NCBI GenBank assembly: GCA_035041965.1
Contig: JAPYMA010000337.1
Coordinates: 85,001-149,000, forward strand
Reading direction: 5' to 3'
DNA length: 64,000 nt
Source: Anisakis pegreffii
Taxonomy: Eukaryota > Nematoda > Chromadorea > Rhabditida > Anisakidae
Shown here: positions 1-64,000 of the stretch, piece by piece
How the letters are laid out: each line of letters opens with the position of its first letter
Numbering within the stretch: position 1 is the first letter of the stretch
Notes under the pieces: generated by a model
Database searches by the model: none
What the model was told of the DNA's origin: nothing
What the model saw: only the letters and a program-made list of their open reading frames with translations
Position numbers and translations under genes: made by a program

Positions 1-2413
1 ATTATTCTTTGATCATCTCATGAATCGCCTGTCAAAGAGAGGTGAATTATTTCTCAGGATAGACCATAAGAATCTAAAAGACCAAAGTAAAAACAGAAAA
101 AAGAATCAGAAATAAAGTGTCAACAGTTTCTGAAGCAAAATCTCAACTATGATCCCCGTGCGAAAACAGAGCACACTACTGCTACTCTATAACGCACCTT
201 TACAATCAGTTGCTTTGAAGTAGACAAAAATGGATTCTGATGAACCGCCATTCTCTCTACAGCTTCTTTCGGAATTACTCACTTTTAAGAACATTTAGCA
301 CACTTTGAATATCGCATTATAAAAACGTAAATATAAAAATGAAGAAAATCGGTAAATCAAAAGCGGAAAACGCAGTAACATGGCAACTTCTTCACACCAT
401 CAGATTCCACAGATCCTCTGCTTTCAGAAAAGTATATATTTCCTCCGATTTGCAGAACACAACTTCTGCTTCTTTGAAATGCATGCATGCCCCCGAATAT
501 ATACCCTGATATACAGCTTCATCTAGTAATTGTACACTGCTCTATAATATAAAATTGTTATTGTTCATAGGCATCACACATGTAATGTTCAGTTTGCCTG
601 TGGACTCAACCTTATTAATTGATGTCCGACTCACGGAGCATGATGTCAAGATTTTGAAAAGTATATATCATATCGAGTGAGAATTTAATAACATGGGATA
701 TTATTTCGTCTGAAAAAAATTGAAATGGGCGGGAATGCTCTCAAAAACCTTTAGAAAACCAATTACTTCTCTGAATGTAAGCAAAATCGTCCCACATTCA
801 TATATGCCTTATATATCAGAGCCTCCAATATCTCCTTATAAATGTATTTAGATGACTATGGAAATAACAGATAAATTACATACAATACATTAGATGCTAG
901 GTGGAGTCCAACAGATAACTCATATTCTAGCGTGCAGTATTTCGTAAGCATATTAGTTATGATTATTATGATAGTTATGAATTATAGTTTGAATGATAGT
1001 TATGAATTTTTTTGATTTTTTTGGTTATGAATTATTATTACTATCAAATTGTTATGAATCATAATTATGAATCATAGTTATGAAAAGGCTCGTTTCTTAT
1101 CCACTCCTCTCTCTATCAAGCTAAAAACAATGGAGGCAACGAAAACAACCACCCTACTCCATGCACTTATGTAGAGATGGAGGTATTACGATGAAGCCAT
1201 GGAAGGGGACCAAAGTTTTCTACAATGAATGGTATGGCCATCCTATTTAATGCTGGGCGCTCCTGGAAAAAATACTGTAATCTCACGGAAAGGTTGGGCC
1301 AATTGAAATGGCAATCAACACTAATGCGACAGACAACAGCGACAGTGCCTTCAGGCTGCCATTACTACTTGCCCATTAGGCATTTTAGCGGACTGACAAT
1401 GAGCATACTGTATTTGTTTGTTCAGCTGCAATTTTTTCACAACTTTTTCATTTTCAAACCCCCAAAACTTCCGCAAGTGCCCGAAGGTGCGCAATTGGAA
1501 GTAACTCATTTGATAGAGCTTTTCAAGTTCTACAATATGTGCATAGTCACTTTGCTCAAATCTTGTTCCTTCATCCTGAAATTTGGTACTACATAATGTG
1601 ACTTTCATTTTTGCCCAACATTTTCTACTTTGAGACCACTCAAATGTTTTTAAATTAGACATTTCTCAGAACAGGATAGTACATATGACAGAGAATTTTA
1701 TTCTCTACTAAAATGTCGCGATTCCTTCATTCATTCTTGTTGTGATATGATCAATGTGATCAAATATCAATGGTTGACATGAATTGTGATATTCGTTGTA
1801 ATTGATCTTTATGTTTGATCGGTATATAAGCAGCAAATGTATATAAGCAGAGCGTTTTGTAGTAGAATTCATTCCGTGTAATTTTTCATTGTATCGTCTA
1901 CTAATTGGTTTCAATAAAGTCTAATACAACTGTGGACTCTACAACAACCATTATCCTCCAAAACATTCGTTTTTCAATATACTATCGGTATAAATTTTGC
2001 TCATTCAAGCGCTCAATCACACGCTGACCTGCAATTGCGCATGCTCTCGCTGACTCCGCCCCTGCACTCAGACGCGTTCTTATGGCGAAGTGCGACGTCG
2101 CCCTTCAGATGGTGGTATATTATCTTAACATCCAGTGACGCTTCCCGAATCCTTTTGTCAATCTGTTATCAATGCATTAACGTCTTTATAACAGTTATAA
2201 GTAATTGCATGTGGAGTGAGTGTTGCATTATTTGAATGAATCCTAGTGATGTGAACAAATTTTCAACGTGTTTTTGTCTTCCTGAGTGTAATCAATGATC
2301 TAATTTAGCACTGTGTAAGTAACTTTGATATTTTTTATCACATTTGCAGGTATTGCAAGTAGGCGAGTGTGTGCGCTTGGTTGAGCGTTCGTTTTCGTTA
2401 GACGGTTATCACT
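1..2413. other. intergenic, upstream of OTUD7-like gene
   Basis: No gene could be supported here. The open frames around 1225-1662 (one per strand) overlap each other, have no splice-linked continuation and match no family I know. A 3' splice acceptor (TTTGCAG, ending at 2349) lies 64 bp before the OTUD7 start codon. It could be a spliced-leader acceptor or the end of an untranslated intron. The stretch at about 951-1083 is a degenerate simple repeat, listed separately. Confidence 0.5.
951..1083. repeat. degenerate GTTATGAAT repeat
   Basis: The words TTATGAAT and ATAGTTATGA recur at irregular 12-20 bp spacing over about 130 bp, with AT-rich spacers. It reads as an imperfect tandem repeat and contains no gene. 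Confidence 0.55.
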
Positions 2414-5400
2414 ATGCACGACATAAAAGATGATGAAAGGGCGCATGCACAGTTGATTGAACAGTTCATTAAAATCACAAACGCAGCTCACTCGTATGCT
2501 CGTCACTTCCTTGAAGGTTCTTGCCAGTTTTTCATCTTTCATCAAGTTCAGTGTCGCGGCTTTATTGCACATATTGTACTTAAACAGTTATCAATGTAAC
2601 AGTCCTTTTAAGCTATTACTTATCGAAAGGTTGTTTAATTATAAATCAAAACCGTTGATGAGTTAACGCTTCATCGATTTTCTTCCAGATATTGACAGCG
2701 AATTATATCCTTACCGCTTACTTCAAATTATAACTTTTTCGGTATGATTTTTGGATTTTGTAAGTATCGTTGATTCGTTGATTCATCTACCTTTATTTTA
2801 GAAAACGAATGGGATGTTGGGGTGTCGGTTTTGCAATATAATCGATGGAGCAAAAAGAGTGAAGAGCCAGCATCAGTGTCACCGTCAACCTCAGATGGTT
2901 TATCATCATTTTGTTCTCACCGTCAACAAATTTGTTGTCTCGAACAAATGAGAAGTGAAGAGCAGATGATTTCATTAATTAATGAATAATTGCTTAGTGA
3001 GTAATTTGAGGTAAAGTGGAGGAGTCGTCGAACAGCGAAAATGGCGATCCGGAACAACAGAGGAAGTGGTACTGGAATAATATGTCGAAGCATTTTGAGA
3101 TGCCATCATGCGCTCTTGTTTTACCGAATCTTAACGCAGAATCGGATGAGTTCAGGCAGTTTTTGGAAAATGGTCTTATCGAAACGACCATCTTGAAAAA
3201 ACTTGAGCATTCGGGTCATTATCTGATTTTTTTCTGTTAAATTCGTTTGTTTTCACTAATATTTGCTATCATATATCTGGTTTGTTTTATTCGCTTGCAA
3301 ATTTATTGTATTCACACTTCTGCTAGACAGATATTGAAACAGTGCTTATATATGTATGTAAGTTTTTCTCAAATAAATATAACTACAGGACATCTAAATT
3401 GGTGGTGGCTGAATGGTTGCGGGCAACGTTTGTGGCCTTTGTGCACATCAGGTGATGGAAATTGCCTTTTACACGCGGCATCACTTGGGTTATGGGGACA
3501 TCATGATCGATATCTGACGCTGAGGAAAACTCTACATGAAATGATAACAGAGTGAATATTTTTTGTTCTCAAAATTTTCGATTTCTTAGAGCATTCATGA
3601 ACTGATTTTAATTAGCAGCGATTGATTTAACTGGATGGATTTAATTAATTATCTTGTAGTAGCTTTGAGATGCCTGTTCAGTTTCGTAGCACATTTTCAT
3701 TGAACACTAATACCGACATTTTCATATCCGTTCTTGCCGTTGATAAATCTGACATTCGGTGATGAATTAATTCAAAGACCAAATGACAGAATTGGAAATT
3801 CGTTTTTGTTTCTAGCTTTGTCAGTATTAGTGTTCAATTTTCCATTGGAAAATTTCATTTGGAGTATTGCAGAGGTAGTAGACGGCACACTTTGTATAGG
3901 CGCTGGCGATTCGCTGAAAGTAAAGCGAATCAAGCGTCTGGTTTAACGTTAACCGATGAAGAATGGCAGAAAGAGTGGAAGATCTTATTGAATGCTGCAT
4001 CTACTACGCCTAGAAAAACGGGCGGACAACGGTTAATTTCACTGATATTCATGATCAGATTCAATCGGAATCCTCGAATGTTGCTATTGTCAGCTGTAAT
4101 TTTCTCCTTTCATTGTATGTTTCTGCAGAGATGATATGCAGACAACAACATCAAAAAGCGAAGAGGAAAATGTAAGCATAAGCACCGAGGAGTATTATGC
4201 AAGCTTAGAAACGATACATGTTTTCGCACTTGCACATGTGCTGAAACGTTCGATTATTGGTGAGTATTTGATGGCAATGTCTTGTTTCGTTCCTGTCATT
4301 TAGCGCCCAGTGTCTTCTTCTCATTTAGGTATTTTTCTACCGAAATATTGTGCAACGAATGACGAGAGTCATATATTTGCAATACATTTTATCAATGCCA
4401 TCCGATTTTTTTTTCGTTCCCACGAAGCTGACAAAAAATTACAGTCGTATCCGATACTGTGCTTCGAAATGCAAACGGTGAAGAGTTGGCACCGATCCCG
4501 TTCGGTGGTATTTACTTGCCTTTAGAGTGCCCATCTGAACAGTGCATACGATCACCACTGGTTCTTTGTTACGATTCTGCACATTTTTCTCCGCTTGTTT
4601 CGATGCGAACTGCACCAGACAACCCTTTGTTACGTTAGTTATTTGCATCAATTCATGATATAGGTCTTTTAATCTTTTAAATGCTTATATTATCCTAATC
4701 CAATTATTAATGATATGTTACCCTCAAAGTTTAACACAGATAGAAGAATAGAAACATTTTGAATTTGGTTTCGATTGCAGCAATAATGCCAATTGTTGAT
4801 AAAGATCGCAACCTTCTTCCCGTGCATTTTTGCGTTGATCCAGGCCCAGATTTCACATGGTATTGGTTGTTATTCGTTCATATTGTTATGCTGTTTTATT
4901 TTATTTTGTTCAGCAGATATTAATGATAATCACATCCAATTTTAATATGCGAAAGATTCATTTTTTGTAGTTAATACTATTATTATTAGTGTCGTTGTTA
5001 CTGTTATGAATATTAACATTACTATTGTTTTCATTTGTAGTATTGATATTGCCATTTTGTAAAGCATGAAAACAATGCAGGTGGAAAGACGCAGAAGACG
5101 ATCAGATGGCATCTCGTATTGAACTGAGCGAAGCTGATCGTTTATCACTAATTTGTGAATATATGGATGTCACCAAAATTGAGGTAGGATTTATAAACAT
5201 CATATATAGGTTCAGTGCAGTTGAATACGTCAGCTGTGTACGTTTAAATAAAAGCGAAATGGAAAGAATAAAAGATATTCGATATATTTGTGTTGCAGAT
5301 TCGTCGTGGTTCGCATCATTGGACTGTTGGCGCGCGTCATCTAAACAATAATAGCAATAATAATAGTAGTTTCGGTAGCGGAAATGAGAGGAACAAATCA

Positions 5401-7104
5401 ATTACATTGGCTTGCGGGGGCGATTTAGCCAAAAAACATCACTCGTCGAGAATTATTTACGAAATAGCACAACAGATTAGAAAAACATTCAGGAGTTCAT
5501 CGAAACGAAAGGTTTGATTTTGTCATTCCTTTAGAATCAAACTTCACATTCAAGTGTGACTAGAGACTTATTCTCAGTAGTGAACATTATCTGTTTCTAC
5601 GAGAACTGTTTGTTACATGGTCTAATTCGTAAATGAACTGTATAAATTATGTTTGCAGAACAAAAATAAAAGAAATTATGAAACGATAAGTGCTGCAGAT
5701 TTGCTTTTTTCGCATATCATATTAGCAGCACACTTGGATAGCGAGGTGCATGAATCTGTAAAACTGATGCTTGATAGCTATATTAGTAGTGCGAAAGAAC
5801 GCTTCGAAAAAGTTAAAGACGTATGTTTTGATTACATCCATTTGTTTCTTGTGCTCACTTGTCTTTCACTAGACTGTGGACACTTCATTAATTGTTGCCA
5901 TTAATTGGTGCCACTAAATAACTATATTATTTTTGTTTGGTAGTATTTCAGTCATCAAACTCGAGAATATTCACAATAATTTCTGATAAGTAACAAGTTT
6001 CAGATACCTTCCTCAGCGGTGCCGAAACAACGCAATCGAATATCTCGTTCATTTAGCACTTCGTCATTACGCATCAAGTGCATTAATTCGGATTGTGAAA
6101 AGGTATTTATTTGACTTCTGTTCGTTTTTGACTGTTAATGTTGTATTGTTGTCGTTCGAATATGGTGACTCTCTCTTTCAGACCGCATCACAATCAACGA
6201 ATTTTCTCTGTAGTGATTGTTTTGAATATCAGAAACAATTCATGGCTTCCTTTGGGTGAGCTTTATTGATTTATTTCATTAGTCCTGTTCATAAATATTC
6301 TGAACAGAACATGCTTACGTGATAGTTTTAATATCGCCGAATTGAAGTTCTTCAGTCCTTTTATACATTCGTAGTTTCAACAGCTATTTCGAATGACAAA
6401 GATCATTGTAGTTTCGCAGTTGATCGCAATTTTGGCTTGAAATACATCTCAAGTGAAATATTTTCTCGTGAATAGTGGAATCTCAGGATGCTTATCAATG
6501 TATTAATGGATGGGATGTTGTAGTACACGACCAGGCCAGCTGCGTTCATTACGCTCTGCTACAGCAATTGATCGCGACGAGAATAATACTATAAACATCG
6601 CGTACAGCGATGGGGCAGATGCAGCTGCCTATGAAAAGAGACAACGAAATAGATGTCGTTCGGTTAAATCCAACACGATGCCGTTATTATCAAGCAATAA
6701 TGATAACAATGTTAATAGCAACAATGATAATAATAATATCAATATCAGTGATATTAATGTTCGTAATCAACATTACGAATCGAAATGTAATGAAACGCCA
6801 CGTCATATCGTACATACGGTTGCAGTTCATAATGCTCAACATCCCTCACAATCAATTACCACGAAGTTTGTTTGCACTCTCTTATTTCTGTCCTGAATAA
6901 TTACTTTTTAATTTTCAATCGTTCCCTTTAACATGATACAATTCAATCGTGATAAATTTTGATGTAATGTGACGTTTCCGTGATGAAATTGTCCACTAAA
7001 TATTGAAGTAATATTTCGGATGAGCTACTGGTACGTTTATTTTCAGAGTATCATCAATTAAGGGTGCAAATGGTGTCACGCATTATTACGTGACATCAAC
7101 ATGA
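2414..7104 (+). CDS. OTUD7: OTUD7/Cezanne-like OTU deubiquitinase (UBA-OTU-A20 zinc finger)
   Basis: Predicted cysteine deubiquitinase. Family members (Cezanne, OTUD7A/B) prefer Lys11-linked ubiquitin; that specificity is family knowledge, not seen here. Exon model: 2414-2516, 2802-2954, 3011-3214, 3389-3551, 3873-4031, 4129-4259, 4445-4633, 4781-4859, 5081-5183, 5299-5511, 5659-5820, 6004-6102, 6182-6255, 6524-6865, 7047-7104. All phases agree, giving 743 residues. An N-terminal UBA-like helix set ([15 protein letters not shown]) is split over exons 1-2. The OTU core has the catalytic Cys in [14 protein letters not shown] (about residue 179) and the His in SAHFSPLV (about residue 351), plus the family signature [12 protein letters not shown]. 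An A20 finger (C-x4-C-x11-C-x2-C) spans exons 12-13, followed by an Asn-rich tail. The acceptor of exon 3 (TTTGAG, 3009-3010) is the weakest junction. The protein is shorter than human OTUD7B, mainly in the linkers. Confidence 0.88.
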
Positions 7105-7149
7105 AGGAGTAACCAACAAGAAGCGATGCAAAATGGGGTAAATAGTATG

Positions 7150-7155
7150 AATAAA
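7150..7155 (+). promoter_or_regulatory. poly(A) signal of OTUD7-like gene
   Basis: AATAAA lies 46 bp after the stop codon of the OTUD7-like gene and is the likely 3' end signal. Called from motif and position only. Confidence 0.5.
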
Positions 7156-10100
7156 AATTGGAATTATCGACTTCATCATATTGTATGGTTGAGGATTGTT
7201 CAGTTTATACTATGCATTACTGTATTAGATTTTACCATCACTAGTCACATTACAGATCCTTTTATACGTTCAATACAGACGTTTGTTTTTTATTTATAAA
7301 TCTGCACATATCGAGTTTCATTCAAGCCAGCTTCGTTTGTTGAGCTTAGGTTTGTATTCTATTTATTTAATCATCTATCTTTTGCTATTATTATCTCTCT
7401 TGTTCTTTGTATCCTTCTTCAAAGAAAATATAAAATCTCTTTTATTCTCGTTTCATTTTTCTTTCAAACTCCCAGCTCTTCGCAAATTCTCTCATCCTGT
7501 TGCCGTCTCATTTTGCACACTTCACTTTTCTATTGTTTCTTTTCACTTGATGTCATAGTTTCCAGATGGAACGTTATTTGATTAAGTGCACTATAGGAAG
7601 CAACAATAATCGCATCGCACACCGCTATGACTGTGATATACTCGAAGCCAATTGTTAAATTTCTGTTGCTTGTTATTGTTTCGTTATTATTATCGTTGAT
7701 ATTACCATTATCATTTTTATTATTACCATCATCGTTGTAATTGTGATAACTGTTTTCCAATTTCTGTCGTTCTGAAATTATAGTAATTTTTTGAGCAGTA
7801 TGTTTCATAGCGTTGTGTTTCGTCCTAAGAACAGGTAACCGAATCTCTTGGTTCCACTTAAAACGGCAATAGACTGTGGCATGGATTCGTAATGTCCTAG
7901 AAGTCGCTTAAGAGTCTCAGAGTTTCATCATGTACGTTGCGCAGTGCGAATAGGGACACTAGAAGAGGAAATGAAATGTATTGACATTTTGACTCAAATT
8001 TTGTAAGATGGACACATCCTTTTAAGTTTTTGATCTGAGGGGTTCTGATGGCAAATTTCAGAGGCTTCAGATGTCTTCAGTCACATCGAGGTTTTGCATG
8101 GAAGTTCCTTCCTCCAAAATGGCACTGAATTGGAGGGGAACGAGTGCCCAATACCGCTAATGGCCCATATTTTGTACGTATTTGGTCGCCCTAGCGTTTG
8201 ATCACTTTTTTTTGTATCGTATCTACGCTGCTCCTTTGATTTGCTTTATTCTCTTTTGCTTTCCTTATTTAAAAAAATAGTTTCTTCATTTCTGTTTCGT
8301 GTTATTGGGAGGATAGCGGAAACTTATAGCTGTTGCAGAAGAATGCACCATATAATTTCTAATCATAATTTCACCTCAGTTTTATCACACCTATTGACCT
8401 GGAGGCCTTGCAAGAAGTCACCTCTTTTGGCGCAGACACTCAGGAGCTGATCTGAAACGCCGATCCGAGCGTTTTCGGCTGAAAGATTCGGAAACTCAAA
8501 GAGATAACCTTCCATTTGTTGGGTCAGGCACGCAGAGGCTTCGTCTATCTATCCGCCTCATCCTAGCGAAGTGATAATTTTTCTTGTAGTGAAATGAAAT
8601 TGATAATTTTCTTAGCGTGGATTTTCGGCGCTGATGTCATTGTAGCATTGCGCTTTTGTCAGAGCATATTCATCAGCCATTCGTTCTGTTGATTATTTTA
8701 TCCGAACGGTTTATTGAAAAATATTGCCACAGGTTGCTCAACAACAATCAACAAATCGCTGTTTTGGTTTGCTCATATATTTTCTCAAAGAGGATCATTA
8801 ACGATCACATTAATTTATGTGTTGTTTTTTATTTTGCGCTTATTTTCATTTTTATTGCAATTAAATATGCCTCTCATTGACATAGTTGAAGGTGGCGAAT
8901 ACGTGATGTCTGTTGGACTATATTAGATATTGCAATGTCTAGAAATGTTATTGTTTCAACACTTCGTTTGTCACCTTAATCGAATAGTCTGCTTCTTCCG
9001 AAGAATCACTCGATCATTGATTGGAAACGTCTTTTGACAGTTGAAAATATCCCGAAATTGGGTACTGGTTGGAAAATAAGCTCATTCACGAGTTCCAAGC
9101 GTTACCCGCTGGGCGTTTGCTTAATGGAGCGGCGAGAAGAAAATAGGGCTCTGTAATTCAGTTAATATAATATAATAGTTATAGTGAAGATAAAGTTGTT
9201 TATTCAATTAAGTGAAATTCTGCAATTCGGGAGAGTTTTGTAACATTTGGTATGAGAAGAATTTTCGTGATTCTGCTGTGCTCTTATTAAATTGTTTTAT
9301 AAATTTTTTTCATTTCACTTCGTACAGCGGTCCGTTTTCATCACTATCTCTTCACTTGAGCAACACTTTTTTGAGGTAATAGGCATGAACAGGATTAACG
9401 ATAATCACATAAACAAATTGAGTAAGCTGTCCGGTTTTCAAATGATTTAAGTTACAGTTGCGTTATCTCCATCGATTGTTCGTATTTATTACTACTATTA
9501 ATTTTTGTTATACGGTGGCCGCCGTTACCTGAGAGGTGCTTTTATGTATGATTGTGTAAGCGAATTTTTAAAATTTATTGTTCACGGTTTAATGAGCGTC
9601 ATTGAAATGAAGTGTTCTTTTTCATCAATAAATATGTATTTTCTTGCATCGTTAGCAATGAAAGTTGCAGTGGACACATGTAAAAAAAATCGTTTTGCCG
9701 AGGGTTGCACCCAATTGCTTCTTCTCTTTCAGTTGCCCACACGTTGGACGCTACGTTTCGGTTGGGATAGTACTCGAACTGATTGGAATTTATGCAAGCC
9801 GAGCAGGATTTTTGTATTTCTGTTTAGAAGCTTCAGATTAAGCACGTGTCCACATCACCAACCTAAAGTTTTATGGGTTTATTGATGGCATTACACGTCA
9901 TTTCGGCGACTTATCCTTTGAAGATACTAGCACTACCTCTCCATGAACTTCATACTAGTGATGCTAATCGACCGAAGTTTGGTCGGTAAAATATTTCTGT
10001 CGGATTCTAACCGAAGAATTTTGAAGCTCGATCGGAATACCGAATTTCGGAATGTTTAAGAGTCTGTTTGGTTGGATTCCGACCGAACTGTGAAATTTCG

Positions 10101-11434
10101 TACAAATATCATCACTACATTGTGCCTCAGCTCTCGGTATAATTACATCTGCTTTTTGTTGTTAAGAAGTATATAAACTGAAAGTAATGCGAACTGAGTA
10201 CAAAACCGTGCTCGCAGCAAATTGTGATCCATACAACGAGAAGTAAACCTGCGATAACCATTCACGAGTAATTAAGTATGGTTTGGGTGCATTAAACGAA
10301 TATAATCAATCTACGTGAGGCGCAGAACGGGACATTTGCAAACTTATACTCACTGGAATGAATTCATGTTGCATGGTATGACCTACAAATCAAGCACATG
10401 CTAATACTAACAATAAATAAATGAATCCATATTCCACCTGAGGTGCAGTATGGTCAAATGCATACTCATATTCACTGAAATAAATATGTTCATTACGGTT
10501 GATCCTACATGATGCATGGTGGAAGTGTTCACGAGGCAATGAACCTTAAAGTAAAATAACCAATGCTATGTCACTCACTACAGAAACATTTCAAAGCAGA
10601 TGCGAATCAGCAACAAAGAATCACTTTCAACACTAGATCACCATATGAGTTCACCTAGGGATCACTCGAAAACATCCATTGATGTGTCCAACTATGCCTT
10701 CAGACTACGCTTCAACCGCATCCACAGGTTCTCCACATTCTTTCTGTGTCTGCATGTTCGGATTGCAGAGGTGCAAGGTACTGATGATATTCGTATTGGC
10801 TGATGTTTTAATGGGGTGGAGTGACTGGAGGCTAAGGCTTAGACTTTTTTAGTGTTTGCACGGGATCCTACATCTCTTAATCACTAATGTACCGTATTCT
10901 GCTAAGGTTCACCGCGGGGTTTAGCTTCAGATTTGCCCTAGGATTCACTCTAGCTAACAATGAAGCTTAAGCCGCTGGGACAAAGCTCACCCAGAGTTCA
11001 GGTAATTGCTTGCAGCACCGAGCCTACTCAGAATAAATTCAGGACATCATAATACATCACACCATAGTTCGTGTTTTCCAATGAGCGCACATAATGGTGA
11101 GCATACGTTCGCATGGCTCAAAAATCGAAGTAAAGCGAACTTTGAATGACTGAATAGCACGGTGCCACTTGTCACAGAGACAATTATCATAGACACTTAC
11201 TAGTCTTTCTCCTAAACTACAGAGTTGCAGCTGGGATATATATCACTTACGACTTTCTTTCATTATAGTTTCTGGAGCATGAAGCGTTTGCGAAAAATAT
11301 TTGCATTCTCTTTCTTCGTAGTGCGCATTCGTTGATTATGAATTGCACGGGAACTATAAGATTTCAAGGCTTATTGCACGGGAACTATAATTCTTTGAAA
11401 TCGTTTATCGAAATTTCAGTGGATCCATCAAGTA
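7156..11434. other. intergenic, no gene seen
   Basis: About 4.3 kb between the OTUD7-like gene and RTCB. Open frames are short, AT-driven and not joined by splice sites. At about 9965-10085 there is a stretch rich in GACCGAA/TTCGGTCGG words, similar to the degenerate repeats at 21.5 and 22.7 kb. Nothing else was identified. Confidence 0.45.
11342..11390. repeat. 18-bp direct repeat upstream of RTCB
   Basis: ATTGCACGGGAACTATAA occurs at 11342-11359 and again at 11373-11390, 31 bp apart start to start. It lies about 45-95 bp before the RTCB start codon and just upstream of the TTTCAG acceptor ending at 11418. It could be a local duplication or a promoter element. Confidence 0.6.
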
Positions 11435-14400
11435 ATGCCTCGCACGTTCGATGAAGAATGCAGCTATATCGAACGTGTTTCCGAGGTGCAATTCCGCATC
11501 AAGAAAGGCTTTGTGCCGAACATGAACGTTAGTTTCTTCACGATTATCGTTTATTAGAACAATCTATTTCTTACTAATAATACTCGATAAAGCATATCAG
11601 TAACTTTATATGATGTTTGGAAAGTAATCAAGTGTAATGTTCAAGAGATACGTGAACATCAGTGTATATTTCAGTTGTTCTTTCGATATCAATTTTACAT
11701 TGGCAAAAATTTACGAATCTAAATTTGTTACTTATAGATGCATGCAGTATCTTGTTGATAGTATTTGCATTTTACCAGGTCGAAGGACGCTTTTATGTGA
11801 ACAAAGCATTAGAGAAGTTAATGTTCGACGAGTTGAGAAATGCATGTCGATCGGACGGAATTGGTGGATTTTTACCAGCGGTTAGACAGGTCGGCAATGT
11901 GGCTGCGTTACCAGCGATTGTCTCGGTAAATTTTCACATGTGCTTTTTGTGATCATTCCAGTGATTCTCATTTACTTATTGTCATTGTCACTTGTATCCA
12001 TTTTTCAGGCTTCTATTGGACTGCCGGACATTCATTCAGGATATGGGTTCGCGATCGGCAATATTGCGGCTTTTGATGTTTCTGAGCCGTCTGCAGTCGT
12101 TTCTCCAGGTATGCCGTCGTCACTGTGAGCTGTTGTCATGATAACTTCTAAAGTTTGCTTGATCGTAAGAATTATTTTCATTTTGTGAATTTACGGTATG
12201 AAAGCAACTGTGATAAGTTTTTGGATATATTGTTTTTAATGGTGCAAAAGAAAGTTTAAGGTGGTGTTGGTTTTGATATAAATTGTGGTGTTCGACTGAT
12301 ACGTACTAGTCTTTCTGAAGGCGATGTTCAGCCGGTTAAGGAGCAACTAGCGCAGTCATTATTTGATCATATCCCGGTGGGAGTCGGCTCGAAAGGTATT
12401 ATTCCAATCGGTGCACAACAATTCGAAGTGAGTAGTTGTCATCAGCTAAAACTGTATCCAACTCAGATTAACGCCAGAAGACAGCGGTTAGATCATGAAA
12501 GAGTACTACATTGTTTGATACTCTCTAGGAGTGTCTTGAAATGGGTATGGACTGGACGTTACGTGAGGGTTATTCATGGGCCGAAGACAAAGAGCATTGT
12601 GAGGAATATGGTCGCATGTTGCAAGCAGATTCCACAAAGGTCTCACCACGTGCCAAAAAACGTGGTCTACCTCAGGTTTTTTCAAACTTTTGTTTTAAAT
12701 TATGCATTTGAACACCTTCGTTTATTGCTGACATTTGAAGTTTGTTCCAATTTCAGTTGGGAACATTAGGAGCTGGTAATCATTATGGTGAAGTGCAAGT
12801 GGTCGACGAAATTTTTGATAAGTACGCGGCGAGCAAAATGGGTATCGATCGTGTGGGTGAGATGTGTTAATATTGCTTCTGGATATATTTTTCTCCTTTT
12901 TTTTGCTTGTCCGTTCTATCTTTTCAATAAAACAGTTTTGGCATAATTATGGTGATCATTTGATGATTATAAATGATTTAATGTAAATGCAAAAGTTGGT
13001 TTTAAGGGCAAGTTTGTGTGATGATACACTGCGGTAGTCGAGGTCTAGGTCATCAAGTTGCAACAGATTCTTTGGTGGCAATGGAGAAGGCAATGAAAAG
13101 AGACGCGATCAACGTGAATGATCGTCAACTTGCCTGTGCACGTATCAATTCTGTTGAAGGTTCCTTTCCTGTGTGCAAATTTTATTGGCTTTACTGAGTA
13201 TTTTCATCACTGACTGTAGCATTCGGATGAATAAAAATAACGGCTTGTTGTAGCAATGTGATCATCAATGATAAGGTTCATTTTCAAGACGAATTGAAAT
13301 TATGTACTCTGCGCGGTACCAAAGAAAATGTTCTTGATGTTGAATTTAAGATTGGCTTGAAAAATGATTGTCCCTAATCTCTCCAAGCATTACTTGCGAT
13401 TCTCTTTTTTGAAAATATTATTTTAGATTTATTCGTCATATTATTCCGTAATGATGTTTTAAAATGTAGTCGGCATTTTGCAGGTCAAGATTATTTAAAA
13501 GGCATGGCTGCAGCTGCCAATTTTGCATGGGTGAATCGATCGTGTATGACATTTTGTGCGCGTCAGGTATAAATTATTTGTTTGAGTTTTTGCAGATTCA
13601 TCATTTTACCTTATTCAATGTGATTTTTGGGAATTGATTCGATAGTTGTTTGGAGTGGATGAAAATGCTAAGATTGCATAGTACAATGCTAATGTGCCGT
13701 AACGAAACGGATGCTCTCCTGACTTTGCCCTTGTCGCCTTGTTTCTTTGTAATTGGAGATGTTTTTTGACAGATTATTGCAATTATTATTATTCGTCATT
13801 TTTTACTCATCTCGTTTGAAGGCATTTGCGAAAGTGTTTTCGATGTCACCAGATGATTTGGATATGCATGTGATATATGATGTAAGTCATAATATAGCAA
13901 AAATGGAAGAGCATTTAATAGACGACCGACCGAAACTGTTATGTGTGCATCGCAAAGGATCTACAAGGGCATTCCCACCTCATCATCCGCTGATTCCAGT
14001 TGACTATCAGTTGACAGGTTTGTTATTTGATTTGGTCAATTGAAACTTTTGATTGTTAGGACACCACATTTATATTTATTATTTGGCAGGTCAACCAGTG
14101 CTGATTGGTGGTACTATGGGAACATGCAGTTATGTTTTAACGGGAACACAACAAGGCATGAAGGAAACATTCGCGACGACATGCCACGGAGCCGTACGTT
14201 CCATTTTAACCCTTAAACGATTTATTATCTTCATTGTTGCGAAAAGTGTTAAATTAGTTATTATATAATGATATTTTCAATGGTTTTTGCAGGGAAGAGC
14301 ATTATCCCGAGCGAAATCTAGGCGTAATATCGATTTTCAAGAAGTACTAGATCGTATGAAAGCAAAAGGCATTTCTGTGCGGGTTGCCTCGCCCAAACTA

Positions 14401-14596
14401 GTTATGGAAGAGGCGAGTTACCGTCGTGAATTTCAAAGAAATGTTTGTGGCCGAAAGAACATAATTGAACTAACAGCTGTTATTTCAGGCACCTGAATCG
14501 TACAAAGATGTAACTGATGTGGTGAATACGTGTCATGAAGCTGGTATCAGTAGAAAAGCGGTCAAATTACGTCCTATTGCTGTGATTAAAGGCTAA
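11435..14596 (+). CDS. rtcb-1: RNA-splicing ligase RtcB homologue (tRNA ligase catalytic subunit)
   Basis: RtcB joins 2',3'-cyclic phosphate and 5'-OH RNA ends. In animals it seals tRNA exons and xbp-1 mRNA, using GTP and Mn2+ (family knowledge). Exons: 11435-11527, 11779-11925, 12009-12108, 12261-12427, 12529-12675, 12757-12856, 13007-13159, 13484-13566, 13822-14017, 14090-14193, 14293-14412, 14489-14596. They total 505 residues, the same length as human RTCB. Metal-site Cys is at 122 in [11 protein letters not shown], and the guanylylated His at 428 lies in [17 protein letters not shown]. Also visible are [41 protein letters not shown] and the invariant-looking end [16 protein letters not shown] acceptor 16 bp before the ATG suggests trans-splicing. 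Intron 11 has a GC donor; see findings. No archease gene is adjacent. Confidence 0.97.
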
Positions 14597-16400
14597 TTCA
14601 ACACTTCTTGAGTATTGCTTTCATCAAACTCGACGACTGCTTTTATGCGTAGGAAAATGTGTAAAATGATGATGTGATCCTAACTTGTTGTATATTTTTA
14701 TCATTATTATTGCTACTCGAAGTTTTCTATTCAAATATACTTGTTATTTTGACTTATCTTTTTATCGAAATTTTTACACCGTAATTGCTCATTTTGTTAT
14801 GTGGATTTGATATGTGCATTCTTCATAGGGTGAACAAGTAAAAACAAAGTCTAATTAACATTCGGAGAACAGAAATTGATAAATGCGTTCTAAATACTCA
14901 TTGAAGTGGTGTGGTATTAGAGAGGAACGATAACACTAGTGTGATTATGAAGTGGTGTGGTTTTTCAGAGATGATTTTCAGATGAAAGTCGGTCACAAAC
15001 CAAAATTGAAAGATGGAAATACCAGCGCTTAGTGAATTAATGATCATCTTTTGCAGGAGTAAAGAGTTTAAATGAATGTTGCTCTATGAATGAATGAATG
15101 AATGTGGCTTTACAATTATATGACTGGTAATTTCAACCGTTGTTGTAGTATCATGAACTTTATTTTTGAACTAACTTTGTTATTTTGACATAATATCCGT
15201 CCCGTAAACGTAATTCTCTAATAAGCATCAATCGCTTGGTGTATTTCAAATGTTTTCTTCAAATTTATTCCTGTTGACCTTCATCAGTTTGTTTCGTGAA
15301 CAAATTATTTCTTTGTTTGTTTAGATGACGACTGATATACATATGTGCATGTGTAAAGACATCATCAATGATTCTTATCCACACTCTATTGGATGATCTT
15401 ATTTCGCTTATATTTAGATTCATTCATTTGTTCTTCTCAGTGTGCTTATTTATTCATTTATCTGTCACTATTCTGCTTTTATATATTTTTATATGATCTA
15501 TTTGTTGCTTTTGTTTTTGTCAATAGTTTCAAAGAGGATTTATTTGTTTTGCTGTTGATGAGTAAAATTTATGCACTAGTTGCTGTTGTTTCTCCTCAAA
15601 TGAAGAGGGTCGTTTCTTCGAGCAGTGGTGACGTTTACACGAAAATTGATATGCGTTCCACTGGTTGATACACTTGCTGGTGTTTTATTGTGTTATTATT
15701 TATGGAGTTGTAGTGCCGCTTTTTATTTTTAGTTTAGTGGTATTGGTTGTTTTCGGTGAACACTGCTAGTATTCTCATGGAATTTAGTGCTGTCGGCGTA
15801 TCCTTGAATATTTCGATTGTTTTAATATGGTATTCTCATCTCATTTCAGAGTGATGTTGAACTGTCGGTGTGATAGGTGCGTGGTGTTATTGGAGTGTTA
15901 TCGTATATGTATGTATGGCAGTCAGTAGTGCTCTATGAATCAGACTTTTGAATAACAACTTTTCGAATTTCTGATTGTTTGGTTAGCTAACGTTCATTCG
16001 AGCATTTCGTGTTGTCGGATAGATCGACCAGACCTGGTATCAATGATTTCAGCTGGATACGTTCGAATTCAAGTACCGATTTGTGGTGAGAGAATGCACT
16101 GAAACGATGGAATTTTGCCAAACTTTTCAGAGAATTTTTATTGTTCACATGAACATTATAGTTACACGTTATTGCACTTACACAGCAGTTTTTTGTGTCG
16201 TTGTTTTTGATACTCTGAAGAATTTGTTATGTAGGAAATATATACGAGTAGTCATAATCTGTATTTTATGAACTCCTTGTCGGGCTGTGTGATTGTTGTA
16301 GGTGTTGAGGAGGGCACCGAAAATAGTAATGCTACTTTGATGTGAAGTTTTGCTGTTTGCTTATCGTTGCAGTGCAATGGCCAGTCAACTTCACTAAATC

Positions 16401-16402
<2 letters not shown>

Positions 16403-16490
<88 letters not shown>
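16403..16490. repeat. (TA)n microsatellite
   Basis: Almost pure TA dinucleotide repeat of about 88 bp with one ACATA interruption. Confidence 0.95.
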
Positions 16491-16495
<5 letters not shown>

Positions 16496-16622
16496 TTCAT
16501 TTATTTGACCTCCAACTCATTACGAGTTTATGCCTCTCTGTTATCACAAATATCACATCATTCTTTCCGCGCAGCTAACAGTAAAAGCATTGGGAATCAT
16601 CAGTCTTCATGAAGTCCTAACT

Positions 16623-16798
<176 letters not shown>

Positions 16799-16879
16799 GT
16801 ATGTATGTAGACGTATGCTTCATTGATTTTTTCTAGGATTTTGGCAATCCTCGATAATTGTGAACGATAATTCAGTTCC

Positions 16880-18401
16880 ATGAGTGCTACTAGCGACAAG
16901 AATATTTCAAATTCGGAAACTCATTCGGTCGCAAACAAAGAAAACATATTGAAACTGCTGTCACCACCAATTGCTGATGAACTGTCTTCGATAAGCATAT
17001 CGGGCGTTGATGACAATTATACCGAAAATGCGTCAACAACTTCAGTTTCATCCCAACCGCCACGCTTAGACCTAAGCAGTGGCTTTATACGACATATTGT
17101 TTATAATCAAGTGGCGAGGTTCGTTCATATTTATATTAATCGGCTACTGTGAGTGAATTGTTTTTGTGCTAATGTAATCAACTTTTAGGGTTTTTGCCGT
17201 CGTCCTGATAAATTTTGTAATGTATAAGTATGAAATATTCCTCACTGAAATTCAACATTCCAGGGATGAATATGATAAATTGTTGAAGGCGAAGAGCAAT
17301 ATGTCGACGGACAATGGGAAAAAATCAAGTATTAGTTTCTTTCATTGGTGTGCAAAAATTGTAGTGAAGCGTCAACTAATTATGGCCAATCAAGTTGTTA
17401 ACTGAGAGTATTACTTTGAATTGATGAATTTGTGTCTGGTTTTCCAGGAAACGATCGCACTCGACAGCTCTATGTGCCTCCACATAAACGGCAACAAGTA
17501 GCAGCAACTGCACTAGAAAATGCGGATAGCGTAAAGGTGAGTTGTTTCATTAAAACATTTAATCAGTCATCAGAATATTTTCAGCTGATTTGTATTTACT
17601 TTCATGTGTTTCTTTAATGTGTAACTTTCATGACTACGATATTTTCATTCATCTCAGGGGGAATATAACAATTGAGGTGCGGTTAATTGAACATTGGCTT
17701 TTCCTGCCACATTTTTGGTTATACCAAATCTTTCAATGCCATTTTGATTTAACGATTTGCTCATTTTAATCATTTCATCCTATTTTGACGTGGCCGTTTC
17801 CTATCGATTGATTTCATCGATATCTATCGAGTAATTATCTGTTGTGTTGATTGAGAATGTTCAGAATCCGTGGATGAGGATTGCTGAGCAGGATTCACCG
17901 GAACGTTTAGCGATACGTAAACGTCTCGAAAGGGAAATGGAAAGCAAGAAAAAGATGAAAGTCGGTGATACTTTTGTAAGTAAAGCGCTTTTCGTGGTCC
18001 ATTATTCGGATATAAATGGCAAGAATTTAGAGCAGGTTGTACGATCGGTTAGTATTCATTTAATTTTTGGGGTTTATCTCTGTTCATTCGGCAATCATTT
18101 TTTGATGTTGCTTTTGTGGAAGCATATCAGAGGTCGTATCGTACAGTAATTATTTCTCAAGTAATAATGGGCTTTCAGGTTTAGTTGATTCAATCACCCT
18201 TTAAAGCTAACAAGAAACTAACTTATCTCATAAGTGGTTAAGGTGTGACGAAAAATCACTTATTTAATATTACTGATACAGGATGATGCTCCGGATGGAT
18301 TGGCGTCAGTAATGTCGCGACGTATGGGCTTAAGTGTTGATGAATGCCACGAATTGAGTGCCTGCTTGCAATCGGAAATTGATAAATACATTAAAATATA
18401 A
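16880..18401 (+). CDS. unrecognised basic protein with C-terminal charged helix
   Basis: Five exons join in frame: 16880-17118, 17264-17328, 17448-17536, 17865-17975, 18282-18401, giving 207 residues. All junctions are GT-AG with matching phases, so I take this as a real gene. The first third is Ser/Asn-rich and likely disordered. Next is a conserved-looking block (SGFIRHIVYNQVARDEYDKL), a basic segment with LYVPPHKRQQ, and a highly charged probable helix (SPERLAIRKRLEREMESKKK). The end has a short RRMGLSVDE segment. The YVPP-plus-basic motif recalls small RNA-associated proteins, but I do not recognise a family. An acceptor (TTCAG, ending 16875) is 4 bp before the ATG, suggesting trans-splicing. 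Confidence 0.72.
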
Positions 18402-20785
18402 TAATAATAATAATAACAGTACTAGTGATCGTAGCACTAATCACAATACCATTAATCAGTTGTTAAATGTAATCTCACCAGCCAAAATAATGTACCAGTG
18501 ACGTTTCTTTCATAATCTCGTTACCCTCAGTTGTTGAATTGACATGTAAATTTTGTATTAGAAATGTTATCGTTCGTCTTTCATGATGCATCATATATTG
18601 TATCATTTCTATTCCTCGTGTTGCATCCATTCATACTCAGTAAACGGCCAATTAACTTCTTAAGCGAAGATGTTTATATTCCGGTTGATTAGATGGTGAA
18701 TTGTGTATGTTGATTTATAGTTTTATATATGTGTGGTTCTTTTTGAACGAGATTCGTTCTTATTCGGGTTTTTCATCTTTAATTTCTGTTAATGAATTTT
18801 TTAATTATCAAAGAATCTGCCTGTATCGTTACGTTCTGTACAATCACCGAATCAGTTTCATTTTTCGGAAGTTGACTTTAGTCTATGTCATTGTTTTAAT
18901 ATTGTCAAATTTGATTTTTAAGTTATCTTATTGCACTGAACATCCACTGCAATTATGTGCTTTCATTTGTTTTTCTTGCTGTTTTCGTTATTTCAATTTT
19001 GATTTATTTACAGTTAAATTTTTACTTCATTCTCCAAATTATTGTTTTTGTTTCTTTCAGCATTGTTGAAAAAGTCGTTATGCGACCATTTTGCAAATTG
19101 TGACCAGATTTTTTTTCGCAAATTTTTCTTACATTATTTTACATTCTGTAATTTCATTTATTTTTGTATTGCGGTATACGTTTTCGTTCGTTTATCTATA
19201 TCATCGGATACTTTCACATTTGTATTTTCATGTTTCGCGCATATTGTGTTGAATTCCAGTATCACAAGCTTAATACAGGAAAAGATTTCGGATCGTTGTC
19301 AACGAACCTGATCGCAAGAAGAATTTTAAAGATTGTTTCGGGGCATGTGGAAGAATTATTGCGGGTAGTTGTTCTGAGAATAAGTTTATGTATTAATTTC
19401 AGTTGTATTAGGAATTAAGAGATTTCATTTAACAACCTGTAGATTTTCTAGTGGTTCCATTTCAATTATGATTACCAAATTTGTATCGCTCGTGACACGT
19501 TCGGAAATTGATCGAGCCGGCAGTGTTCGAGATATTCGCTTTCGAAAATTTTGTATACTTTGTTGATTATTGGGAAGGTCAAAGTGTTGAGATTTTCTGA
19601 AAATCAATATAAAAAACCTCCAATTAATTATGTGAGATGCAATCGAGAGATAAAAAACGAAATTGAGTGAATTCATACGTGTGCGTATGTGCTATGTAGC
19701 GGACAGTCGTTTAGTATGTTTTAAATTTGCCGAATTTTATGCGAATTAGAAACTAAGAATGAGGGGTATGTGTTGAAAAAGCAAACTGTTAACGAGTGCA
19801 TGCGAAAGACGAAACGGAAAACATTTTTAGCACTTTCATGATATTCTCGAAAAGGTACACGAGGGAACGGCGAGCCATGTGGCACACTTGTTTCTCTCAA
19901 ACAGTCGTCAGTATTTATAGATGAGTTGTGTTCATATGTATAGTTCTAGACCATCTCAACTGACTCTTGTGTGGTCATCAACGGTTCGTAGTTGTTTTTT
20001 TCTTGTTGTTCAATGCTAGACGTCGGCACCAACTGAAACAAGAAACGAGGCGACACACATGACGAGCAACTGTGATTTGTGCATCAACATTTCAACCATC
20101 ATTTGCAGTCACGACAGTATTATCAAGCAACCATCAGTCTCTCGCCTCACTCTCTGCCCATCCTTTATTCCTCACAACTATAGCACTACACCGTCATACG
20201 AGTGACTCTCATCATTTCAGTCGGAATGTTTCATTCGTTGAGTTCGTTGTTCTGTTTGATTGCTTGCTTGTGGAACGCTAAAAGAACGAATCTAACCGCT
20301 CATTTGCGATCTCCAGTTTTTCACAGAATAGTATCAGCCGGGCACTCTACAGCCTGCAGCACTCGACATGCATTCAGTCAGCCCAACCACCTTCCACTAT
20401 CACTTCGTTACACGCATTTTAACTGACTGAACGAAAAGACGCACTAGTGCGTCTCATTCCCACAGACTGTCACTCCTCCTATTACAGCTACCATCACCTC
20501 AACTTCTATAATCAAAACAACAACACAAACAAACAAAAAGCACAAGCAGCATTAACAGCAATAACAAGAATAACTAAATGTCACATAGCAGCAACCAGTC
20601 AGCATTTTAAATCTACATCAGTTCATCTTGTTCGTATACCACAATAGCAGCGAAGAGCAGACGTTGAGGATGATTGATAGATAGATGGATAATGAGAGAA
20701 ATAAAGCAGACAGGCGGCAGGGTGAATGTGGAGAGAGTCGAGGGATCCGTTGAAGGACTGGCCGACGAGCGCGACTGTCTCACAG
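18402..20785. other. intergenic, no gene seen
   Basis: The sequence starts with an (ATA)n tract right at the stop codon of the preceding gene (to about 18417). The 18.7-19.4 kb part is T-rich and gives hydrophobic junk frames. From 20.0 to 20.7 kb the composition becomes richer in CA and AAC words. This could be an untranslated leader for the downstream gene, but no coding exon could be defended. Confidence 0.4.
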
Positions 20786-20941
20786 GCTGGACCAGAACGG
20801 CAACAACGGCTCAGCAGAAGCAGCAGCTGAATTGGTCATATCATCAAATGAAAGTGCGATCCTGACGAAAAGCAATTTCAGTAACGGTGCCGTTTTACTG
20901 CCGCGACGTCGTCGAACTATTTCAGTTCTTGCAGTTGCAAG
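20786..20941 (+). CDS. possible alternative 5' exon of the 24.4-26.3 kb gene
   Basis: After the acceptor CACAG (ending 20785) an open frame runs to a GT donor at 20942 and leaves two bases (AG). This matches the phase needed by the exon starting at 24957. The translated segment is polar (QNGNNGSAEAAAELVISS) and ends with a basic run, LLPRRRRTISVLAVAR, that has an RRRRTIS basophilic-kinase-like site. It has no in-frame ATG, so an earlier exon would be required. Frame, phase and composition support it; no homology does. Confidence 0.3.
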
Positions 20942-21490
20942 GTTATTTTCTTTTTTCCTCTTAAAACAATTGTTCAGTTCGTTCTTCTAGTTGCAATCAG
21001 TCTTTTGACATTGTCCGAATGAGTGTTTTGCAGACAGCAAGCATATAATGTGTGATCTTTTAATGAGCTCATCACAGTAGTTGCACTGAATCATATTGTT
21101 TTTTAAGCAACTAATGTAGTCATGTCCATATGCTCTAGTGATTGGCAAGATGAATCGTTAGCTAAAAGCATGTCCTCAGACTTGAGAGGATCGCATTTAG
21201 GAATGTCAATCAAGAATATTTCTCGTCAACATTCCGAATATTTTGTTCGGTTGTTTATGTCATCATGATCATTTTCTTTCTGGCTTCGTTTTGAGACATT
21301 TCTGGCATGATAAATTGACTTGTTATGTGGTTGTTCATAGTTCTTCCTTTGTTCACATTTGGAAATCGTTTTTTAATTTTACATTCCGATCATTTTTTCA
21401 ACTTTCTGTAGTTTTCTGAAAGGTTCATGCAAAGCGCAGAGAGGGATCCCTTTTGTGGTTGGGAGGTTACCTTTTGTGGTCATTTCGTTT

Positions 21491-21800
21491 ATTATAACTA
21501 GAGTTGGATCGGTTGCCATCGAATTGTAGTAAATTCCGAATTTTGGTCGGAGGTCACCGACCGATTTTTGGTGGCCATCGAAAAACGGCGGTCTCTGATC
21601 TCAACCGAAAGGGACTGTTCGATTGGTGGATACCAAGAATGGGCTTTCTGTGGCCATCAACTGAGAGCTGAAATGACCATTTCTGGTGGTGACTGAAAAA
21701 CTGGGGCCACCGACCGCAGCTGAAACGGACTGTTCGATCGGTGGTGTGCGAGGAACAAATTTCAATAATACTGACCGAAACCAAACGGGATTGACAAACA
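21491..21800. repeat. degenerate repeat, block 1 (GGACTGTTCGATCGGTGG-like)
   Basis: Recurring words include GGACTGTTCGAT(T/C)GGTGG (about 21612 and 21727, roughly 115 bp apart), TGGTGGCCATCGAAAA and CCGACCGA. The block is clearly richer in CG dinucleotides than its surroundings. The same words recur at 22.6-22.9 kb and in part at 9.97-10.09 kb, so it is a dispersed family. Confidence 0.55.
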
Positions 21801-22080
21801 GATCACTCGTTCGTCAAACGGTGGACACGTTTTTCCTTTGTTATATACTCCGTCAATGCTTTGATTGAGTTGATCGAGGTCGGCGGTTGAACATAATTAT
21901 TCTGTGCATTTCTTAAGTGAGCAAACGTCAACCACGGCGGTGTGTGATTATCGCACTTACTCAACAACTGGAGATGAATCGAGGGATTTAGCTATGTTAC
22001 ACTTTTCTGTTGGTGTTCTCATTTAGTGTCTGTTTCTGTTCGCATTTATAAGGGTGAACGTTGATGATTTATTTGCGAAA

Positions 22081-22118
22081 TATGCAATTGAGGGCTATGG
22101 GTAGCCCTCAATTGCATA
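22081..22118. repeat. perfect 17-bp hairpin with 4-nt loop
   Basis: The arm TATGCAATTGAGGGCTA (22081-22097) is followed by TGGG and its exact reverse complement (22102-22118). It lies between the two repeat blocks. No flanking coding exon explains it. Confidence 0.9.
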
Positions 22119-22639
22119 CTAATCGAATTTTGGAGTTTCTAAGCAGTGAGAGGAAATCGAAATTGCTCATGTTTTTGCTCCTCTTATTTCGAGTTTGTTA
22201 AGCAGAGTCCATTTCCGTGAGCATTCCTCCTCGTCAAATGTCCTGAAATGTCTTGCGTAAAAGCAGGTTGCACATGAGCGTTTTCACTAGTTTTGCAGGT
22301 CGGTAATCTAATCCAAAGTTAGATTCTTCCAGAATGTGTTCCATATGATATAATTAACTCTTCTATATTTTTTCACTATATTCCGCTAAGCCATGACTTT
22401 TGTTCTTAATGTAATATTCCACTGCAACATAAGCAAAATTTTAATAAATTTGTAATTCTGCTTGACGTAAAGTTGTGTCGAGAAATACACGTCCCAAGTG
22501 ATGAAACTGGTACGATGAAAAAAGTACCTGATAGATCAACGACTATCGCGCTTTCGTTGGCGTAGTTAAGAACGGTGATGCAGGCAAGATGCAAATCTCT
22601 CTGGTTGGAACTGACAAGAGAAGTGCGAGATCGAGTTAA

Positions 22640-22880
22640 TTTGATTTTTGGTGCCTATAAAAAACAATTTTCGGTGACAACCAACAAATCGGGGGCCACT
22701 GAAAACAATCGAGAGTTACTATTCGATCGGTGATAAGCCAGCACCAAATTTCGATGTCACAAAACGATGCCAACTTTCGACAGCCATCGAGAAGGACTAT
22801 TCGATCGTTGGTCTTAGCAAACCGAACTTCGATTACCACTGCTCGATGCTCAAAATGAGTCCATTGATGGTCACCAATAG
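22640..22880. repeat. degenerate repeat, block 2
   Basis: Related to the block at 21.5 kb. It has ACTATTCGATCGGTGA near 22718, GGACTATTCGATCGTTGG near 22795 and a decayed copy near 22880, with GGCCACTGAAAA-type spacers. The period is about 80 bp. Confidence 0.5.
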
Positions 22881-24433
22881 GGCATTAGATCGGGAACAAC
22901 CGCAAAAATCTTGCGATTCCCGACGCTAATTTTGACATCAAAGGGAAATGACGTTTCAACAGTTATGGAACCAATGCCATCGAATGATCTCTATGGTGTT
23001 ATGAAGTGTTTATTTTGTAATCTAAAAACAGCACTTACTGAAGGACGGGTACTGGCAACGTTATTGACGCTAATTTTACGGTCGTCTCACACTTAATACT
23101 GAGGTTCAATTTGATTAAGCCTCAGCGAGTCTTCATCGAATTCTAAATTTAAGTTAGACTGAGCCGCAGCAGAATCAAAGCTTCAAGTTAGTTACACCCC
23201 TTCTAAAGTCAGGCAGACCAAAACTACGGTATGGTGACATTATTGGTGTCAAAAAAAAAAACCATTCGCTCGAAATTCATATTCGTTAGCTATTTGAAAG
23301 CACCAGAAAATACACGGAGAAGATTATGTGACACAATAAAAATGTAAAGTTTGTAGCAAACATTCAGCCAGCCTGTTCAATTCGGCTGTAATTTTGCAAA
23401 TGTAAAGGCAAGTTCCACAACTGCAAGAATTGACTCGAGTCGTCGCTGTGAGTACCCAAACTTGGAAATTGTTGCATGCGTGATTCACTGAAAGGCGTTG
23501 AAAATCCGCTTCGATCAGTGTTGAATATTGTTAGTTGGGGCCATGCTTTAGCCTAAGTCCAGGTGTTATCCTCAAGTTAGACTTAAGCTTTCAATCAAGT
23601 TAGCCTAGTTCGGAATGTTGAGCTTTCGACATCTTTATGCTCCTGGGCTATATATCAGTCGATAGTATGAATACGGTTTTTGGAGTGGCGCATTATAACG
23701 AATCCGCAATATGCGAGGTCTACATGTGTATATTTATGGATGCACACAATTGTACATCTGCAAATACGCATCTGTCGATTCACATCAGCCGAGCGGAATC
23801 ATTTCACATTCTTTCACTAGCACTTTCGAAGCTAATATCATTGATTCACTTACGTCTCTTCTCATTCCTTCATTCCAGTCGTTTTTCGATTATCTTAACT
23901 TCCAACCACTTTTTTTGTTTTATCTATTTTGTTTCTCAGTCCTTTCAAACAGTCAAATTCTTCATCATACCAGCATTATTTGCATCTTTAGTGTTATTCT
24001 CGTTCATATTTCTTTACTCTGTTGTGAGATAAGTCCCCTTCTTTTTTCTCATTTTTTCTTTTTGATCCAATCTTTTCATTACTTTGCAATTTTTTATTTT
24101 CCAGCAAATTTCCTTTTTTGGTTTCTAATATGTATAAATGGTAAATTGGCGCTATTTCCGTTTGTGTCATACTGTATCACAGCTAGTCAACAATCCCACA
24201 ACCGTTTCAAAAGTCAAAAGTCCACAATAATGCTGTCCAGTTCATCTCGGGATGCTTTCAGAAGCGTTTTACGATATCCACTTTTGCCAACTTTGCATGT
24301 TTGATTGTTAAGCAGTGAACATTGCGATTGTTATTGTTTGTGGTAAGTAGTGTCATCTGTACTCGAAAATTGGTTATAACCATCCGCTGTAATGCTTGAT
24401 TTATTGTGATAGGTGTACCCAATTTGAAAGAAT

Positions 24434-26268
24434 ATGGGTGTCGTGCCGGCAGACTTTGAAAAGAGGTTGGTGTTGTCGGGAATTTTTGTAAATACAGAGG
24501 TAGCTAACAATAAGTTTGTTTAGGCTAGGCCTCATAGCTCATAATTTTCTTTCGTTTTCAATACAGTCAGTTGATTTCTTTGCAAATCTTAAACCTATAA
24601 TTTGTTTCTTCATTTGTGGTCGCATTCAAAACCACACTTTACCTTTTTTAGTGCGTTACATTCATCCTTTGAAAAGGGCAAAAAGCTTAAGAGTTTCCTG
24701 ACTCTCGATAGACTTTTGAACGGTGAGGAAATTGTTGACTAGCTGTGATATATCAGATAAACAAACATGATTTGGTTACGATTGGAAATATTATCCTTCT
24801 TTGGATCAGTTCCTTAGTTGTTAATCTTTGAACTGATTTATAGGTGTTTACCAGACTGATTGTCATGTCTGTTTATGTGTGTCGAGAAAAAAGTCACTGG
24901 GTCATCTCAGTGAAGAAGGGAATCAGCATGGTGGATATTGATTAAATGGTTTGCAGGGGGAAGCTAAATTCATTGGTGAATCGACTAGGTGGAGGTAACA
25001 TAGCTGGATGTTCAACACAGCTGGCAACCGGCGAGCCATTAATGGCGCACAGTCGCCAGTGTAGAAACATCGACGATGCAGCATATTCAAACGATCTTCT
25101 CGGCGTCTATGATGCTGCATCAAAACAGCAACCACCACCACAACAACATCACAAACATCATCAAACTGCTAACAAAAACAATCCTGCCCGATCTCCTTCA
25201 CATTTACCAGCCACTGTTTTTTTATCTGACGGTGAACGGGACGCTTCCACACCGCCGGTATATTTCATTGTCCTGAGTTGCTCTGTTCTTATATCTCTAC
25301 AATTATGAATCATTCATTCTAATAGTATCTTTTCAGTTCCCGTTTAATTCCTACAATCTAAGTTTTGAATATTACCAAGTAAGCTTACACATATATAATT
25401 GTTGGTTTTACAGAGTCGTTTGGTATGCGACGAAGATCGAGAGCGTTGGGTTCGTGCGCCACCAAACTGCAACCCATTCGATGCTCATGCCTCATTCTCA
25501 TGTTCATCAATCTCATGTCGCACGGCGCGAGAGGCTAGCGTTCAGGCAATCTATTCAGGACGAAGTCGCTTGAATACGGCAACTGGTGTCGAAAGGCCAT
25601 CTTGTGGCCGTACAGGCATCCAGCTGGGTTCGGGTTTAGCTAGTAGCCAGAGTATGAAAATGACATCAAACAGCTGCACGAACAACAGCATCACCAAAAG
25701 GATATGCCATAGTACCGATTGTAGGCAACATGTTGACGGGTGCTTCTCGTCTCGTACACGTTGGTCACCATCGCTTGATACCAGTCAAGAACGCAGAAGT
25801 TTGACTCATCCTGTTGTTTATGTGCCAGTACGGTTGGACAATTGTAATGCAAACAAACAGCACTCATCAATATCACCACTTAATGCAGTATTAATCAAGT
25901 CCTCTGAATGTGAATCGACAATCCATTCTGAACAATCATTAGCACCTAATCATTTTACTCAGTCTACAGTGCCAACAACAATTTACTCTTGTCCACATCC
26001 TGCCAGTTCATCACCGTCTCTCGTCCGTATCAGTGCCACACAAACCCTTCCAGAATGGAACACAACCGCCCTACCAATAGTATTAACCAGGACATGTACA
26101 ACACCTACTACTGCCATTGCAAGTACGAATGCTTCGTTTGCAGCAAGCACAGTGAATAAGTGCATCAGTCAGCAGTGCTCAGCGTCATCATTTTCGATTT
26201 GTTGTATGGCATCCTCATTGAGAACAATAGCTAATGATGATACCAATTCGGGTCAAACCATAACATAG
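24434..26268 (+). CDS. unrecognised Ser/Thr/Cys-rich protein
   Basis: Three exons join in phase: 24434-24465 (ATG plus ten codons and two bases), 24957-25257 and 25414-26268, giving 395 residues. The middle exon has an ordered-looking start (GKLNSLVNRLGGGNIAG) and a His/Gln/Pro-rich run (QQPPPQQHHKHHQ). The last exon is an 855-bp open frame rich in Ser, Thr, Asn and Cys with no obvious domain, signal peptide or membrane segment. It keeps an open frame far beyond chance for this AT-rich DNA, which is the main support. AATAAA follows 60 bp after the stop. The first exon may be one of two alternatives; the other lies near 20.9 kb. Function unknown. Confidence 0.62.
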
Positions 26269-26327
26269 TGATGGTTTTATTTCTTCATCTTCCTGCATCC
26301 CAGCTCAGTATATCATTTATTCTCCAC

Positions 26328-26333
26328 AATAAA
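26328..26333 (+). promoter_or_regulatory. poly(A) signal
   Basis: AATAAA lies 60 bp past the stop codon of the preceding gene. Called by motif and position. Confidence 0.45.
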
Positions 26334-27859
26334 CAGACGATTTGTGACCAACAGACTAGAGCGACTGAAAAATGTATAGCATTTATCCAGTTCATGGCAC
26401 TCTTTTCTTGTCTAATTTTCCCTTAACAATTGCGCTTCATTGCGTTCCCATTAAGCCCACTTATTTCCTCACGAATGCTTGATGACATTATGTCTCATTT
26501 GATGCGAGATTATTTTTCCAGAATTTTCATTTGCTCCGTTAAACAAGCGAGTGAATCGTATCGATTCGTCCTCACTTAGCACGAGAAAGCCACGTATCTC
26601 TTCTGTTATATTTACTACTTGGAGCACCGTTCCCTTCCTAACATTTTCATAAAATCGTTACACTCAATCATGAGTCAAACTTCTGGAACGTATCATGATG
26701 ACCTCTTCAAATGTCTAAAGCAAACTTGTCAAATCATATTAGTGTCCGGTCGAAAATTTATGTGGAGGAAGAAAATATTGTAATGTTGTGACCTTGATTT
26801 CAGTGTTTACTCGAAAATTCGTCGTTTCATTCGGTGTTATTCCGCATTTCGTTAGAACGGAAATGTGCAGTGCTCGTTGACCTTCTTTAAACGAAGACTT
26901 CGTCCGTTCGATATTGATGACAATGTATTTTTGTCACAGCAAAATGAAAAAAATGAAAGCGTTTGTTCGATAATATATTATATTGACATAGTTAAAAGTT
27001 ATGCAGGCTACTCAACAGAATAAAATTAGTTGGTATTTATTGGTTTTTGTATCGTTCAGTTTTGGCTATGAATGAATTGTGCTAAAATGAAGTAATTAGA
27101 AAGAACTTTCAAAGCAAGAACTACAAACCGTCGATCGATCACCCCGTTCTTTCGTTTCAGTCCGTGTATGTATGTATGTGTGTTCTTCGTTCCTTTTTCA
27201 AAAACTCTTAATATACATATGTAAATTGTTTTAAGAATTAACATTCTTGTTGATGGTCCGTTTTTGTGATTTTGAATATTCGTCGTTTTCATCACTTACT
27301 TCATGTATGTAATGACGATGTTACTCATATCATTAATTTTTGGTTACTTAATTATCTTTTTCTCCCTTTGTCAGTGCAACGTGGCCGTTGAGATAATTTG
27401 GTTATTCGAGTGCATAATGATAATAATGATAAACATAATAAATATTTATTCGCATAAAATAACAAGTCTCATTTGTTTAATAAGCCATAAACGTCAGCTG
27501 ACGAAGCCCTTACGTTATATTCACAGAGTGCAACGGACGTAAAACTTAAGCAAAAAAATGACAATTGTTTATTTATTGAAGCCCTTGAACAGAACGTGTA
27601 AAAATGTTTATGAAACAGCTAAGGTATGAGATTTTAAAAATTACAACTTCAAATTGCACAATGAGGTATGTGGACAACGACATCTAATCTATTTATATAT
27701 GAGGTATACTAGAACATTTAAACATCATATAGCCTAGATTGGAACGTCGAAATAGAATAAGGGCGTATTAAAGCAAAACCTATGATATTTTATAAACAAG
27801 AAAACATGGCTATGTTGCGTAATGCAATTAGCAGCCAACGATTCCCATTATACATTTGG
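26334..27859. other. convergent intergenic region
   Basis: This region lies between the 3' ends of the plus-strand gene and the minus-strand PEPCK gene, so it holds both 3' UTRs. A GTATGTATGTATGTGTG run sits near 27165-27182. No gene was seen. Confidence 0.45.
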
Positions 27860-30800
27860 CTAAAGAGCAGCAATTCTAGCTTCCTGGGCTTCCATTTCGG
27901 AGCGGATAGCTTTGGGAAGATCGATTCCAACCTAAAATCAGTTATAGTTAATATTATTTGTTAAAACAAACTTATCGAACTTATTCTCAATTGTAAATAA
28001 CGATTAGATCGATGGCATTCATTCAATTCAGGCGAATGACTTTTATTGAAATTCGGCAATGATGAGCTCATTGCGACGAATATACGATACGTTTATTCGA
28101 TGAACAGATACTAATCTTATTCACTTGCTAAGCAGTGCAGTAAAACAGAGCGGAGAATTACTTCAATATTCGAGTAAGATTCTTATAAGCCTTCCACTAT
28201 CAATAGCTTGTAAAAAATGCGCCATTAATTTGAAACCAAAATAAGCAAAATTTTTCAAAAGAAATGCTCACAAAAATCGTAATTTATTACAAAAATATTG
28301 ATCAAGAACGCATCATTATAAACAATTTTACACCATTCTGTATGAAATTCGCGGACAGTTAGCAAGCAATGAGATGAGGAGTTTTAGTTAATCAATTGAC
28401 ATGAGACCACCCAGCAAGCCTAACCTGATCTCATGTACAGTACTGCCATAAGTAACAAAAATGAAATGAAATAACTAAAAAGTACCTGATCATCAAGGAA
28501 GTGACGAACTTCTTTTGCATCTTCATGCCAGTAGTCACCTGGCACACTCATCAAATCATCAAAGTTCACCTCCTTCTCAATACCACTCAAATTCAACGAT
28601 CCTTCAACCGGCACAACACCAATTGCCGTTTCTTTACCGATTCCGGGTTCACCATCAAGGCGACGTAAGATCCAGTCGATAACGCGGATATTGTCTCCGA
28701 AACCGGGCCACATGAATTTGCCTTCTTCGTTCTTACGGAACCAATTTACGTGGTAGATTTTGGGCATCTAAATCCTTTTATCCTAACAAATCGAACATCT
28801 TAAGATCTCTTCAATCAAAACCAAAAACAGCAGTAAAAATGAATGAACGAAAACAATAGTGATATGAATGAAAAAGCAGTGTATAGCTATACCAAACAGT
28901 AATAACCTCGCGATCCGGACGCTCAAGATTAAGCCAGTGTTGAAGGTATTTGCCAAAGTTATATCCCATAAATGGACGCATCGCCATCGGATCATGCATG
29001 ACGGTTTTGGACTTATGTTCAGCAGCAGCAGTTGCTTCCGATTTCAGACATGCGCCAGTGAATACACCATGCGTCCACGAGAACGTCTCGAAAACCAACG
29101 GTACGCCTTCAGGTCTGCATTTATTTACATTTCGAATGATTTGCTGAACGAGCGAGTTCAACCCGTGTTATGTATGTGCTTAGCATATAAGAAACCGAGC
29201 TCGCACGTTGCGAGGCTCCTTTTGATAAAAGTGACAAATAAAAAAACGATATGCAATCAACCAAAACCTTCTTCCACCGAAAACAATCGCGTCAATTGGG
29301 ACGCCTTTTGGTGATTCCCATTCTGGATGAATTATTGGGCATTGTCTGGCCGGTGCAGTGAAACGTGAGTTCGGATGTGCTGCTGGTGTGGGATCACCAA
29401 TGTGCCACTTTTGTCCCAGCCAATTCGTAATTTCAACATTTTTGTTCTTAAACATTTTCGTAATTTCAATTCTAACCTATAGAAAATCATCAAAATGTCG
29501 AACATATTAAGGGCACATTCACACGAACTATTTTACAGGGCGATAATTGAGAGTAATTTATCAATAGATCGATCAAACAGTTTGCAACCTTGAGTTCATC
29601 CTCGAGACCTTCCCAGAAATATTCACCGTTAGCAGTCTCGGCCACATTCGTAAAGATGCTATTCTTCTGGAAGGTGGCTACTGCCATTGGATTAGTTTTG
29701 TTGGATGTTCCTGGGCAAACGCCGAAGAAGCCTGCTTCAGGATTGATTGCGTATAAACGTCCATCGTCACCGAACTTCATCCAAGCGATATCATCGCCAA
29801 CACAGCGAACTTTCCAGCCGAGCAATGCTGGTTCTAACATCGCTAGATTTGTTTTGCCACAAGCTGATGGGAATGCAGCTGCGATGAAATGTTCTTTGCC
29901 ATTCGGACGTGTCACACCTTAAACGAACATCATTCAGAGCAATTTGATACTTACATACGAATAGGGTCCATCAACTCCGCTCCATACGCCGTTTAATGAA
30001 GCAGCTGGGTTTGACCAGCGATTGTTCCACTCTATTCCTTCCAAATAAGTAAACAGTCTCAAAATCAATTCAAAACAGACATCCTCAGTTTACCCAAACA
30101 CAGTGTGAACAAAAGCAAACCCATAATGAGCATATGCTCCGCCATCCATCCTTCATCATGGGCAATATTCGATGCGATGCGCAATGCGAAGCACTTCTTT
30201 CCCAATAAAGAATTGCCACCATATCCCGAGCCGTATGACCAAATTTCACGTTCGGCCGGACGATGCGCTACAATCACACGTTCCGGATTGCACGGCCAGT
30301 GGTTGATCACATGCTGTTTGACCGGTCGGGGTAGTCCAACCGAATGTATACAACGCACAAAATCATTATCACCGAGTGCATCCCAAACTTCCGATGATAC
30401 ACGAGTCATTATGCGCATACAAAGAACGACGTAATTCGCATCGGTTAACTGAACTCCGATTTTCGATAATGGACCACCGATAGGCCCCATGGAGAACGGA
30501 ATCACGTACATGATGCGACCTGCCATGCAACCCGGAAATCTCGAATCTAACTCTTCACCGAAAACCTCTGGAGACATCCAATGACCCATAATCGGTTCGA
30601 CACCTTCTCTCACATGGCATACGGTTTGATACTTATCCGATGTAACCATCCACGTTTTATTCTCCACTCGTGCTACATCCTTTCAAATAGTTTGTTGATG
30701 AGAAGTTTGGCTCATTTAAAAACATTATCAGTTACTATAAAAATAAGTGATATTCATCAAATAATTCCATTTCTACTTATCGATAAAATTTGGGTGAAAT

Positions 30801-31525
30801 ATACGTGAAGAATCAAATAAAGTAGAAACCTTGGGATCTGTTCTGCATATGTAATTGTTTTGATATGCTTTCAATTCTGAGAGCATTCCACGCTCTACCA
30901 ATTTGTGAATAATCTCTTCAGCTTCATGCTGTGAACCATCACAAATGAAAATACCACGTGGACGCATCAGTTCTGTTTTTTCAGCCACAAAATGCTGCAC
31001 CTTATTGGGTAGCAAATGAAAATCACCCTGAAATATATGATCAGTCCATACATGATAACAACACAAATAGTAGTGATGAAATTAATTTTGCAAAAAATAA
31101 TGATACAGATAATGGATATAATCCTCATGATACCATATACAAGAATTATTCAGTTTTTGCTTACCAGTTTGTATTAGATCATCTGAAGGAACTGAATAAA
31201 AAATATTCTTAAAGAGAGAGTGAGTGAGTGAGAAAAAGGAGAGAGAATCCACATTTGAATCGCTTGATTACTATCCTTTCCATGGATTTTAATTATTTTC
31301 AATTGAATGAAGAACTGTTCACAGCAATTAGGCGTAGATCAAAACAGAGATACACCGATCAAACTATTTAACAAATACACGTCGACATACCTTGAGAATC
31401 GGGACATGACCCAAATGCTTCATAACAACTTCGTTTACCACAAAGAAAGCATCGTCAGCGATTGGACGAAGTGATGAAACATCAGAATCGCCTTTTATTG
31501 AATTTTTGCCGTTTTCAGCACTCAT
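27860..31525 (-). CDS. pck: phosphoenolpyruvate carboxykinase (GTP)
   Basis: Converts oxaloacetate plus GTP to phosphoenolpyruvate, CO2 and GDP. In parasitic worms it can also run as a CO2-fixing step of fermentative metabolism (established for helminths; direction here unknown). Exons, 5' to 3': 31391-31525, 30830-31027, 30121-30679, 29589-29917, 29268-29446, 28907-29114, 28486-28767, 27860-27931. They total 653 residues, normal for the family. Visible motifs are [31 protein letters not shown], the P-loop/active-site Cys in [47 protein letters not shown] and [17 protein letters not shown]. The N-terminus is polar with no mitochondrial presequence, suggesting a cytosolic enzyme. Neighbouring genes are unrelated. 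Confidence 0.97.
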
Positions 31526-32549
31526 AATGAACGTCGTTTACCTCCAATTAAGTAGAACTGAAATTATCACATTACATTTGCATTCCAAAAACATAACGAA
31601 GGCGTTGAGCTCAAATTTGTAATTTTAGGCTCACATGTAGAAATAAACCTGGACTGGTAGCAACAACGAAACGATTTCAGTTATTCCAATATTCGGAAAT
31701 TTTACATCAATTTTTACAAAGGTATCCTTAGCAACGACCAATGCACGACAACATTTAAAGCATTTTTCCAAAAAAAATATCCCGTTCGTAAATTGTACTG
31801 TTGAAAAATAACACAACGGTGAATCTCTTAGAATTAATCGTTTAAAAAGGCGTAACAGAAACGCAAAGGAGAATATTGCGTTAGCTATTTCCACCAAACT
31901 TCAACTGCGTCGTCAAATGGATCGGTGTCAGTAAAGTGTCCAGCAGTGCAGGTGTGCAGTAACAACGAACGGTCTACAACAGCATTAAGACTCACGTCAA
32001 GCCAGTCATTGTCACGCGCTTATTCTTGTTTGCTTATACACCCACTGGCTGCACAAAAAATGAAATCAAATATGTCATTCCATATCGAGTGCTATACACG
32101 TGCAGCAAAATAATCGCACACTACTAGCAAGGTGCTCATTGCACACATTACACAATTGTTTTAGACAATAACTGTACACATATCGTTGTTCGCAATCATC
32201 ATTGATTGCTGAGAACGAAACGTTGTCATGAAATTCATTCCATCAACTCTACTCCAATCAAACAAAGCACTCAGAAACTAACTGACCAGCAAAGATGTAA
32301 AGCAGTAAAAGTAACTGATTACAAGAGAGGTAGCGAATGTTCTGCGATCATTTGGAATGATCGAATCAAGTGAATCATTCTTCTTTCGTTGTATTTTGTC
32401 CTACTCTCTCTGTTACGTGTGTGATCTTAATTTCATATTATGCGTCTACCCAGGTGCAACATTTCCTATGATGGACGCAATACTTGGCTACACATATTAA
32501 AGACTTCAGACAATAGTCTTTGATAACAGTGAATGACACTGTTGTGCAA

Positions 32550-32622
32550 ATTAGTGTTGTTGGGAAAGATAAAAATCGGAGACGGGGTCCCCGAAATTCC
32601 TTGTTTACCGCAACACACTAGT
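32550..32622 (-). mobile_element. short TIR element (MITE-like), copy 1
   Basis: Begins ATTAGTGTTGTTGG and ends GCAACACACTAGT. The end is the exact reverse complement of the 5' terminus of the element at 35633. The inner CGGGGTCCCCGAAATTCC is the reverse complement, with small changes, of GGAATTTCGGAAACCCCG in that copy. Two copies in opposite orientation support a mobile family. Confidence 0.6.
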
Positions 32623-35600
32623 GCAAGCTGTGTGATAAAGATTGGCTTATGATTTGGTGACTCTAAAGAGGACCGTTGGGTTCAACTTATACTGTTCTAT
32701 CCCCGTGTTATATTGGTTACTATTTACTAATTCTGCTATTTGCATCCACAAGGTGATAAATGATGGGTGTCCTCATTCTCTTCTTCTGCTTATCTTCTTT
32801 CTCCTCTTCTCTTTTTTTCCTGCCGATATGAAAGACGACGAAGTTTCTCAGCGATGACTGGAAGAGATTGGCTGCCATATCAGCTAGTCTTTCCATGGTT
32901 ACGAAATACTGGTCGAGGCGATATCGATACAGCACGATAAAAATGTGATGTTGCAGACGAGAAGATATTTTCGTATCACTTTGAATGCGACATTGTTAAT
33001 CTGAATCTGCGTAACGTAAAGGCTGTAAACAAACGTGGTTAATAGTTATAATAGCCTATAGAGCATAAGAGTACAAACAACAAGAGGTCCTAGGGCAGTG
33101 TTCCACTCCCTGAGAAGCTCCATTACCCCCTCGATGGTCTGACAGGCCGTCATCCTCATTCCCTTCCCACGACAAAAATTTAATATTTCCGTGCATAACG
33201 TCAGAAGCAACTGGCAAACGGATCCAGAAAATCCTCGGTGATGTGAAGGAAATTGGTTTTCAAAAATAAATCAAGTATTTTTAGAAATTTGTTCATCAAC
33301 TGCAGAAAGAAAGTGGACTTCAGCAGTAACAACGAAAAGCGGTTAAAAAACATTCCTCAGAGATGAAAAAATTGAGATTTATCAACAAATTCATTTACCT
33401 TCCCGATGCCCTCAAATAACCCTCAAGGGGTCAGATTGCTGTCCAATGAAAAATACTGCTCTAGAGGATATCTCATCTGTTAATAGCATTAATTTTGGGT
33501 TTAATTTTGAGAAGCGAACCGGGTTGCTCAACAGTAAGTAATTGTTCAATATGGAGCTAATGGAAGCAAGACTGGTGCTTATTTCGATGACTGGTCCTCT
33601 ACAGCCTGCGATAAGAAGTTCTAATAAGCAAACGTTTCATCACTAGAGTAACGTAGAAATTAAAGAATCATTGGGTAAATTGCAACCTGGAAATACCTTA
33701 AATGGTCTTATGCTCTCTGCAGTTAGATTTTAATATTCCGACTTCAATTATTTCATGATAATTTGATTGTTTTTCATGGTAATTTGATTTATTCTGAACA
33801 CGTGTGCATATGTTTTTTAAGTATATTTATTTGTAGCTATCCTAAGCGGTTTCATTGGTCCTTACCAGTGATGACTAAAATTGAAAAAATTGCCTCAGCT
33901 CCAGCTCGCACTCCAAATTTCTGAAATTACGCATCCGGTTCTAGCTCCAGCTTCACATTTTTATAAAAGTCATCTCCTCTCTCTACAATCTTTTTCCTTT
34001 TATTTATAAGTCCTCTTTTTTCTACTTCCCATATTATTCACACAATTATTTGTGCAACTTTAATTTTCAAACTACATTTCACATTTTTTGTATATGCATA
34101 TATTTTGTTTTGATGACATCTATGCAATGAATATGGCCCAATAAACGAAAGTTTCAGTTAGATTTTGATTTCTTATAGCAACTTCATAATCTGGCATGTA
34201 TTAAGGATCGCAGTCATAAGTGTATCATTTCCAGCACTGAAACACGTGCACGCATAAAAAATATCATCAGAACTATTCAATCACTAGTCACTGCTTTGTG
34301 TGGCCAGTCCGGATTAATGGCATTGCTTCACCTTGATCATCTCTATTCTCATTTACTTCTACCTCCTGTTCAACTTTTCCTTCACTTTAGGCCAAAGCAT
34401 TCTTCATCTTTCCAAATTGATTCTTATCTGTTCTCATTTTCATTGCATACCACAAAATCATTGCTTCTTTTCACGTTTTTTTGGTATGCATATCAAGGAA
34501 TAATCTGATAGTGATTCAATGATCAATTTGATGTTGAATGAAAAAAACGAAGTGATATTTTTAACATCAACGCTATTGTTATCAACACAATACTCTCTCT
34601 ATTTCGTTTAATCATATTACTCTTTTTTTCTCATCGTTTGGCCGTTACGGTTTATCATTTAGTGCTTCTTTGCTCTTTTGTTGGCAACTACACTTTCATT
34701 TATCAAATTCCATTTATGAACGTGCATTTTTCTTCATATACTATTTTTTTAAAAATTAGTTTTTGCTGCTGTCTGGTTCTTTTTTTTTCTTTTGAATTCC
34801 TCACGTAAATAGAAGTTTATTATATCAAAGTGCACGAAGCGTTCTGCCTCACTTAATCACTTGAACAATTTATCACCATAATATATAATAAGGGACTCAT
34901 TACGATTCATAACGTAATTAATCCACCTGTCATAAGCATTTTCTAAATCTACAAAAACATAATACAGTGCTTTCTGGCTCTTTTCACATTAAACTCTCGC
35001 ATTAACGATGCTTATTTTCGCTGTCATAAACCCGAACTGATCACAACCTCGCTACTCGGTCTGGACTTGATAACCCTTTCTCGTGTCTTCATGCTGCAAA
35101 TGATTAAGTTATATCCCTGTAATTATTACAGTTCTGCACACCACCTTTATTCTTGAAAACAGTTACCAGCACATTTTGTCTCCGCACCTCCGTCATTCTC
35201 TCATGCTTCAGAATCTCGTTACCAGCAATCTCATCGCTCTGTTCTCCAAATCTCTACAGCTACGCTGCTTGGACCCACCGGTTTCCCATTCTGCACCAAC
35301 TTCATGAACATTTGCACTTACCTCATGCTAAATTCTGATATTCTCGTTGCATTTCATAGCCATGCAATGTGAAAAAAGTAAATGAATGTTTTGTGTTCTA
35401 TGCGATAGTTTTAAAATAATAATTATAGAATTTTTCTTGCATTCCATAACCACATGTGTTGCACCCGTTGATTATGAACTTAACAATCAAATCCAAGCAC
35501 GTGCATACAATATGCACGAATTTCGAGACTCAACCTTGCATGCGGAATCTGAGCTTCGTTAAAGCCGACATAAAATTAAAATATGCTTGAATCCATCGAA

Positions 35601-35632
35601 AAAATCACCTCGACGCACCAAACACAATATGA

Positions 35633-35764
35633 ACTAGTGTGTTGCGGAGATCGAGGAATTTCGGAAACCCCGTTCCATATTTTTTCGAGCCGGCTGCATT
35701 TTTTGGGATCCCTGATCGCAAAATGTCATCCCAGAATTTTTTTCCGCCCCTGCAACACACCAGT
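35633..35764 (+). mobile_element. short TIR element (MITE-like), copy 2
   Basis: 132 bp bounded by ACTAGTGTGTTGC and GCAACACACCAGT, inverted repeats matching at 12 of 13 positions. It is non-coding and shares its left end and a GGAATTTCGG...CCCCG core with the copy at 32550-32622. No clear target-site duplication was seen, so the superfamily is not assigned. Confidence 0.62.
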
Positions 35765-37050
35765 ATAAGCCTGTCTTTCAAACTGAACTTTCAGAATCGA
35801 ATCGATCGTCAACGTAAACAAATAATAAAAAAGCAACGTGACAGCTCTCATCAGACTATCGCACAACGGTGACGAAGTAAGCAATTCTGTTGATAGAAAA
35901 TTAAGTACGAATCACTCTGTTGTTATAATGAATAAAAGAAATTTATTATTCACTTAATTGAAAAGAAATATTCAAAAGAACCATCAATCAAACAATACAA
36001 TATTAACCAATAAATCGACCGATGATTCAAAAATTAATTAATTATATGATTATTAAGCAATGATTATCAATATAAATCGACCAAAATCAATGATTTAAAA
36101 AAAAGATTTAATTTTGATGAACGAATGAATAATTTGAACATATTATGTTTATGCGAATGGAAAATATAATCATTTCGACAATAATGCCCGAAGAAATGAA
36201 AAGAGTGCAACACGCATAGAGGCACACACAATAAAGACATGCTTAATAATGATAAAAGCTGGAAGAAACAAACAGTAAAATGGTTTGTATAAGAAATTAT
36301 CAATTGAAAGAAAATTTTAAATTCGCGTTGAAAATCATCTCCACTCAACACTCCAACACAGCATTTATTATTTCATATGTAATACATGATATCTCATTTC
36401 AGTATAGCATTATCAACATCACGTACATTTCATTTTAGAATGATTATATACATTTTTTGATAATTCAATCGATTAGCTTCGAAACGAAAAAATCGAAGAA
36501 TTGTTCCAACATGTATGCTTTAGTCAAGCGAAAAACCGAATTTTTGCAATTATGATTTTGACTCCAACGACAGCGATGTCGGAAGTAATTAAAAAAGTTA
36601 GAGGTGAATTTAATCTAGAACATTGATTTGTGAGGAGTGTTGATTATGCAGAGAGGGCAACAAAAAACAAATGATTTTTTTTCACAAATTATTGAATAGA
36701 ATGAATTCGATTCTTTGCAGCACGCTCAATTATTTGCCGTAGTTTTTGAAACATTTATTCATTTTAATTACCCCTTCAATTATGCAATGATAATACATGC
36801 AGAATCTGCTAATGCAATAAATGAACAATTTATCAAATAGATTTACTGAACGCATTTCTAATGAACCAATACAAAAAACAACACATTAGGATGTCGCATC
36901 AATTAGCTGCATTACGTTGTTAACTTCAATAAATGAACGAGCAAGAATCAATGATTGAAAATGACAACTTAAAAAATATAATTACAGAATGGTCGCAAAA
37001 ACTGTGAGAGAATTTCTGCAATTTTACCCTCACATATTCGTACTCTAAGT

Positions 37051-37379
37051 CAGTGGTCCTCAACCTTTTTTCTCGCCCGCATCCTCGAAAAAATTTTAAG
37101 AAGTCCTCTCACCCCAACAGTAATAGCTAAAAAATCCTTGCACTCATCACAACATCCATTCTATATCTTTCATCCACTACAGCGAGTGCATTTATTGTAG
37201 ATAAGTGTATGCCATTAGAGTATTTTCTAGCTTTTTTAAAATCAGACATTACATTTCACCCTCGCCTTCTCTATACACATGTATGCGTTGAAATGCGCCT
37301 TCGCTTACTTCAATGTATTGATGATGAAATGCTGTCTCGTACCCGAAAGGGTGCGAGCACCCCTGGTTGAGAAACCCTG
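37051..37379. mobile_element. hAT-like MITE
   Basis: Left end CAGTGGTCCTCAACC and right end GGTTGAGAAACCCTG form imperfect 15-bp inverted repeats (12 of 15). The CAG-start and TCTCAACC pattern is typical of non-autonomous hAT elements. Flanking 8-mers CTCTAAGT and TTTTACGT agree at 5 of 8 positions and fit the hAT target pattern nTnTAnGT, suggesting an old insertion. The body is non-coding with a second palindromic GCGAGCACCC / CTCGCCCGCATCC zone. It ends 343 bp downstream of the 4.1 stop codon. Confidence 0.7.
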
Positions 37380-37721
37380 TTTTACGTGATCATTAGCCAC
37401 GACATGCATTATCAAAATTGATGAAATTATGAATAATCGCTACGTGCTGTTTAGTACTAAAACTCTTTACAACAAAATCAAGATTTGGATGATCAAAAAA
37501 TGAAAACAAAATAAGGATGAGAAAAAAATATCGCAGAGCTCTCCACCGACGGGCATCAATTGTCATTAATTTATCTCATCGTGTATGTATGTATATATAT
37601 CGAACTGATCTTCTCCATCATAAAACAAATAACATTCACTGCTGGCAAACCGAATAAAAACCAGTCGATTTTACAATCAACTGCAAGCCTTAACAAGCAA
37701 ACTTATTTTGCGTAGTTGCAC

Positions 37722-38636
37722 TCAACGCTGCGTTTCTTGTTTCACTTCAATCTTCTCGACTGTCATGTCTGGGTTCATATTGGTCGCCTCGAGAATCGCT
37801 TGACTTAGTTCCTTCAACATAGCTCATAGAAACGATGTGCAATTGCATATTTGCAAGAACAATAATTATCGTATTATTCAAAGTACTGCTTGTAATCATA
37901 ATGGTGATGATAATTTAAAACACAATTGTTGAATAGAATCATTTCAGCTTTATAAATTAGTTAACTTATCATGTCCATTCTTCAACTCACACAAAAACCC
38001 AATCACAACAACGTCAATATCAGCAAGCGCAAAAATACGTTGATTTTAAAAATCATATCAGTGACGTCAAAAAAAAAATCCCACTGATTCTATCTTCAGT
38101 CGAGCAAGTAATGATTTTATTGAATTGAATTGAAAATTTTAAAAATGAATGAATCTACTGACAGCATCATGATCGATATTAGCACCGGAATGAATAGTGA
38201 CGCGATGCTCAACATGAATTTCAACGATACCATCCTTTTCGGTTTTGTACTGAAACAGCGCACAAGTCGATTAAAACAAACACTATTGTAGTTGCAGTCA
38301 ATTTATTGCTCAGTAAACATAGTGATATCTGAGCAAATCAAGAACAACTAAAACGGATTTTTCACAAACGATACAGTAAGTAACAGAACAACCACTAACA
38401 GTAATAGTTTCCACCGTACGATTGCCTGATGTGATGGTTCGACAGGAAATCAACTCGCCCGGAATATCGTCACGTTTCTGATCATCATTTTCGATGCCCA
38501 TCGTCAGTGGTAGTTGACCTGCTTCGAACGCCACAGTGTGACTTTTCGTTTCGATCACTGGAGTCGTGCCACTCACATTAGAACCCTCACCAATTGGTGT
38601 CATGATTTGCTGCGATCTTTCAACTGTTTGAACATC
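37722..38636 (-). other. frm-1: protein 4.1 C-terminal domain exons
   Basis: Three phase-0 exons, 38400-38636, 38163-38249 and 37722-37811. Blocks recognisable from vertebrate 4.1 proteins are [40 protein letters not shown] and [20 protein letters not shown]. In vertebrates this CTD binds partners such as NuMA and receptor tails (family knowledge). Its presence shows that the giant exon lies inside a complete 4.1 gene and is not a neighbouring gene read by mistake. Confidence 0.92.
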
Positions 38637-41600
38637 CTATAATGGCATTCGTGATTATACAATATTATCAATCAGTGTAATGTTGTTATTCTCATTTGCG
38701 TTGCAGTGGGCGTTAATGAGCTTCTGTTTTTTTTTGAAATTCAGAAAGAATAGAACTTCCATCTCATCGTCACACTAAGGTAAGCAAGGCTGATGAGCTA
38801 GAAGCATACTGGAAATAACCAACAGAGATGAAAGCATTTAAAGATATACCGATTCTCCATTCTTTGCTGTTGTTGTTGAATAGGTCTGATAAGTCTGACG
38901 CTGGATGGTATGCTTCACCTGATGGGTTTTGACGGTCTTTCTTGAAAAAAAATTGTAAATATCAGATCGAATGAGGATTCGGTATGGATGGTGAATAGAG
39001 TAATGCAATCCCACATCCAGATAATTAAATGTAATCCCAGATTATGTCATAAATTTGTACTGAACGAATTATTCGAGATATCAATGCACATGCTCTACTG
39101 AGAATTTTCAAGTTTTCTGAAATTAAACCACCAACCATCTGCTTAGCTTAGGGAACACAAAATGTTAGAAGCCCAAAAACAATTTATCACTAATCTACAC
39201 CGCATGTTTAAATTAAAATGTCAATCCCACTTCCCTTATTCATTTGACTGAACGCAAGTAATTAAATAAAAACAACTGACTTAATAACATTTCCGTATTT
39301 ATCTATATCCATAACAACTGATTCTGGCTCTTCTGTCGATCCGTGCCACGATTCAATGGTCGTGTGTGGTGTTGACGTTTCCTTGAATGCACAACAGAAA
39401 TTTTTTTGAATCAAATGAACTTTCATTAATCTGCATTAAATATGAAAATATTGAGTATGATGGCTAGCAGTTGCTCAGAACTGATGTTTTCGTTGTTTCC
39501 ATCACAATTTCTTCGTTTGATCTTTCAACTGGGAATGAGAATAATTCCTCAAAATAATTATACATGAAAAATACAAAAATCCAATAATTAGCACTCGAAC
39601 TCATTCGAAAGTGGAATTTAAAGTGAAAAAACAACTACGTCAACGGATGTTGTTCCAGTTTCTCCAGTTTGAAATGGACTATCAGTTTGTTCCTTCGAAA
39701 GGACACCTGCCTCCAACGTTTCGATTTCCTTAGCACGTTGCAACTTGTCTTCATCATTCTAAAATCACATTCCTCATGCTAACAGTTTCACCAATATTCA
39801 CTCAACAGAAGTACATTTGATTTGTTTTATAATGCTGTTTATAAAGATCATTACCATTCATATCAATTATAACAATGTGGAGAAAAACAGCTATTTTATT
39901 CATAAACTCATTATGTTCTCAAGTAGTTCATTCAGTCAACAACTTTGCTCAAGCTCAAACACCAAAAGCATTTGGCAACAATCACACTTCGGAATGGTAT
40001 TAGAAATATGAATATTGAAATGAGATGCACTGTTCGCTCTTCAAATCCACTTCGGAAGTGAATACAATGTTTGACATGTTCATTGTTCAAATAAACAACT
40101 GCACATTTGCCCCCTCATATAAATTGCGACTTAACACACGTTTCAAATAACTACATTGTTACGTTCGAGTTTATGAGCAAACCAATCAAATCCGTACTGT
40201 TGCAAACGAATAAAACTTAGTTGTGCGTGATACACCCTTAAGAATTTTACACGCTGCCGATGAATACGGCTCGATTAAGCGGTTGGTTAAGTCACGTACA
40301 AATTATCTTTAAGAGAACAAATATATTATACGAACAACTGGATACGATGACGCATACAATGAAGCGCTGACCAAAATGAAATTAAAATGGCCAAAAATGA
40401 TGCGAAAAACTGCGAAGAAAAAAATGAATGTGGTTTCCTGTCCAAAAAGGTGAAAATTACGTCAACAACTGAAATGATATTAAAAAAGCGATTGAAGCGA
40501 TGACCTTTATGGGAACAAATCCAGTCGCATTTTGCAATATGTGTTTCGATGACTCCTTATCGACCAAGGTCGTTGAAGCAGGCGTTTCACCGACGAGTGT
40601 ACCACTCTCAGTGACTTTCTTATCAGCCGATTTTTTCCTTGATTCTTTCTTGTCGGATGACTTGGTAACAGTCTAAAGAGACGTAAACGAAGAGAGAAAC
40701 AGAAATGCACTTAATCCTGAACGGAATTTATTTTCTTTGGCACGCTAATGTGTTTTTCAAACTAGATGTAGCAAGATTGGGAAGATGCGATAAAAATGAA
40801 ATATAAGAAAAGACAGTCAAATAAGTCGCATAAACTAAACAACAAATCGCCAGACCACTGAACTAATCAATCGATCAACTACCATAAATCATACATACGT
40901 ACTGCTAATTCAATAAATTATCAGTTTGCTCTGTGCGCATAGCTAACTGCTATCATTCCGCATTTAATTCAAGAATCGCTGATCGCATCTTCTAATGGTG
41001 ACCAATAAAAAGCTCCTCGGAAAAGTTCGGAATTATGGGGAATATGATGAAATGAACCAAAAATACAATTATCTGTTACAAAATAATTCCAAATAATCAT
41101 AATCATTTCAATGAACTGCGTTAATATGAAAGCGATGTAAACCTTGCTAAATGTGAGCGATATAAGCGTTGTTAGATTGCGAAAAAATATATGGAACTTG
41201 CAAATCATTTGAAAATACACAAGCACTGATAAATTAGGAATAAAAAATACTAATATTAAATTCATCACCCCAAAAGCCATTCATTATGTATAATCTAAGG
41301 CATAGCACTCCTACTGGATCAGTTAGAAGAACACGAAAAATTGTTGGAAAGAATACGTAAAAACGTAGAGAGATTGGATATAAAAAAAAACGGCAACAGC
41401 AATCTAATTAACGGTTTCATCGAAAATGATCGACTGAACGAAACGATCACCAAATGAAGCAGTAGGTGCATGAGCAAATATGTTAAAGCTAGGGCTGCAT
41501 TCAATACTAATAAATGATGAATTGAATTCATAAATAAACCACTTACCTGTGTTATTCGCCGTTTAATATAACCAATCAATGATGCATTACTTGCTCCAGT

Positions 41601-44600
41601 TACTTGTTGATGCTCATCCATTGTACCATCTGTGAGTGCTGAATTCGGCTGTTGTTCTACGGATATATTCGACTCCGCTCTAGACGATGGCTTTACTGTT
41701 TGAATATCGATCACTTCTCGATCCTCCTCTGGTGCTTCTTTATCCAGCACTGTCGTTGTTGTTGTTGTTGCAGTGATTATACGCTCACTTCGATCATCGC
41801 CACTCGGTAAACAAACGACATCAGCAGCACTTGATTGGCTTTCACTTGGTTTAACTTGCTTGTGAATACCACTCTCATCAATTCGTATAGTTGCTGTTTG
41901 AACATTTGATGGATACTTGATGGATGTAGTACCATCACTCGCCATCGGATCACTTATGTACGTTTGAAGCGTGTAAAATGATGGCATACGCTCATCACTT
42001 GCTTCTCGCCCATTATTGACATCCGTACTGCTCGACAATGCATAGTCGGTTGTCGCACGAGAGCTTTGTCCAAAAAGTGCTGGACGTCGAATCAACAACG
42101 CATCATGATCCACTGAACCACCTCCATCTGAACGCTCAACAACACTGGTAACATGAGGGGCTGCTTTGGTACTTGCCAGGGAAGATTTGATGGACGATAG
42201 CTCGATTTTGCGTCCGATTACTGAAGGATATTGTTGTGCTTGTTCAGCAGTTCGAGAATCAAAATCTTCGACACGTCTGAATGCGTAAATAGAAGTTGTA
42301 CCGGTGCGGTTTGTACTTTCCGGTAGCATCACACCACTGTCAACAGAAGACGGTTTTGCTTTATCTACTTGAAGTGGAGTCGTTTGCAACTGTTGAGTTG
42401 GAGCAATTTCTTTCTCTCGATCACTATTTTCATATCTTTCGCCTCGCTCTTGAACCTGCTTACTACTATCAATCACCACTGATGAATCTGCCGGCTTACT
42501 ATCCGGCACCTCAAGCTTCCTTTCGCTCTTTTCATGCATCGAATCTAATCTTTTCGTAATCGGTTTATCCGAATGGTAATAAACAGAACAAAAGTCGCCA
42601 ATTGCCGCGGTTGGAAGTTCATTATCGCGACCAATTTTTCCGAGTTGCTCGTCCTCAGCAATTATAGAATCTTTTGATTCTTCAGGTGATAGAGCAGAAA
42701 CAGATTCACTTTGAGTGGATTGAGAACCTTCAACAATGTCACCTTTTGATTTTCGACCTTTCCAAAAAGCCATTAAACCTCCACCACCAGAATCGCTTCC
42801 TTTATCTGTTTTCTTGGAGGAACTTTTATTAGAAGGCTGCTTAACTGATTTGTTACCTTTGTCATTGTCGAAACTGGTTTCATAATAATAAACAGAAGCA
42901 TGTTCTTCGAGAGGGACCAATTGGAGTTCCTTTTCAGCGCTGATACTCTGCAGTCTACTCTCACCTAAAATCGTGAATGATTCTGTACCTCCCTCTGGTG
43001 CTTTTGATTCACCATATCGTACAGAAGCCAGCTCGTCAGACGGTGGAAGAACGTCGAAATCCTTTTGACGATCAAGGACATAAGAACAAACTGGATCTTG
43101 CTCAGCGGTAGTCTGCTGTTCTCCGAACTGCCATAGTTTCCGACCTGTGAGGAATGATCTGAAAACGCTTTTAGCACCAGTCCGACCAGTAACACCATCA
43201 ATTCCTTCCGACTTATCTTGAGTTCGATCGTTCAATTCTCGCTCATTTAATGTGATCGATTTTGTTTCTCCACTAAGATCAGATCGCCCTGGATGATAAA
43301 CAGATGATAAATCACGAATTGGTACGGGTGATAGCTCAACAGCTCGATCAATGCATTCTATTGGACCTTCATAAACGGTCGAATCAACCGTGTACAACCA
43401 TCGGTTATTTTTGACATTTTCATCAGTCGGTGTTTCGGATTGTTCATCGTTACTTGGATGACTCATCAATGATGGATGATCAAGAATGGTATTCAACTCT
43501 TCAGTTTGATTCAAAACGTGCATCTTCGAGGCAGAACTTGAAACACCGCTGGGAAGTGATTTCAATTCACTCGATGTATCCGTTCTTTGATTAGGGGCGT
43601 CATTCATTTCATTTTGACCCTTTGACTTCCGCGTTTCAGCAGAACGCCAGAACGTGAACCGATTCCCTTTCTCAGTTGCTTTATTATCAACTTCTTTGGT
43701 ACCCTCAGCTGGACCTATTTCATTATCGTCACCTGCTTCTTCTTTTCTTTCATCTCCTTCACCACCTGAAGCACCTTTTATCAGATCATCTTTCTTCCCG
43801 AGGTTTGATAACACTGGCAACAACTTTTTGGATCTAACAGATGATTGCCCAGAATGATAAACAGCTGCATACTGACGTATAGATGAAGGAGGTAATTCTT
43901 GTTGCTTTTCCACCACTAGTAAGGGACCGCGGTATGGGTCAGTAGTTATTTGATAAGTGTCGCCCTCATGTGCAGCACGGACGAATTTATCCTTTTCGTT
44001 CAAGTTCGATATACCCGAGTGATATACAGCAATCTTCGTCCGCAGAGGCTCATAGGCGATATCATCGAACTGACAAATTTCATCCTCGTGACCCGGAATG
44101 TTGGGTGGGCCACCACTGGACAATACGGCCTGTTGCTCCGGTTTTGCTGAATCTCTCTTCGGTTTGCGATCCGAGGAGCGCCAAAATGATAAGAGACCTC
44201 CAGCTTTTTTGTCAACGTTCCTATCTTTTGAAGACTCAATTGCTACTGATTTCATTTCTTCATCTTCCGATGAAGAATTGTAGCTGGAATTATCATCCTC
44301 ATGATCTTTTGCAAGAACTTTTGAAGGTCGTTTGCGATCTGTCTTCACAACTGATTTTCCGGAATGATAAACACTAGCCATTTCTCGAATTGGTGTAAAG
44401 TACAACTCGTCATCATGAGCAATCACTTCCAGAGGCCCGTCATACTGCACCGTCGACAAGCCATAGCTTTCAGGTTTGATAGCATCTTTTTCGATGAAGC
44501 TTACTTCACCTTCATGACGCAGATGCCTGAATAAACGATAGTCCCGAAGACGGTCTCTTAGCTTGTAACGTTCTACACGCTCTTCGGTCGGTACTTTTGG

Positions 44601-47600
44601 ATGAGTTTCGACGATAGCACCACCGGCTTCTTTCGGCACACGTTCCGAAGAACGCCAAAACGAGAACATGCCACCAGTAGTCCGAACTTTCCGTTTACCA
44701 CTGTCACTCTCATCACTTGACGATTCTTCGGATGAGGAGTGATCTACTAGACGATCTGCAGAACTTCTTCCTGCTGTGGTGGACTTATTACGATTGCTCT
44801 TCGTATATGAAATACCAGGATGGTAAACGGACGAAAAATCTTTGAGCGGACAGAATTCGAGTTCTGTCAACGGTTCACATCGTTGCAAATTACCTGCGTA
44901 AACGGCTGAAGACAGTTTATAAGTTTCTGGTTTAACTTGATCTTTCTCAACAAGCTCATCATCACCACGGCAAACAACACGACGGAACAGATGGTAATCA
45001 GCAAGACGATCACGCATTTTTGTTTTGATATGTGGCCGTTTTTGCAGCTCCAATTTTGTTACTTTGCTTTTCCTCAGTGGTTCCGATGCCAATTCTTCCG
45101 AACGTAACATACTATCCACAGTTCCGATGTAAGCAGGAGATAATGCATCGACTGGAAGTGTTGGTTTCTCAGCGTTAGTACAGGCAACATCAGCATCATC
45201 ATTAGCAGAATGCATGTTGCGCACATCTTTTGGCTTTTGCTCTGAGGAGAGCCAAAACGAGAGTAAACCACTTGGTTTCGTTTTACTTCCTTCGCCTGCA
45301 GCCTTTGAGCTCTTCTTCACACGCAAAATAGCCATTTGCTTCTTTTCAGATTCCTTTTCATGACCCCCACCCGTTAGAGGCTGCTTTTCATCTAGTGTTG
45401 CTCCATGAGACAATCCAGAATGATAAACTGAACTTGATTCATGAATTGGAACAAACGCAAGGTCACTGCAGCAATTTGTTGTTTCCAACTGCCCATCATA
45501 ATGGTCAATAGAAATGTTGCCGCTTTCCGGTCGTAACTCCCCTTTTTCGATGATATCAACTTGATCAATTCGTTCAAAATCTTTTTTACTCTCCGCCGAG
45601 GCGTCTCCACTGATTGATTGCCTCGACGGTTGCACCCTACTGGTAGCTACGTGACTCATCCGGGCAAACGCCACTTCTCGAGTTGGTTCAAGTTTTTCCT
45701 CTTGCTCAGCAACACTCTTTTTCAGTTCAGTCGAAGCAGTTTCATCGACTAAGTAAGGGGTTTCGGAGATATTTCCTGACGGCCCTTTAGACTCTTTCAC
45801 CTTTCGATCTGGTGTGCGCCAAAAAGAGAGCAAACCACCCGTAAGTGTCCCTTTATCTTTAGTTTCCTCAGTGCTAGATACATCTTTCATACGAAGCACA
45901 GCGCCCAGTTTACTGACTTTAGCCTCATTTTTATCTTCTACAGTCTCCCCTTCATCCTCATCACTGCTCTTTTCTTCTTTTCCGAAGGATCTCAATCGTT
46001 CTGATAAAGCCTTCCTTGGTTTAATATAAGACGTACCCACGTGGTAAACAGACGAGTGTTCATGAATTGGCTCAAAAGGCATTTCATTAACACGATCAGT
46101 ATTTTCTAACGATCCCAAATATGGTTCCATAGACAGTTTATACGCTTCAGGATTCACATTTTGCTTCTCAACTATTTCTGTTTCGCCATCAACAAAACTC
46201 CTACGGAAGAGACGATAATCGTGGAGACGTTCTTCAAGATTCGGCTTTTTAACTGCAGACATCTCGAATGTATTAGGCTCGTTCCCTGCAGTTACTGCAG
46301 ATACTTTCGTCATTTCTTGTGACTCAGTAACTGCTTTTTCCGTTGCGTTTTTATCCTTGGAATCGAACGATTTCCAGAAAGAAAACAGACTTGTACCATA
46401 TCGTTTTCTTCTTTCTTCGTCTTTTGATGTATCCACCGGAACATTACATTTATTTTCATCCACTTCTTCACCTGAGGATGATTCAGTGATTGATGAGGTC
46501 GATGATGAATCATCACTTTTCTTCCTGATGAAACCCAAAACCAACTTTGCGGTTGGCTTCGTTTTTTTTGTTTTAATTAAAGATGTACCAGGATGATATA
46601 CAGAAGAGTGTTCACTGATTCTTGCGTATGGCAAATCGCTCGTATGGACAGTGTTTTCCAACCTACCTTGGTAAGGTGCACTTGACAAGCCATACGTGTC
46701 CAAATTGACATGCTCTTTATCAATTACTTCAACATCACCCGCATGCGTTACATGACCAAACAAACGATAGTTGTTAAGTCGTTCACGTAGTTTTGGTTTT
46801 ACTATTCCATGTAATTTAGGCATTGTAGCCAATGGTAGCTCAGCTGGCAGCTCGTCAGCCCCCTTATTTTCTGTAGTACCAGGATATTCTTTTTTACCCA
46901 CTCCTTCACCGGCTTCTTGCATGGATTTTCGTTCCGCAGCTCGCCAAAACGAAAATACGCTACTAGTTCCTTTATCAGTTTTTTCTTTCCGACTTTGATC
47001 GTGAGTGCTCTCATCTGACGACGATTCATCACTAGACGAGCTCTGTATTTCGCCATCTTTACGTGATTTGGTGATTCTTCCGCGTTTTGTTTTCACAAAC
47101 GATAATCCTGAATGATAAGCGGAAGCATATTCTCTGAGTGGTGCTGACGACAACTCATCGGCTCGGCTGACGATTAGCAAGTCACCTTCATAGCACTGGC
47201 TGCTTAACTTGTAAGATTCTGGATCTACGTCCTTTTTATCTACAACATCACTTTCACCTTCATGCACAACACGGCCGAACAGATGATAATCTTTCAGACG
47301 TTGATAGAGCTTGGGTTGATTCATTTTTAAGCGAGCTGTTTCGATACACAAAGGTTCGCCCCTCATTTCAATTGATTTGCTAGTATCGAAGATCGGTCCA
47401 CCATAAGGTTCACTCGTTATTTTGGGGTACTTTTCAGTTCGAGAAGAGTTGCTTTCAACGTCCTTCGCTTGTCGTTCGGAAGGGCGCCAAAATGAAAACA
47501 AGCCGCGATTGTCCCTTCGAGAATCACACAATGATACATTAACACTCTTCTTTACGCCATCAGTCATATCTTCTTCGTCTGTAGAACCCGATGATTCCTC

Positions 47601-50600
47601 AGATTCATTTTCCTTGGAAGGTTCTTCTCCCTCCTCATGCCGTTTTTGTCTGTCGTACGACAGCCCTGAATGATACACTGATGAATGTTCACGAATTGGT
47701 GTGAATAAAAGTTCCTCTTCGTTTCGTGTTGTTTCTAATTCGCCTAGATAGGGAACTGAGGATAATTTGTATGATTCCCGATCAATTTCACTTTTATCGA
47801 CGACGTCCTCGTCACCTCCATGCACAATGCGCCCAAACAGCCGATAATCGTTCAAACGTTTTCGCAGTTTCGGTTTAACTTTACAACGAAGACTTTTTTC
47901 AGTTTTCGTCAGTGGTTCCATTTGTAAATCTTTTTCTTTTACTGTTCCATCAATTGGAGCATCACACGTTTCTTGTGCATGAGGACCTGAGCCATCATCA
48001 TTTGTATCAGAGAAATCAGTGCTCTTCTTTTTTCTATCCGATGATCGCCAGAAACCGAACAACCCACCACTACGACTATCTCTGTGTTTCTCGAATTCCC
48101 TTTCAGTACCTTTGACGAAGATTAGAGCTTTCTTCTTAACTTCATCACCAGTTTCGTCACTTGACGACTCAGATGATAATTCCAATCGACTCACATTAAC
48201 TGCAGGAAGTTTCGTCTTTTTTCTAGACTTATCAAATGATAAACCGGAGTGATAAATAGAAGAAAATTCTTGGATTGGAGCAGCAGTAAGCTCTTCTTGG
48301 CGATGCATTTCATCAATATGACCTCTGAACGGATCCGATGATAGCTGATAAGATTCAGGAATTACATCAGCTTTTTCGATAACTTCGGTTTCACCAGCTA
48401 GTTTAATACGACCAAACAGGCGGTAATCTCGCAATCGCTGCTTCAGTTTTGGTTCTTTCATAGTCGTTTCTTGAACCCTTTCAATTTCAGTCAACGGTTG
48501 TGTCTTCATTTCATCAATTTTTTTCTGTTCATGAACGATTACCTCTCTCCCACTATCCTCTGTCTTTTCCATCTCAACGTCTTTGCCAGTTTTTTCATCT
48601 TTCGCATGCTTTTTATCCGATGAGCGCCAGAAGGAGAATAAACCCAGGCTCATACCACCGATGCTCCGTTTGCTGCCATCCACATCTTCTTCTGTGGAAG
48701 AAAATTCTTCAGATGTTTCCGTGTGCCGCTTACCCTTGACGTAGGATGTTCCAGGATGATAAACAGAAGAGGATTCGCTGATTGGAACCCACTGGAGATC
48801 TTCTTGATGATTTGTACATTCTAGAGGCCCATTATAAGGAACGGATGATAAATTATAGGATTCAATTGGTATCTTCGATTTTTCGATAACTTCCTCATCA
48901 CCATCATGACATGAACGCATGAATAAATGATAATCACTAAGTCGATCGCGGAGTCTCGACTTCTTAGCTTGTTGTTTTACTGTCGATTTAACAGCAACAT
49001 CTAACGATTCGGAAGGCATTTCTTCTGACCGATCAGTTGTGCCAATCGGTCCAGTTGTCAAGTCGTCTTTTGTATTTGCCCCTGCATCACCAAGCTTCGA
49101 TGAACAAACATCATCGTTCGACGGTTTCCTACGCCAGCCATGTAGGCGCCAAAACGAGAAATGAGCGCCACCTTCCTCACCGCTTCCAACTGACTTTTCA
49201 CTGTGGTCTTTTCGTTCGATATTTGGAGCATTACTGCTCGACTGGTGTGCATACTTCTCGACTGTTTTTTCAGCATCGTCATCACTCGAGGATGAATCAC
49301 TTGATGCATCAGCGCCATGGTGCTTATTAGAAACGTCGCCTTTAAAAGCGAAGCCGAACTTTGGAAGTTTTGATTTTTGGCTCTTGATAAATGAAATTCC
49401 CGAGTGGTATACCGCCGAGTGATCGCGTAATGGAGTTGATGGAAGATCTTCTGCTCGGTGAGTCATATCTACTGGGCCCTGATATATCACTGTTGAGAGA
49501 TGGTAGGTTTCAGGTTTCACATCACATTTCTCAATCACTTCATCATCACCTTGATGAGAAATGTGACGGAACATCTTACGTGGTTGGTCACGAATCTTGG
49601 TGTGCTTCACTGGATGATCACAAGAGTAAACGCTCACAACTGTATGCAGTGGCTTAGATGGAATATCGTTCGATGGAGAGACGTTATGTAAGGGGCCAGT
49701 ATAAGCATGCTTGGTAATGACTGGATAACCAACAGTTTCTGCAATAACAGGATTTCGCTCTTCGCCCCTTCCTTTATTTTCCAGTTTTCCTTCCGGTGAT
49801 TGCCCAAGTATGCCTTTGCTCTCTTCATCTACTACAACCGTTCCAGATGGTTTTTCTGCACGCACACTCGAGTGTGCAACTACAGAGTAATGAAACGGAG
49901 CAGAGGAAAGCTCTTTTCCCTTGTCAAGACTATGCGAGTGTTCTTCATACGAGATGGGTGGTGGCATGGCAGACGCTTCATCACTACCGACAGTCTTTTC
50001 CTGAACGTGCTTTTTGAGGGTTGCCTCCAATGGCTGGTCTTTATCCATATTTATAGGCAATGGCTCACGTGGAAGATCTTTTCTATACGTTGTGCTATCA
50101 AGATGACCATTGTAACGTTCTGATGTTATTATAGGATATCCGCGTTCATCAGTTTGTTGAGCCAATTTATTTTTAGATTGTTTTGATGGCATTCGTAAGA
50201 AAGAGAACATGCCACTCGTTGTGTCTTTCGTTTTTGGCTCATCCAGACTTTTTTCAGCATGGTTTCCCTCTTCTGTGATTGTGCTTTGTCCCGAATGATA
50301 CTTTGCGGAATACTCACCGATTGGTAATGATGGCAATTCACCTTGCCGAACTGTTTGTTCATATGGCCCGTCATATTGTGCACCAGAAATACAGAACGAG
50401 TGTGGTTTTGTTTCAGATTTTTTTGCTAAATCAGAGTGATCTTGATACTCACGATCAAACTGTTTACAGACAACATGCGTCTCAGGCATTTCAGTTTGCT
50501 CTAATGAGTGTGTCTTTCCCAACTTTACACTTTTTAAAGGTTCAGACTGGAGCTCTGGAATTTTTTCGATGTTATCAACGTGCTCACTATGTGAACGTGG

Positions 50601-53600
50601 AATTGTCGCCGAATAAGAATCGTCAGATTCTGAAGTTTTAACCTGTTGCGTATTTGCATCTCTCGACTGTCTCCCATAACGCCAAAAAGAAAACAATCTA
50701 GGGCCACCTCCAGCACCAGGTTTCTGATCGTCTTTCTGAAATTCCATGACATCATCAGCTTTCTCTTTTCCTTTGTTATCCTCCGGCACTGCCGAACTGG
50801 GTGACTGCTCCTTTCTTTCTACACTCTTTATTCGTTCATCAGAATCTCTGGAAGGAGTCGGTATAGGCTTTTTGTGGCTTTTCATAAATGACATCTCCGA
50901 ATAATAAACCGATGAATGGTCACGAATGGGAGTCATATCGAGCTCTCGGTCACGTGCTGTGATTTGTAGAGTGTCTTCATAAGAAGTGGATGGTGAACCA
51001 TAATTTTCAACTTTAACAAATGACTTTTCGACCACCTTACTACCATCTTCAAGATGAGCATTCCCATACAAGTGCTCCATTCTGGTTGGCTGCAACTGAT
51101 CCGAGTCATAATCTTTTGTTTTAGCAATCAGCAATTGAGGAACGTCATCTGCATCATCAGTTGCGTAATGAGTAGGCTGTCTAACACCTGACTGCGATAC
51201 TGTGTATGTTTTACCACTCACAGTGAACAATTCACGGCCTTTTTCGATCAGTTCTTGCCCTCGTTCACTAAAACGTCGCAAAGTGCCACCTCGAGCAGCA
51301 GAACTAGAAGAGGAAGCTGTTTTTTCAACATCAACGGACGGTTTATCACGTAAATGGAGGATTGCTTTCTTCTTGTATTCGTCGCTAGCCAGTTCTTGTT
51401 CTGAATCCATGTCTTCATCAGATAATTCAGACGACGATCCTCCAATGTAACTACTACTGAGATCGCTAATGCTCCGTTTTTCCTCTGCATTTGTGCTTCC
51501 TACACCAACACCTACGCCACGACTCGATGACGATGTCGTAATAGGGCGCAACTTTCGTCGTCTGGATTTGGGTACAGATACACCACAATGATACACTGAT
51601 GAATACTCTCGAATTGGTGTACAATGCAATTCCTCATCACGCCTCACCGTTTCTAACGGACCGTCATACGATGTTGATGGAAGCCCATATAATTCGGGAC
51701 GAACATTGCACTTCTCAATCATTTCCGTTTCACCGCCATGTTTTGCATACCCGAATAATCTTCGTCGCCTCTCATTGGACGTTTTGGTAAGTGATTTTGA
51801 GGTTTGCCTATTCTTCTCGTTTACCCTTTGACCGTGCAACTCAAATGAGCTAGCGCCAGTTGTTTTCTCAGTCTTGTCAGAGGAGACTCCATCATAATAT
51901 ACTGACGAATAGGCTCTGAGTGATGCAGCTGATAACTCTACGGCACGTTCGGTTCGCATAACTGGTTCCGTAAGAACAGCAGTTGCTTGAGGATATGTTG
52001 ATTTCTTGATATCTTTCGCATCAATCACTTCTTCAGCACCTTCACAAATTGCTCGTTGAAAATCAAAAATATTACGATTACCGCCACGATAAGGCTGAGT
52101 CATACCGGAATGATAAACGTTAACAAAGTATTGAATCGGCCAACCAGCCAATTCATCTTGTTTATCCAAGTGCAGATTATGCAAGCGATCATCTTCGATG
52201 TCAATATCTGCACCTATATTTTTTAAGTAAGTTGTTGTTGTAGAAGGTTCATGGGCAATTCGATTTTTCTCATTTCTCCACTTTGTTCCTGGAATGAAAA
52301 CAACATCATCGTCAGCATCGACCGGTGGTTCACGCATTGGTCCTCCAGTTCGAGAGATTTCCTCATAATGCCCTGGATGATACGCAACACCCGTGCCTTG
52401 TAACGGATCAAACCGTAGGTCACTTTCTTTCCGCAGCTGGGTGACCTCATCAAAATCGTTATCAGCGCCAGTTTGCTGCAACGAAAACAAATTTTGCGAG
52501 TTAATAGCTTCAGGAAGCTGATTGGTTCCATTACTTTGGCATTCGTTTTTAGACTTGAGAAGTGTGAATCGTTGTTGATTCATTAATGGTGGTGGTTTGG
52601 AATGTGGAAGGGGTGGCTTGGAATGTGGAGTGATATCTGACTGAGCTGCTGCAGCTGCGTTCGATTGCGGATAGGAAGAAAAACGAAGCGGAGAAGTGGA
52701 AGAGGATGAGTAACGATAATTAGTAGTGGTAGCAGTAGTAGTATGATTAGTAGTAGAAGTGCTGGTAGTAGTAGTAGCAACAGTAGTAGTTGTAGTAGTA
52801 GGACGGCCAAAAGATGTGGCAGCAGCGGTAGTAGGAGTAGAGCGATATAACTGATCATGCATTAACGCTGCGGAACGATCCACAACAGACGAATCATTTC
52901 GCGTTGTCGATTCACCCACCTCGGTTAGCGTGGTAGCATCATGTCTTGAATACAACACATTCTCATCGCTATCGTTCAGCATTCTGTTTCGTTGCTCTTC
53001 GATCGTAAGCGGCAACTCCTCCATTGTTTGGTGATTCAGCGTGTACGTTTTCTCTAGCACTGTCATCTGGAAAGCAAATAAACCTTAGCTGCACTGAATA
53101 TAATTGACTTCAGCATTCTTTTGCATCATGGCTGAGATACAAATTTTATGTTTGCTGAGATTCCTTAGATTTTTTTGGCTATTCGATGTGATTCTTTCAG
53201 TTCTCTATAGCATTATGACGCGCCGTGTCGATCCGTAGCCGACTGCCATCACGATGTAAAAAGATAAGGAGCACTGAGTCACTGTGGCAATTATAATTGT
53301 AATTAATGCAACAGATAGCAAACAAGTTCTAAAGCCTACTTCACGTGAAGTGCCATCGTCCACATAATGCAATGGTGATGTCTGTTGATTATCGCCTATT
53401 TCTGGCGGAACTGAAAAAACTTAAAATTGTTTTATAGAAATTGTGTGAGTAGACACTACAAAATCATCAAAATTAATAATGAAACATCTTCTATAAGAGC
53501 AAAAACAATTTTAAAAACAACATTAGCCAAAACAGAGAATGACACAAACCATTTTCATCACTTATTGTTGCTATACGTGCACTATGAGATCGTTGTACTG

Positions 53601-56600
53601 CATCCGAGGGATGGCCAAACATTTGAGAAGCCATTTTGGATTGGAAGTGCGTTCTCCCCTGATAACGGAACCTTCCTGAGCCCCATCTGAACAGTCCTTT
53701 GTGTGGTTTTTCATCTGGTTGAATCAGTCTGAAACAAAAACGTATAAAGTTTGAACGAGAAAACTTCAAGAAAAAGCCACAAAAGAAATGAGTGGTTGGA
53801 TTAACTGAAAGAATTTGGATTAAGAGAATGATATTGTTTACTGGCAGCTTACCTGAAGAAAGTATGATGCTCGACACAACATTTCCAAATGCGTTTTGCA
53901 CTAGCGTAATCTGGTACCTTGAGTACGAACACTGACGCATTTTTGTCGAGCTGAACAGCATAATTACATTGAAAAATTTGAGGAAGAAAAAATATGCAAT
54001 CTACAAAACAAAAAAAAGTGAAAGTAATAACAATTCACCTCGCCGGGTTGCAGTTTAATGGTAAATGTGTTTCTCCGATAAGCGATTTTGATGATATTCT
54101 GCCAAATGAAACGATGGATACGTATCTGATCGCAATATATATAAATTCCATGCGCGCACACACCGACCTGTACTGGTACACCTTTTGAGTCCTGTAAGAG
54201 AAATACAATGGAATGTAATAAAAACTGATGGTGACTGATGTATAATCAAAAAGGCGAATAACGTCTTAAGAAGTTTCTTGAAATGAACTATTGGGTAAAA
54301 CCTTTTTAATACCCATATATGCAAATACAATCAAAGCACAAAAAATCGTACACAGTTTACCTTTGCTGGAAACAGGAAGACACCATACATGCTCAACTTC
54401 TTAGCGTTATCCAAATAATGTTGTTCGGCTTCTGCCGGTGTTTCACCCCTTGAATAAACAACAGAATATAATCAGTTCTTTCAAATTAAATGCTCCTTCG
54501 TGGTGGTAATATATTATGAATGGAACATAATTTTTGGATTCAGAAAAGACTTATTAAAAAACGAAAACAACATACTTATGCTGTCTGTGCAGTTCTCGAA
54601 CCTTTTCATAAAGTGTTGCCGACGGTACAGGTGCTAATCGACAATCTTGCAAAAAATCATCATAATCCGGCGTATCTTCATAATCACCTCGTTCCGCTTG
54701 CACTACATATGATCCCAATAAAGAATGTGTAGCCAAAGTAGCGGGAATCCTACGAGATATTCACATGACAATTCACGTAATGATTCCAAAAACAATACGA
54801 GTGCACCACTTATTACAGTTTTGGTCAGATGACAAAGTTACTTACAATAGAAGTTTCCAGAATCTGGAATTATACCGTTCGTTATACAGTATATTGAACG
54901 ATAGTATACTTAGGTATCAGGAAGGGTTATCAGAAGTTTCAATATCCAGGAATTCATATCAAAATCTCACCTATTTCCATACGGTTACTGAAGATTTCAG
55001 TTGTTTAGGAAAATGATTAAGAAATAATTCAACTGCACTCATCTTCAAATCTTTCACAACTCAACATACGAACATGTAAGCGCATAATCAAGAATCAATT
55101 ATGGTTGATTCATGTCGATATGGACAACTGTTCAAAAATTCTCAGAATGGACTTGAATTTTTTTGAATTTCAAGATTTTTTTCATATAATTGATACATTT
55201 CTCCAACTTTGAATAACATAGCAATATGTTGCTCACCACTTTTCACAGTGACCGGAGAAAAATCAGTGCTAAATGAGTAAAGTAAACTTTAAAACAGTTA
55301 GCATACTCTGCATTTAAGTTAAATTGAATTTTGCATTCGCGCATTTCCCAAATAAAATTCAACGTTGCTTGGTTTGCTGTCTGTAATCTAACGGAATCTA
55401 ACAAGCCAACCATGAAGAGACTAATTTTTCAGGGATATGAAAAAGGTAATTCATCTTTTGATAAGTTCAGAAGTACATTGATACAGTGATTCAGGCAAAC
55501 CTTTGATAAGTTCTTGTCAGAAGTACAATATATGAAAAATAAACACTGCTGCGTAAAGGAGTTTACTAGAAACCTCACCTTCCAGTATAAATATCATGAC
55601 GAATTTGAAGTGTGAGATAATAGCGAGTCAAATCATCAATCAAAGCGGTTGGATCAGGCGGATAGAATTTTACTTCAAAGTTGAACACCCATGGATGACC
55701 TGGAATGGTAAATAATAAACTATACTGGCAATGAGTAAAGGGAAATAAGTAATAAATCAATAACATTGTGTCAATTATAACAACAATTATCAACAAGAAC
55801 TGTATTGATAAGATTGGCCAACTTCTTCTTCATCAGTGAGTGATTTGAAGAGTACCATGCAAATCAAATGATTCGATTTTTTGTTTTATGGTTCTGTTCT
55901 TATAGGTGGAGGAATTTGAGCATGTCAAAAAAGGAGTAAAGCAGCTCGCAAATCTTTGAAGGTTGATTTTTTGTTTATTTCCGCCAAAAACGTTTAACAA
56001 TATTTTCAAAATGCCTATGCGATCACAAGAAAGTGATCCCTTTGATACCACCATGAATTCACGATAGCAAACTTTTTGATCATAGTATCAATTCATTGAT
56101 GTTCTTTCGAATTAATGCTGTTGTTGAAGATGAAAGATGGTGGTTATCTAGATTATTGGAAGGAGGAGGGAGATATTGGCTGTCGTCAAGAGAGGGTGTG
56201 AAAATCACTTAATGAATAACCTTTCAACTGCCTGCTAATTCGTTTATCTTCGTAAATCCAATGCTGAAAGATAAACATAAATTAAAAAATATTTCATCTG
56301 CCGGTCAGTTGTTAACAAGGGCAACATTCTGAAAGGATTAAGAACGTCGAGCAGGCGATTTCGAGAGAATCAATAAAAGCAGAAAAGAAAAAAAGAAGCG
56401 AACAAAACTTACTCGATTTCCATTTTCATCCAAATACGATAATCCAAAATAGTCCTTCTCGGCCAACTTCAGATGCTCAATCACTTTATCGAACAGTTCT
56501 TTACCTTCAGCTTTCTTCTTCAAAAAAAAAAACTGACTAAACAAGGATTTATTGAATGTCGAAGATACAAAACCAATAATAATTAGAAATATTATAACTA

Positions 56601-57443
56601 GCAAACATCAGAATAATAGTAATTTTAACAAAAACAATAACAAAAGTATAGTAGATTAACGAAGCGTTTTCAACTGTTGAGCAACTGCAACAACTCAAAG
56701 GGCACATAGAAGGAACGAAAAAAATGGACGCAACAGCAGTAGTGATTCATGAAAAGCAAACATAATGAGATATTCTTTGATTTGATTGAAAGCTAGACAA
56801 ACAAATTTTCGAACAGTGCTCAACAATTTGCGCTTTATAAAAAATAACAGTAACTGCAATCTAGTAAATACCCATCCACTTAGGCAAGGATATAGAGAGA
56901 TGCGATAAGCAAATGAATTTTACGGAATACATATCACGAGTAAATTAAAACACACTAAAAATGTTGACGAAGAGCATTTCAAGAAGGAAGCTAACGCAAG
57001 GTGATATAAGAAAAAAAAGTAGAATTTGATAGGAAGATCGCACTTTCAGCAATAACTATATGCATCAAAAATAAAAATTCTTCGCTAGACGTCACATGAA
57101 ATAAGTCTTTGGAAATCGAGTGCGAAAGAATTTCAAATTATAATGTTCGAAATATTCTTTCTCGCACTACTGAATGTGATCAGACAGATGAATCGAATAG
57201 TAAATTTAAGAAGAAAACATAATATGAATACCACTTTTGGTAACCAATGAACAAACAAATGAAGGAATAAATAGATGAGGTACTAACCGAGACGTGAAAA
57301 ACCTCAGTGCTGGCATCTAAAAGATGAACGGTAGCCGACTGCAGATGCGAATCGCCTGTGAGATTCTCGTTCGCAGACTGCTCCAGAACGGGATTGTTAT
57401 CACTATCGGTTGTTGTAGTCACTGTCGTCTCGCCTTTACCCAT
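37722..57443 (-). CDS. frm-1: giant protein 4.1 homologue (FERM-FA-giant repeat exon-4.1 CTD)
   Basis: A membrane-skeleton adaptor of the protein 4.1/coracle family. The FERM module binds membrane proteins, and the family links them to spectrin-actin. Exons, 5' to 3': 57288-57443, 56413-56517, 56221-56263, 55579-55699, 54576-54749, 54361-54448, 54039-54191, 53853-53950, 53550-53728, 53340-53410, 41547-53066, 40505-40672, an uncertain exon within 39639-39757, 39482-39547, 39289-39381, 38850-38936, 38400-38636, 38163-38249, 37722-37811. Apart from the uncertain one, every junction is GT-AG with consistent phase. FERM covers residues ~35-313, then the FA motif FRYQGRT, ~3,840 repeat residues, a Lys/Ser/Thr-rich region and the CTD ending [14 protein letters not shown]. 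Full length is about 4,500 residues. The ATG follows an acceptor (TTTGCAG, exon from 57450), so the 5' end is trans-spliced or has an upstream leader exon. Confidence 0.9.
39639..39757 (-). other. frm-1: ambiguous exon of the protein 4.1 gene
   Basis: A good acceptor (GATTTTAG) starts a phase-0 frame reading [13 protein letters not shown]. The second half reads naturally ([19 protein letters not shown], ending TTSVD and a GT donor) only in a different frame. The block is 119 bp, one short of a multiple of three. Options are a shorter exon at 39639-39710 using an AG inside the block, a skipped exon, or a one-base assembly error. Confidence 0.4.
42560..51780 (-). repeat. frm-1: tandem protein-coding repeat array in the giant exon
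   Basis: Repeat unit, in protein order: (A) RLxDYRLFGRxxHxGexEVI, then [20 protein letters not shown]; (B) [20 protein letters not shown] followed by KxK; (C) an acidic Ser/Glu/Asp linker; (D) [15 protein letters not shown]. Complete A+B units start near 51.77, 51.09, 49.59, 48.94, 48.44, 47.86, 47.31, 46.79, 46.24, 45.57, 45.01 and 44.55 kb. Extra B copies continue to about 42.56 kb. D motifs lie near 50.69, 50.20, 49.15, 48.63, 48.05, 47.49, 46.94, 46.37, 45.82, 45.25, 44.66, 44.18, 43.64 and 42.76 kb. The central units repeat every 445-640 bp. Copies have diverged at the DNA level but keep the key residues, which indicates selection on protein. Confidence 0.88.
52690..52830 (-). repeat. 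frm-1: trinucleotide-rich poly-Thr coding tract
   Basis: An imperfect GTA/GTT-type trinucleotide repeat (plus-strand reading). On the coding strand it reads as threonine codons with Ser, Ala and Val interruptions, including runs such as [20 protein letters not shown]. Such tracts change length easily, so it may be polymorphic. Confidence 0.8.
53340..57443 (-). other. frm-1: FERM and FERM-adjacent exons of the protein 4.1 gene
   Basis: Ten exons encode 396 residues. A short Thr/Asp-rich leader (52-residue exon 1) runs into the F1 lobe ([20 protein letters not shown], then RISRQLKG and [12 protein letters not shown]). The F2 lobe follows ([28 protein letters not shown]), then F3 ([31 protein letters not shown]). 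The FA segment carries GRFRYQGRT. Each block aligns by eye with the matching part of vertebrate protein 4.1 in order, with no missing lobe. The last small exon (53340-53410) ends at phase 0 and so joins directly to the giant exon. Confidence 0.93.
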
Positions 57444-60400
57444 CTCAGCTCTGCAAACAATCAGTTACGATAACAGAACAACATTAAACAATTAGCGAAA
57501 ACAAAGAAACGTCCATGAGTGTCACATTATATGACTTATATCAGCGAAACAAACAAAATGTATCATGAAATTAAATTCTAGCATCAACGACAATACAAAA
57601 ATATATCAAGGAATTGAACGTATACGATTCGCAAATCACATCAGTGATATCACATGTGTGATGTGCAATCAAGTTAGATGTTCAAAATACCATTGTGATG
57701 ATTGAAAATGCTCGATTCATAACCTTGAAATGAAGTAGACTATGCCTGGACATCAAAGATACTATTGCGCGGATTAATACTTTCATCCAATTTTAAGAAA
57801 TTTAGAATCTCATTAAAATATCTGATGCTTAATTTATTTCGTGTGCGCATGAGAAATATTGAAAAATTAACATGAGAATATTACATCAATCGTGAGAGAG
57901 CGAAGATTCTCTAAAATCTTGTTTATTCACAGGCAATGTGATATAGTCGAATAAAATTTGGAAAAATGGTACAAATCAATAATAATTATACTGTAGAAAC
58001 TCGCTTATTAGTGTAATCTCGAATAGATTTTACTGAGTAATGCCAAAAAAACAGTTCAATAGGCATATAGTGGAGGATGTGGGGATTATTCATTCGATGA
58101 TTTACGAGACAGCAATCGAATATTGACATGAGTTACGGTGGAGCGAATAGATAAAGCTGTGAAATGATAGACCATTGCAAAATGAACAGCATAATAAAAG
58201 GATGAAATTATCAATCATGTATCGCATAAATTGCGTCATCTCATATGCTCATAACAATTCAATCCGATAGCCGAATTCATCGTTACGATCGTTATTTCAA
58301 AGACACATAAACAAATGGTGAAACAAACAAAGTAATTCTTCTCTGAGTATTGTAATACACCTTGAGTAATTTTCCCAAAACCAGATCGCAGCTGACAAGA
58401 CAAAACAACCCAAAAATTGCACCACATACAAAGTGACGAATTTCTCATTGAAACGCTTATAAATACAAACAAATTCTAATTATTGTTTGCTCAAAAACAT
58501 TATACGCATCGGTGTGCGTTATTTGTTGACGATGGCATTGTGACTGTTACAAACATGGGATAAAACTGAAAACGATAAAATACATGTATTGTCAATAATA
58601 TGAGGGAATGCTAAATTGAATCTGAAAAAGAAGTAGCGAATCGTTCTTGTTCTGCTGCTGACCTTTTGTCAACAGGATTTAGTTTAGTTTAACAAATTAC
58701 TTTCAAAGTGATAAATCTTAATCAGATGAAAGAATATTCATGACAAAACAGAACTGCAATACTGTTTCGTGATAATTTAAACGTCAGCGCAATATCAAAC
58801 AAAATAAAACTAAAGCGCCTCCAGAAAAAATAACGGAATGTTTGAATGATCGGATGGAACGGCTCACTTGAATAAATGAGCATAAATATGTTGCAGGTGG
58901 ATGTTCACTTGTATGACAGATATAGCAGAAACGTTCATTAATGAAAGTATTCAGCAAAAAGATGATGCGATGATCTGGTGAATAGCGATTTGTGTAATAT
59001 AAGATAAAATGTTGGCAGTGAATGATAAAAGTACAATCACATTCAAAATTTATATCTCTGATCCAATTCAACAGCTGCTATGCAAAATCGTAAGCGTAAA
59101 CAGAAAGAAACAAAACAAAAAAGCTCCATTGGTTGGAAAGAAACGCTGAAAATGAGTAAGTGCTTCTCTCATTTCTATTTTTCACATCCGGTTGCCATAT
59201 TCTGCTGATGAATACTGCTTTTTAAACATATTATCAGTGTTGAATTTTGTTATTAATGAGATAATGCTAATGTTCCATGATCACATTGGCAAAGTTCAAA
59301 AGAATTCATATGATATTTTCAATAGGAGGAAAGGTTCTTTTATACACAAATCAGGCATGAAAGTTGTAGAGAATCAGAGGATGACTGAATGAAGAATTAT
59401 TTTGACATGGGATGAAAATTTTGAAAAGTGATTAAAATCCTTCCTCCTGAATAATGAAGCTGACACAATTATGCAATCGCACTTGATCAATGAGCATTCG
59501 TTGTGTTTCAATTCATTTCTCATTCACTTCAATGCGTTATTCGTTGAAACATCATTTGGTGAGGATACGAAATGAGAATAATAAATGTCGGCAAGACAAA
59601 CCGATTTCAACTCAATGCAGTCCCCTCCCCCTCCAGTTGCAATTGATAACCTCCTTTAAGCTGCTGTTTTGCGATTTTCGGACTCTAGTGGACGTATGCT
59701 TGTAATTCAGAACACTTGTGGACAACATAATTATAACACCACTAAGATGTTAAACAATATCAAATAACTTTTATACCACGAACTGTTATTGTTTCGAAGA
59801 TTGATTGAACCACGATTATGAACTGAACTCAGTTTCGATTAACGTTTGAAATAAACGAGGATTAATGCAGACAATATCATATGGTTGAAATAATGAAATT
59901 TAGAAGTTGAAACAACGAAGTTATCTTAACGATGCGATAAATAAACAGCGCAACATGATGCTGCAATCAATGGCAGATTACGGTGGGGAGATGAGTTGGT
60001 GAAATGTTTGGATTGTTTGCGATGAGATATTGAATCAAGTATGAAGAAAAAGTAAACAACCAAATTTGAGCGAGAAATAAGGAATTTTGAAATGACAGTA
60101 TATTTACTTCACTTGTACTCACTGTCATAACAACAGCACATAATGCATGATAATTAGGTGTATATACTGTCTGGTGTGCATGTAGGAAAGTTTGCTTCAA
60201 AAAACCTGACTTACCTCTTTTACTTTTTATTTTCCCTATGATTCAACAAAGTATGCTATGAAACAGCAGAGTAGAAAAGAGTAACGAGATGGAGAGAAAT
60301 TCATTTATGTATGGCATACAGCAGCTAGCTAAATATTTGAAGAAAACGAATTGTTTCTCCCATCTTCTTTCAGTGAATGACATTCTTATTAGTGAATTGA

Positions 60401-62319
60401 TTTTCCTTTTTTCTTAGAAACTTTCGTTCTTTAATTCTTGAATTCAATTAAATGTAGATTTGCAGAGGGAAATTTTTTTTTGAACAATCAAAACGTATTG
60501 TACAATCAGTTGATGAGAAATGAATTGATTGAAATAACTTCACCCAAGGTTACCGTTACTGAGCGGTGAGTAATTAGATGTAGAAAATGACTGAGTTTAT
60601 AATTATCATGTCACTGCCACGCTTCGGTGATACCTCCCATCAAATAGAGCAGTGCTATGAAAACAGGATGAATGCATGTGAAAAGAAGATGCGAATTACA
60701 GTTAAGATGCGATGCAGCAGTATCTGCACCGCTTGCGTTTCAGAAGTTATACATGTGTGTAGAAAAATAGAAGGACAAAGAGGAAATGAAATTGTTTTTT
60801 GGCGAAGGTAACAAAGGTAACAAAGTAAGTGTAGTTCAGCGACGATCGATTGTTGCGATTCAAAAGCATTCATTGTTCATTCAAGCTGTCAAGTGCATAA
60901 ATAAGGCGTTCTAAACACACTCGCTGGTTTCGTTTTTGATTTTCGAACAACTTTTCTTTTCATCACAAAAAACCAATCAGATATCGCTTAGTAATCGCTG
61001 AAAAAACTTTGAAAATTTGCCGTGATTCAAACAACTTGACTGATCACTGGCCTAACTAGCGACAACTATGGATTGAAGCCTATAACTGATATTGTAAAAT
61101 GATGTCATCGTTCTGAAATTGATCATGTGAAAAGTTTGGTTTTACACGTGAACAAAGTTTGTATAATATGCAGATATGATAAGGAAATCTGGATTACCGA
61201 TTAGGAATGAGCACCGCTGATTCGTATATTAGTATCAAAATGCTGATCACAAAAAATCCGAGGTTTGAATAGCAGACTGGAAGTGAAGAAGCCGCGATAA
61301 TTCCGTACAACCGCTGTCTATTGATTTCCTCATGACAAATTCATTGTTGTCCGAAGTGTATGTTCTACAACTATAAAAGCAACAGACTAAGGCAAGAAAC
61401 AAGCAAACAAACGAACCGATTGATTTGCTATTATCGCAGAGTTGGAGGAATATAAATGATGTAAGCATAGCATAAAGTACGATGAATAAAATCGAAATAA
61501 AACAAATTAAGAACGAGAATCGATAGAAAGTAGAAATTGAATAAAAGAAATTGAAGAAATTAAAAAGAAAGTAAAGTAAGAAATATCAATATCAGTAATA
61601 TTCAATGCAAAGAAAACTAAAACGAAAAAACAAAATTCTGGAAAGTCTTACATTCTGGTATGAACAAATGCACAACGCAACGCAACTAGTTGAACAAAAT
61701 GAAATACTGGTGATTGATTTCCCACATAAATAAAACAATACTGTACATTCATACTAGTATTTTCACTTTTCCTTTCCATTTTTTCATAAATTTCATTTCC
61801 TAGTTCTGCTACTATAAAAACATTCAATTCACCTCGTTCGGCCTTCAAAACGTTTTTCACGTTAGTAATCACATCAATAAACTGACGCAATTCAATCAGA
61901 GATTCTCTACTTTTACAAATACACTGAGATAGCCGATTTGAATGAATCATCATGTAACAATTATTCACCTGTTTTTTTTTGCTTTCAATGTACAAATACG
62001 CTATACAGAACAATTTTATATTTGTCATGTATCATTATGTAGGACGGTTTCGAGGACGACGAATGACGAGCAATCAAAAAGCAACGAACAGCTATCGATA
62101 TCCCTCATTCATTCATCATCTAACCTAGCTTCCTATAACACTTGTAACCGCAATTTGCCTATGAAATTCATCTGTTTCTTACTGTTGCTGCTATCAGTTA
62201 ACCAGTTTACAAATCCAGCTACTTCAATTACGATCAACATATCTGATCACGAAATATGCATACGCCAGAGATTTTCTTTGAATGACACTAATCATCATTT
62301 CATATTACTCATTATACAC

Positions 62320-62323
<4 letters not shown>

Positions 62324-62389
<66 letters not shown>
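62324..62389. repeat. (TA)n microsatellite
   Basis: Almost pure AT dinucleotide run of about 66 bp. It accounts for the 'IYIYIY' frames seen across it. Confidence 0.95.
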
Positions 62390-62393
<4 letters not shown>

Positions 62394-63382
62394 CAAAATT
62401 TGAACACAAAAAGGCAGGATGCTTTGATATTGGACCAAAATTTGATTCGTTAAACCGCATTAGTAGGAGTGACTGGATATGTCAAATCATATATCATTAA
62501 CTGAAACGTAACAGACGCTCAACTGCACCAAAATGGATAAGTGTTTTTGGCTTCATGAATCGTAAATTTCATGCACTCAAAAAATATTTAAATGCAATTC
62601 AATTTATGTGAATAACGCTGATCAATTAATATAAAAATGAAATAACTCATTTGATCTGTTTATTAAGCGACGTTTCTTCCGAGAAAGCCAATTTAAATCA
62701 TAATCACTTCACTAATAATGTTATGGCATTCTGACTGAAGTTGTTTGAAATTTGACGTTTCAACGCGTAATCGGCGCAAACAAATGAATGTGATCACTAA
62801 ATCTGCTCATCAATCCGTCAATTGAACGTAAGCAATTGAAACTGAAAATGTACATCGCAACATCACGTCGATTATCTATCAAACAGTAACCATTCTATGA
62901 ACACAAACTGAGTATAAACTGACTCTATTTTATCGTCAAACTTCGACCTGAAAAATTTCTATTCATTCTAGACACATCAAGAACGGAGCTGTTTAATCAA
63001 TTCTGAGTAACAATTGCGACGAATGTTGGAATGCAATGAACCTATTCAGTAATCGAATTTAATTCATCCTGCTCATGGATCGTTCTGAGGGCATTAGGCA
63101 TCAGACATGTAAACGACATAATAATACACATTATTTTTGTTAATATTGTAGGTATTATGGTGTTGAATATTACTAGACATGACACCCGCCATAAGACAAC
63201 AAACTTCCCACAAATTTCAAACGTTTCGCACCATTCCACCGTAAATAGTCCACTACGATTCGAAACGTCCATGTGATGAGTTCAGTTCGAATATTATACG
63301 CATACGCAACAGATCTATTATTGCTAAAGGATATACGTACACAGCACACACCGCGAGCGAGCACCGTTCGTTGAGTAGATGA

Positions 63383-63464
63383 GATGCAGTATATCGAACG
63401 AGATGCAGTATATCGAACGAGGTGCAGTATATCGGACAAGGTGCAGTATATCGAACGAGGTGCA
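63383..63464. repeat. 19-bp tandem repeat, 4.3 copies
   Basis: The unit GATGCAGTATATCGAACGA occurs exactly twice (63383-63401, 63402-63420), then as GGTGCAGTATATCGGACAA and GGTGCAGTATATCGAACGA. A partial fifth copy (GGTGCA) follows. Sequence on both sides is unique. Confidence 0.92.
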
Positions 63465-64000
63465 TCTTAAAAACTTCCTGAATTTCAACAGCAACTACCA
63501 CTCCGGTCATTCTTCTTCATTAGGAAGTGATTCCCACGTTCTGAGCATTTTCATGTACAGATCTATAGACAAAAATATTTCAGAGAATACCATGCAACTG
63601 AAACATGCTCGAGCTTGTGACGTATTCACACTACAGACACAACACTTGATCCCCATACGAAATACCTCTACATCGAAATCCAGCTATATGACAACCGCAC
63701 CCAAACACGCCAAATATATGCCATTCACCAAAACCTAATCGATAAATGGATGAAGAATAAATTAAAGCCATATGTGGGATACTCGTATGAAGGGAAAAAA
63801 CAAGAGATAACGAAAATTGGGGAGAATTAGACAAACGGACAGAGAGAATCTGGAGAAGTATACAGATAAAAACTATAAAATCGAGAGAGTGACAAAGAAA
63901 GAAACATAAGATCCAATAAAAGAAAACACGACCTACGATGATGACGGCAGTGATAAAGAAGAAGTTACGGTAGATCCAACAAAGCAGAGGATCAAGAAGA

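Follow-up and report, generated by a model that had tools for sequence, protein, structure and literature searches.

A candidate giant exon with a diverged repeat array in a protein 4.1 gene of Anisakis pegreffii

Giant ankyrin exons and the repeats of C. elegans frm-1

Giant exons are a known device of ankyrin, which, like protein 4.1, is a partner of spectrin. In C. elegans UNC-44 AO13, Drosophila Ank2 XL and the 480 kDa form of AnkG, a giant single exon is carried by such a spectrin-partner adaptor. According to the sections of PMC5135030 available to us, ankyrin long exons are rich in Ser, Glu, Thr, Asp, Lys and Pro (S+E about 25%, SETDKP above 55%), and some of them bear repeats.

For protein 4.1, ten tandem repeats of 609 bp (203 codons), adjoining alternative exons, have been described in C. 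elegans frm-1 (ZK270.2) from sequence counted as intron (PMC4039745). The coding region of this gene is also a source of circular DNA (PMC5633380), and its product is given as a protein of more than 1,000 residues with MBL-1-dependent splicing (PMC11524483). In the literature found, the array is mentioned only in passing, in the splicing-motif and circular-DNA papers, and the passages on frm-1 in these three sources do not interpret it as a giant-exon 4.1. From these published descriptions, frm-1 is probably orthologous to the A. pegreffii gene described here, and since the repeats, the DNA circles and the large product are all in print, a C. elegans counterpart very likely exists. The first-pass annotation, which knew of no described counterpart in protein 4.1, thus holds as regards the interpretation in those passages, but not as regards the repeats, the circles and the large protein.

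Gene model and the 3,840-codon frame

Judged from its sequence, the gene is a nematode protein 4.1 (frm-1-like). It lies on the minus strand of the window (the whole 64,000-nt stretch that was analysed), and was modelled as 18 coding exons, the joined translation of which has no internal stop and amounts to 4,533 residues with the giant exon or 693 without it. The head begins with the ATG of exon A (nt 57288–57443; the upstream acceptor ends at 57451), and continues through exons B (56413–56517) and C (56221–56263), both FERM_N, D (55579–55699, FERM), E (54576–54749) and F (54361–54448), both FERM_M, G (54039–54191) and H (53853–53950), both FERM_C, and I (53550–53728), which on its own matches the FERM-adjacent domain FA (E 2.8e-10). 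Exon J (53340–53410) ends in phase 0 at an ordinary donor, GTAGGC (score 5.2). Downstream of the giant exon are the coding exons K (40505–40672, phase 0 to 0), L (39639–39758), M (39281–39381) and N (38850–38940), followed by three that encode the 4_1_CTD domain, O (38400–38636), P (38163–38249) and Q (37722–37811), the last of which ends the coding sequence at TGA.

Three FERM lobes, FA and the 4.1 C-terminal domain, as expected of the EPB41 family, are present. Over the joined head, the Pfam E-values are 5e-22 (FERM_N), 6.3e-18 (FERM_M), 1e-24 (FERM_C) and 9e-9 (FA); 4_1_CTD (PF05902) is matched downstream at 4.6e-13, covering positions 4–107 of 107, and all five matches are above the Pfam cut-offs. 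The best PDB matches, with E-values from 9e-100 to 7.5e-91, are Band 4.1-like 3 (9.1e-100) and 4.1R. No Rfam match was found within the window. A search of the same genome for FA returned the contig of this gene (C258) and C252 above the cut-off, and C85 below it. The corresponding search for 4_1_CTD came back empty and missed even this gene, probably because short exons break up the domain, and so is uninformative on paralogues.

The giant exon spans nt 41547–53066 (minus strand), 11,520 bp or 3,840 codons without a stop. From stop to stop the frame measures 3,921 codons, the runner-up in the window being 289, and the other five frames over the same interval have 139–429 stops apiece; with base composition as sole input, log10 P of so long an open frame is about -108. 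The acceptor, TTTGCTTTCCAG/A, scores 10.5 and ranks second of the 17 acceptors of the gene (leave-one-out), a score matched at 7 of 3,310 AG places on the strand, its own site counted. The donor, CAG/GTAAGT, scores 10.0 and ranks first of 17, matched at 3 of 3,444 GT places, again with its own site counted. A frame-specific coding signal, the training set of which contained the giant exon itself, extends from 53066 to 41550, in agreement with the two predicted junctions. Both boundaries are in phase 0, so that the frame is kept whether the exon is included or skipped. The first-pass annotation had proposed a single open frame of this extent, with a strong acceptor and a consensus donor, joined in phase to FERM and FA on one side and to the 4.1 C-terminal domain on the other, and all of this was borne out. 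Its giant 4.1, put at about 4,500 residues, stands as a gene model, in which phases and domains agree, and the exon would have to be included in the mRNA for such a protein to be made. A feature it did not mention is that codon 1 of the giant exon, straight after the acceptor, is ATG, and the exon may therefore double as a trans-splice start.

A diverged repeat array and a second locus

Also absent from the first-pass annotation are the repeats: a diverged unit recurs along the giant exon, clearly in 14 copies and more weakly in another 9. The array occupies nt 42576–52010 (minus strand), where the 14 strong copies and 8 of the 9 weaker ones have YHSG cores scoring above the shuffle maximum; the ninth weaker copy lies just upstream (52101–52166, minus strand). 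A typical unit consists of a basic helix-like box (KLRxRLxDYRLF), a YxGPL...SVYHSGxS box, an acidic Ser stretch and an aromatic-basic box (GLFSFWR, in full GLFSFWRSS). Units in the middle of the array are about 150–210 residues long (152–207 in the eight central ones), while the strong copies start 153–230 residues apart, apart from one gap of 498 that contains weaker copies. Identity to the first unit is 26–56%. The conserved part is the YHSG box, with 2 invariant and 6 nearly invariant columns across the 14 units. The YHSG core occurs 18 times in the giant exon, FxFW 14 times and DYRLF 9 times, each against a maximum of 1 in 300 shuffles. A repeat profile gave 26 hits in the giant exon, 14 of which are its training units, and three of which (2.9, 2.4 and 0.7 bits) are not above the 3.9-bit shuffle maximum. 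Neither the giant frame nor any of the 14 units matches Pfam, and neither the frame nor the repeat profile matches PDB.

Comparison between units shows that the giant exon is protein-coding and constrained at the protein level, since residues are kept while third codon positions drift: mismatches over the 14 units are 0.448, 0.365 and 0.663 at codon positions 1, 2 and 3, and 1,020 of 1,730 identical-residue comparisons show different codons. Codon usage correlates with that of the FERM exons at r 0.89 in the giant frame, against 0.68 and 0.53 in two others. The exon is enriched in Ser and Glu (S+E 21.8%, SETDKP 49.0%) relative to the head (12.1% and 37.1%), and has no hydrophobic block (maximum KD19 0.78). 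AlphaFold2, run on one unit with a shallow eight-row alignment made from the exon's own units, gave a mean pLDDT of 54 and a pTM of 0.15, and the 3,840 inserted residues are predicted to be mostly disordered.

A second giant array with the YHSG repeat is present in the same genome on contig C1692 (63.9–79.0 kb; search E 5e-8, profile E 6e-11). The first match to it was weak (E 0.38); other units gave E 0.0027 and then 4.8e-8, and profiles were significant too. The box common to the two loci reads YxGP..TxR..E[LV]..xPL..xVSVYHSGRSD. The C1692 array consists of near-identical 480-bp tandem units, and sits in a giant frame that ends at GTAAGT. Among the matches listed for this genome it is the only other repeat-bearing locus, and when used as a query it returned only itself, 27 of 30 candidates being scored. 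Although the box is shared, the gene context is unrelated. Searches for FA and for ZU5 found neither at this locus, an ankyrin-repeat pattern was looked for over 40–110 kb of the contig and not found, and the next recognisable gene upstream of the array encodes what we take to be a LATS-type kinase. The locus was rejected as a 4.1 paralogue, as C1692 was never among the FA matches (see above). It was likewise rejected as the giant exon of unc-44, which lies on another contig (C1686:52170–66998 in the part read, 4,943 codons) with a giant exon of its own and no YHSG box in that part. Pfam on the C1692 array returned gpUL132 above the cut-off and Gemin6_C, CreS_N and Integrase_p58_C below it; these families were rejected as well, as no single stretch passes and the scores are read as sums over identical repeats.

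Interpretation and comparison with known systems

Our favoured reading, which we regard as probably correct, is that the giant exon is alternatively included and, when present, supplies protein 4.1 with a multivalent disordered spacer. Skipping would leave an ordinary FERM-FA-CTD protein and inclusion would give the giant one, in which the FERM head would bind membrane proteins while the repeat chain, where each short motif occurs 9 to 18 times, would extend inward. One giant 4.1 could thereby hold many copies of a partner away from the membrane, with phosphorylation of the serine stretches as a likely switch. A less credible reading, at somewhat under even odds, and compatible with the spacer rather than opposed to it, is that the repeats are a docking-site array for one dedicated partner, also bound by the C1692 protein, and that length as such has no role. 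The YHSG box is conserved while the spacing of copies varies (153–230, with the one gap of 498), and it recurs in the unrelated context of C1692; moreover, Drosophila Ank2 needs only a fraction of its repeats, as reported in the relevant part of Jegla et al. (PMC5135030). The box common to 4.1 and C1692 offers a handle on the identity of such a partner. More speculative, and on balance doubtful, is a nematode-own repeat family of two genes, a number based on the matches listed in this genome, one of them with the 4.1 head and CTD and the other with no known domain, whose proteins bind a common multivalent partner in a cortical lattice that would run alongside the giant-ankyrin system without depending on it. 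If true, the 4.1 and C1692 proteins would jointly carry dozens of one docking box.

Other readings concern where the protein starts and ends. An in-frame ATG directly after a good acceptor, in a genome with 132 exact SL1 22-mers (reversed control, 0), means that the giant part could arise without FERM, from a transcript that is SL trans-spliced or internally promoted and has its coding sequence start in this exon, giving a FERM-less giant with the CTD while the FERM and FA exons end separately. Exon J can be extended by 44 codons before a stop is met, the end of this extension being hydrophobic, and the 273-bp intron between J and the giant exon contains one variant poly(A) hexamer, CATAAA. 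However, AATAAA is absent from that intron, the ATG shares the reading frame of the FERM exons, and the 3' boundary of exon J is in phase 0. The hydrophobicity of the extension (2.13) is equalled by 7 of 68 random GT read-throughs of at least 19 residues, and by 6 of 17 of at least 44, and this tail was rejected as an alternative end, being within chance. We regard a FERM-less start as improbable. It is more improbable still that the giant frame is often read through its donor to nt 41322, so that the giant 4.1 would lack the CTD and end in a hydrophobic tail, possibly inserted in the membrane. The frame continues for 75 codons past the donor, and the tail value (KD19 2.22) is reached by none of the 68 random read-throughs, though only one of these is as long; but 15 of the 68 exceed 1.6, so that such tails are nothing unusual in DNA this rich in AT, and the best donor of the gene is at 41547, where the coding signal stops. 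With its value at the edge of the control, this tail too was rejected as an alternative end. That the frame is open by chance, or is an assembly artefact, can be practically dismissed: we found nothing in support; each of the five other frames contains stops, codon usage, motif counts and the synonymous drift between units also speak against it, and units only 26–56% identical to the first would be too diverged for a collapse artefact.

Vertebrate 4.1R, 4.1G, 4.1N and 4.1B have the same FERM-FA head and CTD, but are without the 3,840-residue insert. Drosophila Coracle likewise has this head and CTD. The Pfam spectrin-actin-binding domain was not found in the head, tail or insert of the A. pegreffii protein and is not known from Coracle-type 4.1 either. 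Relative to C. elegans frm-1, with its regular 609-bp array as described in print, the units here are unequal in length and diverged (see above); the giant-4.1 idea is open to direct testing in C. elegans.

The ankyrin parallel drawn in the first-pass annotation stands for architecture, namely a giant phase-0 exon that is Ser/Glu-rich and predicted to be disordered, and fails for sequence. In the gene model the 11,520-bp exon is, as in giant ankyrins, a single in-frame exon of more than 3 kb in an adaptor gene. Its composition is milder than that reported for ankyrin long exons, and no common sequence was seen: the giant frame has no Pfam match to ankyrin hallmarks (ANK repeats, ZU5-UPA), and the unc-44 giant exon of this genome, over the part read, has no match to the YHSG repeat, being made up instead of Glu/Thr repeats with five hydrophobic blocks (S+E 27.6%, SETDKP 53.6%). 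If the giant 4.1 is real, the device of ankyrin would have arisen on a second membrane-skeleton adaptor, from unrelated sequence.

Structure of the protein 4.1 gene

On the minus strand of the window, 3,921 consecutive codons are free of stops (nt 41322 – 53084), the runner-up in the 64 kb being only 289 codons. Within this frame, nt 41547 – 53066 lies between a splice acceptor and a splice donor and measures exactly 3,840 codons, the same count and the same bounding splice sites as in the first-pass annotation. Joined to the exons on its upstream (A–J) and downstream (K–Q) sides, this giant exon gives a translation of 4,533 residues with no internal stop, and skipping it leaves the frame intact, with a product of 693 residues. 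The flanking parts match the Pfam domains FERM_N, FERM_M, FERM_C, FA and 4.1 CTD, with the FERM and FA module upstream and the 4.1 C-terminal domain downstream, as in the first-pass annotation. The nearest solved structures to the head are Band 4.1-like protein 3 and 4.1R. This is a protein 4.1 gene, and we take the nematode name of the orthologue to be frm-1, from the literature rather than from a database match.

On base composition alone, the log10 probability of such a frame arising by chance is about -108, and the five other frames of the stretch contain 139 to 429 stops. Codon usage is closest to that of the FERM exons in the giant exon's own frame, and the coding signal spans nt 53066 to 41550 in a scan whose training set was partly the giant exon itself. 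By leave-one-out scores, its donor ranks first and its acceptor second of 17 in the gene. Between repeat units, mismatch is 66% at the third codon position vs 37% at the second, and different codons are used in 1,020 of 1,730 same-residue comparisons. Because third positions drift and the same residues persist under different codons, we read this pattern as long-standing selection on the protein.

Read past its donor, the giant exon would run into a hydrophobic tail of 75 residues and then a stop (nt 41322 – 41546, minus strand); this hydrophobicity was reached by none of 68 random read-throughs, only one of which was equally long. Exon J (nt 53340 – 53410) would continue past its donor for 44 codons, with a hydrophobic stretch and then a stop (nt 53205 – 53339, minus), a possible alternative 4.1 end; among 17 random read-throughs at least as long, 6 matched it in hydrophobicity. 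Elsewhere in the window are exons that we take to encode a GTP-type PEPCK (nt 28486 – 30682, minus) and an RtcB RNA ligase (about nt 12006 – 12672, plus), and a region resembling a degenerate repeat (nt 20701 – 22923, plus), with similar short stretches (KDYSIVG, KGLFDWW, TDCSIGG) in several frames.

Repeats of the giant exon and a second locus

Fourteen units of the giant exon can be aligned over about 78 residues, with 26–56% identity to the first unit and the consensus KLRxRLxDYxLFxRxxHxGxxEVIEKxxVxPExYxLSSxxYxGxLExTxRxxELxxxPIRExSSVYHSGxS. Scanned over the exon, a profile built from their 46-residue core matches at 26 sites. Fourteen of these are the training units (63–77 bits), 9 others score above the highest value from 800 shuffled sequences (3.9 bits), and the last 3 do not. 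The motif counts are 18 for the YHSG core, 14 for the FxFW box and 9 for the DYRLF box, whereas none of 300 shuffles held more than one copy of any of them; acidic serine runs number 10, where shuffles averaged 2.2 and never exceeded 7. No relatives of the exon or its units were found in Pfam or PDB. AlphaFold2, given one unit with a shallow alignment of eight of the exon's own units, returned two short helices (mean pLDDT 54, pTM 0.15), and the insert most probably forms a disordered chain that carries short linear motifs.

When the 4.1 units were searched against the 122.7-Mb assembly (1,740 contigs), the sole other significant place among the best candidates scored was at 65.4–78.1 kb of contig C1692 (E 4.8e-8 at best, 0.0027 with another unit, 0.38 with the first query). 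Single weaker matches lie on C1699 (E 0.047), C620 (1.4) and C936 (1.5). The C1692 array, likewise giant (nt 63895 – 79053, minus; stretches L033/L034), consists of SVYHSGRSDE units with a 480-bp period, in which near-identical units (DYPTSEPYEGPFAITNRTSDVEGEPLRTFVSVYHSGRSDE and its sister) alternate and the outer copies are diverged. By the 4.1 core profile, complete units score 33–35 bits and partial or diverged ones 6–16, and profile-profile comparison gives a probability of 97% (E 5.9e-11) over 37 columns. As assembled, the array frame has several breaks and a short run of N. Exons lie upstream near nt 80351 – 80881 and 81087 – 81272, and others at 110–120 kb (minus, L047) presumably encode a LATS/Warts-type kinase; close to the array, neither FA nor ZU5 nor an ankyrin-repeat pattern turned up. 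The repeat family common to the two loci is the newest part of the result.

Possible transcript forms and a proposed role

The gene structure, domains, repeats, constraint and second locus are matters of observation, and the exon as first described is confirmed; its interpretation as a giant 4.1 is supported in part, the main uncertainty being the 5' junction. In such a protein the FERM head would sit on membrane proteins, the insert would form a long flexible chain on which a single docking box recurs many times, and alternative use of the exon would set 4.1 as either a short adaptor or a long multivalent one. A spliced-leader transcript starting at the giant exon could instead yield a giant lacking FERM, since the first codon of the exon is ATG; the intron between J and the giant exon holds one CATAAA in favour of this, but no AATAAA. 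FERM-linked and FERM-less giant forms may both exist. Trans-splicing most likely occurs in A. pegreffii, as the assembly contains 132 exact copies of the SL1 22-mer. From nt 549 onward, contig C14 (L044, L045) carries the SL1 sequence every 552 bp, a tandem spliced-leader cluster.

Comparison with ankyrin and with C. elegans frm-1

That the C1692 array might be the giant exon of unc-44 was rejected, as the ankyrin gene of this genome lies on contig C1686 (37001–67000, plus; L042, L043, L046) and has its own giant exon, which shows no YHSG repeat in the part read. This unc-44-like gene carries ZU5, together with death-domain-like and tail exons (the latter two read by eye). Its giant exon begins at nt 52170 and reaches at least 66998, the part read amounting to 4,943 codons; it contains Glu/Thr repeats as well as five hydrophobic blocks. 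In this it agrees with UNC-44 AO13, which PMC7159925 (title in the reference list of PMC5135030) describes in STEP/hydrophobic terms. Because the YHSG profile finds nothing in this exon as far as read (a lone 2.6-bit match falls in a different short frame), the 4.1 and unc-44 giant exons appear parallel in kind and unrelated in sequence over that length. The ankyrin parallel drawn in the first-pass annotation holds for the presence of a giant exon in each gene and, as far as the unc-44 exon was read, fails at the level of sequence.

In the open-licence passages that treat a giant exon together with protein 4.1, the exon is that of ankyrin (PMC6546920), and no giant isoform of protein 4.1 with spectrin was found in the open-licence literature searched; it is only by these searches that a giant-exon 4.1 is considered undescribed. 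Published passages on C. elegans give the frm-1 product as >1,000 residues, with MBL-1-dependent splicing (PMC11524483), list the gene in a splicing-microarray table of L1 vs adult (PMC2265522), place its coding region with those of ttn-1 and tag-80 among the sources of circular DNA (PMC5633380), and presume that, in the excretory canal, SMA-1 spectrin is anchored by FRM-1 (PMC7557474). Only the ERM domain of FRM-1 was used in PMC4642926, the protein named in PMC3878971 is FRM-10, and ZK270.2 (frm-1) is the match of a Strongyloides EST in PMC1525192. According to a passage of PMC4039745, C. elegans frm-1 has ten tandem 609-base repeats that occur nowhere else in that genome. Although no passage found states it, we infer that the C. 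elegans gene very likely also has a giant repeat exon, skipped in some isoforms and hence counted as intron (PMC4039745), because its 609-base repeat equals 203 codons, near the size of the A. pegreffii 4.1 units.
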